Shown here: positions 1-64,000 of the stretch, in pieces | How the letters are laid out: every line of letters begins with the position of its first letter | Position numbering within the stretch: position 1 is the stretch's first letter | Position numbers and translations under genes: made by a program | The notes under the pieces: model-generated | The model's input: only the letters and a program-made list of their open reading frames with translations | Databases searched by the model: none | What the model was told of the DNA's origin: nothing | From: Pseudomonadota bacterium | GTDB lineage: Bacteria; Pseudomonadota; Gammaproteobacteria; Steroidobacterales; Steroidobacteraceae | Direction: 5' to 3' | NCBI GenBank assembly: GCA_018241505.1 | Contig: JAFEDS010000010.1 | Coordinates: forward strand, 496,001-560,000 | Length of the DNA stretch: 64,000 nucleotides

Positions 1-51
1 ACCTCAAGCCACCGCATGCATCGCCGGTCTGTGATTAGGCAGCAAGTTCCG

Positions 52-66
52 CACCGGGTTCCGGTG
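52..66 (-). terminator. Possible hairpin downstream of the uvrA-like gene
   Basis: CACCGG (52-57) and CCGGTG (61-66) are perfect inverted copies around a 3-base loop, about 40 bases past the stop codon of the minus-strand uvrA-like gene. No T-run follows, so it is at best a weak or Rho-assisted terminator. Nothing else is recognisable in bases 1-104. Confidence 0.25.
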
Positions 67-104
67 TGCCTGCGGCGATACAGTGATGACCACGAATCAA
101 GGAC

Positions 105-2618
105 TTACGGGCGCTCCGTGCGCAAATAGCGCGCCGTTCGGCTCGTCGAATTTTTGGCGATTTCCTCCGGCGTACCGCTGGCAACGATGCGGCCGCCCCG
201 ATCGCCCGCGCCCGGCCCCATGTCGATGACCCAGTCGCTGGCCGCCACTACGCGCATGTCATGCTCGACCACCACGACGGTATTGCCCGCATCAATGAGC
301 GTATTCAATTGTGTCATCAGCTTGTCAACATCGGCAGCATGCAAGCCGGTTGTCGGCTCATCCAGAATGTAAAGCGTGTCGCCGCGCTGCGAACGTTGCA
401 GCTCGGTCGCCAGCTTGATGCGTTGGGCCTCGCCACCTGACAACTCGGTCGCCGGCTGCCCCAGGCGCAGATACCCCAACCCGATGTCCTGCAACAACTG
501 CAACGAGCGCAACACCGGCCCATCGTTCTGAAAGAAGTCGCGCGCTTCCCGCACCGTCATTCCCAGAACTTGCGCAATGTTCTTGCCGTTGTAGGTCACT
601 TTCAAGGTGTCTTCGTTGTAACGGGCACCGTGGCAGGTGGGGCACGGCGCATACACGCTCGGCATGAAGAGCAGTTCGACACTGACAAAACCCTCACCTT
701 CGCAGGTCGCACAGCGCCCCTTGGGGATGTTGAAGGAGAACCGGCCGGCATCGTAGCGCTTCGCTTTCGCAGCCGGCGTCGCTGCAAACGAGCGGCGTAC
801 ATGATCGAACAGACCCGTGTAGGTAGCCAGATTGGAACGCGGTGTACGCCCGATCGGTTTCTGATCGACATTGACCAATCGCTGGATGTGCTGCATCCCG
901 CTTTTGATGTGGCCGGCAGTCAGCCCCGGCACGCTGGCCTCGAGGTCCACGCCCTCGTCGGCAGGTGCTTCGGTTTCCTCATGTCCCAACGCCGTCATGA
1001 CCAGCTCAACCAGCGCTTGACTGACGAGGGAGGACTTGCCCGACCCCGACACACCCGTGATGGACGTAAACAGCCCAAGCGGAATCTCAACATTCAACTT
1101 GCGCAGATTGTTGAGCGTGACATCCTGCAGATGCAGCCATTCAGCGGGCTTGCGCCGCGCCCGCGGCGGCAGCTCACGATCCGCGAACAGATACTGAGCC
1201 GTCCTGGACTCGGCCACTTTGCGCAGGCCACCAGGAGGGCCGCTGTACAGCACACAACCTCCCAACTCACCGGCCTCGGGACCCACATCGACGATCCAGT
1301 CGGCACGACGCATGACATCGAGATCATGCTCGACTACAAACACCGAGTTGCCCGACTCCTTCAGTTGTCCGAGTGCCGCCAACAGTGCCTCACCATCCGC
1401 CGGATGCAACCCGGCGGATGGCTCATCGAGTACGTACACGACACCAAACAGGTTGGAACGGATCTGGGTGGCGAGGCGCATTCTTTGCAGCTCACCCGGC
1501 GACAGGGTCGGCGTACTGCGATCGAGCGACAGGTATCCCAATCCCAACTCGGCCAGTGTGGCCACGCGATCGAGAATCGTGCGCGCAATCCGCTGGGCCG
1601 CGATGCGCTTTTCCTCGCTGAGCCGGGCGCCCGCCTCGGCGAATTTGCCGGCGGCCGCCCCCTGGAGCGATTCGGCAAGACGCTCCAGCGTCATCTGCGA
1701 TATCGCGCTGATGTCGTAACCCTCGAACGTCACACTCAACGGTTCCGGCTTCAACCGCTTCCCATGGCAGACAGGGCAGAGACCGCCCACCATATAGCGT
1801 GCAACGCGCTTTTTCATCAACGCGCTGTGTGTTGTCGCGAAGGTATGCAGCACGTACTTGCGAGCACCCGTGAAAGTGCCCATGTAACTCGGCTCCATCT
1901 TGCGCTTCAGCGCCCTGCGCGTTTCCGCGGGAGTAAAGCCTGCATACACCGGGACGGTGGGTTGCTCATCGGTGAAAAGAATCCAGTCACGGTCCTTTTT
2001 GGGAAGGTCGCGCCATGGGGTGTCGACGTCGTAACCCAACGTCACGAGGATGTCGCGCAGGTTCTGCCCGTGCCACGCAGGCGGCCACGCCGCAACCGCG
2101 CGCTCGCGAATCGTCTTCGAGTCATCGGGAACCATGGACTTTTCCGTGACTTCGTACACCCGGCCGATTCCATGGCAACGGGGGCACGCACCCTGTGGCG
2201 TGTTGGGTGAGAAATCCTCCGCGTACAGCATCTTCTGACCGGGCGGATACACACCGGCTCGTGAGTACAACATCCGCAACAGGTTGGAAATCGTGGTGAC
2301 ACTGCCAACGGAGGACCGGGTGCTCGAGCCGCCTCGGTGCTGCTGAAGCGCCACCGCGGGTGGCAAGCCATCGATCGAATCGACCGCTGGCACTCCCACC
2401 TGGTCAATCAAGCGGCGGGCATAAGGAGCCACGGACTCAAAGTAACGTCGCTGCGCCTCGGCGTACAGGGTGCCGAACGCCAGCGACGATTTTCCAGAGC
2501 CCGACACGCCACTGAACACGACCAGCGAATCTCGGGGGATGTCTACGTTGATATTCTTTAAGTTGTGCTCACGGGCGCCGCGCACCTGCACGAACCCGGC
2601 TGAATCGATGTCTTTCAT
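105..2618 (-). CDS. UvrA-like excinuclease ATPase, short class II paralogue
   Basis: This 837-residue twin-ABC ATPase of the UvrA family is about 100 residues shorter than canonical UvrA (about 940), as is typical of class II/UvrA2-like paralogues. A first Walker A (GVSGSGKSS, about residues 37-45) is followed by a zinc-type pair CPRC and CPVC. The second half repeats the plan with another [17 protein letters not shown] and CPTCHG, ending with an ABC signature (LSGGE) and a Walker B (LDEPTTGLH). Canonical UvrA binds damaged DNA with UvrB; class II members are linked to DNA-damage or drug tolerance, so an exact role is inference. It is transcribed divergently from the next gene with 26 bases between start codons. 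Confidence 0.9.
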
Positions 2619-2625
2619 GTACCGC

Positions 2626-2631
2626 TATAAT
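2626..2631 (+). promoter_or_regulatory. Consensus -10 element ahead of the TSUP gene
   Basis: TATAAT lies in the short gap between the divergent uvrA-like gene and the TSUP gene. It would start a transcript about 7 bases before the ATG at 2645, giving an almost leaderless mRNA. No convincing -35 is visible, so this is tentative. Confidence 0.3.
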
Positions 2632-2644
2632 CCATGACACCGCC

Positions 2645-3378
2645 ATGAGTTTCATCATTTTATAGCCGCCGTCTGGGCGGGCGCACAGAACGCGCTCGCA
2701 GGCGGCGGCTCGTTCATTACCTTGCCGTTGCTGATTCTCAGCGGCTTGAATCCCCGCGCCGCCAATATCACGTCCGCCGTTGCGCTGTTTCCCGGCCAGG
2801 TCGCCTCAGGATGGACCGGTCGAAACCTGGCTGCCGGTGCGGCGACCCTGTCCGTGCGGACACTCGTCATCATCAGCTTTCTGGGCGGGGCAATCGGTGC
2901 CGGCCTGCTGCTAGTGACCTCGCCTGCGTTCTTTGCACGCCTGCTGCCGTGGCTGATTCTCTTCGCGACCCTCGTGTTTGCCTGGGGCAGTTTCGGCCCA
3001 CGCCGCCAGGACGCCGGACACCTGGGAACCGTGGGTGTGACGGCCGCGCAATTCTGTATTTCGGTCTACGGCGGCTACTTCGGTGGAGGAATCGGATTTC
3101 TGATGCTGGCGGCACTGACTGCGAGCGGCGTGACCATGCGCGTGGCAGGTGCAACCAAGAACGTGTTGGCCGCCGTCATGAACGCGGCCGCCGTGGTCAT
3201 ATTCCTGTTTTCGCCCGAAGTTAAATGGGGAACAGCAGCCGTCTTGAGTGCCGGCGCTATTTTGGGAGGAGTCATCGGCGGACACATGGTTCGCAAGGTG
3301 AACGAGCGGGTGTTGCGGGTGCTGGTCGTTGTCATCGGGCTGGCCCTGACCGTCGGTTTGTTCGTGCGGGGCGGCTGA
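2645..3378 (+). CDS. TSUP-family (TauE/SafE) membrane permease, apparent frameshift near the start
   Basis: The main frame encodes a hydrophobic protein of about 235 residues with the TauE/SafE hallmark NALAGGGSF near its start and further glycine-rich transmembrane segments, such as YGGYFGGGIGF in the middle. The family exports or imports sulfite, sulfoacetate or other small anions; the substrate here is unknown. There is no usable in-frame ATG, GTG or TTG upstream of the conserved N-terminus: the frame is closed by TGA at 2635 and the first candidate is TTG 2722, inside conserved sequence. The ATG at 2645 reads MSFIIL and then TAG. One extra T in the T4 run at 2658-2661 would join this ATG to the conserved frame, so a 1-base deletion or sequencing error is likely. 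Confidence 0.7.
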
Positions 3379-3491
3379 CCTATCTCGATACACACCGGCG
3401 GCCTATTTCGTCAGAGGGAGATCTTCCGCTGTTGCTGCCCCAATGCTGTGGGTAGTATCCCCACCAACCCCAACCCCCGGAAGTCACCCCC

Positions 3492-4568
3492 ATGTCCCTT
3501 TTGTTCTCCCCGACCCAGTTTGGTGCGCTGAGCCTGCAGAACCGGCTGGCCATGTGTCCCCTGACACGCTGCCGTGCCATTGACAATGTTCCCAATGAGC
3601 TCATGGCCGAGTACTACGGCCAGCGTGCCGGCGTCGGACTCATCATCACCGAGGGAACATCGCCGTCCGCCAACGGACTGGGTTACGCACGGATACCCGG
3701 CCTCTTTACCCCGGAGCAGGTGGCAGGTTGGAAGCTGACGACCGCGGCGGTGCATGCCCGCGGCGCGAAAATCTTCCCGCAGATCATGCATTGCGGCCGC
3801 ATTGCCCATCCGTTGAATCAGCCGAAGGGCGCACGGGTTGTCGCGCCTTCCGCCGTGAAGGCCGCGGGCGACATGTGGACCGACAGCGAAGGAATGAAGC
3901 CGCTGCCGGAGCCCGAGGCCATGACGGAGGCCGACATCAAACAGGCCATTGAAGAGTTCGTGACTGCCGCGAAGAATGCGGTGGCCGCCGGCTTCGACGG
4001 CATTGAGCTGCATGCCGCGAATGGCTATCTGCTCGAGCAGTTCCTGCGTCCCAACTCGAACGTTCGCCGTGATGGTTACGGCGGCACGACCGAAAAGCGC
4101 GCCCGCTTTGTGTTCGAAGTGGCCGACGCCGCCATCCGTGCAGTGGGTAAGGACAAGGTCGGTATCCGGATCTCGCCGTTCGGTACTTTCAACGACATGC
4201 CGGTCTATCCGGAAATGGAAGCTGACTACAGCTACCTGGTGAGCGGCTTGAACGAGCGCGGCCTGCTGTACATTCACGTCGTCGATCACTCGGCCCAGGG
4301 CGCGCCGAAGATTCCCGACTCCATGAAGGCGACTATCCGCAGGGCGAGCAACTGTCACGTGATCCTGTCGGGTGGCTATGACCTCACGCGGGCCGAGGCC
4401 GATCTGAAAGCAGACAAGGCCGACGTCATTGCCGTGGGCAAGCCGATTCTCGCCAACCCCGATCTGGTGAAGCGTTGGCAGTCTGGCGCCACGCTCAACA
4501 CGCCGGATTCGACGACGTTCTACACGCCTGGTCCGAAGGGCTACACGGACTACCCTGCGTTGGGCTGA
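3492..4568 (+). CDS. Old Yellow Enzyme family alkene reductase (NemA-like)
   Basis: A 358-residue FMN-dependent TIM-barrel oxidoreductase of the OYE family, normal length for NemA-type enzymes. The family reduces activated C=C bonds of alpha,beta-unsaturated carbonyls or nitro compounds with NAD(P)H. The substrate-binding pair and proton donor are visible in HAANGY (His174, Asn177, Tyr179), followed by the usual LLEQFLRP. The N-terminal MCPLTRCRA segment matches the FMN-binding start of this group. The next gene begins 19 bases downstream, so the two may be co-transcribed. The natural substrate cannot be told from sequence. Confidence 0.9.
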   Translation: MSLLFSPTQFGALSLQNRLAMCPLTRCRAIDNVPNELMAEYYGQRAGVGLIITEGTSPSANGLGYARIPGLFTPEQVAGWKLTTAAVHARGAKIFPQIMHCGRIAHPLNQPKGARVVAPSAVKAAGDMWTDSEGMKPLPEPEAMTEADIKQAIEEFVTAAKNAVAAGFDGIELHAANGYLLEQFLRPNSNVRRDGYGGTTEKRARFVFEVADAAIRAVGKDKVGIRISPFGTFNDMPVYPEMEADYSYLVSGLNERGLLYIHVVDHSAQGAPKIPDSMKATIRRASNCHVILSGGYDLTRAEADLKADKADVIAVGKPILANPDLVKRWQSGATLNTPDSTTFYTPGPKGYTDYPALG

Positions 4569-4587
4569 GTTGGGTTATAGTCGGGGA

Positions 4588-5853
4588 ATGACACTCACCC
4601 GACGCGCCATCCTGGGGGCGGCTGCCACTACAGCCGCCGTTGCAACAACCGTCACTTTCGCCGACGCGAACCCTCCTCCGCAGCGACCGCGGCCCATGGG
4701 CCTGAAGTCGATGGCCGGGAATGCACAGCCGATCACTGCACAAGAGCGGCAGGCGCGCCTCGCGAAGGTGCAGAATCTGATGCAGCAGCAGAAGATCGCC
4801 GCTTTGCTGGTCGAGGCGGGGTCAACTTTGGAATACTTCACAGGTATTCACTGGTGGACCAGCGAGCGGGTCACCGCGGCGATCATTCCGGCCAAAGGGC
4901 AGGTGATCGTGGTCACGCCGTTCTTCGAATCCCCTTCCATCCATGAAATGTTGCAGGTGCCAGGCGAAATCCGGCCCTGGCAGGAGGATGAAAATCCGTT
5001 CGAGCTGATCGCGAAGTCGGTTGGCGGCTTGGGCGCGGGTCCCCTGGCGGTCGGTCCCAATGTCCGTTTCTTTGTCACCGACGCCGTGGCGAAGGCGTCC
5101 GGCGCCAAACGGGCGACGGTTCCCGGCAGCGAGTTGGTGCGTGCCTGCAGGATGGTCAAGTCGCCTGCCGAGTTGGCACTCCTGCAGACAGCCAATGATA
5201 TTACCCTGGCTGCGATCCGCTACGTTCATGCCAACGTACGCTCAGGCATGCAAACAGCCGATGTCGCGAAGTTGACCGGCGAAGCCACAGCCGCCCTGGG
5301 TGGTGGTGGATTTGACTTCTCGCTCGCGCTGCTCAATGAAGCCAGCGCCTTTCCACACGGTTCCAAGGTTGTGCAGACCATCCGCGAAGGATCGGTCATC
5401 CTGATTGATACGGGCTGCACGTTGCATGGTTACCAGTCCGACATAACCAGGACGTGGGTGTTTGGTCAGCCGACCGCGCGGCAGCGCGAGGTGTGGGACA
5501 TGGTGAAGCGCGGCCAGGAGCTTGCGCTCGAGACGGCGAAGATCGGTGTGCCGGTGGGCAGCATCGATAAAGCGGTTCGCGCTTTCTACGAGAGCAAGGG
5601 CTGGAGCAAGAACTACGCGTTGCCCGGTTTGTCGGATCGAACCGGGCACGGCATTGGCATGGATGGACACGAGCACCCGTTCCTGGTCCGCAGCGACACG
5701 ACGCCGCTGGCCGCGGGGATGTGCTTCTCGGACGAACCGGGAATCTATATTCCCGGCGAGTTCGGCATTCGCCTGGAAGATTGCTGGCACATGACGGAGC
5801 AGGGGCCGAAGCTGTTCACTGAGCTGGCCAAGTCGCTCGACCAACCGGTGTAG
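4588..5853 (+). CDS. Tat-exported M24-family metallopeptidase (Xaa-Pro aminopeptidase-like)
   Basis: A 421-residue protein with an N-terminal twin-arginine signal (TRRAILG followed by an Ala-rich hydrophobic stretch), so export by the Tat system in folded, metal-loaded form is predicted. The C-terminal pita-bread domain carries the five dinuclear-metal ligands of M24 enzymes: Asp in IDTG, Asp in SDITRTW, His in GHGIGMDGHE, Glu in SDEPGIY and Glu in RLED. It probably removes N-terminal residues ahead of proline or acts as a creatinase-like hydrolase. ATG 4588 is preferred over the upstream TTG 4570 because it places the twin arginines at the very N-terminus. Confidence 0.88.
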   Translation: MTLTRRAILGAAATTAAVATTVTFADANPPPQRPRPMGLKSMAGNAQPITAQERQARLAKVQNLMQQQKIAALLVEAGSTLEYFTGIHWWTSERVTAAIIPAKGQVIVVTPFFESPSIHEMLQVPGEIRPWQEDENPFELIAKSVGGLGAGPLAVGPNVRFFVTDAVAKASGAKRATVPGSELVRACRMVKSPAELALLQTANDITLAAIRYVHANVRSGMQTADVAKLTGEATAALGGGGFDFSLALLNEASAFPHGSKVVQTIREGSVILIDTGCTLHGYQSDITRTWVFGQPTARQREVWDMVKRGQELALETAKIGVPVGSIDKAVRAFYESKGWSKNYALPGLSDRTGHGIGMDGHEHPFLVRSDTTPLAAGMCFSDEPGIYIPGEFGIRLEDCWHMTEQGPKLFTELAKSLDQPV

Positions 5854-5873
5854 GACCCGCCGCGCCGCGCTAA

Positions 5874-8357
5874 TCAACTAGAAACGGCGCGGGCGCTGGC
5901 GAGGTCGAGCACGCCTCGCAGGACCTTATCCAGCGCGCACTGGCGTAGCGACAACATTCCACCGTCCAACGCTGCCGCAAGTAACTCCGGCACGGGACTG
6001 TGCGAGCGGACCAGGTGTTTGACTTCCGGTGTGGCGGATAACAGCTCGTACACCACAACACGTCCCTTGTAGCCATCTTTACAGGTATCGCATCCCACCG
6101 GTTCCCGCACGACAACCCTGCCACTGGCACCAAATTCGGCGCGCCAGTGCTCGAGCGTTTGCGCCGGGTCGAGCTTCGTACCGGCGCAATACTCCCCGGC
6201 CAGATCGGTCATCTCGACCTCGGACAGCGCGCGAGCCTGTCTGCAATTGGCACACAACTTCCGCGCCAGCCGTTGCGACAGAATCCCAATGAGCGCGTCC
6301 GCAAAGTTGAATGGATCCATCCCCATATCCAACAGGCGGACGATGCTTTCCGCGGCACTGTTGGTATGTAATGTGGAGAACACCAGGTGACCCGTCAAGC
6401 TCGCTTCGATTCCGATCCGGGTCGTCTCCGCATCACGCATCTCTCCAACCATGATGACATCAGGATCGGCGCGTAAAAATGCACGCATCGCATTGGCGAA
6501 CGTCCAGTCGATCTTCGGATGCACCTGCACCTGGCGCAGTCCCGGTTGCGTGATCTCCACCGGATCCTCGGCGGTCCAGATCTTGATACCCGGCGTGTTG
6601 ATCTCGCGCAACACCGAATGCAACGTTGTCGTTTTTCCGGAGCCGGTGGGACCGCACACCAGGACCAGGCCGTAACTGCGGGCAACCATGGCCCGCAGGC
6701 GCCGAAGGTCGACGTCACTGAAGCCCACGCTGTCGAGAGGCATCGCCTCCGCATTGGCGAGGATACGCAACACAACATCTTCCAGCATGTTGCTGGTGGG
6801 TACGACCGCGACACGCAGCTCGATGTTGAGAGGGCCGTGCTTCGAGAAGTCAATCTTGCCGTCCTGTGGCTTGCGGCGCTCCGAGATATCGAGGTCCGCC
6901 ATCACCTTGATGCGCGATACGAGGGCGTTACTGTAGGTCGGCGGCAGATCCAGATAGTCTTCGAGTTCGCCGTCCTTGCGGAAGCGAATCTTCGTCTCCA
7001 GGCGCCCAGCGTTACTCTCGATGTGAATGTCCGAGGCACCCTGTGCGTGTGCCTCAATGATGATCTTGTTGACGAGCTTTACCAGCGTGTTGTCGGACAC
7101 GCGCGAGTCAACTACGGTCTCCTTTGCGGGCCGTGTAACTTGCTGCGCCTCCTTCTCGAGCTGAAACGTGAGATCGGTGATCTTTGTCTGCGCGGGCGCA
7201 CGCGAGTCCCCGGACGTAGCGGCTGTGCGGACCTCCGTTGTCCGGCTCTCCAGGCTCGCATACTCCTTCGCGATGCGAGCTTTCAGGTCCTGCGGGTTGG
7301 CAATGACCGGCGAGATGCTCAAGCCCGCGTGAAATCGCAACTCCTGCTCAATATCCAGCATGAACGGGTCTTCAACCGCCACCACCAGCGAGTCTGTCGA
7401 GCGCAGCAGCGGCAACACCTGATGCCGGATAGCTACCTCCATGGAGATCGCCTCCAGCGCACGCGGCCCGATCTTGAACTCCTTCACATTGACGTACGGA
7501 ATACCGAGCTTGTCCGACAAGGCGAACTGGATCACCCGCAGCGAGACCGCGCCCATTTCAATGAGAATCTCGCCCACCCGGCGGCCCCGATGATTGGCCT
7601 GGATGGAGAGCGCTTCCTGGAGCTGCTCCTTGGAGATCAGGTCGGCTTCGACGAGCAGGTCGCCCAGGCGGACCGACGGGCGCTTCTCCTGGGCCCGCAG
7701 CGCGACCAACAGCTCCGAGGGCGAGATGATCGCGCGATCGGTCAGGTATTTGCCGATCTTTTCCTGCCGCAGCCGGGTTTGTTTGTTGAGCGCGTGGGCG
7801 AGCGAATCCGCGCTGACATCGTGGTGTTCCAGCAGCACATCCCCCAGTTGCGGTCCGATCTGCAGCGCCTTGATCTGCCCGGCGGGAACAAAACAATGCA
7901 CCGCCTCGACAGACCCACCTCCGTTCGAATCCGGACCCGTGGCCCGTTCCCCGGCGGCATCAACCAGAAAAAGAAACAAGCCCGCCGACTCCTTGACGAA
8001 GCCCAGCGTGCTGCCCGACATCCGGCCACCGTCGGCCCGGGTGATTTCAAATTGCTTGCGCTTATCGGCATCCGGGTCACGCACGCCGACCGCTTTCAAC
8101 GCCTCGGTGTCGGGAACGTACCCGACCGGCCGCAGCCACCGGATCGTGCGGATCTGGTTGAGCGGCACCTCCCGGACCCGATCGCCGTCGCCCGACCGCA
8201 CGGTGACCGCTGCCGCCCCTGGCTCGAATCCAACCAGTTGCTGGCGCTCAGTGCGCCCGTCAGTGAGCTCGACCGTGCATTCGCAGCCACCACCGGGTGG
8301 AGGCTGATCGGCAGGCTTGAAAAAAGGCAGGACAGGCCAGCGAACGTTTGACGACAT
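5874..8357 (-). CDS. PilB/GspE-family ATPase with tandem MshEN-type repeats
   Basis: A 827-residue secretion/pilus assembly ATPase. Two beta-rich segments of unknown family (about residues 25-165) precede four 24-residue units on an exact 30-residue period (bases 7509-7850), each built like R-L-G-x-x-L ... L-x-x-x-L-x-x-Q, the pattern of the c-di-GMP-binding MshEN domain. The ATPase core has Walker A GPTGSGKT, Asp box EDPVE, Walker B IMVGEMRDAET and a His box TLHTNSA. A zinc tetracysteine follows (CANC and CDTC), as in GspE/PilB. An upstream in-frame GTG at 8408 would add 17 residues, but ATG 8357 leaves room for the divergent promoter. No pilin or other secretion gene is adjacent, so its machinery is unknown. 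Confidence 0.88.
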   Translation of the reverse strand: MSSNVRWPVLPFFKPADQPPPGGGCECTVELTDGRTERQQLVGFEPGAAAVTVRSGDGDRVREVPLNQIRTIRWLRPVGYVPDTEALKAVGVRDPDADKRKQFEITRADGGRMSGSTLGFVKESAGLFLFLVDAAGERATGPDSNGGGSVEAVHCFVPAGQIKALQIGPQLGDVLLEHHDVSADSLAHALNKQTRLRQEKIGKYLTDRAIISPSELLVALRAQEKRPSVRLGDLLVEADLISKEQLQEALSIQANHRGRRVGEILIEMGAVSLRVIQFALSDKLGIPYVNVKEFKIGPRALEAISMEVAIRHQVLPLLRSTDSLVVAVEDPFMLDIEQELRFHAGLSISPVIANPQDLKARIAKEYASLESRTTEVRTAATSGDSRAPAQTKITDLTFQLEKEAQQVTRPAKETVVDSRVSDNTLVKLVNKIIIEAHAQGASDIHIESNAGRLETKIRFRKDGELEDYLDLPPTYSNALVSRIKVMADLDISERRKPQDGKIDFSKHGPLNIELRVAVVPTSNMLEDVVLRILANAEAMPLDSVGFSDVDLRRLRAMVARSYGLVLVCGPTGSGKTTTLHSVLREINTPGIKIWTAEDPVEITQPGLRQVQVHPKIDWTFANAMRAFLRADPDVIMVGEMRDAETTRIGIEASLTGHLVFSTLHTNSAAESIVRLLDMGMDPFNFADALIGILSQRLARKLCANCRQARALSEVEMTDLAGEYCAGTKLDPAQTLEHWRAEFGASGRVVVREPVGCDTCKDGYKGRVVVYELLSATPEVKHLVRSHSPVPELLAAALDGGMLSLRQCALDKVLRGVLDLASARAVSS

Positions 8358-8410
8358 CGTGCGGCGAGTGTCCCGATGGGATTGCGATAAAACTGTGTAC
8401 TCGTGCACAT

Positions 8411-8431
8411 TCGCAGCGTCATGCGCTGCGA
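8411..8431. promoter_or_regulatory. Perfect 8-bp inverted repeat between divergent genes
   Basis: TCGCAGCG (8411-8418) and CGCTGCGA (8424-8431) are perfect inverted copies separated by 5 bases. They lie between the PilB-like gene (minus) and the sugar dehydrogenase gene (plus), 59 bases before the latter's start. Adjacent bases 8395-8410 form a second imperfect dyad (TGTGTAC/GTGCACA). Either could be an operator; the binding protein is unknown. Confidence 0.4.
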
Positions 8432-8489
8432 TACCTGACCTCGAGCTATATTCCGATTTTTAGCCCTACCTTCCGCCGGAGCCGCGACG

Positions 8490-10265
8490 ATGTCCAAAAC
8501 ACCGATTCTCGCCACTAGTGTGCTCGCTTCCCTGTCAGCAGCCGCGGCACAGGTCCCGGCTGCCGAAGCGCCGCCGCCCATGATGATGTCCGCCGCGGCG
8601 TGTCCCGGCCCGGACGCCGGCATTACGCTTTCAAAGGGGTTCTGTGCAACCGTGTTCGCCGACAACATCGGGCACGCCCGACACCTCGTTGTGGCTCCGA
8701 ATGGCGTTGTGTATGTGAACACCTGGAGCGGCCGTTACTACAAGGATGACTCACCGCCCGCCGGTGGCTTCCTGGTCGCCTTGAAGGACACGAAAGGCGC
8801 CGGCAAGGCCGATGTGATTGAGCGTTTTGGCAAGACGGCAGCCCAGGGCTCGGCAGGTGGCACCGGCATCCAGTTGTATAACGGGTCGATCTACGCGGAA
8901 GTGAATGACAAGATAGTCAAGTTTCCAGCCGTCAGCGGCGGCATCGTGCCGAAGGGCAAACCGCAGGTCGTTGTGTCGGGCATGCCGCTGACCGGCGATC
9001 ATCCCATGCATCCGTTCATCATTGATTCAAAGGGCAACCTGTTCGTGGACCTGGGCTCGGCGACGAATGCATGCGAGGTACAGAATCGCATGCCTAAGTC
9101 ACCGGGCAATACACCGTGCACGGAAAAGGACACTCGCGCCGGAACGTGGCGCTATGACGCCAACAAGACCGGCCAGCAATTCTCGCCCAAGGAGCGTTAT
9201 GCCACCGGCATTCGCAACGGCGAAGGGTTTGCAATCGATTCTGATGGACGCCTCTATGTCACCCAGCACGGACGTGATCAACTCTCCGAAAACTGGAGCG
9301 CACTCTACAAGCCGCAGGAAGGCCCCGAACTGCCCGCGGAAGAAGTGTTTGAGCTGAAGAGCGGTGCCGACTTCGGCTGGCCCGAATGCTATTTCGACGG
9401 GTCCCAGAAGAAGTTGGTGTTGGCACCGGAGTACGGTGGCGACGGTGGCAAGAAGGTGGGTTTGTGCGCGGACCGCAGTCCGCCGGCTGCATTCTTCCCC
9501 GCGCACTGGGCGCCGAACGATCTGCTGTTTGTCACCAACACGAAGTTCCCTGCGGCCTACCGCAAGGGCATGTTCGTAGCGTTCCACGGCTCCTGGAATC
9601 GCGCACCGGCCCCTCAGGGCGGCTACAACGTTGTTTTCCAGCCGATGGCAGACGGCAAGGCCTCGGGCAACTATGTTGTGTTTGCCGACGGGTTCGCCGG
9701 CGCTGTGAAAGAGCCAGGGCGCGCGGAGCACCGTCCATCCGGTCTTGCCCAAGGCCCCGACGGATCGATATACATCTCCGACGACGTCAAAGGGCGCATC
9801 TGGCGTGTCACTTATCGCGGTGTTGCAGATGCCGCGAAAGTAACTGCGGCACCAGCGCCGAAGCCCACCGCCGAAGCCTCGGGCTCCGAATTGCCACCCG
9901 AAGGTGTACATCCTGATGCTGGCCGTCAAGCTGCAGCCCTCACGCCACCTCCCGGCGCTACCCGGGATCAGGTTGCACTCGGCGATCGAATCTTCCACGG
10001 CGAAGCCGCGAACGGCACCTGTGGTGGATGTCACGGCTCGGATGGACGCGGCAGCCCGGTTGGTCCCGACCTCGTGACCGGAAAGTGGCTGTGGAGTGAC
10101 GGCAGCCTCGATGGCATTTCAAAGACAATATCCACCGGCGTCGCCAAGCCAAAGACGGTGGGCGGCGCGATGCCTCCGAATGGTGGAGCGGCGCTCAAGC
10201 CTGACGAGCTGAAGGCTGTTGCGGCGTATGTGTACGCGATCAGCCGGAAGAAGACAGCGCAATAA
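8490..10265 (+). CDS. Exported sorbosone/glucose dehydrogenase-like beta-propeller fused to cytochrome c
   Basis: A 591-residue protein. A signal peptide (Ala-rich, about residues 1-25) leads into a six-bladed beta-propeller of the PQQ-dependent sugar (L-sorbosone-type) dehydrogenase family. A Pro/Ala-rich linker at about 450-490 joins it to a C-terminal c-type cytochrome with one CGGCH haem motif (Cys511, Cys514, His515) and a likely Met axial ligand in GAMPPNGG. The layout suggests periplasmic oxidation of a sugar or aldose with electrons passed directly to the attached haem. Substrate and cofactor are inferred from the family. Confidence 0.85.
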   Translation: MSKTPILATSVLASLSAAAAQVPAAEAPPPMMMSAAACPGPDAGITLSKGFCATVFADNIGHARHLVVAPNGVVYVNTWSGRYYKDDSPPAGGFLVALKDTKGAGKADVIERFGKTAAQGSAGGTGIQLYNGSIYAEVNDKIVKFPAVSGGIVPKGKPQVVVSGMPLTGDHPMHPFIIDSKGNLFVDLGSATNACEVQNRMPKSPGNTPCTEKDTRAGTWRYDANKTGQQFSPKERYATGIRNGEGFAIDSDGRLYVTQHGRDQLSENWSALYKPQEGPELPAEEVFELKSGADFGWPECYFDGSQKKLVLAPEYGGDGGKKVGLCADRSPPAAFFPAHWAPNDLLFVTNTKFPAAYRKGMFVAFHGSWNRAPAPQGGYNVVFQPMADGKASGNYVVFADGFAGAVKEPGRAEHRPSGLAQGPDGSIYISDDVKGRIWRVTYRGVADAAKVTAAPAPKPTAEASGSELPPEGVHPDAGRQAAALTPPPGATRDQVALGDRIFHGEAANGTCGGCHGSDGRGSPVGPDLVTGKWLWSDGSLDGISKTISTGVAKPKTVGGAMPPNGGAALKPDELKAVAAYVYAISRKKTAQ

Positions 10266-10285
10266 GCCAAGGAGAGCTCGAGTGC

Positions 10286-10303
10286 CGCAGTTTTTTTTCT
10301 GCG
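10286..10303 (+). repeat. T8 tract flanked by inverted pentamers
   Basis: CGCAG (10286-10290), eight T (10291-10298) and CTGCG (10299-10303) form a small dyad just after the dehydrogenase stop codon. The T-run could end transcription, but no GC stem directly precedes it. A second small dyad, GTGGA/TCCAC (10306-10320), follows. Confidence 0.3.
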
Positions 10304-10320
10304 CTGTGGATAAATTCCAC

Positions 10321-10364
10321 TTCACCCTCATTTAGTAGTCAGGCACTGACTAAGTGAGGGTGAA
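10321..10364 (+). promoter_or_regulatory. Long inverted repeat that sequesters the egtD ribosome binding site
   Basis: TTCACCCTCA (10321-10330) pairs perfectly with TGAGGGTGAA (10355-10364). Inside, TTAGT and CAG pair with ACTAA and CTG, leaving one G-U, a 3-base AGT bulge and a GCA loop, about 19 paired positions in all. The only plausible Shine-Dalgarno, GAGGG (10356-10360), sits 7 bases before the egtD ATG and is wholly inside the right arm. As RNA this should block translation unless opened; as DNA it could be an operator. Confidence 0.65.
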
Positions 10365-10367
10365 ACT

Positions 10368-11405
10368 ATGGCCGCACTCGGTGATGCACGGAGGAATCAG
10401 GTAACCGCAGCGCGCGGCGACTCGCCGCGCGCTGATCCCACCCGTCGCGCCGACATCGCACGCGAGACCGACGCCGCGTTCCGCGCGGACGTCCTTGCCG
10501 GCCTAACCGCCCGCCCACGCGCGATTCCCGCGCGCTGGTTCTACGATCGCCGCGGCTCAGAGCTATTCGAAGACATTACGCGCTTGCCCGAGTACTACCT
10601 CACTCGCGCAGAGCGCTCGATCCTCTCCGCGCACGCCGCCGACATCGGCAAGCTGACCGGCCCCGGTCGCGTTGTCGTTGAGTTTGGCTCCGGCTCGTCA
10701 GCCAAAACCCCACTCGTCCTCTCGGCTGTTGCGCCGTCGGCATACGTGCCAATCGACATCTCCGGCGATTTCCTGCGCGACTCAGTTGACGCTCTCTCGC
10801 AGCAGTTCCCGACCCTCCCCATGCACCCGATTGAAGGCAACTTCATGCATCGACTGGTGCTGCCACCCACCATCGGCACCGGCCCACGGATGGGATTCTT
10901 CCCGGGTTCAACCATCGGCAACATGAACGCACCTGCCGCAGTCAGCCTGTTGCGTGCGATGTGGGAAACCCTGGGGGAGGGTTCGAAGCTGCTCATTGGC
11001 ATCGACCGCATCAAATCCCCGGATGTTCTGCTTCCAGCTTATGACGATGCGCAAGGTGTGACAGCGGAATTCAACTTGAACCTGTTACATCGTATCAACC
11101 GCGAGCTCCGCGGCACGATCCCGACTTCCGCATTTCGTCACGTAGCGCGTTGGAACGACACGGAGGCGCGCATCGAGATGCATCTCGAAGCCACTCGTGA
11201 CCTGTCATTCAGTGTGGACGGCCATCCCTTTGCCATCTCGAAGGGCAAAACGATTCACACGGAAAACAGCTACAAATACGGACCGCGCGATGCACGGTTG
11301 CTGCTGCGTTCGGCCGGTTGGACACCGGTTGCCGAATGGACGGATCGGGAGGAGTTGTTTGGGTTGATACTTGCGGAGGCTCGGGCGGTGCCGGCGGCGC
11401 CATAG
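10368..11405 (+). CDS. egtD: L-histidine N(alpha)-methyltransferase (EgtD-like)
   Basis: A 345-residue SAM-dependent methyltransferase of the EgtD family, which trimethylates the alpha-amino group of histidine to hercynine, the first step to ergothioneine. Characteristic segments are RRGSELFEDIT, LPEYYLTRAE and the SAM loop EFGSGSSAKT (residues 105-114). It is about 25 residues longer at the N-terminus than mycobacterial EgtD (321). No EgtB-like sulfoxide synthase gene lies nearby, so the pathway may be completed elsewhere. Its start codon follows the hairpin at 10321-10364. The oxidative-stress repair gene msrB faces it. Confidence 0.9.
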   Translation: MAALGDARRNQVTAARGDSPRADPTRRADIARETDAAFRADVLAGLTARPRAIPARWFYDRRGSELFEDITRLPEYYLTRAERSILSAHAADIGKLTGPGRVVVEFGSGSSAKTPLVLSAVAPSAYVPIDISGDFLRDSVDALSQQFPTLPMHPIEGNFMHRLVLPPTIGTGPRMGFFPGSTIGNMNAPAAVSLLRAMWETLGEGSKLLIGIDRIKSPDVLLPAYDDAQGVTAEFNLNLLHRINRELRGTIPTSAFRHVARWNDTEARIEMHLEATRDLSFSVDGHPFAISKGKTIHTENSYKYGPRDARLLLRSAGWTPVAEWTDREELFGLILAEARAVPAAP

Positions 11406-11513
11406 ACACCTCACCGAGGTCCAATCGCCACTCCCGGCGCCATGCCGAGACCAGTCGGTGCTCGCGGCGTCATGGACGCCTAAACCCGCGAGCCCCCTCC
11501 GGAGTTGGCCCGA

Positions 11514-11987
11514 CTACTCGCCCTTATCAACCCGCCCCTCAGGCGCCCCACGCCCGAGCACATCCGGCAACGCCTGCCCCGTCTCACTAAACGACAACGA
11601 CACCGAATTGAGGCAATGCCGCTCCCCGGTCGGCCGTGGCCCATCCGGAAATACGTGCCCCAGGTGACTCCCACACCGCGCGCACACTTCCTCGACGCGC
11701 ACCATCCCATAGCTCGTGTCGCGCAAGCGCTTGATGTGCGACTCTTCGTACGGTTTGAAGAAGCTCGGCCACCCGGTCCCCGAATCGAATTTCGCATTCG
11801 AGCGAAACAGCGGCAGGCCACAGAATCTGCACGTGTAGATGCCGTCCTTCTTGTTGTCGAGGAACACACCACAAAACGCCGCTTCCGTGCCGTGCTGAAG
11901 CAGAACGTGGCGCTCCTGCTCATTGAGACCGGCGGTGATCTGGCGACTCTGCTCGGCAGTCGGCGGGGTCAAATCGAAGGTTGTCAC
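11514..11987 (-). CDS. msrB: Peptide-methionine (R)-S-oxide reductase
   Basis: A 157-residue MsrB, which reduces methionine-R-sulfoxide in proteins using thioredoxin. Visible are the zinc-binding pairs CRFC and CARC, the substrate segment SGTGWPSFF and the catalytic Cys in RHCLNS. The GTG at 11987 is chosen because AGGAG sits 5 bases upstream; a longer form from ATG 12032 would add 15 non-conserved residues. The gene converges on egtD with about 108 bases between them; that gap holds only a short ACCTC/GAGGT dyad. Confidence 0.92.
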   Translation of the reverse strand: MTTFDLTPPTAEQSRQITAGLNEQERHVLLQHGTEAAFCGVFLDNKKDGIYTCRFCGLPLFRSNAKFDSGTGWPSFFKPYEESHIKRLRDTSYGMVRVEEVCARCGSHLGHVFPDGPRPTGERHCLNSVSLSFSETGQALPDVLGRGAPEGRVDKGE

Positions 11988-12106
11988 GGCGACTCCTGTT
12001 CCAGGTGTATCAGTATTGCACCAGCCGGCCATGCCGGCGCGCGGTCGGTTGTTTGTGGGGCAGTTTTACATGAAAATCAAGGCAACCGCAGTGAGGGGGC
12101 AGGCTG

Positions 12107-13156
12107 TTGAAAATCAAACTACAATCCATCGGCGCGGTCTTGTCGATTCTCGCTCTCGCTTGTCCGGGATTTACCGCCCAAGCCCAGGACAGCCACGAAG
12201 ACCTGTCCGCGTGCCCCGGCTCGGCCCCTGAGCCAGCCCAATCCGCTACCTGGTCCGTCGCCTTTTGCAATCGCACCGGCCACGACGTTGTTATCGAGTT
12301 CCACGACAACGACTGCCCCATCAATGACTGGACCCGACGCGGCGACGTCTACCAGCGAACCCTGAAGCGCGGTGAGTCGAGGACTCTCCCGCTGTGCTAT
12401 GCGAACGAGGCCGGCAAAAAGCCAGCCCCGGGCACACCAACGTTGCACCTCCCGGGCGGAAAAGGCGTCACAACGACGTGGAGCGTGGTCGGCGATTGCG
12501 GAGACCACAGCAAGCCTTTGAATATGGACGCGCGGAGTTTCTACGATCGCGGCGACTACAAGACGGGAATCATCCTGTTACAAAGCCCCTCTAGTGCATC
12601 TCACTGCACCTCCGACGCTGCTCCCGGCCCTGCCGCAGCAGCGGGCGCCACTGCCGGGGCGGCTGATTCAGTCACCCCGTCGCCCTACCCACCGGGCGCG
12701 GCACCGTCCGGCGCTACCTCACCGGGCGCAGGCGCTCGGAATGCCGCCGGTTCCGCAGCGCCAACCGCCGCCGCCTCGGGCGCTGGTGCCGCGAGTGCCG
12801 CCGCCACAAGCGCTGCGTCAGCCGCACAACAGCCCGTCGCCACACACTCGCCAATCGTCGCTCCACCAGCTTCGGCGGCACCTCCCGCCGTGCCACGCAC
12901 GAACGAAGCGCCGACGCTAACCGCGTCAGTCGACACCTCTGGTCTAATCCAACACAGGGTGCAGGTGTTCGCCAAGGGTGGCGCCAACTACAAATGCAAC
13001 TTCAATCTGTTGGTGACCTTCAGTGATGGCGCCACCTGGAACGACAAGGTCAAGACGAACATCACCGGCAACGACGAGCAGGTGCCGATTGTGACGCGGA
13101 AGTATTTGAAGACGCCGACCGACGTGAAGATCACTTCCAACAACTGCGCGCCCTGA
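12107..13156 (+). CDS. Exported protein with Ala/Pro-rich linker, unknown function
   Basis: A 349-residue protein with a signal peptide (LSILALACPGFTAQAQ), an N-terminal cysteine-containing domain (about 27-165), a low-complexity Ala/Pro/Ser/Gly linker (about 170-265) and a C-terminal beta-rich domain (about 270-349) with two Cys. The first domain begins like proteins that adopt small beta-sandwiches (AFCNRTGHDVVIEF). I do not recognise a family. The start is TTG 12107 with GAGGGGG 8 bases upstream. An out-of-frame ATGAAAATCAA at 12070 almost copies the true start TTGAAAATCAA, 37 bases earlier. Confidence 0.7.
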   Translation: MKIKLQSIGAVLSILALACPGFTAQAQDSHEDLSACPGSAPEPAQSATWSVAFCNRTGHDVVIEFHDNDCPINDWTRRGDVYQRTLKRGESRTLPLCYANEAGKKPAPGTPTLHLPGGKGVTTTWSVVGDCGDHSKPLNMDARSFYDRGDYKTGIILLQSPSSASHCTSDAAPGPAAAAGATAGAADSVTPSPYPPGAAPSGATSPGAGARNAAGSAAPTAAASGAGAASAAATSAASAAQQPVATHSPIVAPPASAAPPAVPRTNEAPTLTASVDTSGLIQHRVQVFAKGGANYKCNFNLLVTFSDGATWNDKVKTNITGNDEQVPIVTRKYLKTPTDVKITSNNCAP

Positions 13157-13221
13157 TGGGCGCACAGGCGATTTCCGGCGTCGATTCGCAGCAAAGTTGA
13201 CACCCGAATTGCATCCCTATA

Positions 13222-13440
13222 AAGGGTAGACTCATTGTAGAAGTTCTATCACTGGTTGAATATCACGAGTTAGAGCGAGAGCTCGAGCGCAATGATTTCA
13301 AACACGACACACGCCCGGACGCGCCCGTATGCCGCTGGCTGATAGGCGGTTGCATGCTCGACGTCATGCCGACAGACCCGCAGGTGCTGGGGTTTTCCAA
13401 CCGTTGGTATACGGAAGCACTACGAACGGCCACGCCTTAA
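13222..13440 (+). pseudogene. Fragment of an AbiEii-type nucleotidyltransferase
   Basis: The frame from 13222 to TAA 13440 reads through IVEVLSLVEYHELE, PVCRWLIGG, LDVMPTDPQVLGFSNRWY and EALRTATP. This is the middle of a nucleotidyltransferase-like family related to AbiEii-type toxin components. There is no start codon, the N-terminal catalytic part is missing and the frame is closed by TAA at 13219 upstream. After the TAA at 13438 the same frame continues with LSAGSQIALIAG, which also resembles the family, so the stop is internal. It is a decayed gene, probably left from an accessory element. Confidence 0.6.
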
Positions 13441-13515
13441 CATCTTTCCGCCGGCTCGCAGATTGCGCTGATTGCAGGCCATTTGAGAGCCGTGAGTACC
13501 TGCTTTTGGCCGTCA

Positions 13516-14028
13516 TCACCCAGATGCAGCCTCGGTGCTGACTCGCTGCTCGAGGCAGTCGATAAAGTCCGCAAGGCCACGATCTTGGAACGCTCGCTTG
13601 GGGACATTTATGTACAGAGGCGGTGTTAGGGAAAGCAGGATGACCCCAGTTCCCTCACGCCATTTCGGAACTTCCGACCACGGTGCAATGCCACTGCCTC
13701 TCTCGGTCGTTACGCGGAATCCGTCGGCGTCCCACGAGACTTCGGTCGAAAGGTGTTTCCGCAACTTGAACATCCTTCTCGCCCGATAGGGCAACAGATA
13801 GAGCTGGGCAAAAAATCCAAATGTCCAGAGCACCGGCACAAAAGCAATAATTCCAAATCCTACGGGACGCAAGTCAGCCGATTGCGCCATATACAGCCCA
13901 ATAGCCAGATAGATGAGTGTAGGAAACACCGCTACAAGGAGCCAACGTCTCGCAGTCCATCTCTTGGTAATCATCACCCCTTCGACGAACTCGGCCTCGC
14001 TCAGAACGAATGTAACGGCGTTTGGCAT
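13516..14028 (-). CDS. YcxB-like inner-membrane protein
   Basis: A 170-residue protein with two close transmembrane segments (about 25-75: WLLVAVFPTLIYLAIGLYM and the hydrophobic stretch around FVPVLWTFGFF) followed by a cytoplasmic domain of the YcxB-like type. That domain is recognisable from RKHLSTEVSWDADGFRV, a WSEVPKW core and a final LYINVPKRAF strand. The function of the family is unknown. ATG 14028 is preferred over 14058. Its codons and local composition look less GC-rich than the neighbours, in line with acquired DNA beside the tRNA-Arg. Confidence 0.65.
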   Translation of the reverse strand: MPNAVTFVLSEAEFVEGVMITKRWTARRWLLVAVFPTLIYLAIGLYMAQSADLRPVGFGIIAFVPVLWTFGFFAQLYLLPYRARRMFKLRKHLSTEVSWDADGFRVTTERGSGIAPWSEVPKWREGTGVILLSLTPPLYINVPKRAFQDRGLADFIDCLEQRVSTEAASG

Positions 14029-14058
14029 GAGGTAATCGCTGTGCGCCTGACAGGTCAC

Positions 14059-14463
14059 GATAGCTTACCCGAGACAGCGAATGACTGCTTCGCGGCTATC
14101 ACTTCAAGAGCGCGACGGGCCGGTCATGGCCGAAAGCGGATCTCTCATGATCACCGCACGAGCCCAAACGCTGCAAGCCTCGTATTGTTGCAGAACGTCC
14201 GGAGACTGACATTGAAACCACCCCCTCCAAACACTCTGGTAGACGATGTCAGCATTCATTGATTTGGGATTCAAAGCGAGCTCAGTACAGCAGACTTCGC
14301 CATCCGCTCGCGTCAAAGTAGATGGAGTCCGCGGGGGCTCAACATCGCGGAACGCGACGGAGATAACAACACCGATCCCGCTCGAAGCGACTCACCCTGG
14401 AAGGCGCAACTCAGCGCCTCGAGAGCTCGATAACAGCGGAGCATTCTGACCAGCCGCACCCGA
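14059..14463. other. Gap without a recognisable gene
   Basis: About 400 bases between the YcxB-like gene and the tRNA-like fragment. Short ORFs on both strands show no family features or good ribosome sites, and base composition is lower in GC than the surroundings. I see no gene here. Confidence 0.5.
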
Positions 14464-14465
14464 GG

Positions 14466-14488
14466 CCCGGCGAGATTCGAACTTCGCC
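14466..14488 (-). other. tRNA 3'-end-like fragment (possible att remnant)
   Basis: On the minus strand this reads like the T-arm and start of the acceptor of a tRNA: AAGTTCGAATCTC followed by GCCGGGC. It resembles the same part of tRNA-Arg about 100 bases away (GAGTTCGAATCTC then TCCGGGC). The T-stem is imperfect and there is no 5' half, so it is not a working tRNA. Duplicated tRNA ends of this sort are left by integrases. Confidence 0.4.
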
Positions 14489-14568
14489 AATGTGTTCGCA
14501 AATCCTTGAAATCGGGATCTTTCTGCGACTGGAAGGCACGAGGCAACGCCCGCCAATGCAGCGGGGGA

Positions 14569-14645
14569 TGGCGCGCCCGGAGAGATTCGAACTCCCGACC
14601 CTCAGGTTCGAAGCCTGATGCTCTATCCAACTGAGCTACGGGCGC
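14569..14645 (-). tRNA. tRNA-Arg (anticodon UCG)
   Basis: Complete cloverleaf on the minus strand. The acceptor stem GCGCCCG/CGGGCGC is perfect, the D-arm is GCTC..GAGC, the anticodon arm is TCAGG-CTTCGAA-CCTGA giving anticodon TCG, and the T-loop is TTCGAAT. The discriminator G (14572) is followed by an encoded CCA (14571-14569). Confidence 0.96.
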
Positions 14646-14954
14646 AGCAGCCGTGTAGTGTACCGGCTCCGGCCAGTTGCTGCGCACGAAAAGTGCGCAT
14701 CTGCACGACAATGGCGATCCCGATAAAATCTCCTGGATCGACGCAATCCACCGACCATCCGTCAACCAAATGCCCAATCTACCCCCCTCCCCACCGACAT
14801 CAGCCCACCAAGCGAACGCCTCTCGCCGGCCGAAGGCGCCGGGCACCCACCGACCGTTGGATCAGTGCAGCGGGCGAATCCGGCGGCAGGCCGTCTGTGC
14901 GAAGCGCGAGAGCCGCACTTCGATCGAGAGTGCAGGGCCATTCGGCAGGGCGCC
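14646..14954. other. Spacer between tRNA-Arg and mobB
   Basis: About 310 bases. ORFs here run into mobB or across the tRNA without family features. The promoter of tRNA-Arg (minus strand) must lie near 14650-14700, but no clear -35/-10 pair could be fixed. Confidence 0.4.
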
Positions 14955-15500
14955 ATGAACAGCCCCAAAGTCATCGGCATCGTTGGCTGGAGCGGCTCCG
15001 GCAAAACCACGCTCATTCTCAAACTCATTCCCGAGCTCAACCGCCGCGGCCTCAAAGTCGCGACCCTCAAGCACGCTCACCACAACTTCGATGTCGACGT
15101 GCCGGGCAAGGACTCCTATGAGCACCGGAAAGCGGGCGCGGCGGAAGTGATCGTGTCCTCCGCGCGGCGTTGGGCACAAATGCACGAAGTCGGCGAAGGC
15201 AAGGAGGCCTCGCTCGCGGACCTGCTGCGGCGACTATCCCCGTGCGATGTGGTGTTGATCGAAGGATTCAAGACGGAACGACATCCAAAGATGGAAGTCT
15301 TCCGCAGGGACACGCAGAAACCCGCGCTCTACAGTCAGGATGCCCGGATCGTCGCTGTCGCCAGCGATCACGGGCTGCCCGATGCGGCCGTACCGATTGT
15401 GGATCTCAACAATGTACGCGCGGTTGCCGACCTGGTATGCAGGTGTGCCGAAACACTGGATTCGGTGCTGGCAGCACTGGGCGGCACGACCACAATCTGA
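14955..15500 (+). CDS. mobB: Molybdopterin-guanine dinucleotide biosynthesis protein B
   Basis: A 181-residue P-loop GTPase-like protein. Walker A is GWSGSGKTT near the N-terminus, followed by LKHAHHNFDVDVPGKDSYEH and SSARRW, typical of MobB. Later LIEGFKTERHPK carries the conserved Glu-Gly-Phe-Lys segment. MobB assists MobA in attaching GMP to molybdopterin. It is separated by 10 kb from the other molybdenum cofactor genes, where MobA is present as a fusion. ATG 14955 is chosen over longer in-frame starts because homology begins there. Confidence 0.93.
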   Translation: MNSPKVIGIVGWSGSGKTTLILKLIPELNRRGLKVATLKHAHHNFDVDVPGKDSYEHRKAGAAEVIVSSARRWAQMHEVGEGKEASLADLLRRLSPCDVVLIEGFKTERHPKMEVFRRDTQKPALYSQDARIVAVASDHGLPDAAVPIVDLNNVRAVADLVCRCAETLDSVLAALGGTTTI

Positions 15501-15781
15501 TTCGTCAGGCCGGTGACACCGGGCAACTCCCGGACGAACTTCTCGGCGCGGCTGCTGAGAAACGCGAGCGTCACCCGCCCCTGCAAGGTTACGTGCCCGG
15601 CCTGCACAATCACCTTCAAACCGTTGATGACAATCGGCACGTGCCTTCGAATGCAGCTCATTCCCTGCCGCGAAATCAGCTCATCACTCGGAAGCGTCAA
15701 CGGCCTTTCCTCCACCACGACAGGTTTCGAGCTGCAAACCCTCTTGCACGGAGGCACAATGTCCCCGTTGCTCCAGCTCAT
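15368..15781 (-). CDS. BON-domain-like protein, uncertain boundaries
   Basis: A 137-residue frame whose middle (bases about 15490-15660) reads like a BON domain: INGLKVIVQAGHVTLQGRV, then AEKFVRELPGVTGL and NQIVV. BON domains occur in periplasmic or membrane-associated stress proteins. The C-terminal 130 bases overlap mobB on the opposite strand and look unconserved, so the original stop may be lost. The start lies immediately after a TGA and inside the small membrane ORF 15684-15872, hinting that the two frames were once one gene with an N-terminal anchor. Confidence 0.45.
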   Translation of the reverse strand: MSWSNGDIVPPCKRVCSSKPVVVEERPLTLPSDELISRQGMSCIRRHVPIVINGLKVIVQAGHVTLQGRVTLAFLSSRAEKFVRELPGVTGLTNQIVVVPPSAASTESSVSAHLHTRSATARTLLRSTIGTAASGSP

Positions 15782-15872
15782 TCAAACCCACTGTCCGCAC
15801 TGTCAGCACAAAGAGGACACCGACCGCGAGAGCCGCCAGAATGGCCCGAACCCAATTCGTATGAGCAATCAT
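15684..15872 (-). CDS. Small membrane-anchored ORF overlapping the BON frame
   Basis: A 62-residue frame that starts MIAHTNWVRA and has one strong transmembrane or signal segment (ILAALAVGVLFVLTV), then a short polar tail. It overlaps the downstream BON-like frame by about 98 bases in another phase. It could be the N-terminal anchor of the BON protein separated by a frameshift, or a genuine small membrane protein. It is divergent from the response regulator, and the repeat cluster at 15937-15972 lies between them. Confidence 0.4.
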   Translation of the reverse strand: MIAHTNWVRAILAALAVGVLFVLTVRTVGLNELEQRGHCASVQEGLQLETCRGGGKAVDASE

Positions 15873-15936
15873 GGAATACTGCCTTTCGGGTTCGTGAACC
15901 TGGGGGTTTACCGCATTGTCCCCACAGTAGCCGTCA

Positions 15937-15972
15937 TTCCTGACGTGAACCTGACGGCCCGGCTCAGGTTCA
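15937..15972 (+). promoter_or_regulatory. Candidate response-regulator binding site (11-bp direct repeat plus dyad)
   Basis: CCTGACG occurs at 15939-15945 and 15950-15956, an 11-bp period. TGAACCTGA (15946-15954) also pairs with TCAGGTTCA (15964-15972) as a perfect 9-bp inverted repeat. The site lies 26-60 bases before the regulator's ATG and faces the small membrane/BON ORFs. OmpR-family regulators usually bind direct repeats spaced about one helical turn. A matching repeat is at 19960-19979. Confidence 0.55.
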
Positions 15973-15997
15973 GCCGCCGTGCGGTAGCCTGCGGCTG

Positions 15998-16666
15998 ATG
16001 CGTGTCCTGATAGTCGAAGACGATCCCCTGGTCGGCGACGGCGTCCGGCGGGCCCTGAACGGCGGCGGCTTTGCCGCGGATCTGGTTTCGAGCGCCGAAG
16101 CGGCGAAATCCGCGCTCGATACTGATTCATTCGACCTCGTCATAGCCGATATCGGCCTGCCGCGCCAGGACGGGTTGCAATTCGTGCGCGCATTGCGCAA
16201 CCGCGGGCAAGCGGTCCCCGTGCTCATTCTCACCGCACGTGACGGACTCGAAGACCGCGTTACAGCACTCGATCTGGGCGCCGATGACTATCTCTCGAAA
16301 CCGTTCCAGGTGCCGGAGCTGCTGGCCCGGTGCCGCGCCCTGATCCGGCGCGCCAACTCGGTGGCCAATCCCAAGATCACTTTTGGCGACCTCGAGCTCG
16401 ACACCACGCGCAAGAGCGCGACGGCGGCGGGGAAGATGCTGGAGTTGAGCCAACGGGAATGGGCCATTCTCGAGTGCCTGATACTGAACGCCGGTCACAT
16501 CGTGTCAAAAAGCAGGTTGATGAGCACGATCGCGGATTGGAGCGAGGACCTCACGTTGAACGCCGTGGAGGTTTACGTTTCGCGCGTGCGTGCGAAGTTG
16601 GGAGGCGCGGCCGTCATCAGCACCGTACGAGGCATGGGCTACCGCATCGACGAGCCCCGGAAGTGA
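15998..16666 (+). CDS. OmpR-family response regulator (TctD/QseB-like)
   Basis: A 222-residue regulator. The receiver domain has the acidic pocket VEDDP, phospho-acceptor Asp51 (VIADIGLPRQDG), the switch Thr (LTARD) and SKPF lysine. The C-terminal winged helix has the OmpR-type SQREWAILECLI and VYVSRVRAKLGG segments. It overlaps the sensor kinase start by 4 bases (GTGA), so the pair is translationally coupled. Autoregulation is plausible because of the repeats directly upstream. Confidence 0.93.
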   Translation: MRVLIVEDDPLVGDGVRRALNGGGFAADLVSSAEAAKSALDTDSFDLVIADIGLPRQDGLQFVRALRNRGQAVPVLILTARDGLEDRVTALDLGADDYLSKPFQVPELLARCRALIRRANSVANPKITFGDLELDTTRKSATAAGKMLELSQREWAILECLILNAGHIVSKSRLMSTIADWSEDLTLNAVEVYVSRVRAKLGGAAVISTVRGMGYRIDEPRK

Positions 16667-18039
16667 AGGCACCGTCGATTCGCAAACGGCTGTTCGGCCT
16701 GTTGTTGGTACCAGCCGTGTTGATTTTGATTGCCGGCACCCTGAGTGACTATTTCACCGCCCTGACACCCTATCGGGATGCCTACGACCAGGCCCTGTTC
16801 GATGCCGCGCTTGCAATCTCCGCCCATGTCAGAGCCGACTACCAGGGCGAGCCGCGCCTGTCGCTGCCTCCGGATGCCATCGCTGTCCTGCGCTACGATT
16901 CCTATGACTCGATCTTCTTCAAAGTCACCACCGAGTCCGGTGCCTTCATAGCCGGCGATCGCGACCTGCCGCAACTGCCGCGGGAATCCAGCAATCCCGC
17001 GCGCGGGTACGCACGTTATCACGGCGAATCCGTACGACTGGTCACCTATCGAACCAAGGGTCCGACTGGACTGCTCAATGTCTGCGTTGCCGAAACCTTG
17101 CACAAACGGGAACACACTCGCGCCCGGATTCTGCTGAGCTCCCTTGCTGTGGACATCTCGCAGTTGAGCCTCGTGCTGATCCTCATCTGGATCGGCGTCC
17201 GCCGTGCGCTCGGACCGCTGCGCAGCGTTGAAGCGCAGATTTCCCGCCGCTCGGCGCGCGACCTGACACCCTTGCCCCGTGAGTCGATTCCAACCGAAAT
17301 TCAGGGCCTGGTGGCCGAGTTGAATCGCTTGTTTGTAACGGTTCGGGCCACCAGCGATGCACAGCGGCGCTTCCTCGAGAGCGCCGCCCACCAGCTTCGT
17401 ACTCCGTTGACAGGCCTGCAGGTACAACTCGAGCTCCTGACCGAGGACCAGGCGGCCGCGCCAGTGCGCGAACGGCTTGCGCCTTTGTTGGAAGCCACAC
17501 AGCGCCTCACCCATACAACACAGCAACTTCTCGCCCTGGCCCGTTCCGACGAAGCTGCCAACCTCAGGTGGGAATTCGCGCAGATCGACTTGCCGGACCT
17601 GGTCGAATCGACAGTGGCCGACCGGATTTCGGCAGCATTGTCCGCTGGGATCGACATCGGTGCCGACACCGAGCGCGGCACCATTCAGGGGGTTCGCTGG
17701 CTGTTGCTCGAAGCCCTCAGCAACCTGGTCAACAACTCGATTGCACACACCCCGGCCGGCGGCACTGTTACGGTTCGCTGTGGAGTCGCCACCGGAGCAG
17801 CCTTTCTCGAAGTGTCCGACAGTGGTATCGGAATCCCGGTCGACGAACGCGAGCGCGTGCTGGGGCGATTCTTTCGCGGCAGCAACGCGCGCGGCACAGG
17901 CAGTGGCCTCGGTTTGGCAATCGTCGCGGAGGTCGCGCAACTCCACGGAGCCACGGTGTCGGTCGATTCAGGTCCCGATGGCAAAGGCACTACTGTACGT
18001 ATTGTTTTCCAGCCGGCTGGCCCTCAGTTGAACCGGTAA
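16663..18039 (+). CDS. Sensor histidine kinase (TctE/QseC-like)
   Basis: A 458-residue membrane kinase. It has an N-terminal transmembrane segment (about 10-28), a periplasmic 2CSK_N-type sensor region (about 35-150) and a second transmembrane segment (about 160-180). A HAMP-like linker follows, then the H-box with His243 in AAHQLRTPLTG, N-box LVNNSIAHTPAGG, G1 DSGIGIP and G2 GSGLGLAIV. The ligand is unknown; TctE-type sensors often sense organic acids. Start GTG 16663 overlaps the regulator stop. Its last 16 bases overlap the convergent mipA-like gene. Confidence 0.92.
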   Translation: MKAPSIRKRLFGLLLVPAVLILIAGTLSDYFTALTPYRDAYDQALFDAALAISAHVRADYQGEPRLSLPPDAIAVLRYDSYDSIFFKVTTESGAFIAGDRDLPQLPRESSNPARGYARYHGESVRLVTYRTKGPTGLLNVCVAETLHKREHTRARILLSSLAVDISQLSLVLILIWIGVRRALGPLRSVEAQISRRSARDLTPLPRESIPTEIQGLVAELNRLFVTVRATSDAQRRFLESAAHQLRTPLTGLQVQLELLTEDQAAAPVRERLAPLLEATQRLTHTTQQLLALARSDEAANLRWEFAQIDLPDLVESTVADRISAALSAGIDIGADTERGTIQGVRWLLLEALSNLVNNSIAHTPAGGTVTVRCGVATGAAFLEVSDSGIGIPVDERERVLGRFFRGSNARGTGSGLGLAIVAEVAQLHGATVSVDSGPDGKGTTVRIVFQPAGPQLNR

Positions 18040-18794
18040 GCGATCCATCCGACGACGGTTGTCTGCTCGTGTTGTACGGAGATGGGGCTCGCTGCCGCAT
18101 TGCCCCGCAAATGCCCCAGCCAGGCCTGTACCCCCAATCGATATCTCGAGTGAATGACCCACTCGGCGAGGCCATTCAGATGCGCATCGACAATTCCGGC
18201 GCGGCCCGCGAATACAGGCAACACTGACACAGCCGCTTCGGCAGGCGTCACCGTGTACAACGTGTGCATGTAGCGACTATCGGCCCAGGTTGCCCCAGGC
18301 CCCGCGCTGACTGAGAATGACGGTGCAAAGGGTATGGTGAGCCAGAGGTTGACCTGTCCCAGGGTTCCTTGTCCGTGGCCGGCAATGTCCCTGGCCACGT
18401 TCGCATCGGCTGTAACCGCACCCACAGTTTGACTTCCAAACAACTTGAAGCGCTCCGTCTCCCTCACATCCGGCAGCCCACGCAGGCGATCATCGTCCCG
18501 GGCGCGGCGTTCTGTCGGGTCGTAAGCGATCGCCGCCCCGATCTGGGTATCGACTGTTTTATACGCGTAAACCCCGATCAGATCCGCGGCGCTCGTGTAC
18601 AGCCGGCCGGCATATTCCGCGTCGACGAACGGAAACAACAGCTTGCGCACGTGATGGGCGCCGGGAAAATCGGGCCCGGCATAGATGCCGGGCCCGGCCG
18701 AGGCGTGGAATTCACCTTCCGCGCGAGCAGCTCCACACAACAGTAACAGCCCCCAGCAGACGCCGGGAGCACGGGCACTCACTTGAAATCCCAC
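18024..18794 (-). CDS. MipA/OmpV-family outer membrane protein
   Basis: A 256-residue beta-barrel of the MipA/OmpV family. A signal peptide (ending near GAARAEG) precedes the typical opening of the barrel (SAGPGIYAGPDFPGA), and the protein ends in an aromatic-rich strand YRFN, as outer membrane proteins do. The family is linked to peptidoglycan scaffolding or small-molecule uptake; the role here is not known. It overlaps the end of the upstream SDR gene by 16 bases, so both form one operon, lying beside the two-component system. Confidence 0.85.
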   Translation of the reverse strand: MGFQVSARAPGVCWGLLLLCGAARAEGEFHASAGPGIYAGPDFPGAHHVRKLLFPFVDAEYAGRLYTSAADLIGVYAYKTVDTQIGAAIAYDPTERRARDDDRLRGLPDVRETERFKLFGSQTVGAVTADANVARDIAGHGQGTLGQVNLWLTIPFAPSFSVSAGPGATWADSRYMHTLYTVTPAEAAVSVLPVFAGRAGIVDAHLNGLAEWVIHSRYRLGVQAWLGHLRGNAAASPISVQHEQTTVVGWIAYRFN

Positions 18795-19897
18795 TTCATC
18801 TGGTCGGCAATCGCGATGCCGCGCGCGGTTTCAACACAACGCGACAGGTAGCTGGTGAATGGCGGCGACGCCGCCAAGCCCTCGGCTTGCAGGCGTGAGT
18901 TGTCGAATACATAGTTGAGCTCGGCGAAACCACCATACAACTGCAGCGCGCGCAACAGCAGCCGGCGGTTTGCTCCCGGCACAATCTCCCGCATTTTCGG
19001 CAGCACCTGAGCAATCTCGGCAGTGCCAATCTTGCGGTAGTTGGCTGCCATGGGGGCAACCTGGCGCGCATGGGCGAGAACCTCATCGAGCGCCTCGATG
19101 GTCACACTCGAGTGCTTGCCGGCGGAAATGTGATACAGGTCGTGCTCCAGCAGATCCTGCGTAGCCAGACGCAGCAGCGCCTCGGCGCACCAGTCCGCGG
19201 GCACCACGTCGATCGAATCGGTCAGGTCACAGGTGAACGCGCCCAACATGTGCCCCACCAGAAACACCCAGAATATGCTCTGCGACGGCGCGACCCCCAG
19301 CTCCGTGTGCCCCACAACAATGGACGGCCGGGCAATCACCAACGGCAGGTTCGGCAATTCCTCGCGCAACCGTCGTTCCGCTTCGGCCTTCGAAGCGGTG
19401 TAGGGCACCAGGTGATCCTCATCCGATCCAAGCTCGGTGGACTCCTCAATCACCGAGCCGCGCGTGCGCGACGGCCCCACCGCCATAGCGGTCCCCACAA
19501 ACAGGAAGCGTTCCAGGCGGTTCGGATTCAGCGCGCGGGCCAGCGCCAGCGTGCCCTCCACGTTGATGCGGCGGATAAAGGGATTATTGGAAAATGTGGG
19601 CAGCGCGGCAGCATGAATCACGCGTTCGACCGGCTTCAGCAACGGATGTCGTGCGAATGCGCCTTCATCGCCCAGATCGGCCTCGAGCATGAAATCCTGG
19701 CCGAGTGAGCCGAGCTCCCGCTCAGTGGCCCCGAGGCGGCGTAAGTTATTGAACAGCCTCATTGCCGGCGTGCCTTCCGGCGACTTGCGGACCAGCAGCC
19801 GCAATTGGGCCCCGAAACCCGCTCGCAAAGCTGCGACGGTCACCGCTCCGCCCAAAAATCCCGTACCACCCGTAATCAGAAACGTCCTTTCGGCCAT
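18779..19897 (-). CDS. Extended SDR / thioester-reductase-like NAD(P)-binding protein
   Basis: A 372-residue Rossmann protein with the extended-SDR start ITGGTGFLGGAV, an RLLVRK dinucleotide segment, the active-site region YTASKAEAERRL (Tyr and Lys of YxxxK) and Ser/Thr in FLFVGTAMAVG. It resembles the NAD-binding_4 (male-sterility/thioester reductase) branch acting on fatty or polyketide acyl groups, or 3-beta-HSD-like epimerases. No acyl carrier or adenylation domain is attached. ATG 19897 is chosen over 19948. It is the first gene of the operon with mipA, behind direct repeats at 19960-19979. Confidence 0.8.
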   Translation of the reverse strand: MAERTFLITGGTGFLGGAVTVAALRAGFGAQLRLLVRKSPEGTPAMRLFNNLRRLGATERELGSLGQDFMLEADLGDEGAFARHPLLKPVERVIHAAALPTFSNNPFIRRINVEGTLALARALNPNRLERFLFVGTAMAVGPSRTRGSVIEESTELGSDEDHLVPYTASKAEAERRLREELPNLPLVIARPSIVVGHTELGVAPSQSIFWVFLVGHMLGAFTCDLTDSIDVVPADWCAEALLRLATQDLLEHDLYHISAGKHSSVTIEALDEVLAHARQVAPMAANYRKIGTAEIAQVLPKMREIVPGANRRLLLRALQLYGGFAELNYVFDNSRLQAEGLAASPPFTSYLSRCVETARGIAIADQMKWDFK

Positions 19898-19959
19898 CCA
19901 GCGCTCACCTCTTCCCGCAAGGCTCGCAATGGCCTCGGCGGCGCGCACAATGACCTGTT

Positions 19960-19979
19960 AACCTGACACAAACCTGACA
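19960..19979. promoter_or_regulatory. Direct repeat AACCTGACA x2, 11-bp period
   Basis: AACCTGACA occurs exactly at 19960-19968 and 19971-19979. The core ACCTGAC matches the half-sites ahead of the response regulator (15950-15956). The site lies 63 bases upstream of the SDR-mipA operon (minus) and 53 bases upstream of the YdjM-like gene (plus), so it could control either. Binding by the adjacent response regulator is inferred. Confidence 0.55.
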
Positions 19980-20031
19980 GGCAACCGGAATTCCGTCACA
20001 TGTCGGATGGCTCACGCGGCCCGAGCGCGTA

Positions 20032-21276
20032 ATGGACAATCTCACTCACTCCCTGATGGGCATGGTTGCCGGGGAAGCCGTCGCGCGTCTGACTCCACCC
20101 GGCAAGGACGGGCTGCCCACCGACGCGCGGCGCGGAATTCTGATCACCCTGACCACCGTTGGCGGCAACCTGCCGGATATCGACCTGGTCCTGACGTACC
20201 GCGGCTTCGTGAGAGACAAGCTCGGGTACCTGCTGGAGCACCGCGGGTACACGCACACAGTGTTGGGATGCCTCGTCCTTGCGACTTTGATCTACGCCAT
20301 GGCCGAGTGCTGGGCACGCTTTCGACGCTTGCCGATGAATCGCAGCGACCATCTGACGCTCTTTGCAGTCGCCGTGTGCGGCACCCTGCTGCACCTGGGT
20401 ATGGATGCACTGAACAGTTATGGCGTTCACCCACTCTGGCCGTTCTACAACGGTTGGATCTACGGCGATTCCATTTTTATAGTCGAACCACTGTACTGGC
20501 TGGCAGCCGCGCCATTGTTCTTTGTAGCAAAGTCCATCGCCGCCCGCGCCGTCGTAGCCACTGCCGTACTGGCCGGCATTGCCGGCAGTATTCTCATGAG
20601 CCCGGGTTGGATATGGCTGGTGTTTCTCGCACTGTTGACGGTCGGCTTGCTGGTATTAGGAAATCGCCACGCTGCAGCCACTGCCACGCTCGCAAGCGTC
20701 ATTGCCACAATCTGTGTAACCGCCCTGCTCGTTATTGCCGGTCGGGTAGCCGCCCGCGACATCAACTCGGTGGCCTCTCGGGATTTCCCTGGCGACCGGA
20801 TCATCGACCACGTCCTGTCGCCCATTCCAACCAATCCGTTCTGCTGGGATGTGCTGCTGTTGGCAACCCGGGGCGATCACTACATTGCGCGCCATGGGAT
20901 GCTCAGTGTTGCACCGGATTTCGTGACTGCCCAGGGCTGCTCCACCAAGCTCGTGAGCAAGGACGCGACCGCGCCCATGGCCGAGGTCCGCGCACCGGAA
21001 TCCGCCGACACCCTGTGGTTCGGAGAATTCTCAATGCCCGTGAGCCGGCTGGCCAACCTGACCGCGAACAACTGCCGAGCCGCCGCATTGATGCAATTTG
21101 TACGAGCGCCATTTGTTGTCGAACGCAGAAGTGGCTGGGTCATCGGCGATCTGCGCTTCGATCGAGAGCGCGGGCTCGGGCTGGCGGAAATTGAAATCTC
21201 CAGCACTCAGACGAGTGACTGCCCCCCGCGAGCGCCGTGGATACCGCCCCGGGAAGCGTTGCTCGGCGTCAAATAG
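20032..21276 (+). CDS. Membrane-bound metal-dependent hydrolase, YdjM/DUF457 family
   Basis: A 414-residue inner-membrane protein that begins MDNLTHSLMG, the typical start of the YdjM-like family, with conserved metal-ligand His in HRGYTHTVLG and HLGMDALNSYGVHPL. Several transmembrane helices follow (about 75-245), then a soluble C-terminal half. The family is annotated as metal-dependent hydrolase; E. coli YdjM is SOS-controlled. No LexA box was found here. The physiological substrate is unknown. It converges on the aminotransferase with 3 bases between stops. Confidence 0.8.
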   Translation: MDNLTHSLMGMVAGEAVARLTPPGKDGLPTDARRGILITLTTVGGNLPDIDLVLTYRGFVRDKLGYLLEHRGYTHTVLGCLVLATLIYAMAECWARFRRLPMNRSDHLTLFAVAVCGTLLHLGMDALNSYGVHPLWPFYNGWIYGDSIFIVEPLYWLAAAPLFFVAKSIAARAVVATAVLAGIAGSILMSPGWIWLVFLALLTVGLLVLGNRHAAATATLASVIATICVTALLVIAGRVAARDINSVASRDFPGDRIIDHVLSPIPTNPFCWDVLLLATRGDHYIARHGMLSVAPDFVTAQGCSTKLVSKDATAPMAEVRAPESADTLWFGEFSMPVSRLANLTANNCRAAALMQFVRAPFVVERRSGWVIGDLRFDRERGLGLAEIEISSTQTSDCPPRAPWIPPREALLGVK

Positions 21277-21279
21277 AGT

Positions 21280-22407
21280 TCAGCTTTTGGCGGTGTACGC
21301 CTGTAGACCCTGCAAAAACGCCGCGGTCTCAGGCTCAGTGCCAATTGTGATCCGGCACCAGTTGTTGTAAGGAGGAAACAGGCGGCCGACCAGGATGTTG
21401 CGCGTCTTCATGAAGTGGTCGAATTGCGCGAGCGGCGCGCCGGTATCGAAAAACACGAAGTTGGTTTGCGAGCGGGCATAGGTGCGCCCCAACCGCTGCA
21501 GCTCATCCGTAATGCGCTTGCGGCTCGCGATGATCCGCCGGCGGGTGTCCGTTAGAAACGCCTCGTCCCCCAGGCTCGCGCGTGCGGCCCGCATGGCAAA
21601 AATATTCGCCGTGCTCATGCGCACAGCCGCAAGCTGCGCCGCCACGTCCGGCCGCGCAATCGCATAGCCGCACCGGACCCCGGCCATGCCGTGGATCTTG
21701 GAGAAGGTACGCAACACGACCACCCGCTTTCCTGCGCCCACGAGGTCGGTCACCGTCTGGACGCCATCGGTGTCGGCAAAGTCGAGATAGGCCTCATCGA
21801 CAATGGTCGTCACTGCATCCGGCAGCGAGCCGACGAACGAGCGAATGGCAGCCGCGCTGATGGCCGTGCCGGTTGGATTGTTGGGATTGCAGATGTACAC
21901 GGCGCGCGTTCGCGGCGACACCGCTGCGCGCATGGCCGGCAGATCGTGATTGAGCTGTTTGTCCACCGGCACGAATTTGAGCTCGGCGCCCGCGTGCTTC
22001 GCGTAGTTGGTCAACTCGGCATATGTGGGCTCCGCGGCAATGATCTCGCCCCCGCCTTTGCCATGCAGAAAGCCGAGCGCACACAACAGCTCGCCCGAAC
22101 CTGTGCCCACCACGATATGGTCGACGGGGAAATTTTCCTTCTGCGCCAACACGGCAATGAGTTTCTCGATTTCCTCGTCCGGGTAGCGACAGGCATTCGG
22201 AATGGTGCTGCTCAAAATCGCGCGCGCGGCCGGAGACGGCCCGTAGGGATTCTCATTCCAGCAAAGCACAATGGGCTGCGTGCCCGCGGAGGCAGCGCCA
22301 TCCGCCGCGATTGGGCGACTGTCCGCGTGAGCGGCGGACCAGGCGGCCTTGGGGCTGACCAGCGCAAGCGCGGAGGCAGTCAACAATTCGCGACGACTCA
22401 GGTCCAT
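21280..22407 (-). CDS. Tat-exported HisC-like aminotransferase
   Basis: A 375-residue class I/II PLP aminotransferase similar to histidinol-phosphate aminotransferase. Visible are NENPYGPSP, NPNNPTGT, the acidic residue in VDEAYLDF and the PLP lysine in TFSKIHGMAG. Unlike cytosolic HisC, it starts MDLSRRELLTASALAL, a twin-arginine signal with a cleavage-like AWSA, so export to the periplasm is predicted. ATG 22407 is used because it gives this signal; a start at 22515 adds an unrelated 36 residues overlapping the LysR gene. The substrate outside the cytoplasm is unknown. Confidence 0.82.
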   Translation of the reverse strand: MDLSRRELLTASALALVSPKAAWSAAHADSRPIAADGAASAGTQPIVLCWNENPYGPSPAARAILSSTIPNACRYPDEEIEKLIAVLAQKENFPVDHIVVGTGSGELLCALGFLHGKGGGEIIAAEPTYAELTNYAKHAGAELKFVPVDKQLNHDLPAMRAAVSPRTRAVYICNPNNPTGTAISAAAIRSFVGSLPDAVTTIVDEAYLDFADTDGVQTVTDLVGAGKRVVVLRTFSKIHGMAGVRCGYAIARPDVAAQLAAVRMSTANIFAMRAARASLGDEAFLTDTRRRIIASRKRITDELQRLGRTYARSQTNFVFFDTGAPLAQFDHFMKTRNILVGRLFPPYNNWCRITIGTEPETAAFLQGLQAYTAKS

Positions 22408-22492
22408 GACGCAACTCCGGATACAGTGGACAGTGAGATATTGTTGCATGTGGCGCGCCGGCCCGCAGCGCCCTGACCGTGCGAACCGAGGG

Positions 22493-23386
22493 TCAGCTCG
22501 AAGCGCAATAGGCACTCAGGCCCTTGGCCAGTGCATCGGACACTACGCGACAGCGCTTGCTGGAGCGCAGGTCGGCATGCATGACAATCCAGACTTCCAA
22601 CTTGAACAGGAACGACTTCGCCAGAATCCGCACCAGCTCCGGACTGCGGCGCGCCAAGCCGACCTGGCATACCCCAATCCCGAAACCGGCCCGCAAACAG
22701 GCCAGTTGCGCCAGATCATTGTCGGTTCTGAGTGCGAACATCGAGCGCTCAACGGCGAAACCCCGCGTACGAACCGAGCGGATAAACGCGTTTTCGTGAT
22801 CGAAACCAATGAGAGCGTGCTCACGCAACTCAGCCGCCGAGGTCGGCGTCCCATGGCGGTCGAGATACCCGCGCTGCGCATGCAGTCCAAGCTCGATGTC
22901 ACCTACATGCCGCGCCGAAAGCGCCTGCTGGGTCGGCCGGACCATCCGCACGGCGATGTCGGCCTCACGCTGCAGCAGATCCTCAGTCCGGTTTGACAGC
23001 ACGAGCTCCAGGGTTATCTCGGGATGTTCAGCCCGGACCTGTGTCAGGATGGGCGGCAACACCTCCGCACCGACAATCTCACTCGCGGTGATGCGCACAG
23101 TCCCCCGCGTCCCCGCGCGACCCGTGGCTGCGCGAACCAACGCGGCAGCGGTCGATTCGAGGCTCTCCGCGTAGGGTTGAAGCTCTAGGGCGGCTTCGGT
23201 AGGCGACAATCCCTGCTGCGAGCGCGTGAAAAGAGCGACTCCAAGCGCCTGCTCCAGGCTGGCGATGTGCCTGCCTACCGTGGGCTGCGTTAGCCCGTCA
23301 TCCCGTGCGGCAGCCGACAGCGACCCCGTCCGCAGGACACTCAGAAATGACTTATACAGACTCCAATCGGGGGTGCCACGAGCCAT
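22493..23386 (-). CDS. LysR-family transcriptional regulator
   Basis: A 297-residue LTTR. The N-terminal winged helix reads GSLSAAARDDGLTQPTVGRH, followed by the linker helix and a type 2 periplasmic-binding-like effector domain (about 90-297). It is divergent from a decayed SDR gene (23456-23961), its probable former target. A near-palindrome ATACAAATTTATAT (23385-23398) overlaps its start codon and contains a TATA-rich -10-like stretch, leaving almost no leader. The start could therefore be slightly further in. Confidence 0.9.
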   Translation of the reverse strand: MARGTPDWSLYKSFLSVLRTGSLSAAARDDGLTQPTVGRHIASLEQALGVALFTRSQQGLSPTEAALELQPYAESLESTAAALVRAATGRAGTRGTVRITASEIVGAEVLPPILTQVRAEHPEITLELVLSNRTEDLLQREADIAVRMVRPTQQALSARHVGDIELGLHAQRGYLDRHGTPTSAAELREHALIGFDHENAFIRSVRTRGFAVERSMFALRTDNDLAQLACLRAGFGIGVCQVGLARRSPELVRILAKSFLFKLEVWIVMHADLRSSKRCRVVSDALAKGLSAYCASS

Positions 23387-23455
23387 ACAAATTTATATAG
23401 CCGCCCCACGCCTACCGTCAATTTTGTTTTGCCGCCCTCACCGGCGTTCGGCTGA

Positions 23456-23961
23456 TCTTCAGTCCTGCGCGAAGACTCCCCGCAGAACCCCCTGACCCGC
23501 AAAGGGAAAATCCGCGTGGAGCTGGAGAGACGCCTACGGGCAGCCGCGGACAGCGGGGTGCGCTCCCTGATTATCCGCGCCGTGACTTCTTCGGTCCCAA
23601 TGCCGGCAACAACTGGTTTTCGCAGGGCCTGGTCACACCGGGCAAGGCCGTTACGGCCATCACCCATCCCGGCGGCAGCGGCGTCGGCCATGCCTGGGCC
23701 TATCTGCCCGACCTCGCGGAAACCATCGCCCAACTCCTGGCCCGAGAATCAACATTGGGACGGTTCGAACGCTTCCATTTTCAAGGGCAATGGGATGCCG
23801 ACGGTACCGCAATGACCACAGCCATCCGTACCGTCATTGGCCGTCCCAACATCAAGGTGCGGCGTTTTCCCTGGGCGTTGCTGGGCCTGCTTGCGCCTTT
23901 CAAAACGCGAGCAGGCTGTGCGCACGACATTGCGCGGTCTCAAATGTATCTGACATGTTGA
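23456..23961 (+). pseudogene. Frameshifted, 5'-truncated SDR/NmrA-like oxidoreductase
   Basis: In one frame, LREDSPQNPLTRKGKIRVE and ERRLRAAADSGVRSLIIRA are readable. At about 23580-23583 the homology jumps one frame to RDFFGPNAGNNWFSQGL, AWAYLPDLAETIA and FPWALLGLLAPF, ending at TGA 23961. These are the C-terminal two thirds of an NAD(P)-binding epimerase-like protein. The Rossmann start is missing (in-frame TGA at 23453), and one lost G would restore the frame. The divergent LysR gene fits its former regulator. Confidence 0.75.
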
Positions 23962-23988
23962 ATCGCGGAAGGTGCTACTGTCACCCCC

Positions 23989-24573
23989 ATGGCTGAAAAG
24001 AAACGCTGCTCCTGGGCTTCGGGGCTCGACGACCCCGAGTACATCCGCTATCACGACGAGGAATGGGGGCGCCCATCCCACGACGAACGCCACCTCTTTG
24101 AAATGCTGATTCTGGAGGGCGCGCAGGCGGGTTTGTCCTGGTCCACGATCCTGCACAAGCGCGCCAACTACCGGAAAGCCTTTGCCGGCTTCGATCCGAA
24201 CAAGGTCGCACGTTTCGATTCCAAGCGCCGGGCGGTCTTGATGAAGGACGCCGGGATCGTTCGCAATCGGCTCAAGATCGAATCGTCCGTCACCAATGCG
24301 CAGGCTTTCCTGCAGATCCAAAAGGAATTCGGCTCTTTCGATACCTACCTGTGGGCGTTCGTCGATGGCAAACCCATCGTCGACGTCCGTTCGCCCGGCG
24401 AACGCCTTCCTGCCAGCACGGCGCTAAGTGACCGAATTTCCAAGGATCTGAAGAAACGTGGCTTCCGCTTCGTCGGCACGACAATCATCTATGCTTTCCT
24501 GCAGGCCGTTGGCGTCGTCAACGACCACGGCAAAGACTGCTTTCTGGCCCCCAAGGCTCGAAAAACGCGCTAG
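23989..24573 (+). CDS. tag: DNA-3-methyladenine glycosylase I
   Basis: A 194-residue Tag enzyme, which excises 3-methyladenine from alkylated DNA. The N-terminal RCSWAS cysteine and C-terminal NDHGKDC residues form the zinc snap. YHDEEWGRPSHDERHLFEML and the catalytic-pocket Glu in EGAQAGLSW are present. Length is usual. It stands alone in orientation between the SDR pseudogene and the secreted protein at 24656. Confidence 0.95.
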   Translation: MAEKKRCSWASGLDDPEYIRYHDEEWGRPSHDERHLFEMLILEGAQAGLSWSTILHKRANYRKAFAGFDPNKVARFDSKRRAVLMKDAGIVRNRLKIESSVTNAQAFLQIQKEFGSFDTYLWAFVDGKPIVDVRSPGERLPASTALSDRISKDLKKRGFRFVGTTIIYAFLQAVGVVNDHGKDCFLAPKARKTR

Positions 24574-24655
24574 CCTGAGCCGGCCGCGGCGGCCTAGCCG
24601 TCCGTTGCGGCACACATCTAAGATACCCGTCCAATCAAAATAGGGGATGTCCTGT

Positions 24656-25054
24656 ATGAAATTGTTTCTTGCCATGGCGTCGACTGCCGTTCTGTCGGCT
24701 GGAACGGCCTACGCGGACTGCAGCTACCCGGCCCCCCCGGATCATCTTCCCGATGGCAATACCGCAACGCTTCAGGAGATGGTCACGGCGCAGAAGGCCG
24801 TCAAGGAGTACGACAAGGCCATCAACGCCTACGTCGCCTGCATCCAGCTCGAGCGCGACGACGCTGTCAGCAAGTTGGCAGTGAAGCCCGGTGAAACACC
24901 CACAGCCGAGCAGAAGAAGGCTATCGAGGACCGGCAGCGCGTCGAAATCCAGAAGCACAATGCCGCCATCGATCAGCTCCAGAGTATTGCCGATCGGTTC
25001 AACGAGCAGGTCAAGGTCTACAAGGCGAAGAACGCCGATAAGCCGAAGAGTTGA
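24656..25054 (+). CDS. Small exported protein, unknown function
   Basis: A 132-residue protein with a signal peptide (MKLFLAMASTAVLSAGTAYA), an early CSYPAPP segment and a mostly helical, charged remainder with a single further Cys (YVACIQLE). It is likely periplasmic and coiled-coil-like in its second half. I recognise no family. ATG 24656 is preferred over the in-frame upstream ATG-like codon at 24647. moeA starts 8 bases after its stop, so they may share a transcript. Confidence 0.65.
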   Translation: MKLFLAMASTAVLSAGTAYADCSYPAPPDHLPDGNTATLQEMVTAQKAVKEYDKAINAYVACIQLERDDAVSKLAVKPGETPTAEQKKAIEDRQRVEIQKHNAAIDQLQSIADRFNEQVKVYKAKNADKPKS

Positions 25055-25061
25055 TGGGACG

Positions 25062-26261
25062 GTGTTGAATCCCGCGCAGGCAGATGAGTTGATTGGGCAG
25101 CACCTGACGTGTCTGCCGATCGAGTCATTGCCGCTTGCGCAATGTGCCGGCGCGGTGTTGCGGGAGAACATCTACGCCGAGCGGGATGCGCCCCCGTTCG
25201 ACCGGGTTGCAATGGATGGTATCGCTGTTGACAGCGCGGTGCTCCAACACGGTAACCGGCGACTAAGGATCCAGGCGACGCAGGCGGCAGGCGATCCACC
25301 GCTGTCGCTTGCTGCGCAAACCGGTTGCATTGAAGTGATGACGGGCGCAGTCGTTCCGGGCGGCTGCGACTGTGTCATACCGGTTGAACAAATCACCGTG
25401 CGCGGCAATGAAGCCGAGGTGAGCTCCGACGCACCGGTCGAGCAATGGCAGAACGTGCACCGCCGCGGCGCTGACACTCGTCAGGGGGCCTTGTTGTTGT
25501 CGGCTGGCGGAAGGCTGCGTGCACCTGAAATTGCAATCGCCGCTTCCGCCGGCATGGCGCGCATTCGCGTCAGCAGCCAGCCTATGTTGGCTGTCATCTC
25601 AACAGGCAACGAGTTGGTCGAGCCCGGAGATGCCATCCTGCCGCATCAAATCCGTCGCTCGAATGCGTATGCCATTGTCGCGGCTCTGCGCAGGCACGGG
25701 TTCCAACGCGTGGCCGACGATCATCTGCACGATGATGTGCCCGAGCTTCGGCGGCGGCTGAAGTTTCACCTGGAAACCCACGACGTGCTCGTGCTCACCG
25801 GTGGCGTGTCGATGGGCAAACTCGACTTCGTACCCCGAGTGCTCGATGAGCTCGGCGTCCAAACCGTCTTCCACAAGGTGGCCCAGCGGCCGGGCAAGCC
25901 CATGTGGTTCGGTGTCGCGAGTTCCGGAGCGACCGTTTTCGCCCTTCCAGGGAACCCGGTCTCAACGTGCGTGTGCTTGTCACGGTATGTCCTGCCGGCG
26001 CTGTTCACGGCGATGGGCCAGGATCCGGTTCCCGCTGAGAAAATGGCTCTCGGTGGCGATGTGTCCAATACCACCGGTCTCACCTTGTTCATGCCGATCC
26101 GCGTCGAAGTCGACGACTGGGGGCGCGCTTGGGCTATGCCCCGCCCCACAAACAGCTCGGGCGACTTCACGGCCCTGGCCGGAACGGACGGTTTTGTGGA
26201 GCTACCGCCCGGGCCGAACCAATATCCGAAGGGATTCGTGACGCGACTGCACCGCTGGTAA
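25062..26261 (+). CDS. moeA: Molybdopterin molybdenumtransferase
   Basis: A 399-residue MoeA, which inserts molybdate into adenylated molybdopterin. Typical segments are APPFDRVAMDGIAV near the N-terminus, VISTGNELVEPGD, LTGGVSMGKLDF, KVAQRPGKPMWFG and LPGNPVSTCV, followed by the small C-terminal domain. The start is GTG 25062, eight bases after the previous stop; longer frames run backward through the upstream gene. No MogA/MoaB partner is present in the window. It opens a run of molybdenum cofactor genes ending at 31910. Confidence 0.94.
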   Translation: MLNPAQADELIGQHLTCLPIESLPLAQCAGAVLRENIYAERDAPPFDRVAMDGIAVDSAVLQHGNRRLRIQATQAAGDPPLSLAAQTGCIEVMTGAVVPGGCDCVIPVEQITVRGNEAEVSSDAPVEQWQNVHRRGADTRQGALLLSAGGRLRAPEIAIAASAGMARIRVSSQPMLAVISTGNELVEPGDAILPHQIRRSNAYAIVAALRRHGFQRVADDHLHDDVPELRRRLKFHLETHDVLVLTGGVSMGKLDFVPRVLDELGVQTVFHKVAQRPGKPMWFGVASSGATVFALPGNPVSTCVCLSRYVLPALFTAMGQDPVPAEKMALGGDVSNTTGLTLFMPIRVEVDDWGRAWAMPRPTNSSGDFTALAGTDGFVELPPGPNQYPKGFVTRLHRW

Positions 26262-26310
26262 ACCCACCGCCCTTTGTTCCGCCGCGGCATTTGCGCCCCG
26301 CTTGACTGAC

Positions 26311-26353
26311 CCCAGGGCGCCCTCGCCCCCTGATCGCCCTCGCCCCCGCCCCC
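26311..26353. repeat. C-rich, G-quadruplex-capable tract between moeA and moaA
   Basis: Plus-strand C runs occur at 26320-26322, 26326-26330, 26337-26339, 26343-26347 and 26349-26353, so the minus strand carries five close G runs. It sits in the 224-base gap between moeA and moaA; nothing else is recognisable there. Confidence 0.5.
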
Positions 26354-26485
26354 GCCGGCCCACAGCGCAGTCCCCGCTTGTTTCAGCGCTCCACCACCCC
26401 AAGTAGAACACTTACGCCATTTCCCGCGCCCGGCGACCCCCGTATTGGCATTCGCCGCCGCCCGGTGGTAATTACCTTTTGAATC

Positions 26486-27541
26486 ATGGCCAAATCCGAC
26501 GTCGTCGTTCCGCTCAGCAAATTGAACAGCCCGCGGGACACCCTCGCCCGGCCGGTGCGCGACCTGCGCATCTCCGTTATGGATCGCTGCAATTTCCGAT
26601 GCCCCTATTGCATGCCGCGCGAGAAGTATCACGAGCGGTACAAATTCCTCGGCTCCAATCAACGCCTGTCCTTTGACGAAATCGTTCGCCTCTCGCGCCT
26701 GTTCGTGAAGCTAGGCGTCCGAAAGCTTCGCCTGACCGGTGGTGAGCCCCTGCTACGCGCAAACCTCTCCGACCTCATCGGCGACCTCACGGACATCCCC
26801 GGCGTCGACGACGTCGCTCTGACAACGAACGGTGTGCTGCTCTCGCGCTACGCCGCGGAACTCAAGGCCGCCGGGCTCAAGCGGATCACCGTCAGTCTCG
26901 ACAGCTTGGACCCGGAAGTATTCGCACACATGAGCGGTGGCTTCGGGGGGCTGAACGATGTACTCGACGGGATCGAGCACGCACGTAGTGCGGGTCTCGA
27001 TCCGATCAAGGTAAACGCCGTCATTCAGCGCGGTGTGAACGACCACACCGCTCTCGACCTCGTCGAACGCTTCCGCGGAACTGGAGTCATCGTGCGCTTC
27101 ATTGAGTACATGGATGTCGGCAATCGAAACGAGTGGAAACCCGACGTCGTTGTACCCTCAAAGGAATTGATGGCACGCATATCCGAGCGCTGGCCGCTCC
27201 AGCCAGTCGAACGCGAGTATCGTGGCGAAGTTGCGGAGCGTTATCGCTTCGTCGACGGTATGGGAGAAGTTGGATTTATTTCATCGGTCACGCAGCCATT
27301 CTGCGGTGACTGTTCCCGAGCGCGTTTGTCTTCGGACGGCGTCGTCTACACGTGCCTGTTCGCAAACAATGGCACGAGTCTGCGCGATTCTCTGCGCGGC
27401 GGCGCCAGCGACGACGAGCTTCTCGCGACAATTGGCAACATCTGGTTGGGCCGCAGCGACCGGTACAGCGAGCTTCGCGCCGAATTGCGGGAGAAGCCCG
27501 GCGATCATCACAAAGTTGAAATGTTTTACATTGGCGGGTGA
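26486..27541 (+). CDS. moaA: GTP 3',8-cyclase (MoaA)
   Basis: A 351-residue radical-SAM enzyme for the first step of molybdenum cofactor synthesis, GTP to 3',8-cyclo-GTP. The N-terminal cluster motif is CNFRCPYC, the C-terminal cluster cysteines are in [13 protein letters not shown] and VVYTCLF, and the protein ends in the functional diglycine [14 protein letters not shown] matches the SAM-binding core. moaC follows one base after its stop. Confidence 0.96.
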
Positions 27542-27542
27542 C

Positions 27543-28073
27543 GTGAGCAGGACCTCTAACAATCGAATCGCAGCCAGGCGCGAGGCATCGTCTTCCGCAG
27601 GCCTCACTCACCTGGATGCCAACAATCGCCCAACCATGGTTGACGTCGGCGCGAAGGAAGTGACACGCAGGGTGGCCACTGCCGAAGCGCGCGTACGTTT
27701 CCCCGCAAACGTCGCGGCGGCGCTACGCAGAAGCGGCCATCGCACCAAGAAAGGCCCTGTCTTCGACACGGCGATTGTCTCCGGCGTCATGGCGGCGAAA
27801 CGCACCCATGACCTCATTCCGTTTTGCCATCCGCTGCCACTCGACAATTGTTCGATTGAAATCGACGCTGCGCGCAACGGCGAGATCGTCATCCGCTGCC
27901 AGGTTTCGGTTCATCATCGCACTGGCGTCGAAATGGAAGCCCTGACGGGCGCGTCTGTTGCCGCCCTGACTATCTACGACATGTGCAAAGCACTGTCGCA
28001 CGACATCGAGATCACGAGCGTCCGCCTGGTCGAAAAGACGGGTGGCAAACGCGACTTCAAGCGCAAGGCATAG
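27543..28073 (+). CDS. moaC: Cyclic pyranopterin monophosphate synthase
   Basis: A 176-residue MoaC, which rearranges 3',8-cyclo-GTP to cyclic pyranopterin monophosphate. Conserved segments are [37 protein letters not shown] (catalytic His), [11 protein letters not shown] and YDMCKA. Start GTG 27543 lies one base after the moaA TGA, giving a short N-terminal extension; an internal start near residue 35 would also fit the family core. The next gene begins 8 bases after its stop. Confidence 0.95.
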
Positions 28074-28080
28074 TGCATTC

Positions 28081-29034
28081 ATGAACGCTTCAACAGTTAC
28101 CCGCGGTCGTCCAATTTATGCGCTCGTCCTCGCTGGCGGCCGCAGCAAACGTATGCAGCGCGATAAGGCTGTGTTGGAGTACCACGGTCGCTCACAACTC
28201 GAGTGGGCCGTTTCGTTTGTGCAGCCGCACGTGCAGCGGGTTTTCGTGTCTGTTCGTCCTGATCAGACAGACGATCCGGCTCGTGCGCGCTTCGACCAGA
28301 TCGTCGATGCACACCAGAACCTCGGTCCAATCGCAGGCATCATGGCTGCGCAGGCGAAGTATCCCGACGTCGCTTGGCTCGTCCTTGCATGCGATCTCCC
28401 TTTTCTGGACGAAGGCACCCTCAACACGTTGATTGCCGCCCGGCAGCCGCAACGTATTGCGACCGCCTTTCGTTCGAGTCATGACGTGCTTCCTGAGCCT
28501 CTTTGTGCGATTTATGAGCCTGAGAGTCGCGAGGCCATTCTCGCGCACGTCGCCAGCGGCAAGAATTGCCCGCGTAAATTTCTGCTGAATTCAGACGTGC
28601 ACTTGTTGGATGAGCCCAACCCGCACGCGCTGGACAATGTAAACACGCCGGAAGAGTACGGGTCGGCAATTGCGGCGTTGAGCCCAACCGAAATCCCGGG
28701 CGCAACAAATGTCGACGCGGCCACGGGCCGGGTCCACGTCGGCGCGGCGCCCGGCTCCCACACCGCGCCGAAACGCGCTAGCCACCTCACCGACAAGCGC
28801 ATCAAGGTCCAGTACTACGCCATCCTGCGCGAGCAAGCCGGCCGCAGCGATGAGTCCGTTGTGACGGGCGCTGACACCCCGCGCGATCTCTACATCGAGT
28901 TGAAGTCACGCTACCCGTTCTCCCTCGCACCGGAAATGCTGCGTGTGGCGGTCAACGCCGAATTCGGCGAATGGTCACAGCGACTTGCGGACGGCGATTC
29001 CGTTGTCTTCATCCCGCCGGTCGCCGGTGGCTGA
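28081..29034 (+). CDS. MobA-MoaD fusion
   Basis: A 317-residue fusion. Residues about 11-200 are a MobA-type nucleotidyltransferase (LAGGRSKRMQRDKA, metal Asp in ACDLPFLD, closing LDNVNTPEEY) that would attach GMP to molybdopterin. Residues about 201-238 are a flexible linker. Residues 240-317 are a ubiquitin-like MoaD (IKVQYYAILREQAG, then VVFIPPVAGG) with its free C-terminal Gly-Gly, which becomes the thiocarboxylate sulfur carrier. Both parts look intact. The gene is followed after 13 bases by the MoaE-MoeB-rhodanese fusion, its expected partner. In most bacteria mobA and moaD are separate. Confidence 0.9.
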   Translation: MNASTVTRGRPIYALVLAGGRSKRMQRDKAVLEYHGRSQLEWAVSFVQPHVQRVFVSVRPDQTDDPARARFDQIVDAHQNLGPIAGIMAAQAKYPDVAWLVLACDLPFLDEGTLNTLIAARQPQRIATAFRSSHDVLPEPLCAIYEPESREAILAHVASGKNCPRKFLLNSDVHLLDEPNPHALDNVNTPEEYGSAIAALSPTEIPGATNVDAATGRVHVGAAPGSHTAPKRASHLTDKRIKVQYYAILREQAGRSDESVVTGADTPRDLYIELKSRYPFSLAPEMLRVAVNAEFGEWSQRLADGDSVVFIPPVAGG

Positions 29035-29047
29035 CGCAGACAGCCCC

Positions 29048-30931
29048 ATGACTACATTCAGTTTCACACGTGACAGGATCGACGAGAATGAGCTCCGCAA
29101 GCAGTTGCTCGATCCAACCGCAGGCGGCTACTCATCGTTCGAAGGCTGGGTGCGCAATCACAACGAAGGACTCCCTGTCCGCCACCTGGAATACGAAGCG
29201 TTTGAGCCGCTGGCCATCAAAGAGGGCGAACGTATCGTCGCGGAAGCGATCAAGCGCTTCGGTGTCGAACACGCCGCGTGCGTACACCGCATCGGAGACC
29301 TCGCCATAGGAGAGATGGCCGTCTGGGTAGGCGTCAGCGCGCGCCACCGGGCGGAAGCGTTCCTCGCATGTCGATACATTATCGACGAAGTCAAACATCG
29401 AGTGCCCATTTGGAAGAAAGAGCACTATGTAAATGGCGACTCCGGCTGGGTCAATTGCGAGCGCTGCGCCGCACCTACAACCACGGACGTGCCCCACGCT
29501 CACGCGCCACACATTCACGCGCCCCACGCTCACGTGCCCCACGCGCCCGGCACCGCCCACACCACAAACGCCCACGGCTCGCTGAACCACGACACACACA
29601 CGTCGGGCGCCGCCCAAACGCATGACACCCACGCCCCACACGCCCACAACCACGATTCGCACCACCACGCCCACGCACCTGACACTCACCGCGCGCCCAT
29701 CGACAGAGGCGCCACCCGCCAGGCCCAAACTCCTTCGGCCGCCGCGTCGCTAGCGACAACTCACGCCCGACTGGCCGCCCCCGTCTCCGACTACTCCCGG
29801 CAAATGGCGCTAAAGGAAGTCGGCGCCGCCGGCCAGGCAAAACTGCGCGCCAGCCGAGTACTCGTGATCGGCTGCGGCGGTCTCGGCGTCCCTGTTATCA
29901 GCTACCTGGCCGGCGCCGGCATAGGCCGCCTTGGCCTCGTCGACAGCGACCACCTCGAGCCCTCCAACCTGCATCGTCAGACGATGTATGCCCTCGCCGA
30001 CGTCGGCAAACTCAAGGCCGAGCTCGCCGCCGAGCGCGTGCGCGAACTCAACCCCGATGTCGACGTCCGCGCCTACAAGCTTCGCTTGGACGCCCTCAAC
30101 GCGCCAGACCTGATCGCTCAGCACGATCTCGTGATCGATTGCACAGACAACTTCTCCACGAAGTTCCTCCTCAATGACTACTGTGTGCAACTCCGGAAAC
30201 CCGTGGTTTTCGCCAGCGTCTACCAATACGAGGGACAACTGCAGATCGTTCAACCAGACTCCGCATGCTTGCGCTGCGTGTGGCCCGAGGCCACGCGCGA
30301 CGGCATTGTCGGAAACTGCTCAGAAGCCGGCGTGCTGGGGCCCGTGCCCGGAATCTTCGGCGGTCTGCAAGCGTTTGAAGCGATGAAGCTGCTGCTCAAC
30401 CTGCCCGGCCAGCTCAAAGACGAGCTGCTCGTGCTGGACCTCCTGACGCTAACAACATCGAGGGTGCGGACCAAACGCGCGCATGCATGCCCCGAGCACG
30501 CGACCTCACGCGCCACCGCCGCCCAAGCGGCCGCAGTAGCACGCACCAACGCGGCCAGAGACGCCGGCCCTGAAGGCGCCAACGCGGCCGCGAACACCGG
30601 CCCTCAAAGCGCCAACACACCAACAAACCCCCTGGAGCTGTCATTCGACACCCTCGACCAAGCCCACGAAGCTGGCTTCGACATCGTCGACATCCGCGAG
30701 CCATATGAACTGCGGGAAACCCCAACGCCGTCCGCGCACACCCGAAATTTGCCCATGGCGGAGCTCCTCCACGGCCAGCCATCGTTCAAACCCACGCGTA
30801 AGACGGTGCTCGTCTGCGCGACCGGCCGGCGCAGTCTCGCCGCAACACAGGAACTGCGCGAAAACGGATTTGCCGATGTCTTCTCCTTGCGCGGCGGGGT
30901 GAGAGGGCTGCTGGCGCGCCAGTTCACTTGA
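29048..30931 (+). CDS. MoaE / His-rich linker / MoeB / rhodanese trifunctional fusion
   Basis: A 627-residue protein in four parts. Residues 1-140 are MoaE (molybdopterin synthase large subunit) with the catalytic RVPIWKKEHY lysines and a terminal CERC. Residues about 141-245 are a linker with 21 His between 150 and 214. Residues about 246-480 are a MoeB-type E1: P-loop GCGGLG, NLHRQT, DCTDN, first zinc pair CLRC (407/410) and GNCSEAGVLGP. Then an Ala-rich linker leads to a rhodanese domain (about 528-627) with active-site Cys590 in CATGRRS. The second MoeB CxxC is replaced by CPEH (481-484). The protein would adenylate and sulfurate MoaD and then use it. Start ATG 29048; GTG 29027 is possible. 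Confidence 0.9.
   Translation: MTTFSFTRDRIDENELRKQLLDPTAGGYSSFEGWVRNHNEGLPVRHLEYEAFEPLAIKEGERIVAEAIKRFGVEHAACVHRIGDLAIGEMAVWVGVSARHRAEAFLACRYIIDEVKHRVPIWKKEHYVNGDSGWVNCERCAAPTTTDVPHAHAPHIHAPHAHVPHAPGTAHTTNAHGSLNHDTHTSGAAQTHDTHAPHAHNHDSHHHAHAPDTHRAPIDRGATRQAQTPSAAASLATTHARLAAPVSDYSRQMALKEVGAAGQAKLRASRVLVIGCGGLGVPVISYLAGAGIGRLGLVDSDHLEPSNLHRQTMYALADVGKLKAELAAERVRELNPDVDVRAYKLRLDALNAPDLIAQHDLVIDCTDNFSTKFLLNDYCVQLRKPVVFASVYQYEGQLQIVQPDSACLRCVWPEATRDGIVGNCSEAGVLGPVPGIFGGLQAFEAMKLLLNLPGQLKDELLVLDLLTLTTSRVRTKRAHACPEHATSRATAAQAAAVARTNAARDAGPEGANAAANTGPQSANTPTNPLELSFDTLDQAHEAGFDIVDIREPYELRETPTPSAHTRNLPMAELLHGQPSFKPTRKTVLVCATGRRSLAATQELRENGFADVFSLRGGVRGLLARQFT
29495..29689 (+). repeat. Degenerate tandem repeats encoding a His-rich linker
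   Basis: Short CAC/CAT-rich units such as CCCCACGCTCACG recur with variation and encode HAPH, HAH and HDTH motifs inside the MoaE-MoeB gene. They give 21 histidines in 65 residues. The pattern suggests growth by local duplication and a possible metal-binding stretch. Confidence 0.75.
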
Positions 30932-30932
30932 C

Positions 30933-31910
30933 GTGAGCAAGCGCGCAGCACTGGCTTTCAAGTCTCCGAGCACTGCCAGGCGCGCACTAATCGCCTTCCT
31001 GACTCTGGCGATCGCAGCAACATCGGCAAACTCATCCGCGGCGAAAGCCACTGAGGCTAAAGCAACTGACCCCACGCCACTATTGACCTTCGCCGCCACC
31101 CACCACTACCCGCCGATCCTGCAACCCGCCGCCCAGGCCACCCTTCAACAACAAATCGCACACATCAACTTCGACCTGTCGAAGGACCCGCCGCCGGCAA
31201 CTAACTGCGCACAAACACTGGGCGCCAAGCGCTTCGCCACCCTCTACGATGACCTCGCCCAGGCATACTCCAACAGGGGTGAACACGCCAAAGCCGTCGA
31301 CGCCTACGCAAAGGCGATCGACTGCAACCCACGCGCAGACTTCCTGCACGCCGAACTGGCAGCCAGCCTGCTAGACCTGGGTCGCTACGCCGATGCGCGC
31401 ACGGAGACGCAGCGCCAGTTACACCTGGGCCGGGCGAACTTCACTCTGTACACCCTTCTCACACAACTCGACTTCATTGACGAACATTGGCCCGACGCCG
31501 TCAGTAACGCGAAAATCGCGGCAACGATGGCTCCCAACGACGAGCAGGCCACCTACTGGCAATGTTTTCTCTGGCTGGCACAACTGCATTCGGGCACTAC
31601 TGAACCGACACTGGCAAAGCGCCGCATCTCGGAAGGCTGGCCGGCACCCATCCTGCAGTCACTGCAAGGAAAGATAACGGAACAGGAACTGGTCGAAGCC
31701 GTGGATGACGAGCGCGACCAACAGCGCCAGCGCGACATCCTGTCGGAAGCCCTCTTCTACACAGGACAACAACGCCTGGCGACCGGGCGCGTGGACGAGG
31801 CAGTGAAGTACTTCACCGCCACCGTCAACCTGAAAGTCCTGTATTTCATTGAGCATCAGTTGGCGACGGCGGAGCTGCGCAAGCTCCGCGGTGGCGCCGA
31901 GCACAACTAG
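30933..31910 (+). CDS. Exported TPR-repeat protein of the molybdenum cofactor operon
   Basis: A 325-residue protein with an N-terminal hydrophobic signal (ALIAFLTLAIAATSA) and helical repeats of TPR type (clearest at about 95-165: YDDLAQAYSNRGEHAKAVDAYAKAI, split by family loops). The start GTG 30933 lies one base after the fusion gene's TGA, so it is co-transcribed. TPR proteins scaffold complexes, and a link to export or assembly of molybdoenzymes is conceivable but unproven. It converges on proA with 6 bases between stops. Confidence 0.7.
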   Translation: MSKRAALAFKSPSTARRALIAFLTLAIAATSANSSAAKATEAKATDPTPLLTFAATHHYPPILQPAAQATLQQQIAHINFDLSKDPPPATNCAQTLGAKRFATLYDDLAQAYSNRGEHAKAVDAYAKAIDCNPRADFLHAELAASLLDLGRYADARTETQRQLHLGRANFTLYTLLTQLDFIDEHWPDAVSNAKIAATMAPNDEQATYWQCFLWLAQLHSGTTEPTLAKRRISEGWPAPILQSLQGKITEQELVEAVDDERDQQRQRDILSEALFYTGQQRLATGRVDEAVKYFTATVNLKVLYFIEHQLATAELRKLRGGAEHN

Positions 31911-31916
31911 AGCGAC

Positions 31917-33188
31917 CTAACCAGGTCTGACCTGCCCTGACCCTCTGACAACGTATTTGTAACTCGTCAACTGTTCGACGCCAACCGGCCCGCGCGCGTG
32001 GAAGCGATCCGTCGAAATGCCGATCTCCGCGCCCATACCGAACTCGCCGCCATCGGCAAACTGGGTGGAGGCATTGTGGAGAACAATGGCGCTGTCGACC
32101 CGCTGCAGGAACCGATCCGCGGTCGACTGGTTCGCAGTCACAATGGACTCCGTATGAGCCGAGCCATAAGTCTCGATGTGCCGGATGGCGCCATCCACGC
32201 CGTCAACGACCCGGGCAGCAATGATCGCGTCCAGATACTCGGTGTACCAATCATCCTCCGTGGCTGGCACCACGCGGGAATCAATCTCCTGAACATTGGC
32301 ATCGCCGCGCACTTCACAGCCGGCCTCGAGCAGATCCCTCACGATCGGACCGAGATGCGTAGTGACACAAGCCCTATCAACGAGCAGAGTCTCGGCAGCG
32401 CCACACACGCCCGTACGTCGCAGCTTGGCATTCACGGCAATAGCCCGGGCCATCGCGAGATCCGCGTCGCGGTCGACGTACACATGACAGTTGCCTTCCA
32501 GATGCCCGATTACGGGCACACGCGCTTCTTTCTGAACGCGCGCTACCAGGCTCTTGCCACCTCGTGGAACAATCACATCCACGTAGTCGGTCATCTGCGC
32601 CAGCATGTAACCCACGGCAGCCCGGTCCGTGGTTGGCACCAATTGAATACATTCGGCGGGCAAACCAACAGCCGACAGCCCGTCCAGCAGACAGGCATGA
32701 ATGGCCGCGTTCGACAGGCGGCTTTCGGTGCCACCGCGCAGGATCACGGCGTTACCCGACTTGAGACACAGCGAACCGGCATCGGCGGTCACGTTGGGCC
32801 GGCTCTCGTAAATAATCCCGATTACGCCCAATGGAACGCGTACACGCTGGATGCGCAGGCCGTTCGGCCGGTCCCACTCCGCGACCAGGGTTCCCACCGG
32901 ATCGGCAAGCTCGACAATTTCCTCAATGCTGCGCGCAACAGCCTCCACGCGCTTCTCATCCAACCGCAGACGATCCAGCAGCGGCCCCCCCAACTGCGCA
33001 TCGCGGGCCGCGGCCATGTCTCGGGCATTGGCTTCGAGGATTTCGCTGCGTCGCGCGCGAATAGCCGCAGCGGCATGAGCGAGTGCCGCGTCCTTGGCCT
33101 CGGTCGCAACAACAGCCAGAGCAGAGGCCGCCGCTACAGCAGCCCGGCCCATGCGTGTCATCAACTCGGCAACGTCCGTCGTACTCAT
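31917..33188 (-). CDS. proA: Gamma-glutamyl phosphate reductase
   Basis: A 423-residue aldehyde-dehydrogenase-fold enzyme, usual length. It reduces gamma-glutamyl phosphate to the semialdehyde for proline synthesis. Family segments include [41 protein letters not shown] and the catalytic Cys in [14 protein letters not shown]. Its ATG overlaps the proB stop by 4 bases (ATGA), so the two are translationally coupled. Confidence 0.96.
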
Positions 33189-34333
33189 TGCGAAAGTCCA
33201 GTCACCACCAGGTCATCGCGGTGGATGATTTCATCCCGGCCGCGGAAACCCAGTATGCCTTCAATCTCCGAAGACTTTCGTCCGAGGATGCGTGTCGAAT
33301 CAACATCCGAATAGCCGATGATGCCGCGCGCAACCTCGGCACCGTTGGGACCGAGCACACTCACGGTATCGCCGCGCTCAAACCGGCCGCGCGCAGCCAC
33401 GACACCGGCCGGCAACAGACTCTTGCCCTCGAAGAGCGCCTTGAGGGCACCCCCGTCGATTGTGATGGCGCCCGCGGGTTTCAACGTCCCGGCAATCCAC
33501 TGTTTGCGGGCGGTTGTCGGGTTGCCGTGGGGCATGAACCAGGTGCAGCGTGCCCCTTCTTCCAACCGGCTCACCGGGTGCTTGGTGTGTCCGGAAGCGA
33601 TACACATGTAACACCCTGCGGCCACCGCGATTTTCGCCGCCATGATTTTCGTAGTCATTCCGCCGGAACCGACAGCCGACGCCGACGCCCCGGCCATGGC
33701 CTCGATTTGCGGGGTAATTTGCCGTACCGTTTGAATAAACTGTGCGCTGGGGTCCTTGTTGGGATCGGAGGTAAACAATCCCTCGACATCCGACAACAAC
33801 ACGAGACAGTCCGCCCCTGCCATCTGGGCGACCCGCGCAGCCAGACGATCGTTGTCGCCATAACGGATCTCGGTGGTAGCGACGGTGTCGTTCTCGTTGA
33901 TGACGGGAAGCGCTCCGAGAGAGAGCAGGGAGTCGAGTGTTGCGCGTGCGTTCAAGTACCGGCGGCGGCGCTCACTATCCTCGAGTGTCAATAACACCTG
34001 GGCAACTGTTACGTTGCTCGCTTCGAGCAGTTCCTTGTAGGCGTGCGCGAGGCGGATCTGCCCGACTGCAGCGGCGGCCTGGCTTTCGTCCAGCCGCAGG
34101 CTGCCCTTGGCAAGTCCGAGATGACGCCGCCCGAGGGCAATTGCGCCGGAGGAAACGAGGATGATCTGCTGACCCCGCTTGCGCATGCGCAATAAGTCTT
34201 CAATGAGCGTCTCGAGCCACGCTCGGTTGAGTCGTCCGGTGTCCTGATCAACGAGTAATGCCGAGCCCACCTTCACGACGATGCGTCGTGCCTGCAGGAG
34301 CGGCGATGCTAGATTGGAAGGTCTGGGGGGCAT
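33185..34333 (-). CDS. proB: Glutamate 5-kinase with PUA domain
   Basis: A 382-residue amino-acid kinase that phosphorylates glutamate, the first and feedback-inhibited step of proline synthesis. N-terminal segments [25 protein letters not shown] and INENDTVAT mark the kinase, and [15 protein letters not shown] closes it. A C-terminal PUA domain (about 285-365) is present as in E. coli ProB. It is first in the proBA operon and divergent from the acidic-protein gene. A TATAGT sequence on the minus strand just before the start is a possible -10. Confidence 0.96.
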
Positions 34334-34348
34334 TGGAAAACTATACGC

Positions 34349-34364
34349 AAGTGGTAATACACTT
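34349..34364. promoter_or_regulatory. Small dyad between proB and the acidic-protein gene
   Basis: AAGTG (34349-34353) and CACTT (34360-34364) form an inverted repeat in the 70-base divergent gap. It may be an operator for one of the two genes; support is limited to symmetry and position. Confidence 0.25.
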
Positions 34365-34403
34365 ACTTAGTATGAAGTGGCGAACGCCTCGAGGGTGAGA
34401 ACG

Positions 34404-34727
34404 GTGAGCAGAGATTACGAGCCGGTACCAGGGCAGTGGTACGAAAACCTGGAAGAAGAAGAGCCGTTCCGCGTTCTGTCCATGGACGAAGACTCCGAGC
34501 TGGTGGAAATCGAATACCTGGATGGGGACATCGAGGAAATCGATCTGGAGACCTGGCACGAAATGGACCTGGAGCTCACCCAGGAGCCGGAAGGGTGGTC
34601 CGAATCCCAGGACGAGGACGACGACGAAGAAGAAGAGGACGATGACTGGGACGACGAGGACGAAGACGATGACGACCTCGACGATGATGAGGATGAGGAC
34701 GATTCCGACGAACGGGAAGAGTATTGA
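34404..34727 (+). CDS. Highly acidic small protein, DUF6763-like
   Basis: A 107-residue protein. Its first half (SRDYEPVPGQWYENLEE ... DGDIEEIDLETWHEMDLE) looks like the DUF6763-type small proteins of gammaproteobacteria. Its second half is almost only Asp and Glu with a few Trp and Ser (about residues 72-107). Start GTG 34404 has GAGGG 9 bases upstream; an in-frame GTG 34377 would add 9 residues. A polyacidic tail can bind divalent cations or mimic nucleic acid. The next gene is a VIT1/CCC1-type transporter 26 bases later. Confidence 0.75.
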   Translation: MSRDYEPVPGQWYENLEEEEPFRVLSMDEDSELVEIEYLDGDIEEIDLETWHEMDLELTQEPEGWSESQDEDDDEEEEDDDWDDEDEDDDDLDDDEDEDDSDEREEY

Positions 34728-34753
34728 CCTGACTTCCGGGGCCTGCCGCCGGG

Positions 34754-35785
34754 GTGACGGCCCTGGATAACTGGTATCACGAAAAAGAATCCGCGTGGCT
34801 GTACCTCCAGGTCGCCGCCGCCGAGCCGGATCCCCGTAAAAGCCAATTATTCCTGCGCCTGGCCGCCGCCGCCGAGCAGCAGGCCAAGAGCTGGCTCGTG
34901 GCCTCCGGCCAAAGCGCGGACCAGGTGTTTCTGCCCACGCTCCGAGCCCGAATTGTCGCGAGGTTGATCCGACGGTTTGGCCCTCGTTCTTTGCGGCCCG
35001 TGCTGGCCGCGATGAAGTTGCGTGGATTGTCTGTCTACAGCGCAGAGCCCGCGCCCGCGGGCCATGTAATGCCAACGTCGTTGTCGGAAGTGGGTGCGCG
35101 GCACCGAAGTAGTCTCGGAGGCAACTTACGGGCTTCGGTCTTTGGCATGAACGATGGGCTGCTTTCCAACGCCAGCCTCGTCCTTGGTGTTGCCGGTGCG
35201 GGGGCTGCCAATAACTACGTTTTGATGACGGGTGCCGCGGGATTGCTGGCTGGTGCGTTATCGATGGCAGCCGGTGAATATGTCTCAGTCCGTACGCAGC
35301 GCGAGATGTATGAATATCAGATTGCGTTGGAGCGCGACGAAGTTGCCCAGTACCCGGAGGAAGAAGCTGAAGAGCTGGCGCTCATCTACGAGGCACGTGG
35401 GGTCGACATAGAAAAGGCGCGTGAGGTGAGCCGCTCGCTGCTATCGCGTCCTGACCAGGCGCTCGATGTTCTGGCACGCGAAGAGCTCGGCCTCAACCCG
35501 GATGACTTAGGGTCGCCATGGCAGGCCGCCATCTCATCCTTCCTTGCATTCGCCTGCGGCGCGGTGATCCCCCTGCTCCCGTTTCTTGTGCGCCTACCTT
35601 CGTCCTACACCCTTACTGCAACGATTACGCTCACGGCACTGGCTTTGTTCATTGTCGGGATGGTGCTCAGCCTGTTTACGGGCCGCGATGCGCTGCGTGG
35701 GGCCATCCGGATGGTCCTGATTGGCGGCGCCGCCGGCACGGTGACCTTCCTGGTGGGCAAGCTGCTCGGGGCAGTCGCGGCCTGA
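34754..35785 (+). CDS. VIT1/CCC1-family transporter with helical N-terminal domain
   Basis: A 343-residue protein. The N-terminal 95 residues are helical and Glu/His-bearing (NWYHEKESAWLYLQVA), similar to the ferritin-like domain of membrane-bound ferritin-type proteins. The rest is a VIT1/CCC1 core: FGMNDGLLSNASLVLGVAGA, AGALSMAAGEYVSVRTQRE, the charged metal-binding loop (residues about 190-240) and three C-terminal transmembrane segments. The family moves Fe(II) or Mn(II) out of the cytoplasm. Start GTG 34754. Confidence 0.85.
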   Translation: MTALDNWYHEKESAWLYLQVAAAEPDPRKSQLFLRLAAAAEQQAKSWLVASGQSADQVFLPTLRARIVARLIRRFGPRSLRPVLAAMKLRGLSVYSAEPAPAGHVMPTSLSEVGARHRSSLGGNLRASVFGMNDGLLSNASLVLGVAGAGAANNYVLMTGAAGLLAGALSMAAGEYVSVRTQREMYEYQIALERDEVAQYPEEEAEELALIYEARGVDIEKAREVSRSLLSRPDQALDVLAREELGLNPDDLGSPWQAAISSFLAFACGAVIPLLPFLVRLPSSYTLTATITLTALALFIVGMVLSLFTGRDALRGAIRMVLIGGAAGTVTFLVGKLLGAVAA

Positions 35786-35811
35786 ACCTTTCGGACCCGG
35801 GTCGGTCCATT

Positions 35812-35830
35812 TCTTAAGATGATCTTAAGA
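35812..35830. promoter_or_regulatory. Perfect 9-bp palindrome upstream of htpX
   Basis: TCTTAAGAT (35812-35820) and ATCTTAAGA (35822-35830) are perfect inverted copies around a single G. The element sits about 52 bases before the htpX ATG and after a GGACC/GGTCC hairpin that may end the transporter transcript. It looks like a dimeric repressor operator; the factor is unknown. Confidence 0.5.
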
Positions 35831-35882
35831 TTTCTTTCCCGCACCCCTTGAAAGGCCCTGCCTGACCCCAAGCCTCATCACC

Positions 35883-36770
35883 ATGAAACGAATTCTGCTC
35901 TTTCTAGCCACGAACCTGGCCATTGTGGTCGTCCTGTCGGTCGTTGCCCGGCTACTGGGACTCGATCAGTACCTCGCGGCGCGGGGCGGCGGCCTGGACG
36001 GCCTGCTGGTCTTCGCGGCGCTGTTCGGCTTCGGTGGCTCCTTTCTGTCACTGGCGATCTCGAAGTGGATGGCCAAACGGGCCATGGGGGTGGAGGTCAT
36101 CACCCAACCGCGCAATGCCACTGAAAGCTGGCTTCTCAATGCCGTCGCGACTCACGCTCGCAATGCCGGTATCGGCATGCCCGAAGTCGGTATTTTCGAG
36201 TCACCCGACCCAAATGCATTTGCTACAGGCGCCAGCCGCAACAGCGCGCTCGTGGCTGTCAGCACGGGCCTGCTGAACCGGATGAACGAGCATGAGGTCG
36301 ACGCCGTCCTCGGCCACGAGATCAGTCACGTCGCCAACGGCGACATGGTGACGCTGGCGTTGATCCAGGGTGTGGTCAACACGTTCGTGATTTTCCTGGC
36401 GCGCATCATCGGAAATATTGTTGATCGCTCGTTCTTTCGCTCCGAAGACGGGCGTGGACCGGCGTATTTCATCTCGGTGATTGTGTCCGAGATCGTGCTT
36501 GGCATCCTCGCCAGTCTCATAGTGCTGTGGTTCTCACGCCAGCGTGAGTTTCGTGCCGATCGCGGAGGCGCGAAGCTCGCCGGCCGCGCCAATATGATTG
36601 CGGCGTTGGAAAAACTGAAGGCGGCCCACGAGCCCTTGCCACAACAGTTTGCAGCGTTCGGTATCGCTGAGGGCCGGGTGACGAGTGGCTTCGCAAAACT
36701 GCGGATGAGCCACCCCCCGCTGGAAGAGCGCATCGCCGCGCTGCGGGCGCTCGCCGCCGACGTTCGATAG
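35883..36770 (+). CDS. htpX: Membrane zinc protease HtpX
   Basis: A 295-residue M48 protease that takes part in quality control of inner-membrane proteins. Two N-terminal transmembrane segments (about 5-60) precede the zinc motif HEISH (His145, Glu146, His149), with the third ligand Glu likely in REFRADRGG, and two further membrane segments between (about 155-215). Length is standard. A palindrome upstream may give stress control. Confidence 0.95.
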
Positions 36771-36787
36771 CGTGTACGCTGGGCGGC

Positions 36788-38197
36788 ATGAATGCCGCCC
36801 CCACACCGATAACTGACATCCTGGGATCCGAGGGCGTCCTCACCGACGCCGCCGACATTGAGCCTTACCTGACCGACCATCGCGGCCTCTATCGAGGTCG
36901 CGCCCTAACGGTGGCGCTTCCCCGCTCTGTCGACCAAGTGTCTCGCCTCCTTGCCTGGTGCAATGAAAATCGAATTGGTGTAGTTCCGCACGCGGGCAAC
37001 ACCAGCTACTGCGGTGGCGCTACACCGGATGAATCCGGGCGGCAAGTCGTGTTGTCCCTGAAGCGACTCAACCAGGTCCGGGGCATCGACCCGCTCAACT
37101 ATTCGCTCATTGCCGAGGCCGGCTGCATTCTCGCGGACGTACAACGTGCCGCGGACGAAGCCGAACGCCTGTTTCCATTGAGCCTCGGTTCGGAAGGCAC
37201 CTGCCAGATCGGCGGCAACCTCTCAACCAACGCCGGCGGCACTAGTGTCCTGCGCTACGGCATGATGCGTGACCTGGTGCTCGGCCTGGAAGTTGTGTTG
37301 GCCGACGGCCGCATTCTCTCGACGTTGAGCTCCCTACGTAAAGACAACACCGGCTACGACGTCAAGGCCCTGTTTATGGGTGCCGAAGGCACCCTGGGCG
37401 TCATTACGGCCGCCGCCCTCAAGTTGTTCTCCAAGGTGCGCAGCACTGCAACGGCGTTTGTTGCCGTACCGGGCGTGCCGGCGGCCGTGGAGCTGCTGTC
37501 TGTGCTGCGGGAAGCCAGTGGCGACCGCATCAGCTCCTTCGAGCTGATACCCCGCATCGGCATCGATCTCACCACGCAGCACATCCCAGGTGTCAGGGAC
37601 CCGCTCAAACAGAAGTATGAATGGCACGTGTTGTGCGAGGTGACCTCGTCACGTGCGAGCGAGAATCTGAGCGAGTTACTGACCGAAGCCCTCGCCGAAG
37701 CGTTTGAATCCGGCCGAGTCCTCGACGCGGTGGTCGCACAAAACGACCGCGAGCGCGCAGCCCTCTGGAAATTGCGGGAAACCATTCCGGAGGCGCAACG
37801 CCTCGACGGCGCGAGTCTCAAACATGACATCTCGCTGCCGATCACGTCGCTGGCTCAATTCGTCGCGACCGCGGGCGAGTGGCTCCGCGTAAACGTTCCG
37901 GAAGGACGGTTGGTTGCGTACGGACACGTGGGCGATGGCAATCTGCATTTCAACCTGAACCAGGCGGCGGGCACGTCGCGCGAACGCTTCCTGGGCCGCG
38001 ACGCGGAAATCAAGCGCGTCATTCATGACATGGTGCGTGAATCCGGCGGCAGCTTCAGCGCGGAACACGGCATCGGGCGGCTGAAAGTCGCCGAGCTCGA
38101 GCGCTATGCTTCACCGGTGGAGCTCGACCTGATGCGTTCGGTCAAGCACGCATTCGACCCCAACGGCATCCTGAACCCCGGCAAAGTCCTGCGTTAG
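36788..38197 (+). CDS. FAD-linked D-2-hydroxyacid dehydrogenase (D-2-hydroxyglutarate/lactate type)
   Basis: A 469-residue VAO/PCMH-type flavoprotein. The FAD-binding domain has PHAGNTSYCGG, LSLGSEGTCQIGGNLSTNAGG and MGAEGTLGVI. The C-terminal FAD-oxidase cap has the metal-binding YGHVGDGNLHFN and FSAEHGIG histidines. These fit enzymes that oxidise D-2-hydroxyglutarate, D-lactate or glycolate; the exact substrate cannot be set from sequence. It starts 17 bases after htpX. Confidence 0.88.
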   Translation: MNAAPTPITDILGSEGVLTDAADIEPYLTDHRGLYRGRALTVALPRSVDQVSRLLAWCNENRIGVVPHAGNTSYCGGATPDESGRQVVLSLKRLNQVRGIDPLNYSLIAEAGCILADVQRAADEAERLFPLSLGSEGTCQIGGNLSTNAGGTSVLRYGMMRDLVLGLEVVLADGRILSTLSSLRKDNTGYDVKALFMGAEGTLGVITAAALKLFSKVRSTATAFVAVPGVPAAVELLSVLREASGDRISSFELIPRIGIDLTTQHIPGVRDPLKQKYEWHVLCEVTSSRASENLSELLTEALAEAFESGRVLDAVVAQNDRERAALWKLRETIPEAQRLDGASLKHDISLPITSLAQFVATAGEWLRVNVPEGRLVAYGHVGDGNLHFNLNQAAGTSRERFLGRDAEIKRVIHDMVRESGGSFSAEHGIGRLKVAELERYASPVELDLMRSVKHAFDPNGILNPGKVLR

Positions 38198-38236
38198 CCG
38201 GGTATCATCCGGCGGGTTCACTGGAGACCTTCGCGA

Positions 38237-39151
38237 ATGTCCCAAGGCCGGTTGATCCTTTCCTCACTGCTCGTCGTCCTCGTCCTTGCCGCCTGCGGCA
38301 AAAAGCCACCGCCGAGCGCGCCGCCGGCGTCATCCGCGGCATCCACCGCAGAAGCATCAACCCGCCTCGCCACGGAACCAGACGGTGTACACATCGAATA
38401 TCGAGTTTCCGGCAAAGGCGATCCTGCCATTGTGCTCATTCATGGTTGGGCCACCGACGCCAACTACTGGAACGCGCAGATCGCGCCCTTGCAGGCGAAG
38501 TACACGGTCGTGGCCGTCGACCTGGCCGGCCATGGCGGCTCGACAAAGAGCCGCAACGTCTGGACGATGGAAAAGTACGGCGAAGACGTGGCCACCGTGG
38601 TGCAACTCATTCCCAACCAGAAGGTCATTCTCGTCGGCCACTCGATGGGCGGAACTGTGGCGCTCGAAGCCGCGCACACGCTCGGCAACCGTGTCATTGG
38701 CATCATCGTGGTCGACGCTCTGAAATCCGTTGGCCTGCCACCTGTCCCAGCGGCCGAGATCCAAACACGGGTCGCGCCCTTTCGCACGGACTTCATCGGC
38801 TCCGTGCGCAAATACGTCACCGCAGAGTTGTTTGAAAAGGGAGCCGACCCCCTGTTTGTACAAAAGGTCGCCTACGACATGTCGCTGGAACCGCCTGAAG
38901 TGGCCGTCCCCTCACTCGAAGCCCTGCTCAGCATGGACTTCAATACAGTCCTGCCGGACATCCAGGTTCCGGTGTTCGCCATCAACTCCGACCTGGGCGC
39001 GACGGACGAAGCGCGCATCCGCAAGTCATTGCCCACCTTCAAATCGGATGTAATTCCACACACCAGTCATTTCCTGATGATGGAAGTGCCCGACAAATTC
39101 AACCCGGTACTGATGCGCGACATCGAAACCATTGTGAACACCGGCCCGTAG
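38237..39151 (+). CDS. Lipoprotein alpha/beta hydrolase
   Basis: A 304-residue hydrolase with a lipoprotein signal ending in the lipobox LAAC (Cys20), then a Pro/Ala-rich spacer. The alpha/beta-hydrolase fold shows an oxyanion segment LIHGWATDANYW, nucleophile Ser136 in VGHSMGGT, a likely acid in INSDLGATDEARI and a final His in IPHTSHFLMME. It is probably anchored to a periplasmic membrane face. The ester substrate is unknown. Confidence 0.85.
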   Translation: MSQGRLILSSLLVVLVLAACGKKPPPSAPPASSAASTAEASTRLATEPDGVHIEYRVSGKGDPAIVLIHGWATDANYWNAQIAPLQAKYTVVAVDLAGHGGSTKSRNVWTMEKYGEDVATVVQLIPNQKVILVGHSMGGTVALEAAHTLGNRVIGIIVVDALKSVGLPPVPAAEIQTRVAPFRTDFIGSVRKYVTAELFEKGADPLFVQKVAYDMSLEPPEVAVPSLEALLSMDFNTVLPDIQVPVFAINSDLGATDEARIRKSLPTFKSDVIPHTSHFLMMEVPDKFNPVLMRDIETIVNTGP

Positions 39152-39155
39152 CACG

Positions 39156-40130
39156 CTAGCGGGCCGCGAACATCTCATCGGTTGCGCCCACCAGCGAGCC
39201 GCAGGCAATCTGCAGCCAGCCGAGATTGATGGTGATGTCATCGGAGTCGATCTCGGTCCAGGCGGACGCCAGGGGCGTGCTCTGGACCTCATCCTGCAAC
39301 AGTAGAATCAGCGCATCGCGATCCGCGACGAACGGCCAGTCCTGGCTGTGCAGAGTCAACTCCAGCTTACGGCCATCCGGAGTGACGAAACGCGCCTTGC
39401 CCCCTTGATCGTGCAGCTCCAACTTCGCGAGCGGCCGCAGGTCCGACTTGCGTCCGGTTGAAGACCAGTCGACGCGACACGCAAACAGGCGTGCATCGTT
39501 CAGCTCGAAGAAGTTGAATCCAAACACCTCTTCCTGCAAGTCGTTGGACTTGCGCAGCAGCACCCGGCGCCGGTACCAATAGAGATCCTCGCCGACGACC
39601 ACGCGGTACTCCACGTAACGCTTGCCGCCATCACGGATGTCGATACAGCCGCGCCCGACAGTGCCGCCCGTGAACTGATCTCCCTCCTTCCTGAGCATGA
39701 GATCGCAACCCTCCGCCTTGACCACCTCGGAGCGATGCAGGTTCGTCAGCAACTGCGGGCGGCGGTTGAGATGAAACCAGCGCTGTGGCTCCTTGAATGA
39801 ATACAAGCGGACACGAACGCCCACCGCGGGTGGTTCGGCCGGCTGCAGATCCAACAGCAACTGGCGCCGGATACTGTCCGGGTCGTCATGCAGGAACTCT
39901 TCGAGATACAGCACATGCCGGCCCAGCCAAGGTGCCTCCACGGGCGCGACGACGGTACGCACGCGCTTTTCTGAAGCCTCACCCCACGCCGCTACGCTGG
40001 GACCGGAGGTGAGAAACACTTCCTCGGTGGAATCCCGGACGCCGGGCCACAGCTTCGCGAGTGAATCGACGTCACTGGTGAGCACGGGCCCGGCAGTCAC
40101 GGCCACAGCAACGCTGGCTAGCAGTAACAT
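39156..40130 (-). CDS. CpeT/CpcT-family exported protein
   Basis: A 324-residue protein with a signal peptide (MLLLASVAVAVTAGPVLT). The body resembles the CpcT/CpeT family: LWPGVRDSTEEVFL, WLGRHVLYLEEFL, VRVRLYSFKEPQRWF, GCDLMLRKEGDQFTGGTVGR. In cyanobacteria this family attaches bilins to phycobiliproteins; in heterotrophic proteobacteria the members have no known role and probably bind another ligand. It lies directly upstream of nothing obvious; tesB ends 15 bases away on the same strand, so it may be last in an operon. Confidence 0.7.
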   Translation of the reverse strand: MLLLASVAVAVTAGPVLTSDVDSLAKLWPGVRDSTEEVFLTSGPSVAAWGEASEKRVRTVVAPVEAPWLGRHVLYLEEFLHDDPDSIRRQLLLDLQPAEPPAVGVRVRLYSFKEPQRWFHLNRRPQLLTNLHRSEVVKAEGCDLMLRKEGDQFTGGTVGRGCIDIRDGGKRYVEYRVVVGEDLYWYRRRVLLRKSNDLQEEVFGFNFFELNDARLFACRVDWSSTGRKSDLRPLAKLELHDQGGKARFVTPDGRKLELTLHSQDWPFVADRDALILLLQDEVQSTPLASAWTEIDSDDITINLGWLQIACGSLVGATDEMFAAR

Positions 40131-40144
40131 TGGCGTCGGCCAGC

Positions 40145-41005
40145 CTATTTGCCTCGCTTGATCCGCACGAGGCCTTCCTGCGCGGTCGTCGCGACCAGCC
40201 GGCCGTCCCGCGAAAAGATCCCGGCCCGCGCAAATCCCCGCGCGCCGGAGGCACTCGGGCTCTCCATGGCATACAACAGCCAGTCATCCACGCGCAGCGG
40301 CCGATGGAACCACATCGCATGGTCCAGGCTGGCGATCACCAACCGGCCTTCAAAGCCGGCCGTCTGATGCGGCAACATGGAGGTGCCCAACAGAAAGAAA
40401 TCGGATGCGTAGGCCAACAGGTTGCGATGCAACCGCTCATCATCGGGCAGCCGGCCGAGCGCCTTGAACCAGATCTGGCGGGCCGGCTGACGCCGGTCCC
40501 CGCCGCGCGCATCCGGCGGCACGATGCGGAACACGAACGGCCGGGGCTGAGCAAAAAACTGCCGCAACCTTTCGGGCAGGTGCCGGCCGATTTCCGGCGG
40601 CAGGTGATTCTTGTCGTCCAGGCTCTCCGGTGGCGGCACGGAGGGCATGTCGCTCTGGTGATCGAGCCCATCTTCCACCACCTGGAAGGACGCCGCCATG
40701 TTGAAAATCTGCTCACCGTGTTGAATGGCCACGACGCGGCGATTGGCGAAGCTGTGGCCGTCCAGGCTGCGATCCACCTGGTACACGATCGGCGCATTGA
40801 AATCGCCGCGCCTCAGGAAATAGGCGTGCAGCGAATGCACCACCCGGCCGGACACCGTGGCGGATGCGGCGCTCAGGGCCTGTCCCAGAACCTGACCGCC
40901 AAATACCTGCGGGCTGCCGATGTCGCGGCTCGCACCGCGGAACAAGTTGACCTCGAGCTGCTCGAGCTCGAGGAGATTCAACAGGTCGGCAATCTCGACT
41001 TCCAT
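40145..41005 (-). CDS. tesB: Acyl-CoA thioesterase II
   Basis: A 286-residue double-hotdog thioesterase. Segments FRGASRDIGSPQVFGGQVLG and SLHAYFLRRGDFNAPIVYQV open the first hotdog, and SLDHAMWFHRP carries the Asp of the active site in the second. It cleaves acyl-CoA to free acid and CoA. ATG 41005 is used; longer frames run through the neighbouring flavoprotein gene. It starts 12 bases after that gene's stop, so both are likely one transcript. Confidence 0.93.
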   Translation of the reverse strand: MEVEIADLLNLLELEQLEVNLFRGASRDIGSPQVFGGQVLGQALSAASATVSGRVVHSLHAYFLRRGDFNAPIVYQVDRSLDGHSFANRRVVAIQHGEQIFNMAASFQVVEDGLDHQSDMPSVPPPESLDDKNHLPPEIGRHLPERLRQFFAQPRPFVFRIVPPDARGGDRRQPARQIWFKALGRLPDDERLHRNLLAYASDFFLLGTSMLPHQTAGFEGRLVIASLDHAMWFHRPLRVDDWLLYAMESPSASGARGFARAGIFSRDGRLVATTAQEGLVRIKRGK

Positions 41006-41016
41006 ATCGACCGGGC

Positions 41017-42045
41017 TCAATCCGGCACGCCCAGCCGCTGGTGCATGATGGGGCTGGTGGTCGTGTATTGCAGGAACTGCTTCTTCTGCGGAAACAGGTG
41101 ATGCTGGATGGCGAAGGCCGCCAGGGCGGCTTCGTGAAAGCCGGACAGGATCAGCTTTTTCTTGCCCGGGTAGGTGTTGATATCCCCCACGGCGAACACA
41201 CCCGGCAGGCTGGTCTGGAACTTCTCCGTGTCCACCTTCAGTGCCTTCTTCTCCAGCTCCAGGCCCCACTGGGCTATCGGCCCGAGCTTCGGTGAGAGCC
41301 CGAAGAACACGAGCACGTGGTCAGCTTCCAGCTCGTGGGTTTCCCCTCCCTTCAGCTTGATGTGCACACCGTTCAGCACATCGCCCTCGGAACTGATGGC
41401 GTGCGGCAGCCCCTCAAAGTGCTTCATGGAGCCCGAGCCCACCATTTCCTTCATTTTCGCAACTGAAGCCGGAGCTGCACGGAAATCGGGGCGGCGGTGC
41501 ACCAGCGTGACACTGTGTGCTTTCGGCTGCAGCTCCAGCACCCAGTCGAGGGCCGAATCGCCGCCGCCGAAAATCACCAGGCGCTTGCCATGAAAGTGGC
41601 TCGAATTCTTCACCTTGTAGTGAATTCCCCTGCCCTCGAAGACATCGGCGCCCTCGATACCGATGCGTCTCGGCTGAAACGAGCCCACGCCCGCGGCAAT
41701 GACCACCGCGCCGGTATTGAAGACCTTTCCCGCGGTCGTGCCGACGCGGAACCGGCCATCGTCGCGACGCGCAAATTCGACTACTTCCTCGCCGAGGTGA
41801 AACGTCGGCTTGAAAGGCTCGATCTGCTTCATCAGCCGGTCCACCAGCTCTTGAGCCCCGCAAACCGGCAGCGCCGGAATATCGTAGATGGGCTTCTCAG
41901 GGTACAGCTCGGCGCACTGGCCGCCCGCAATGGGCAGTGAATCGACCAGATGGGCGCTGATACCGAGCAGGCCAAGCTCGAAAACCTGGAACAGGCCACA
42001 GGGGCCCGCCCCGATGATGACGACGTCGGTCGTAATGTCGCTCAA
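41017..42045 (-). CDS. Ferredoxin/flavodoxin-NADP+ reductase, thioredoxin-reductase type
   Basis: A 342-residue flavoprotein of the TrxR-like FNR group. The FAD-binding start is VVIIGAGPCGLFQ, the NADPH-binding segment is VIFGGGDSALDW and the C-terminal FAD contact is VFAVGDINTYPGKKKLI. It has no CxxC redox pair, so it is not a thioredoxin reductase. It would exchange electrons between NADPH and ferredoxin or flavodoxin. It is divergent from gabT across an 84-base gap. Confidence 0.92.
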   Translation of the reverse strand: MSDITTDVVIIGAGPCGLFQVFELGLLGISAHLVDSLPIAGGQCAELYPEKPIYDIPALPVCGAQELVDRLMKQIEPFKPTFHLGEEVVEFARRDDGRFRVGTTAGKVFNTGAVVIAAGVGSFQPRRIGIEGADVFEGRGIHYKVKNSSHFHGKRLVIFGGGDSALDWVLELQPKAHSVTLVHRRPDFRAAPASVAKMKEMVGSGSMKHFEGLPHAISSEGDVLNGVHIKLKGGETHELEADHVLVFFGLSPKLGPIAQWGLELEKKALKVDTEKFQTSLPGVFAVGDINTYPGKKKLILSGFHEAALAAFAIQHHLFPQKKQFLQYTTTSPIMHQRLGVPD

Positions 42046-42075
42046 AACACATCTTCCCCGTTGGGCAAACCCTCA

Positions 42076-42103
42076 TTGTAGAGGGTCCTGAGGGGGCTAC
42101 AAT
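42076..42103 (+). promoter_or_regulatory. Sigma70-type promoter for gabT
   Basis: TTGTAG (42076-42081) and TACAAT (42098-42103) are separated by 16 bases. A strong Shine-Dalgarno AAGGAG follows at 42118-42123, six bases before the TTG start codon at 42130, and fixes that unusual start. Confidence 0.6.
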
Positions 42104-42129
42104 ATTCATCTGGACCTAAGGAGATTCCC

Positions 42130-43437
42130 TTGTCGAACTCGAATTCCGACTTGCAGAACCGTCGCCAGAAAGCCATCCCCCGGGGAGTGGCGAACTCGCT
42201 GGCCATCTATGCCGACCGTGCCTCGAATGCGGAGGTCTGGGACGTCGAGGGCAAGCGCTATATCGACTTCGGCACCGGCATCGCGGTCCTCAACACCGGA
42301 CACCTGCACCCGAAGGTGAAAGCGGCTGTGGCCGCACAGCTCGACAAGTTCTCGCATACCTGTTTCCAGGTCACGCCGTATGAGAGCTACGTCGAGCTCG
42401 CCGAACAGCTCAATGCGCTCGCGCCGGGCAAGTCGCCCAAGAAGACGATCTTCCTGACAACCGGCGCCGAGGCGATAGAAAACGCCGTGAAGATCGCGCG
42501 CTACCATACGAAGCGCTCCGCGATCATCACGTTCTCCGGTGGCTTCCACGGCCGCACCTATCTCGGCATCAGCCTGACCGGCAAAGTACAACCGTACAAA
42601 GCCGGTTTCGGCCCGATGATGCCGGAGGTCTATCACGTCCCCTACCCGATGGCCTATCACGGCATCAGTGTGGAAGACTCGCTGGAAGCGGTGTATGGCC
42701 TGTTCAAGGCCGATGTTGATCCGGCGCGCGTCGCCGCTATTGTCATTGAACCTGTGTTGGGAGAAGGCGGCTTCTACCAGGCGCCGGTGGAGCTGTTGCG
42801 CAAGTTGCGCGGCCTGTGCGACCAACACGGCATACTGTTGATTGTCGATGAGATCCAGACCGGCTTCGGACGCACCGGCCGGATGTTTGCAGTGGAGTAT
42901 TCCGGCGTCGAGCCGGATCTCATGACTATCGCCAAGAGCGTGTCCGGCGGTATTCCGCTGTCCGCGGTCATCGGCAAAGCAGACATCATGGATGCGCCGC
43001 AGCCGGGCGGCCTGGGCGGCACATTTGCCGGATCACCGCTCGCTTGCGCGGCGGGACTCGCGGTACTGAATGTCATCAAGGAAGAACAGTTGATTCAACG
43101 CGCCAACCACATCGGCAAATTCATGACGTCGCGGCTGAGCGGCCTGCAGGTCAGGTTCCCCAGCATCGGCGAAGTGCGTGGCGTCGGGGCGATGGTCGCC
43201 ATCGAGTTGGTGAAGAACTGCAGCGCCGATCAGCCGGATGCCGAGCTGACCAAGCAGTTGGTCCAGGCAGCCGCGGCGAAGGGACTGATCCTGCTCTCCT
43301 GCGGCGTGTACGGGAATGTGATCCGCTTCCTCGCGCCGCTGACCATTTCAGATGCGCTGCTGAAGGAAGGATTCAACCTGTTTGAACAGGCCCTTCAAGA
43401 GGTCGCCAGCAGCAATATCGCTACAACCGCTGCATAG
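42130..43437 (+). CDS. gabT: 4-aminobutyrate aminotransferase
   Basis: A 435-residue class III PLP aminotransferase moving the amino group of GABA to 2-oxoglutarate. Visible are FGTGIAVLNTGHLHPKV, TTGAEAIENAVK, SGGFHGRTY, DEIQTGFGRTG and the PLP lysine in AKSVSGGIPLSAV, followed by GGTFAGSPLACAA. The start is TTG 42130, fixed by AAGGAG 6 bases upstream. No succinate-semialdehyde dehydrogenase gene is adjacent. Confidence 0.94.
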   Translation: MSNSNSDLQNRRQKAIPRGVANSLAIYADRASNAEVWDVEGKRYIDFGTGIAVLNTGHLHPKVKAAVAAQLDKFSHTCFQVTPYESYVELAEQLNALAPGKSPKKTIFLTTGAEAIENAVKIARYHTKRSAIITFSGGFHGRTYLGISLTGKVQPYKAGFGPMMPEVYHVPYPMAYHGISVEDSLEAVYGLFKADVDPARVAAIVIEPVLGEGGFYQAPVELLRKLRGLCDQHGILLIVDEIQTGFGRTGRMFAVEYSGVEPDLMTIAKSVSGGIPLSAVIGKADIMDAPQPGGLGGTFAGSPLACAAGLAVLNVIKEEQLIQRANHIGKFMTSRLSGLQVRFPSIGEVRGVGAMVAIELVKNCSADQPDAELTKQLVQAAAAKGLILLSCGVYGNVIRFLAPLTISDALLKEGFNLFEQALQEVASSNIATTAA

Positions 43438-43446
43438 AGACGAGCC

Positions 43447-43746
43447 CTAAGCCCGACCGGCGTTCGCGTCGGTCGGCGTATGGAAATACTCGCTTTCGGC
43501 GGCGAGTTGTTCCATCAGGCGTTTCAGCTCCGCCATGCGGCCTTCGGCGGTACTGATCGGCATGCAGTCCTGACAGCGCGGATCGCCGCAAGGCTGGCGT
43601 GAGTACAGCCAATACTGCAGGGCGCCGGCCAGCAGGCCGTCAGCGATATCCCACAGGTCGGCATCCTTGTCCTTGTCGGCCAGCCGATTCCCGAGGTCGA
43701 CAGCTTTTGTAAAAGCCGAGTCGAAAGTGTCAGCGATCTCGGTCAT
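43447..43746 (-). CDS. Small cytosolic protein with Cys cluster, unknown
   Basis: A 99-residue acidic protein with a helical first half (LADKDKDADLWDIADGLL) and a compact CGDPRCQDC cluster at about 53-61 that could bind zinc or iron. I recognise no family. A GAGGGG Shine-Dalgarno lies 4 bases before the ATG and TATAAT (43775-43770, minus) is a good -10, so expression is likely. It converges on gabT. Confidence 0.65.
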   Translation of the reverse strand: MTEIADTFDSAFTKAVDLGNRLADKDKDADLWDIADGLLAGALQYWLYSRQPCGDPRCQDCMPISTAEGRMAELKRLMEQLAAESEYFHTPTDANAGRA

Positions 43747-43769
43747 GGTCCCCTCATCTTCATGACGCC

Positions 43770-43775
43770 ATTATA
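43770..43775 (-). promoter_or_regulatory. -10 element for the Cys-cluster protein gene
   Basis: Minus-strand TATAAT lies 24 bases upstream of the ATG at 43746. The -35 is not well conserved. The rest of the 235-base gap to the GGDEF-EAL gene holds a GGCGC/GCGCC hairpin (43818-43831) and nothing else recognisable. Confidence 0.4.
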
Positions 43776-43981
43776 AATCAACCGTGAAATAGTTCTGGCC
43801 ATTCCGGGGCCGCTCGCGGCGCGCTTGCGCCGGGACTGTGAATCCGCTGTACAGGTCCGGCTACCGTTGTGCTTCTGGGATGGCCTCCACGGAAGTCGCC
43901 GCCCTGTTCCCCGCATGATGCTTCGACACCCATAAACCGCCTGGGCAGACAGGGATTTGAGCTGTCCGTGGCTTATGTCGT

Positions 43982-46651
43982 ATGCAGCAAAAACCGCACT
44001 CGCCGCTGCCTGAAGCGGCCGCTCCCCTGACGGCCAACGGCACGGCAGCCACACCCCACCCGGTATTGCCGGAGGCCGGCAACCGCTTCCGCCTGCGGCT
44101 CGGGATAGCAGGCCGCCTCGGTCTTGGGCTCGCGGCCGTTACCGCCGTCATTGTCTGGGGTCATCTCCAGGCCAGCCGCACGACTCGAATGGCAGTCGAA
44201 TCCGTGCGCAGCATGCAGACCGAGCACGAGCCGCGCGCACAGCGGGCCAGCTCGGTTGTCGAATCGCTGGTCGCCTACGACCGGGCGGTTATCGAATATC
44301 TGCAGAGCGGCCACAGCGCCGATCTCACCAGCATCACCAACGCCAGCAACGCGCTCGATGCGGCCGTCCTGACATACTTCCAACGCCCCATGGAACCGAC
44401 GGAGGCAGCGGCGCCGCCTCCCCCTGGTGCGCAGTTGTTACCTCAACTCACGAGCCACGTCGAACATGGCCGCGACCTGGCCAAACACGCGGCGCAGCGC
44501 GCTGAATGGCTCGAGCAGCGCAACGCCGCGCTCGACCGCGTCCACCAACGAATCAACTCCGCCGGTGGCTCGGGACTCGCGATTAATAGCAACCAGGTGC
44601 TCGCCACCCGCTCGCTGGCGGAGCTATCGGTGGCAATCAACGGCGTGCGGGCCAACCTTGCGGCCGCGAGCCTGGTCATCGCGCAACGCGAGCGGGACTT
44701 CGAGGCCGCGTTGGAGGTGCACAACGCCGAGCTGATGCGCTCACCCGGCCGCAACTGGCTCGACCTGGAGAAGCAGGACTTCGCCCAGGCCGTCAAGTTG
44801 CGCCTCGCCATCGACAAGTTCGACTCCGCCAACGATGCGGCACGACGTCAGTTTCTCGAGGAAAGCGCCGCACTCACCGCGGGAGTTCAACAATACCTGC
44901 AGGAGCCGGCGCGTCGCGGCCTGATGGAGGCAGCCGCCCGCGCCGCGGCGGCCGCGGAAATCGCCGAACAAACGCTCACCAGGTCGGATCTGGCCGTGCT
45001 CGGTGTCGTACTCATTGTGTCAGTGCTGTTGGTGGTCGGTATCAGCATGCCCGTCCGGCGCCTGACGGCCGCGACCCAACTGCAGGCAGCCGGAAACCGT
45101 GGCGCACGGGCGCCCCGCGGCGGATCCGCGGAAATCGATACCCTGGCCGAATCCTTCAATACCATGGCGGCGCAAATCTCCCGCGCCGAAGCCGAGCTGC
45201 GCGCTCATCAGGCCGAGCTCGAACGGCATGTAGCGGAGCGCACCCGCCAGCTTCACCATCTCGCGCATCACGATCCACTCACGCAACTACCCAACCGGCG
45301 CCAGTTGTCCGCTCGACTGGGTGGCGCGTTAGCGCACGCAACCGCGACCGGCCAGAAGCTGGGCCTGCTGTTTGTAGACGTGGACAACTTCAAGTCCATC
45401 AACGACACGCTCGGCCACAACTATGGCGACCGCGTCTTGCAGGGAATTGCCGACCGCCTGCGCGACGCGTCCAAGGGGCGCGCCCTGCTGGCACGACTCG
45501 GGGGCGATGAGTTCACCATCCTGCTCGAAGACGTCGGGTCGGTAGATGAAGTCGAGACCCGCGCGTCCGAGATTGTAATGACACTCCAACAGCCGCTGAC
45601 CATCGACGGCCGGTTGTTGGCGACGAGCGCCAGTGTCGGGGCCAGCATGTACCCGGATCACGCCGACAATGCCGAGCAACTGCTCCGGGCCGCCGACGTT
45701 GCCCTGTTCCGGGCGAAAGAGCTCGGCAGAAATCGCTACGCGCTCTACAAGCCCGCGTTGTACGACGCGGCCGCCCAACGTTTCCGCCTGGAACAGTCAT
45801 TGCGCCGCGCGGTTGAGGCCGGCGACCTCATGCTCATGTTCCAACCTCAGATCGCCCTGCACACTTTCGAGGTCACCGGCCTTGAAGCGCTGCTGCGCTG
45901 GCGTAAGCCCGATGGCCGCATCGCAACCGCGACCGAATTCATTCACATCGCGGAAAAAACCGGCCTCATTCATGAGCTGACGGACTGGGTACTGCGATCA
46001 GCCACCTCCACTGTGGCTGCCTGGCGAGCTCAGGGCTGGCATCGCGCCAACGTGGCTATCAACATTTCCGCGCCGCAGTTTTTTGAGAGTGATTTCTGCG
46101 AGCACGTTGCGCGCGCGCTGGAAGTGACGGGGCTGCCGGCCAGCGCGCTGGAGCTGGAACTGACGGAGACTGTGTTTCAAACCGGTCCGTCGACCGTGGA
46201 CTCGCTGCGGCGCTTGCGCGAGATGGGTGTCTCCATCGCGCTGGATGATTTCGGCATCGGCTATTCGTCTCTGACATCACTCGAGCAACTGCCCATCACC
46301 CGCGTCAAGCTCGATCGCATGCTGGTTGAGGGCGTCGACTCCAACCCACGGTCTGCTGCCATCGTCCGGTCCGTTGTGGCCCTGTGTCACGGGCTCGGAT
46401 TGCAGGTCATTGCCGAAGGCGTCGAGCGCCCCGCACAGTTGGAGTTTCTCTCGCACTGCGGACCCATCGGCGTACAGGGCTACCTGTTGGCGTACCCAGT
46501 GGAAGCGCACGATGCGGAGAAGGAAGCACATGCGGCCGCCGCACGCGCGCGGAACATCCTGGAAACAACATCGCGGCATGCCGCCGCCGAGCACGCCAGC
46601 GCTTCCCTGTTGTTCGTTGGCGGTGGCCGGCGCCGAAGTACCACGAGCTAA
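43982..46651 (+). CDS. Membrane GGDEF-EAL cyclic-di-GMP enzyme
   Basis: An 889-residue protein. One transmembrane helix near residue 50 and another near 340 (LAVLGVVLIVSVLLVVGI) flank a long helical periplasmic region. A HAMP follows, then a GGDEF domain (intact GGDEF at 507-511, no RxxD inhibitory site in the usual place) and an EAL domain with EAL at 635-637, ELTET, LDDFGIGYSSL and KLDRML. Both active sites look complete, so it may make and break c-di-GMP, with the net direction set by the periplasmic signal. The short C-terminal tail is Ala/His/Arg-rich. The MshEN-bearing ATPase at 5874-8357 is a possible receiver of the same messenger. Confidence 0.92.
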   Translation: MQQKPHSPLPEAAAPLTANGTAATPHPVLPEAGNRFRLRLGIAGRLGLGLAAVTAVIVWGHLQASRTTRMAVESVRSMQTEHEPRAQRASSVVESLVAYDRAVIEYLQSGHSADLTSITNASNALDAAVLTYFQRPMEPTEAAAPPPPGAQLLPQLTSHVEHGRDLAKHAAQRAEWLEQRNAALDRVHQRINSAGGSGLAINSNQVLATRSLAELSVAINGVRANLAAASLVIAQRERDFEAALEVHNAELMRSPGRNWLDLEKQDFAQAVKLRLAIDKFDSANDAARRQFLEESAALTAGVQQYLQEPARRGLMEAAARAAAAAEIAEQTLTRSDLAVLGVVLIVSVLLVVGISMPVRRLTAATQLQAAGNRGARAPRGGSAEIDTLAESFNTMAAQISRAEAELRAHQAELERHVAERTRQLHHLAHHDPLTQLPNRRQLSARLGGALAHATATGQKLGLLFVDVDNFKSINDTLGHNYGDRVLQGIADRLRDASKGRALLARLGGDEFTILLEDVGSVDEVETRASEIVMTLQQPLTIDGRLLATSASVGASMYPDHADNAEQLLRAADVALFRAKELGRNRYALYKPALYDAAAQRFRLEQSLRRAVEAGDLMLMFQPQIALHTFEVTGLEALLRWRKPDGRIATATEFIHIAEKTGLIHELTDWVLRSATSTVAAWRAQGWHRANVAINISAPQFFESDFCEHVARALEVTGLPASALELELTETVFQTGPSTVDSLRRLREMGVSIALDDFGIGYSSLTSLEQLPITRVKLDRMLVEGVDSNPRSAAIVRSVVALCHGLGLQVIAEGVERPAQLEFLSHCGPIGVQGYLLAYPVEAHDAEKEAHAAAARARNILETTSRHAAAEHASASLLFVGGGRRRSTTS

Positions 46652-46694
46652 CTCGCCGCGCCGCTGACCGTCAGCGCAAACGCTCGCCCGCGAC

Positions 46695-47450
46695 CTACTC
46701 TCCCAGCCGGCGCTTCAACTCATTCAACTCCGCACGCAGCGCGACGACGTCGTGCTCCAACTTCGCCAGCCGGTCATCGCTGCGCGTCGCGGGAAACACC
46801 ACCTCAGGCGGCCCAACCGGCTCCAGCTCCTGCAATCCGCCCACCGCCGAGCGCGCCGCCGCCGCAGACCCAACAGCCCCCGCCGCGCCACCCGAAGCCG
46901 CGTACCCAGCAGCCGGGGCCGCACCGCCCGCCACCGGCCCACTGAACAACTGCGCCCACCGCGAATCGCGCCGATTCGGCTCCCGCGCCAACTGCACTAC
47001 GAACGGCCCATCGGGCCGATCCCGCAGCCGGCTCAGCGCCGACTCAACGTCGGCGGTCTCACCAAACGACGCCATCCGACTGGCGCGCGTACGCAACTCG
47101 CCTGGAGTTTGCGCTCCGCGCACGAGAAGCTCGCACACAATGGCCAGCTCCTGCGGATCGAGCTTGAGATTGCCGAACTCGGTGTTGCAGAACCGATGCT
47201 GGTACTTCGGCACACGGCTGCCAAAGCCGGACTTCTCCATCACCAGGTGCTTCTTGGAAAGCCCGTCCAAGGTCTGCTGGACCTCCGCTTCGCTCAGGTC
47301 CAGGACCGGATCGCGATTACTCTTCTGATTGCAGGCATTGACCAGCGCATTCAATGACAACGGATACTGGTCCGGTGTCGTAATGGCTTTTTCAATCAAA
47401 CACCCGATGACACGGGCTTCCAGTGCGGTCAACTCGACTTTGAGGCTCAT
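46695..47450 (-). CDS. yceH: YceH-family (DUF480) winged-helix protein
   Basis: A 251-residue protein of the YceH family, two winged-helix domains (starting [26 protein letters not shown], cut by family loops, and [17 protein letters not shown]). An Ala/Gly-rich insert and a C-terminal heptad helix ([19 protein letters not shown]) follow. The cellular role is not settled. Its start overlaps the stop of the glycerophosphodiesterase gene by 4 bases. Confidence 0.88.
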
Positions 47451-48484
47451 ACGAACGCGTCCCGCGCCTTTACGCCGTAGTCGGCGTGATCGGTGAAAAA
47501 GCCGTCCAGTCCCGCGCGCAAGTACACCTGCAGCTCGCCTGTCAGGTCCCCCAGGTTGTGCGGATTCGAATCGGAGCGGAATTCCAGCGGCAGAAACTGA
47601 TTCTCGGCGCGAAAGGTGTAAGCATGCACCTTCAACCCGGCGGCGTGTGCGTCCCTGATCAGCGATGATGGATCGGCGAGAGTCCCGTCAGCCTCGAGCG
47701 GGATGACCTGCAGCTTGTGCGGCCCGATGGCGGTTGCATATGTGGCCACTTCCGCCAGCCCCGCCGGTGTCGTCATCTCGTGATACGTCCGTTTGACACC
47801 TTTCGCGACAAAGTCATACGGACCGCCTTCATCTTCCATCAACTGCACAATGGGCAACTCGGTCATGCGGCGCATCTGCTTCAGGTTGGCCACCTCAAAG
47901 CACTGGATGAACGCAAGGCCGTCGCGCCCCTGATAACCATAATGGTGCAACGTTTTGACCAGCAACTCTTCCATTGGCAAGCCGAGCTGCTGAAAATAGG
48001 TGGGATGCTTGGTCTCGGGATAGACACCGATGCGCTTCGGCGCCGGCCGGCCGAGTTGTTTAGCATGCAGCTCGCGCTGCTGCTGCACCCCAGCCACCAG
48101 CGCCAGGATCTCCTCGAAGGTCGGTACTTCAAACTGTCCGTCGAAGCGGCTGTTGGCCGCGCGAATGTCCGGAATCCGCTCCCGGGCACGTAAGGTTTTC
48201 AGCTCCGCCAGTGTGAAATCTTCAGTGAACCAGCCGTCGTGGACCACACCGTCAACGGTCTTTTGGGTGCGCCGAGGTGCGAATTCGGCGCGCCGCGCAA
48301 CATCCGTGGTGCCCCCGATTTCGTTCTCGTGTCGCGCCACGAGGACACCGTCTTTGGTCATGACGAGGTCCGGCTCGACATAGTCGACGCCGTCCTGCAT
48401 TGCGATGAAATACGAAGTGAGCGTGTGCTCTGGCACGTACCCACAGGCACCGCGGTGACCAATCACGACCGGGGCAGTTTTCTG
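47447..48484 (-). CDS. Glycerophosphodiester phosphodiesterase (GlpQ-like)
   Basis: A 345-residue GDPD enzyme that hydrolyses glycerophosphodiesters to glycerol-3-phosphate. Catalytic and metal residues are in [27 protein letters not shown] and [11 protein letters not shown]. It is close to periplasmic GlpQ in length, but no signal peptide is visible, so it is probably cytosolic. ATG 48484 ([13 protein letters not shown]) is preferred to 48517 because the family core begins there and the longer form would leave only 30 bases for two divergent genes. Confidence 0.88.
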
Positions 48485-48547
48485 CATAGGATGAGCGCTT
48501 GGCATGGAAATCGTCATATGGGCATGTGGCTTGCTAAACTTTAACCC

Positions 48548-50440
<1,893 letters not shown>

Positions 50441-52438
50441 GTGCGGCGGACCGTGAGCTCTCCCAGGGTCCGGGTTGTCATTGAAAACATTACGCCGTGC
50501 ATCGACTGCGGGCGTTTCCCCATCAAGCGCACCAGCGGCGAGCCTGTTGTAGTCGAGGCTGACGTCTTTACCGACGGTCACGACCAGGTAGCCGCCGTCA
50601 TGATGTACCGGCATGACAGCGCTACAGAATGGCACCGAGCCCCCATGAAGGCGGTCGGCAACGATCGCTGGCGCGCCGAATTTACCGTGCAACAGTTGGG
50701 CAGCTACCAGTATTCGGTGTGCGCCTGGGTCGATCACCTCGATTCCTGGCGCCGCGGCATCCGGAAGAAATACGAAGCGCGCCAGGATATTCACGTCGAT
50801 CTGAAAACCGGCGCGCTCATCGCGGAAAATATGGCCGAGCGGGCTCACGGTACCGACGCGCAACGATTGCGTGAATGGGCGGCTGCGATTGTCGACACCC
50901 GCCGCGACCTGGAAGCGCGGATGGCCCTGATCCAGACCGAATCCATCCGCGAATTGGAGCTGCGCTATCCCGATCCGGACATTGTGCTTCATTGGGACAC
51001 ACCGCTCGAAGTCGAGGTGGATCGCGAGCGGGCCCGCTTTTCAACCTGGTACGAGATGTTTCCCCGCTCCGCCGCGGCCGCGCCGGGACAACACGGCACT
51101 TTCGCCGATGTCCAGAAGCTGTTGCCGTATGTCGCGTCGATGGGCTTCGACGTCCTGTACCTGCCGCCCATTCACCCGATCGGCACAACCGAGCGCAAAG
51201 GTCCCAACAACAATCCGCAAGCATCCGCGGGCGATCCGGGCAGCCCGTGGGCCATCGGTGGCACCGAGGGAGGACACAAATCGATCCATCCCGAGTTGGG
51301 CACCCTGGAGGATTTCAAACAGTTGATTGCCAAGGCCGGCGAGCTCGGGATGGAAATCGCGATGGATATCGCTTTTCAAACGACTCCCGACCACCCCTAT
51401 GTTCGCGAGCACCGTGAGTGGTTTTTAGAGCGCCCCGACGGCACGATCCAATACGCCGAGAACCCCCCGAAAAAGTACCAGGACATCTACCCGTTCCACT
51501 TCGAGTCGAACGCCGGCGAAGCTCTGGCGACGGAGCTGCGCACCGTCATTGAATACTGGATCTCCCAGGGGATCCGGATTTTCCGCGTCGACAATCCCCA
51601 CACCAAACCTTTTCCCTTCTGGGAAGGGCTGATTCGGGAAATCCGCCGCCTGCGGCCGGATGTCATTTTCCTGGCCGAGGCCTTTACCCGTCCGAAGGTG
51701 ATGTACCGGCTGGCGAAGTTGGGTTTCACCCAGTCGTACAACTACTTTCCGTGGCGCAATACCAAGCAGGAGCTGCTGGAGTATTTCACGGAGCTGAGCC
51801 GGCCACCGGTCAGTGACTTTTTTCGTGCCAACCTCTGGCCCAACACGCCCGACATTCTGCCCGAGTACCTGCAGTACGGCGGCCGCCCCGGCTTCATGAT
51901 CCGGCTGGTGCTCGCCGCGACGCTCGGCGCCAGTTACGGCATTTATGGTCCCCCGTTTGAGCTCATGGACGGGCGGGCGGTGGAAGCGGGCAAGGAGGAA
52001 TACCTCGACTCGGAAAAATACCAGATCCGGCAGTGGAGCCGGGACAATCCGGCGAGCCTGCGCGAATTCATTGCGCTCGTGAATCGCATCCGCCGCGACA
52101 ATGCACCCTTGCAGAGCGACCGCGGCCTTAAGTTTCACGCCACGGACAATGACAACCTGGTGGCGTACAGCAAAACCCGGGACAACGGCGACGCGGTCCT
52201 GGTCGTCGTGAATGTCGATCCGCACCATACCCAGTCCGGGTGGGTGCAACTCGATCTGCTCACGTTGCACCTCCCGGACAGCGGCACATTCCAGGTTCAC
52301 GACCTGCTCTCCGGCGCGCGATTCATTTGGCAGGGGCCGCGCAATTTCGTGTCGCTGGATCCCGGCCGCGCGCCCGCACATATCTTCCGCATAAGAACCC
52401 GGGTAAGGTCCGAAAGAGACTTCGACTACTTCCTGTAG
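50441..52438 (+). CDS. glgE: Alpha-1,4-glucan:maltose-1-phosphate maltosyltransferase
   Basis: A 665-residue GH13_3 enzyme that adds maltosyl units from maltose-1-phosphate to alpha-glucan. Visible are the family start ITPCIDCGRFPIKR, WYEMFPRS, the nucleophile Asp384 in FRVDNPHTKPFPFW and acid Glu413 in FLAEAFTRPKVM. It has an N-terminal beta domain (about 1-110) and a C-terminal beta domain. Start GTG 50441 adjoins the glgB stop; GTG 50453 is an alternative. Its substrate is supplied by the next gene, TreS-maltokinase. Confidence 0.96.
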   Translation: MRRTVSSPRVRVVIENITPCIDCGRFPIKRTSGEPVVVEADVFTDGHDQVAAVMMYRHDSATEWHRAPMKAVGNDRWRAEFTVQQLGSYQYSVCAWVDHLDSWRRGIRKKYEARQDIHVDLKTGALIAENMAERAHGTDAQRLREWAAAIVDTRRDLEARMALIQTESIRELELRYPDPDIVLHWDTPLEVEVDRERARFSTWYEMFPRSAAAAPGQHGTFADVQKLLPYVASMGFDVLYLPPIHPIGTTERKGPNNNPQASAGDPGSPWAIGGTEGGHKSIHPELGTLEDFKQLIAKAGELGMEIAMDIAFQTTPDHPYVREHREWFLERPDGTIQYAENPPKKYQDIYPFHFESNAGEALATELRTVIEYWISQGIRIFRVDNPHTKPFPFWEGLIREIRRLRPDVIFLAEAFTRPKVMYRLAKLGFTQSYNYFPWRNTKQELLEYFTELSRPPVSDFFRANLWPNTPDILPEYLQYGGRPGFMIRLVLAATLGASYGIYGPPFELMDGRAVEAGKEEYLDSEKYQIRQWSRDNPASLREFIALVNRIRRDNAPLQSDRGLKFHATDNDNLVAYSKTRDNGDAVLVVVNVDPHHTQSGWVQLDLLTLHLPDSGTFQVHDLLSGARFIWQGPRNFVSLDPGRAPAHIFRIRTRVRSERDFDYFL

Positions 52439-52516
52439 CACCGCACCACGGCGAGCATGGGCACAGACCTTGCTTTATGGATGGGTGGCAGGCGCTTTTT
52501 TGAGAGAGGATGACCA

Positions 52517-55500
52517 ATGAACGCACAGGTGGATCAGCAGCCTGCAAGTGATCCTCTTTGGTACAAGGACGCTGTCATCTACGAGGTGCACGTCCGTGCT
52601 TTTTTCGACGGCAACAACGATGGCATAGGCGACTTCGCCGGCCTCACCCAGAAGCTGGATTACATCCAGGAGCTCGGGGTGAATACCATCTGGCTGCTGC
52701 CTTTCTATCCGTCGCCCGGCAAGGATGACGGCTACGACATTTCCGACTATCACAACATCCACACGCAATACGGAACGCGCGAGGACTTCAGGATGTTCGT
52801 GGCCGAGGCGCACCGCCGCGGCCTGCGGGTCATCACCGAGCTGGTCATCAACCACACCTCGGATCAACATCCCTGGTTTCAGATTGCCCGGCGCTCCGCG
52901 CCCGGCTCACCCAAGCGCAACTACTACGTCTGGAGCGACAACCCCGACAAGTACTCGGAGACGCGCATCATCTTCCGCGATACCGAGATTTCCAACTGGG
53001 CATTGGACCCGGTCGCGAAAACGTACTACTGGCATCGCTTCTTCAGCCATCAGCCGGATCTGAACTTCGACAACCCGCACGTGGTGCGGGCCGTCATTCA
53101 CATCATGGAATACTGGCTCAACCAGGGTGTCGACGGACTGCGGCTGGACGCGATTCCGTATCTCATTGAACGGGACGGCACCAACAACGAGAACCTGCGC
53201 GAAACCCACGAGGTCATCAAGCGCATCCGCAAGGTCATCAACGATCGCTACGCGGACCGCATGCTGCTCGCCGAGGCAAACCAGTGGCCCGAAGACGTGC
53301 GCGACTATTTTGGCGAAGGCGACGAATGCCACATGGCCTATCACTTCCCGCTCATGCCGCGCATGTACATGGCCATCGCCCAGGAGGATCGCCACCCCAT
53401 TGTTGAGATCATGGAGCAGACGCCCGACATCCCGGACAACTGCCAATGGGCGATCTTCCTGCGCAACCACGACGAGCTCACGCTCGAAATGGTCACCAGC
53501 AAGGAACGCGACTACATGTACAAGATGTATGCCGCCGACCCCCGCGCCCGTTTGAATCTCGGCATCCGCCGGCGTCTCGCACCGCTGATGGAGAACGACC
53601 CCGAGCGGATCAAGCTCATGAACAGCCTGCTGCTGTCCATGCCAGGCGCGCCGATCATCTACTACGGCGACGAAATCGGCATGGGCGACAACTTCTTCCT
53701 GGGCGATCGCAACGGCGTGCGTACACCCATGCAATGGAGCCCGGACCGCAACGCGGGATTTTCGAGGGCCGATCCGCAGCAGTTGTTTCTGCCACCGATC
53801 ATGGACCCGATCTACGGGTTCGAGTCAGTGAATGTCGAGGCCCAGACTCGCGACCGTTCATCGCTGCTCAACTGGATGAAACGCATGTTGCAGGTTCGCA
53901 AGGAATCGCAGGCCTTCGGCCGCGGCACCCTGCGCTTCATCCGTCCGGGTAATCGCAAAGTGCTCGTCTATCTGCGCGAGTATGATGGCGACACGATCCT
54001 GTGTGTCTGTAACCTCGCCCGCTCCGCCCAGCCGGTTGAGATCGATCTCGCCGAATTCAAGGGCACCGTTCCCATCGAGTTGATGGGACGCACGCCATTC
54101 CCGCCGGTCGGGGACCTGCCCTACCTGCTGACCTTGCAGGGCTACAGTTTCTACTGGTTCCGCCTGAGCAAGGAAGCGCAGCCGCCCGTCTGGCACGACG
54201 AGCGCATGTTGCGCGAAGACCTGCCTTTCCTCGTGTTGTTTGATGGCTGGACCAGCTTCTTTCCGGAGCGGGTGGCCAACTGGCGCCTGGGCTTGGCAAC
54301 CAAGCTGCGCGAGCAGCTCGAAACCGTCGTCGCGCCGAAGTACATTGCGTCTCAGCGTTGGTACGCCGGGAAGGGCGCGCCCATCAAACGCGCCAACCTG
54401 GGCGACAACGGCGAATGGGAAACCGAGCACGGCCGCTGGCTCGCCGGCGTGTTTGAAGTGGAGAGCGACTCGAGCAAGGTGCTCTATTTCCTGCCGTTCG
54501 CCATTGCCTACGAAGATACGGACGAGAGCCGCTGGCAGAAGCTGCAGCAAGGCGCGATCGCGCGCGTCCGGCGCCAGGCCACTGTTGGAGTCCTGGCCGA
54601 CGCCACGGCGGATGAGAACTTCTGCCGTTCCGTCGTAGAAGGCATCGGCACGGGAACTGACATCAAGACCGAGCGCGGCAGCGTACGGCTGTCTCCGACC
54701 CAGGTCTATGCGCAATTGCGCGGCGATCCGGCCTCTCCATTGCATATCAGCCAGACAGCCGGCCAGAGCAGCAACACCACGGTCCGGGTCGGCGAGATGT
54801 TCTTCCTGAAGTTCTATCGCCGCCTGCAACCGGGTATCAACCCGGAGCTGGAAATCGGGCGCTATCTCACCGAGGTGGTGCGCTTTCCCAACATTGTACC
54901 GGTTGCCGGCGCGGCGGAGTACCGTAACCCGGATGGCCGGGTCGTGACGCTGGCCCTGCTACAGGCCTTTGTCATGAACCAGGGCGATGGCTGGGACTAC
55001 ACCGTCAACTACCTCGTCAGGTTCCTCGAAGAGCGGCGCACGGACGTGGCCATGGCCGAGGATGCGCACGGCGCCTATCTCGAGTTGGTCAAAACACTGG
55101 CAACGCGCACTGCCGAATTGCACCGGGCACTGGCGACACCGACTTCGGACGAAGCGTTCTCACCCGAGCCGATCCGGCCTCAGGACGTGTCAGGTTGGGT
55201 GCAGAATGTGCGGGCCGAAGCGGAAAAGACGCTCGACCTGTTGCAGGAGCGCTGCGCGCAGCTACCGCAAGCCATCATCCCCGACGCCGAGTTCGTACTG
55301 TCACGGCGCGACATCCTGTTGAAGCGGATCAGCGAAGCGGTACCCCACCCGCCGCGGGGCCTGAGGACGCGCCATCACGGCGACTATCACCTGGGTCAGG
55401 TGCTCCTGAAGCGCAACGACTTCATTATCGTGGACTTCGAAGGTGAGCCGGACCGCCCCCTGGCCGAGCGCCGGGTCAAGCACTCACCGCTGCGTGATGT

Positions 55501-55813
55501 CGCGGGAATGCTGCGTTCATTCACGTATGCCCGACGCACAGCGATGCAACGTTGCACCGTACAATCGGCGGAGGATTGCGGGCGCTGGGACGTGTTGGTC
55601 GACAAATGGGAGAGCGATGTCAGGAGTACCTTCATTTCGACCTACGACTCCATCGCGCGCCCGGCCGGACTCTATCGATCTCTGGATGACATGCTGCCCC
55701 TGTTGAGGTTGTTTGAGGTCGAGAAGACCCTGTATGAAACGCGCTACGAGCTGGGCAATCGCCCGGATTGGACCCCGATCCCGCTGCGTGCGCTCATCGC
55801 CTTCACGCAGTGA
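52517..55813 (+). CDS. treS: Trehalose synthase-maltokinase fusion
   Basis: A 1098-residue fusion. Residues about 1-560 are TreS (GH13_16), which interconverts trehalose and maltose: nucleophile Asp211 (GLRLDAIPYL), acid Glu253 (LAEANQWP) and Asp319 (FLRNHDELTLEMV). Residues about 590-1098 are a Pep2-type maltokinase (APKYIASQRWYAGKG ... HHGDYHLGQV with Asp956, then VDFEGEP) that makes maltose-1-phosphate for GlgE. Such fusions are known in pseudomonads and xanthomonads. A GAGAGG ribosome site precedes ATG 52517. The 78-base gap before it is the only sizeable break in the operon. Confidence 0.96.
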   Translation: MNAQVDQQPASDPLWYKDAVIYEVHVRAFFDGNNDGIGDFAGLTQKLDYIQELGVNTIWLLPFYPSPGKDDGYDISDYHNIHTQYGTREDFRMFVAEAHRRGLRVITELVINHTSDQHPWFQIARRSAPGSPKRNYYVWSDNPDKYSETRIIFRDTEISNWALDPVAKTYYWHRFFSHQPDLNFDNPHVVRAVIHIMEYWLNQGVDGLRLDAIPYLIERDGTNNENLRETHEVIKRIRKVINDRYADRMLLAEANQWPEDVRDYFGEGDECHMAYHFPLMPRMYMAIAQEDRHPIVEIMEQTPDIPDNCQWAIFLRNHDELTLEMVTSKERDYMYKMYAADPRARLNLGIRRRLAPLMENDPERIKLMNSLLLSMPGAPIIYYGDEIGMGDNFFLGDRNGVRTPMQWSPDRNAGFSRADPQQLFLPPIMDPIYGFESVNVEAQTRDRSSLLNWMKRMLQVRKESQAFGRGTLRFIRPGNRKVLVYLREYDGDTILCVCNLARSAQPVEIDLAEFKGTVPIELMGRTPFPPVGDLPYLLTLQGYSFYWFRLSKEAQPPVWHDERMLREDLPFLVLFDGWTSFFPERVANWRLGLATKLREQLETVVAPKYIASQRWYAGKGAPIKRANLGDNGEWETEHGRWLAGVFEVESDSSKVLYFLPFAIAYEDTDESRWQKLQQGAIARVRRQATVGVLADATADENFCRSVVEGIGTGTDIKTERGSVRLSPTQVYAQLRGDPASPLHISQTAGQSSNTTVRVGEMFFLKFYRRLQPGINPELEIGRYLTEVVRFPNIVPVAGAAEYRNPDGRVVTLALLQAFVMNQGDGWDYTVNYLVRFLEERRTDVAMAEDAHGAYLELVKTLATRTAELHRALATPTSDEAFSPEPIRPQDVSGWVQNVRAEAEKTLDLLQERCAQLPQAIIPDAEFVLSRRDILLKRISEAVPHPPRGLRTRHHGDYHLGQVLLKRNDFIIVDFEGEPDRPLAERRVKHSPLRDVAGMLRSFTYARRTAMQRCTVQSAEDCGRWDVLVDKWESDVRSTFISTYDSIARPAGLYRSLDDMLPLLRLFEVEKTLYETRYELGNRPDWTPIPLRALIAFTQ

Positions 55814-57966
55814 TGGATAGGCAGGTCATGGCTGAGACACGGCCCATCCGGGCCGTGTGGCCGGGACAACCTTATCCGCGCGGCGCGAGCTGGGACGGTG
55901 AAGGCGTCAACTTCTCGGTGTTTTCGGCCAATGCCGACAAAGTCGAGCTGTGCATCTTCGATCCGAGCGGCCGGCACGAGGTGCAACGCATCGAGTTGCG
56001 CGAACGCACGGATGAAATCTGGCACTCCTACCTGCCCGAAGCCCGCCCCGGCCTGTTGTACGGCTACCGGGTTCACGGACCTTACGCCCCGGAGAAAGGT
56101 CACCGCTTCAACCCCAACAAACTGCTGATCGAGCCCTACGCCAAACACCTCCAGGGCAACGTGACATGGAGCGATGCACACTTCGGCTACCGGGTCGGAC
56201 ACAGCAAGGCGGACCTGTCCTTCGACAAACGCGACAGCGCGCCCGGAACTCCCAAGAGCCGCGTCATCGATTCCGCTTTTACCTGGGGCGACGACAAGGC
56301 ACCCCGGGTGCCCTGGCACGACACGGTCATCTATGAGGCGCACGTGCGCGGCATGACCATGCGTCATCCTGAAGTACCGCCGCAACTACGCGGCACGTAC
56401 GCGGGACTTGCCACGGCCCCTGTTATCGAGCACCTGCAACGGCTCGGAATCACTACCCTCGAGCTGATGCCGGTACACGCCTTTTTCGATGACCGTCACC
56501 TGCTGGAGAAGGGCCTGCGCAACTACTGGGGCTACAACACCATCGGCTTCTTCGCGCCGGAGTTGCGATTTTCCGCAACGGGACGGGTGAGCGAATTCAA
56601 GACCATGGTGAAAACCCTGCATTCAGCGGGAATCGAGGTCATCCTCGACGTGGTCTACAACCACACTGCCGAAGGAAATCAGCTCGGGCCCACATTATCG
56701 TTCCGTGGGCTCGACAACGCGGCGTACTACCGGTTGGTGCCGGACGATCCGCGTTACTACATGGATTTCACCGGCACGGGTAACACGCTCAACCTGCAAC
56801 ATCCCCGGGTTCTGCAACTGCTCATGGACAGCCTCCGATACTGGGTATTGGAAATGCATGTCGACGGATTCCGCTTCGATCTGGCATCGGCGCTGGCCCG
56901 TGAGCTGTTCGATGTCGACCGGCTGGGTTCGTTCTTCGACACCATCGGCCAGGACCCGGTCCTTTCGCAGGTGAAGTTGATTGCCGAACCCTGGGATATC
57001 GGCAGCGGCGGTTACCAGGTGGGAAACTTTCCGCCGGGATGGAATGAGTGGAATGACAAGTATCGCGACACCATGCGCGCGTACTGGAAGGGGGACGGGG
57101 GCCTGATCGGAGATTTTGCCCGCCGCTTCACGGGTTCATCCGACCTGTACGAAGCAAGTGGCCGCAAGCCCCACGCCTCCATCAACTTCATCACGGCACA
57201 CGATGGCTTCACCCTCGAGGACCTCGTCAGCTACAACGAGAAGCACAACGAGGGCAACGGCGAAGACAGCCGGGATGGCAGCAATGACAACCGCTCGTGG
57301 AACTGTGGAGTGGAAGGTCCCGCGGCCGATCCTGCCATCAGGACGCTCCGCCGCCGGCAAAAGCGCAATCTCCTGGCCACCCTGCTGCTCTCCCAGGGAG
57401 TGCCCATGATGTTGGCCGGTGATGAGCTGGGGCGGACCCAAAACGGCAACAATAATGCCTATTGTCAGGATAACGAAACGTCATGGCTGAACTGGGACCT
57501 CGACGAAGAGCAGCAGCGCTTCCTGGAGTTCGTGGCCCATATGATCGATTTCCGGCGTCGCCATGCCGTCTTCAGCCGGCGCCGCTTCCTGCGCGCCAAT
57601 GCCATCAATGTGGAGGGGCTCAAGGAAATAGTCTGGCTCACGCCTGAAGGGACTGAAATGACCGAGACCGAGTGGAATATGCATTTCGCACGATGTTTGG
57701 GCGTGTATCTTGCGGGTGCTGCCATCGAGCGTAGCGACAAGCGCGGACGGCCTGTGACCGACAACAACTTCATGCTGCTGTTCAATGCCCATCACGAGCA
57801 GATCCCCTTTGTCCTGCCTCAGTTCCTGACTGACAAGGCGTGGTGGACCGTGCTCGACACCTCCGCGGAAACCGTGCCTTTCGAGCAGCGCCGGCACGAA
57901 GCGGGTGCGCTTTATCCACTCCAGGGCCGGTCGCTGGCACTGCTGCGGGAGACGGCATACCGGTGA
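55813..57966 (+). CDS. glgX: Glycogen debranching enzyme GlgX
   Basis: A 717-residue GH13_11 isoamylase-type enzyme that hydrolyses alpha-1,6 branches. An N-terminal CBM48 (GVNFSVFSANADKVELCIFD, cut before its end) precedes the barrel with Asp356 (GFRFDLASAL), Glu392 (IAEPWDIG) and Asp464 (TAHDGFTLEDL). The ATG at 55813 shares a base with the treS stop (TGATG), so re-initiation is likely; MAETRP at 55828 has a better GGCAGG site. It supplies linear chains to TreY. Confidence 0.95.
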   Translation: MDRQVMAETRPIRAVWPGQPYPRGASWDGEGVNFSVFSANADKVELCIFDPSGRHEVQRIELRERTDEIWHSYLPEARPGLLYGYRVHGPYAPEKGHRFNPNKLLIEPYAKHLQGNVTWSDAHFGYRVGHSKADLSFDKRDSAPGTPKSRVIDSAFTWGDDKAPRVPWHDTVIYEAHVRGMTMRHPEVPPQLRGTYAGLATAPVIEHLQRLGITTLELMPVHAFFDDRHLLEKGLRNYWGYNTIGFFAPELRFSATGRVSEFKTMVKTLHSAGIEVILDVVYNHTAEGNQLGPTLSFRGLDNAAYYRLVPDDPRYYMDFTGTGNTLNLQHPRVLQLLMDSLRYWVLEMHVDGFRFDLASALARELFDVDRLGSFFDTIGQDPVLSQVKLIAEPWDIGSGGYQVGNFPPGWNEWNDKYRDTMRAYWKGDGGLIGDFARRFTGSSDLYEASGRKPHASINFITAHDGFTLEDLVSYNEKHNEGNGEDSRDGSNDNRSWNCGVEGPAADPAIRTLRRRQKRNLLATLLLSQGVPMMLAGDELGRTQNGNNNAYCQDNETSWLNWDLDEEQQRFLEFVAHMIDFRRRHAVFSRRRFLRANAINVEGLKEIVWLTPEGTEMTETEWNMHFARCLGVYLAGAAIERSDKRGRPVTDNNFMLLFNAHHEQIPFVLPQFLTDKAWWTVLDTSAETVPFEQRRHEAGALYPLQGRSLALLRETAYR

Positions 57967-59810
57967 TCAAGCGACGCCACAGCATGCCCTTCGGGGCTGA
58001 GCTCACGGACGATGGGCGTGTGCGATTTCGACTGTGGGCGCCCGGAGCTCGCAGAGTGGATCTCACTTTGGACGACGGCCGCGGTGTTGCCCAGATCGTT
58101 CCGATGACACCGTGCGGCGACGGCTTCTACGAAATCGTCACGGACCAGGCCCGCGCGGGCTCTCTGTACCGCTACCGGATCGACGATGAAAACGAAGTCC
58201 CTGACCCGGCTTCACGCTTCAACCCCCAGGACGTCCACGGCCCGAGCCAGGTGGTGGATCCTACCGATTTCGACTGGACCGATCGCGACTGGCACAGCCG
58301 GCCGTGGCACGAGGCCGTCATCTACGAGCTGCACGTCGGAACATTCAGTCCCGAGGGTACGTTTGCCGGCGTCCAGGCCAAGCTGGATCACCTTGTTGAG
58401 TTAGGTGTGACGGTCATCGAGCTGATGCCCATCGCGGATTTTCCAGGCAAGCGCGGCTGGGGCTATGACGGCGTGCTGCTGTTCGCACCGGAGTCCGCGT
58501 ACGGCACGCCGAACGACCTGAAGTCGCTCGTCAATGCGGCGCATGCGCGCGGCATCGCGGTCATGCTCGATGTCGTGTACAACCATTTCGGCCCCGAGGG
58601 CAACTACCTCGGAATGTATGCGTCCCAGTTTTTTACGGAGCGGCATCACACGCCCTGGGGCGCGGCCATCAACTTTGATGGCAGCCATAGTCGACCGGTG
58701 CGTGACTTTTACATCCACAATACCCTGTATTGGCTCGAGGAATTCCACCTCGACGGGCTGCGCTTCGACGCGGTTCACGCCATTATCGACGACAGCCGCA
58801 AACACATCATGACCGAGATTGCGGAAACCGCCCGGGCCTGCGCCGGCGGCGATCGCAATATCTATCTCGTGTTGGAAAACGGCGCGAACCAGGCGCGCTT
58901 TCTCGGCTCGCCGGGCCGCAGCAACAAGTTCGATGCGCAGTGGGATGATGACGTCCACCACTGCCTGCACACCATACTGACCGGCGAAAAGGACGGCTAC
59001 TACGCGGACTACGTCGAGCAACCCCACGCGAAACTGTGCCGCAGCCTCGCCGAAGGATTTGTTTACCAGGGCGAGCACTCCCCATTCGAAAATCACGCGC
59101 GCGGCGAGCCCAGTGCGCACCTGCCGCCCACCGCGTTCGTCATCTTCTTGCAGAACCACGATCAGATTGGCAATCGCGCCCTCGGCGAGCGGCTCGGTCA
59201 CATCGTGAAGAACAATGAGGCACTGCGGGCCGCAGCCGCCGTGTTGCTGCTCGCGCCCGCGCCACCCATGCTGTTCATGGGTGAGGAATGGAATGCGCCG
59301 CAGCCGTTCCCCTACTTCTGCGACTTCGAGCAGGAATTGGCCACGAAGGTGCGCGAAGGCCGCCGGCGCGAATTCAAACACTTCGAGCGCTTCCGCGATC
59401 CGGCCCACCCCGACAGCATCCCCGATCCGACCATCGCCTCCACGATGCAATCGGCCCGCCTGGACTGGAGCAGAACCACGGTTGCCGGGCACGAGGACTG
59501 GCTGGACCTGTATCGGCGCCTCTTGATGATCCGGCAACGGGAAATCATGCCGTTGATTCCCGACATTCGCTTCGGAGCCTGCAGCAAGCTGGAAGCCGGC
59601 GCGGCCTTCGCGGTCGATTGGGCGCTGTCGGAAGGCTCGGTGCTGCATCTCATCGCCAACCTGGCCGATGAGCCGGCGCGCCTGGTGGGCCGCACGGCCG
59701 GCCGCCTGATCTATGCAACTCATCCCAACATCCGGCAGACGGTCACTAAAAACGAGCTGGCTCCCTGGAGTGTGACCTGGTTGCTGGAGCGAGGCACCCT
59801 TGGAGGCTGA
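57963..59810 (+). CDS. treZ: Malto-oligosyltrehalose trehalohydrolase
   Basis: A 615-residue GH13_10 enzyme that releases trehalose from maltooligosyl-trehalose made by TreY. An N-terminal E-set domain (RFRLWAPGARRVDLTLD) and the barrel residues Asp269 (GLRFDAVHAI), Glu305 (VLENGANQ) and Asp400 (LQNHDQIGNR) are present. Start GTG 57963 overlaps the glgX stop (GTGA). Its end overlaps treY by 11 bases, a coupling that fits their joint action. Confidence 0.95.
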   Translation: MIKRRHSMPFGAELTDDGRVRFRLWAPGARRVDLTLDDGRGVAQIVPMTPCGDGFYEIVTDQARAGSLYRYRIDDENEVPDPASRFNPQDVHGPSQVVDPTDFDWTDRDWHSRPWHEAVIYELHVGTFSPEGTFAGVQAKLDHLVELGVTVIELMPIADFPGKRGWGYDGVLLFAPESAYGTPNDLKSLVNAAHARGIAVMLDVVYNHFGPEGNYLGMYASQFFTERHHTPWGAAINFDGSHSRPVRDFYIHNTLYWLEEFHLDGLRFDAVHAIIDDSRKHIMTEIAETARACAGGDRNIYLVLENGANQARFLGSPGRSNKFDAQWDDDVHHCLHTILTGEKDGYYADYVEQPHAKLCRSLAEGFVYQGEHSPFENHARGEPSAHLPPTAFVIFLQNHDQIGNRALGERLGHIVKNNEALRAAAAVLLLAPAPPMLFMGEEWNAPQPFPYFCDFEQELATKVREGRRREFKHFERFRDPAHPDSIPDPTIASTMQSARLDWSRTTVAGHEDWLDLYRRLLMIRQREIMPLIPDIRFGACSKLEAGAAFAVDWALSEGSVLHLIANLADEPARLVGRTAGRLIYATHPNIRQTVTKNELAPWSVTWLLERGTLGG

Positions 59811-62718
59811 AGTCGCGGCCGCGGCTGCGGAGATTCCCCGCGCCACGTACCGCGTTCAACTCAACAAGTCATTCACGTTCAATGACGTTACAGCGATCGT
59901 TCCCTATCTGGCGTCGCTGGGCATCAGTCACGTGTACTGCTCGCCCTACTTCAAGGCCCGCGCCGGCAGCGTGCACGGCTACGACGTCGTCGACCACAAC
60001 CAACTCAATCCTGAGATCGGTACGCGCGAGGATTTCGAGAATTTCGTTGCAACACTGCGCCGTCACAACATGGGGCACATTCTGGACATCGTGCCGAACC
60101 ACGTGGGCATCATGGGCTCGGACAATGCGTGGTGGATGGATGTGCTCGAGAATGGCGAAGCCTCGAAGTACGCCGACTATTTCGATATTGAATGGAACCC
60201 CGCCAATCCCGTTCTGAAGGGTAAGGTGCTCGTGCCGGTGCTCGGCGGCCCCTATGGCGACATCCTGGAGAAAGGCGAGCTGCTCCTGCGGTTCGAGCGC
60301 GAGCACGGCTCGTTTGCCGTGTTCTATCACGAGCACCGCATGCCCATTGATCCGCAAACCTACCCGCTCATCATCGACCGCGTCCTGGCCCAAACCTACA
60401 GCGGCGAGCTGGAGAACCTGCGCCGCGGCTTCGTGTCGCTCCCGGACCGGCACGACCCCGGTGACGAGCAGATTGCGCAACGCGACGCGGCTAAGCAAAC
60501 CCTCCAGCGTCGGCTGGTCGCGCTGTGTGACAACGAGCCGCCGGTGTGCGCGGCAATTGAGAGCGTGGTACAGAGCTTCGCGGGCACACCCGGCAACAGC
60601 GAAACCTTCGACGCACTCCACGGGTTGTTGGAAGCGCAACCGTACCGCCTGGCCTCGTGGCGTGTGGCGCCCGACGATATCAACTATCGGCGCTTCTTCG
60701 ATGTGAACGATCTCGCCGGACTGCGCGTCGAGAACCTGAAGGTGTTTGAGAATACGCACCGCCTGCTGTTCGAGCTGGTGGCTGCAGGCAAGATCGACGG
60801 CCTGCGCGTCGATCATCCCGATGGACTGCGCGATCCAGGTCAATACTTCCATCGGCTCCAGAGCCGTGTGGCGGCTTTAGGGGGCGCGGAGCCACCCGAC
60901 TTCGGCATCGCCGGTCACAAGCGCAACCTGCCGATCTACCTGCTAGCGGAGAAGATCACCGCCTCCTTCGAGCACATTCCACCCACATGGCCGGTGCACG
61001 GCGAAACGGGATACCACTTCGCCAACGTTGTGAATCGCCTGCTCGTGGATGCGGCCACGCGGGCACGCATGGATCGCGTCTATCACGCGTTCATCGATCA
61101 GTCTCTCGAGTGGTCGAATGTGGCTTACGACGCACAGCACATGATCCTGCGCAGGTCGCTCGCCTCGGAGCTGAGTGTCGTGGCCAACATGCTGACCCGC
61201 ATCGCCCAGACCGACCGTCATACCCGCGATCTGACCTACAACATCCTGCGCCAGTCACTGGCTGAAGTGGTTGCCTGCTTTCCGGTCTACCGCACCTACG
61301 TCGCAGATGCGGCCTCCGAGACTGACAAACGCTACATTGACTGGGCGATCGCCACCGCGCGCCGCCGGCGCACGGCCGGCGAAGCGCCGGCATTCGACTT
61401 CATCCGCCAGGCGCTGCTCATGGAATTGCCGGTCGCCACCGAGGCACTGCGCCGGCAGCTTCGCAACTTCGCCATGAAGTTCCAGCAGGTCACGGCGCCG
61501 ATCACCGCCAAGGGAGTCGAAGACACCTCGCTCTACCGCTTCAACCGGCTGACTTCCTTGAACGAGGTGGGTGGCGAGCCAAATGCCTACGGCTCCACGG
61601 TCAGGGCATTCCACGCCGATTCGCAACATCGCGCCCGATTCTGGCCTCATGAAATGCTGGGGACGTCCACCCACGACACCAAGCGCTCGGAGGATGTTCG
61701 CGCCCGTATCAGCGTCCTGTCCGAAATGACTCAGGTGTGGCGCAAAGCCCTGGAGCGTTGGTCCCGGATCAACCGCCTGCGCAAGCGCGAGGTGGAGGGC
61801 CAGCCGGCCCCCTCACTGAATGACGAGTACCTGCTCTACCAGACATTGATCGGAAGTTGGCCGCTCGACGAGCTCAATGAAGCGGACTTGGCCACCTATC
61901 GGGAGCGCATCGAAGGCTACATGATCAAGGCGTCGCGGGAGGCCAAGTCCCACACGAGTTGGGCGAACGTCAACGCCGACTACGAAGAGGCGTTACTTCA
62001 GTTCATACGGGCGCTGCTGGAGCCACGGGATTTGAACGCGTTTCTGGCGGACTTCACGGCCTTCCAGCACCGCATCAGCCGCTACGGCCTGTTGAACGCG
62101 ATGTCTCAGACCCTGTGCAAACTGACGGCCCCTGGGGTGCCTGATCTCTACCAGGGGAATGAGATTTGGGACTTCTCTTTGGTGGATCCGGACAACCGGC
62201 GACCGGTGGACTATGCGCGCAGGCGCAAGATGCTGGCCGAGATCGAGAGTATCGACATGGACCGCTGCGTCGATCGCGGACTGATCGCCTCGCTGACGTC
62301 CAACATGCGCGACGGCCGCTGCAAGCTGTTTCTGACGTGGAAAGCACTGCAATTTCGTCGGGATCACGCACAGTTGTTTCGCGACGGTGCATACCTCCCG
62401 TTGCGGGTCACCGGCGAGTTCGCGACCCACGTCTGCGCTTTCGCTCGTCGCTATGAGGGCAAGCTTGCGGTAACGATTGCGCCGCGCCTGTATCTGCGGC
62501 TACTGGGGCCCGAGCGTCAGGATGCGCCGCTCGGCGCAAGTGTATGGGGCGACACGGCGATCGAAATGCCGAAAGACTGGGTTGAACCAGTTCCCCTGCA
62601 GAACCTGCTCGACGGTCAAAGGGTACCTACTGAAAGAACCGGCAGCCGCACTACGGTGAGGCTGGCGGACGCGCTGCGGAATTTTCCAGTTGGATTGTTG
62701 ACTCACACACCATCATGA
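59800..62718 (+). CDS. treY: Maltooligosyl trehalose synthase
   Basis: A 972-residue GH13_26 enzyme that turns the reducing-end maltose of a glucan chain into a trehalose unit. It begins RATYRVQLNKSFTFNDV, and has Asp338 (GLRVDHPDGL), Glu384 (LLAEKITASFE) and Asp626 (TSTHDTKRSEDVRAR), with the long insertion typical of TreY (about 270-620). Start TTG 59800 lies inside treZ. Its final codons overlap the next gene's ATG. Confidence 0.95.
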   Translation: MEAEVAAAAAEIPRATYRVQLNKSFTFNDVTAIVPYLASLGISHVYCSPYFKARAGSVHGYDVVDHNQLNPEIGTREDFENFVATLRRHNMGHILDIVPNHVGIMGSDNAWWMDVLENGEASKYADYFDIEWNPANPVLKGKVLVPVLGGPYGDILEKGELLLRFEREHGSFAVFYHEHRMPIDPQTYPLIIDRVLAQTYSGELENLRRGFVSLPDRHDPGDEQIAQRDAAKQTLQRRLVALCDNEPPVCAAIESVVQSFAGTPGNSETFDALHGLLEAQPYRLASWRVAPDDINYRRFFDVNDLAGLRVENLKVFENTHRLLFELVAAGKIDGLRVDHPDGLRDPGQYFHRLQSRVAALGGAEPPDFGIAGHKRNLPIYLLAEKITASFEHIPPTWPVHGETGYHFANVVNRLLVDAATRARMDRVYHAFIDQSLEWSNVAYDAQHMILRRSLASELSVVANMLTRIAQTDRHTRDLTYNILRQSLAEVVACFPVYRTYVADAASETDKRYIDWAIATARRRRTAGEAPAFDFIRQALLMELPVATEALRRQLRNFAMKFQQVTAPITAKGVEDTSLYRFNRLTSLNEVGGEPNAYGSTVRAFHADSQHRARFWPHEMLGTSTHDTKRSEDVRARISVLSEMTQVWRKALERWSRINRLRKREVEGQPAPSLNDEYLLYQTLIGSWPLDELNEADLATYRERIEGYMIKASREAKSHTSWANVNADYEEALLQFIRALLEPRDLNAFLADFTAFQHRISRYGLLNAMSQTLCKLTAPGVPDLYQGNEIWDFSLVDPDNRRPVDYARRRKMLAEIESIDMDRCVDRGLIASLTSNMRDGRCKLFLTWKALQFRRDHAQLFRDGAYLPLRVTGEFATHVCAFARRYEGKLAVTIAPRLYLRLLGPERQDAPLGASVWGDTAIEMPKDWVEPVPLQNLLDGQRVPTERTGSRTTVRLADALRNFPVGLLTHTPS

Positions 62719-63143
62719 TGCGATTCAAACCTGTGCTGTTGCTGGTGGCCGCGGTCCTCGCGGCCGGTTGCTCCGGAATTCCCCGCCGCGAACGCGACCA
62801 GGAGCAACTGGAGCGCTATCTGCAATATGCCAAGCCTCCGGTCGATCACATCTCGCTGCTCGGCCGTACCGACAATTGGCAGTCGCTGTCGCCCACTCAG
62901 CTCATGCTGTGGGTGAACGTCAACGATGCCTATCTAGTCACCGTGAGTCCCCCTTGCGACAACCTGCAGTTCGCAAATCGCATCGCCGTCACACAGACGG
63001 CCAACACCATCAGCTCACGTTTTGACGCCGTACTGGTCAAACACTGGCGCTGCCAGATTACAGAAATCCGGCCCGTGGACTACCTGCAGCTCCGGCGCGA
63101 CGAGCGGGCAGAGCGCGCCCGGCAGCAGCCGAGCCCGCGTTAG
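62715..63143 (+). CDS. Small lipoprotein, DUF6491-like
   Basis: A 142-residue lipoprotein with signal MMRFKPVLLLVAAVLAAGC (lipobox LAAGC, Cys19) and a compact beta-rich domain with a Cys pair (PPCDNLQF and HWRCQITEI) that could form a disulfide. It resembles the DUF6491 group; function unknown. It overlaps the treY stop by 4 bases, so it is translated with the trehalose/glucan operon. Confidence 0.75.
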   Translation: MMRFKPVLLLVAAVLAAGCSGIPRRERDQEQLERYLQYAKPPVDHISLLGRTDNWQSLSPTQLMLWVNVNDAYLVTVSPPCDNLQFANRIAVTQTANTISSRFDAVLVKHWRCQITEIRPVDYLQLRRDERAERARQQPSPR

Positions 63144-63248
63144 CCCGGACACCTTTGTTGGTTTTGCGCGACGTTGCAGATGCTGCTTGTCCACCGAACC
63201 GAAGATATAGTAGGTTGGATGCCACATGAGTGAACCACAGCGGTGAGA

Positions 63249-64000
63249 ATGGGATCGGGCGCGCGCCATCTGGCCCTATTGGCTCTCGTCCTCATTGCCT
63301 GCCACTCGCGGCCGGTATCGGCCCAGACTCCGTCGCCGCTGCAGGAGTGGCAGTACAGCGGCGGTATCATTCTCGCCAGCCTGTTCCAGCCCGACTTGCC
63401 GACCTGGCGCACCGTCCTCGGGTTGGCCGCCGAGGTTCAGCCAATCTACGACGGCTCGCGTGCCAGCCGCGTTCAAGGCGGCCCGGTAGTCAACATTCAC
63501 TACAAGGACATTGCCTTCATATCAACCGGCGAAGGCATCGGCTACAACGTCTTACACGGCAAGCACTATCAGGTCGGCGTGGGCGTCACGTATGACTTCG
63601 GGCGCAAGGAGAGAGATGACCTCGCCAACCTCAGGGGCATGGGCGACATCGCCGCCGCGCCGGTTGGCAAGATCTATGCTTCCTGGGTGCTGTCGCGGAA
63701 ATTCCCGATGATCATGCGGGTCAGCGCACGCCAGTTCATGGGCGGCTCGCAGGGGACAGTCGGCGATGCCGGAGTCTACCTGCCGCTGCCGGGCAGCTCG
63801 AAAACCTTCGTCATGTTTGCCGGCCCCTCGATCACCATGGCGACGACGCACTATCTGCAAACCCTCTACGGCGTGACGCCCGCGCAGTCCCTCGCCTCGG
63901 GCCACCGGGCCTACAATATACCCCACTCGGGGACCGTCGCCGCCGGTGTTGGTTTCAGTGCCACGAAATTTTTGACCAAGCACCTGCTGTTGAATGTCGA
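63249..64000 (+). CDS. MipA/OmpV-family outer membrane protein (cut off by window end)
   Basis: An open frame of 250 codons that runs off the window end. A signal peptide (HLALLALVLIACHSRPVSAQ) leads into a beta-barrel resembling MipA/OmpV, similar in plan to the protein at 18024-18794 (VGVGVTYDFGRKERDD, FAGPSITMATTHYLQTLYGV). Start ATG 63249 is chosen; GTG 63243 adds two residues. It lies 105 bases after the lipoprotein, with TATAGT (63206-63211) as a possible own -10. Confidence 0.8.
   Translation, partial: MGSGARHLALLALVLIACHSRPVSAQTPSPLQEWQYSGGIILASLFQPDLPTWRTVLGLAAEVQPIYDGSRASRVQGGPVVNIHYKDIAFISTGEGIGYNVLHGKHYQVGVGVTYDFGRKERDDLANLRGMGDIAAAPVGKIYASWVLSRKFPMIMRVSARQFMGGSQGTVGDAGVYLPLPGSSKTFVMFAGPSITMATTHYLQTLYGVTPAQSLASGHRAYNIPHSGTVAAGVGFSATKFLTKHLLLNV

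Follow-up and report, generated by a model that had tools for sequence, protein, structure and literature searches.

Two adjacent fusion genes in the window, i.e., the whole stretch of 64,000 nucleotides analysed here, very probably serve an ordinary molybdopterin synthesis pathway in which neighbouring genes have become fused in operon order, the sulfur relay between their products presumably running as the first-pass annotation had proposed. The first gene encodes a MobA-MoaD protein of 317 residues (28081..29034) and the second, separated from it by 13 bases, a MoaE-linker-MoeB-rhodanese protein of 627 residues (29048..30931), all features given here lying on the plus strand; the two frames and their spacing, already claimed in that annotation, are confirmed by the translations. 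Judging from domains and conserved residues, all the parts predicted to adenylate, sulfurate and use the MoaD tail are present.

The operon and its two fusion proteins

Upstream of the fusion genes lie (i) a moeA frame (24891..26261; MoeA_N, MoCF_biosynth and MoeA_C in Pfam), the start of which is probably internal to the frame, (ii) moaA (26486..27541; Radical_SAM and Mob_synth_C), and (iii) moaC (27636..28073; PF01967, 172.8 bits), counted from the first matched residue, with the true start just upstream. The fusions would thereby follow the operon order moeA, moaA, moaC, mobA plus moaD, and moaE plus moeB-rhodanese. Scans for promoters and terminators returned fewer sites than in shuffles.

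In the first protein, a MobA-like nucleotidyltransferase domain (28120..28584; Pfam NTP_transf_3, residues 14-168, 110.7 bits for a cut-off of 27) precedes a MoaD domain of the ThiS family (28807..29031; residues 243-317, 53.2 bits for a cut-off of 22.5), and the predicted structure has a mean pLDDT of 87.4. The MobA motifs LAGGxSxRM and DLP are both found together with NTP_transf_3, and the GG-S-RM-DKA positions are invariant across 28 aligned MobA-MoaD proteins. The residue after RM in MobA is usually Gly; the window protein has Gln there, within RMQRDKA, and Gln is common among its MobA-MoaD relatives. Regarding MoaD, both the ThiS-family beta-grasp and the C-terminal Gly-Gly are found (Pfam, alignment and model); the chain ends in PPVAGG, and this Gly-Gly is free and invariant in all 28 aligned proteins, so that no cleavage would be needed.

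The second protein, recognised from its translation, Pfam matches and structural model, comprises a MoaE module (residues 1-141, 29048..29470; PF02391, 121.4 bits for a cut-off of 23.4, matched over residues 7-118), a Cys/His-rich linker, an adenylyltransferase domain of the MoeB/ThiF type (residues 249-482, 29792..30493; PF00899, 262.6 bits), and a rhodanese domain (residues 536-620, 30653..30907; PF00581, 33.1 bits for a cut-off of 22.2), the ThiF domain preceding the rhodanese domain in Pfam as in MoeBR. In an alignment of 23 rows, namely the window protein and 22 relatives, R36, H100, R101, K116 and K123 of the MoaE part, the GxGGLG loop and C424 of MoeB, and C590 of the rhodanese domain (in CATGRRS) are invariant throughout; the five MoaE residues are presumably the catalytic positions. 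The earlier claim that every domain carries its active-site residues stands as far as these invariant positions go but needs qualifying in two details, namely the Gln of the MobA motif and the MoeB zinc motifs, of which the first CxxC (407 and 410) is present while the second is Cys481-x-x-His484, varying among relatives. The NCBIfam equivalog cut-offs were missed for MobA (TIGR02665, 89.6 vs 151.85), MoaD (TIGR01682, 51.1 vs 66.15), MoaE (PRK10678, 83.8 bits vs 175) and MoeB (TIGR02355, 184.7 vs 376.55), and the names given here are therefore based on the Pfam domains, the motifs and the context of the operon; the MoeBR cut-off was likewise missed (PRK08762, 302.2 vs 449). The predicted structure of the 627-residue chain (mean pLDDT of 76.0) shows folded modules and a disordered linker, and its Foldseek matches are dominated by ThiF, Uba4, MoeB and other E1-type enzymes, MoaE being absent among the 50 matches listed.

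In the host genome, these two genes hold the sole over-cut-off matches to MoaE, to the ThiS/MoaD family and to the ThiF family; any molybdopterin synthesis in this organism must therefore depend on the fusions. Separate moaD, moaE or moeB genes, which would have spoken against the relay, were thus not found in a genome that is 93.9% complete with 5.67% contamination, figures at which a separate copy could be missing. Customers for the cofactor are present, with four PF00384 matches and 15 matched pieces of PF20256. A separate MogA/MoaB was not seen, PF00994 giving two frames only, the window moeA and a frame of 423 aa. The genome also contains two more strong MobA-like matches, so that gene content does not force the earlier idea that MobA attached to MoaD keeps the pterin close.

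As for the working of the relay, the order of steps would follow that of the known families. The MoeB module would adenylate the free Gly-Gly of MobA-MoaD, sulfur, probably from a cysteine desulfurase, would arrive by way of the rhodanese module, and the thiocarboxylated MoaD would then dock on the MoaE module, which would make the dithiolene. The long disordered linker would give MoaD access to either module.

Relation to known systems

In Deinococcus, the parts of molybdopterin synthase are reportedly found in one chain, MoaD first. MoaD also comes first in MoaX of Mycobacterium tuberculosis, for which PMC4326299 describes a required cleavage after Gly-Gly. Unlike in these single-chain synthases, the MoaD of the window comes last in its own chain and its tail is free. 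In MoeBR, MoeZR and MOCS3, according to passages of PMC3227635, MoeB carries a C-terminal rhodanese and the protein adenylates a MoaD-type tail and transfers sulfur to it, with two CxxC motifs close to the end of the MoeB domain in MoeBR; the window protein shares this domain order but differs in having MoaE in front via a Cys/His-rich linker and CxxH in place of the second CxxC. Escherichia coli ThiF and MoeB (1zud, 1zfn and 1jw9) are among the best sequence and fold matches of the adenylyltransferase module but, unlike the window protein, are stand-alone enzymes without rhodanese or MoaE. In Archaea, MoaD-MoeB, MoaD-MoeBR and MoaC-MoaE fusions combine these pathway neighbours in other ways, and neither MoaE-MoeB-rhodanese nor MobA-MoaD is among the fusions in the passages concerned (PMC11237513). 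What sets the window apart from these systems is MoaE joined to MoeB-rhodanese, together with MobA-MoaD, no description of which was found in the literature searched. The full chain had been called unfamiliar in the first-pass annotation, which agrees with the literature searched but not with genomes, where it recurs.

Distribution and origin of the fusions

The whole chain is found in 64 of 80 loci (the best 80 of 587 relatives), in part in two, i.e., L105, cut by a contig end, and L114, with a broken frame, and not in 14; the 587 relatives were retrieved with two peptide patterns, one holding WVNCE, and are thus biased towards the fusion and towards Cys. One independent assembly (L035) matches residues 1-624 with 74% identity in the best segment. 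Since the same chain is common to independent assemblies, it is no sequence error, and a joining of separate genes by sequencing or assembly is excluded with near certainty.

Among 38 same-family genomes (of 39, G037 being left out), 25 hold MoaE-MoeB-rhodanese; both fusions occur in 14, MoaE-MoeB-rhodanese only in 11, MobA-MoaD only in nine and neither in four. The two fusions assort independently and are not, as a rule, the matched pair that had been assumed. This independence weighs against a reading in which they form one channelling complex, MobA-MoaD staying bound and molybdopterin being passed directly to MobA. While the adjacency of the genes, the free MoaD tail and the position of MobA ahead of MoaD would fit such a complex, the host genome has its two other strong MobA-like matches, and the textbook pathway places MogA and MoeA at steps between those of MoaE and MobA; we regard direct channelling as distinctly unlikely.

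Beyond the family, MoaE-MoeB-rhodanese is found in Dyella, in Rhodanobacter and in metagenome-assembled genomes labelled as other phyla, labels that contamination may have made wrong. In all of 11 other genomes tested (by their record titles, four Dyella, three Rhodanobacter, and one each of Frateuria, Lysobacter, Acetobacteraceae and Pontiellaceae), a single MoaE match lies in a fusion-sized frame (485-659 aa), and in Dyella jiangningensis the fusion holds the only MoaE match. Additional ThiF-family proteins occur in these 11 genomes, where the fused MoeB consequently need not work alone. In a wider draw from the phylum (140 genomes, 113 with MoaE), the chain was found in none of the best 30 MoaE loci read; beyond those 30, the frames of G234 (581 aa) and G331 (502 aa) are long enough for it. 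A search of plasmids returned no record with a single stretch covering 80% of the query.

With chances that we put a little below even, the fusions could be neutral losses of stop codons bringing no new function. Gene order is identical in relatives with separate genes, and fused and split forms stand side by side within one family. In L028, MoaE closes with a TGA and MoeB-rhodanese starts in the same frame at an ATG three bases later, so that one stop-codon loss would join them. A MoaE tree of 99 rows needs just five changes, whichever the state, some of them label artefacts from masked bases (L063), a frame break (L114) or a contig end (L036). This tree was built without eight rows of identical MoaE (L038, L049, L053, L055, L060, L078, L089 and L101) and without L033, which has no MoaE; at least two of the rows classed as adjacent (15 of 121) are not true splits, the 20 comparison regions were hand-picked as unfused, and the fused rows number 84 in the tree and 85 in the tail statistics below, the difference being L114. 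Against neutrality, the fused form is spread over many lineages and is the sole location of a MoaE match in all 11 genomes above, which indicates that it is tolerated and is not proof of use.

A Cys/His-rich segment behind MoaE

The MoaE module ends in a CxxC motif, Cys137-Glu-Arg-Cys140 (29456..29467), followed by a His-rich segment (residues 143-243, 29474..29776) with 22 His in 101 residues, predicted to be disordered (pLDDT <50 over 138-245). The earlier reading of the window had passed over this linker. Its usual form is a CxxC and then a disordered stretch of about one-quarter His; it corresponds to the Cys/His-rich tail of unfused MoaE in the same group. No description of such a segment was found in the literature searched.

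Apparently, the segment is selected at the protein level, as far as the coding sequence tells. In the 86 of 121 tails with at least 15 residues, the His content is 26% when the coding frame is read, against 2% in every other frame and 4% in nucleotide shuffles, and the share of CAT among His codons is 38% for the tail and 39% for the MoaE domain; frame-specific His and equal CAT use speak for selection on the protein. Compared with the MoeB-rhodanese linker of the same protein, the segment is richer in His in 79 of 83 cases, equally rich in two and poorer in two. The window segment contains a DNA repeat with a 15-base unit, present 3.9 times, part of this copy having thus grown by duplication; frame and codon use nevertheless argue against repeat slippage alone having produced the His content.

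One tentative reading, doubtful on present sequences, makes this segment a metal-handling part of MoaE that would bind Cu, Zn or Ni beside the dithiolene site; its role might be to protect or metallate new molybdopterin, or to buffer zinc for MoeB. Besides the frame-specific His, unbiased CAT use and richness relative to the second linker, the unfused MoaE of the same family suggests it, with CxxC in all 13 cases and two or more His following in 11 of them, as do the similar linkers of 14 wider-draw loci described below. Copper on molybdopterin in Cnx1G is reported by Kuper 2004. The variability of the segment speaks against it: length ranges from 8 to 107 residues, CxxC is missing from the first nine residues in 23 of 85 fused rows, including the Dyella/Rhodanobacter group (one Cys kept, many His), fewer than four His occur in 35 of 121 rows and none in five, the linkers of the fused L027, L031 and L034 hold 0-1 His, and the window copy grew partly by duplication.

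A similar arrangement exists outside the taxonomic class of the window. Of the 30 wider-draw loci, 14, all of them from outside this class, have CxxC and a linker joining MoaE to another domain, at least four His being present in 12 of these linkers, 15 are classical, and one (L163), for which a masked frame was taken, is counted in neither group; a CPGC motif also occurs in L163. The further domain is MoCF_biosynth (MogA/MoaB-like) in the four Pfam-scanned loci (L148, L149, L154 and L164), the remaining ten of the 14 being assigned by motif. MoaE of the E. coli type shares the MoaE domain and catalytic lysines, but the 15 classical loci lack the terminal CxxC and have 0-1 His at their ends. 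These proteins might represent a distinct MoaE class in which a Cys/His metal-handling segment at the dithiolene site serves as a hinge to different enzymes in at least two lineages, i.e., to MoeB-rhodanese here and to a MogA/MoaB-like domain in genomes outside the taxonomic class, a reading that we consider unlikely.

Significance

If the relay works as predicted, the MoaE-MoeB-rhodanese protein would be a natural example of sulfurase and synthase of the dithiolene step united in a single chain, acting on a MoaD partner that, unlike MoaX, does not have to be cleaved. As it holds the only MoaE match in named strains, the fusion can be tested by genetics. As the segment occurs beside two or more kinds of fusion partner, a role for metal close to the dithiolene can be tested directly; if true, the segment may supply a metal, e.g., copper, to new molybdopterin or take it up there, and would be a concrete source of metal-bearing molybdopterin.

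Two Fusion Genes and Their Surroundings

The observation of two fusion proteins in the window is confirmed, translation and Pfam bearing out what the first-pass annotation had described, i.e., a MobA-MoaD frame (28081-29034, + strand, ATG start) of 317 residues with a C-terminal PPVAGG and, 13 bases past its stop, a MoaE-MoeB-rhodanese frame of 627 residues (from 29048, + strand). The short protein matches NTP_transf_3 and ThiS, the long one MoaE, ThiF and Rhodanese, each above its Pfam cut-off. As neither protein reaches the NCBIfam equivalog thresholds of MobA, MoaD, MoaE, and MoeB, both are regarded as divergent family members. AlphaFold predicts two folded modules for MobA-MoaD (mean pLDDT 87.4), and folded modules with a disordered stretch at residues 138-245 for the long protein (mean pLDDT 76.0, pTM 0.48), the module-to-module arrangement being unreliable in these models.

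Frames for moeA, moaA, and moaC lie upstream on the same strand, while downstream are found a TPR protein frame and, beyond it on the other strand, two frames taken by eye for putative proA and proB. In the MoeB domain of the window protein, the second zinc CxxC reads CxxH (residues 481-484), as in several relatives; further relatives have other spacings. The MoeB-rhodanese linker contains a 33-base repeat of 2.2 units (30546-30616); both linkers of the protein are long here and in L035, a locus from another genome. Elsewhere, the window carries one tRNA gene (14572-14645, minus strand; Rfam) and, at 48548-62718, a series of frames of the alpha-amylase family, among them one bearing a maltokinase cap; we take the series to resemble a GlgE/trehalose-type glucan cluster.

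Host Gene Content and a Proposed Sulfur Relay

The host genome (7,882,944 bases, 46 contigs, 93.9% complete, 5.67% contaminated) presents one match each for MoaE and the ThiS family, and for ThiF one match over cut-off plus a weak one under it; the strong matches are the two window genes themselves, so that separate moaD, moaE or moeB copies, considered at first pass as possibly doing the work, are absent over cut-off from this 93.9% complete assembly. ThiG gives only a weak match, under its cut-off. Molybdenum enzymes are present, PF00384 giving four matches and PF20256 15 matched pieces. On contig C3 (20256-24300), a second, small molybdenum cluster comprises a PF00994 frame of 423 residues, a MobA-like match in a 317-residue frame and a PF00384 enzyme.

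In known families, the MoaD tail is adenylated by MoeB, receives sulfur from a rhodanese or a desulfurase and is used by MoaE (excerpts of PMC3227635 and PMC9370521). All parts for these steps lie within the two window chains: the MoeB module would adenylate the MoaD tail of MobA-MoaD, the rhodanese module or a desulfurase would provide the sulfur, and the MoaE module would use the sulfur-bearing tail. Since this tail is free, no protease would be needed, unlike for MoaX, for which one is required (excerpt of PMC4326299). Of the earlier proposal that the long protein can activate, sulfurate and use the MoaD tail, the presence of the parts thus stands, and a relay chemistry by the two fusion proteins is, from the sequence, plausible. 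Gene content lends no support to the further suggestion of a pterin take-over by the fused MobA: besides the window MobA, NTP_transf_3 matches strongly at two other places (109 and 99 bits). PF00994 is found in two frames of 458 (the window moeA) and 423 residues, with no separate MogA or MoaB seen by this model in the 93.9% complete genome.

Spread and Origin of the Fusions

Among the 38 of 39 same-family genomes surveyed (G037 being left out), MoaE-MoeB-rhodanese occurs in one frame in 25 and MobA-MoaD in 23; both fusions are found in 14, the former only in 11, the latter only in nine and neither in four. The two fusions are therefore not tied to each other, and their co-occurrence as a linked pair is not borne out. 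Searching the order with the long protein gave some match in 192/196 genomes, the matches listed mostly covering one module each. Among loci read from other families of the order, the chain is present in L031 and L034 and absent from nine loci chosen as unfused (L135-L143).

In a scan of named genomes, the whole chain was found in 64 of the best 80 of 587 relatives, with titles including Steroidobacteraceae and Nevskiaceae MAGs, Dyella, Rhodanobacter, Frateuria, Lysobacter, and an Acetobacteraceae strain, as well as MAGs labelled Hydrogenedentota, Kiritimatiellales, Lentisphaerae, Krumholzibacteriia, Omnitrophota, Chlamydiae, and others. MobA-MoaD appeared as one frame in 24 of the same best 80, under titles of Gammaproteobacteria, (uncultured) proteobacterium, Proteobacteria, Pseudomonadota, Steroidobacteraceae or Nevskiaceae. 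In each of the 11 genomes to which named loci led, among them a complete Dyella genome, the sole MoaE match is the fused one, and more ThiF-family proteins are present in these genomes. In a draw of 140 genomes across the phylum, MoaE was detected in 113, and none of the 30 best MoaE loci carried the chain. The MoaE-MoeB-rhodanese chain is thus frequent in the family, recurrent in scattered lineages and not the rule of the phylum.

Relatives with separate genes have the same gene order as the window. In one of the loci read (L028), a TGA closes the MoaE frame and the ATG of MoeB-rhodanese follows three bases on in the same frame. On a quick-method tree of 99 MoaE+MoeB rows, the MoaE-MoeB and the MobA-MoaD states each require five changes, of which some are artefacts of labelling, gain and loss being indistinguishable on this unrooted tree.

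A Cys/His-Rich Segment Behind the MoaE Domain

Of the whole arrangement, the Cys/His-rich segment that recurs on MoaE is the most surprising part. In the group of the window, the MoaE C-terminus mostly reads GWVNCERCA followed by a His-rich stretch, the window linker comprising 101 residues with 22 His. Behind WV, the median length over 85 fused rows is 29 residues and the median His count 7 (range 0-22), and a CxxC falls within the first nine residues in 62/85 fused and 34/36 other rows. Unfused MoaE of the same family also carry it (13/13), with at least two His behind in 11/13, and in the Dyella group the His are kept and the second Cys is absent. The His fraction averages 22% in the tail vs 2% in the MoeB-rhodanese linker (83 rows with a usable linker; higher in 79, equal in two, lower in two). 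For the 86/121 tails of at least 15 residues, His amounts to 26% in the coding frame, 2% in each of the two others and 4% in shuffles; CAT accounts for 38% of the His codons of the tail and for 39% of those of the MoaE domain.

A second fusion partner was met in the phylum draw, where 14 of the 30 best loci (best scores of the 113 genomes with MoaE, not a random set) join MoaE via CPGC and a linker, with at least four His in 12/14, to a further domain, namely MoCF_biosynth (MogA/MoaB-like) by Pfam in the four loci scanned and by a shared motif in the others. All 14 (e.g., L149, L150, L154, and L157) belong outside the class of the host; 15 of the 30 are classical MoaE without CxxC and with 0-1 His, and L163 falls in neither count. 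Since the Pfam MoaE match stops ahead of the tail (residue 118 in the window protein), the search did not itself select for it.

As for its role, the linker may be a plain tether or may handle metal next to the dithiolene; the wide variation in length and His number, 35/121 rows having fewer than four His and five having none, speaks against a fixed function. Copper has reportedly been found on molybdopterin in Cnx1G (Kuper 2004, a title cited in PMC11434336 and PMC9370521). Cofactor synthesis is described as requiring copper (excerpt of PMC9228816).

Under the names tried in open-access papers, no description was found of MoaE-MogA or MoaE-MoaB fusions, of a histidine-rich or metal-binding segment on MoaE or molybdopterin synthase, or of such fused genes in Dyella; the molybdenum cofactor gene fusions in excerpts of PMC11237513 and PMC1779556 are others than those of the window. 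The arrangement had been called unfamiliar at first pass, which holds insofar as no open-access paper was found under the names MoaE-MoeB and MobA-MoaD, but the chain recurs. As such, it is a recurrent variant of known enzymes, apparently undescribed in open-access papers under these names.
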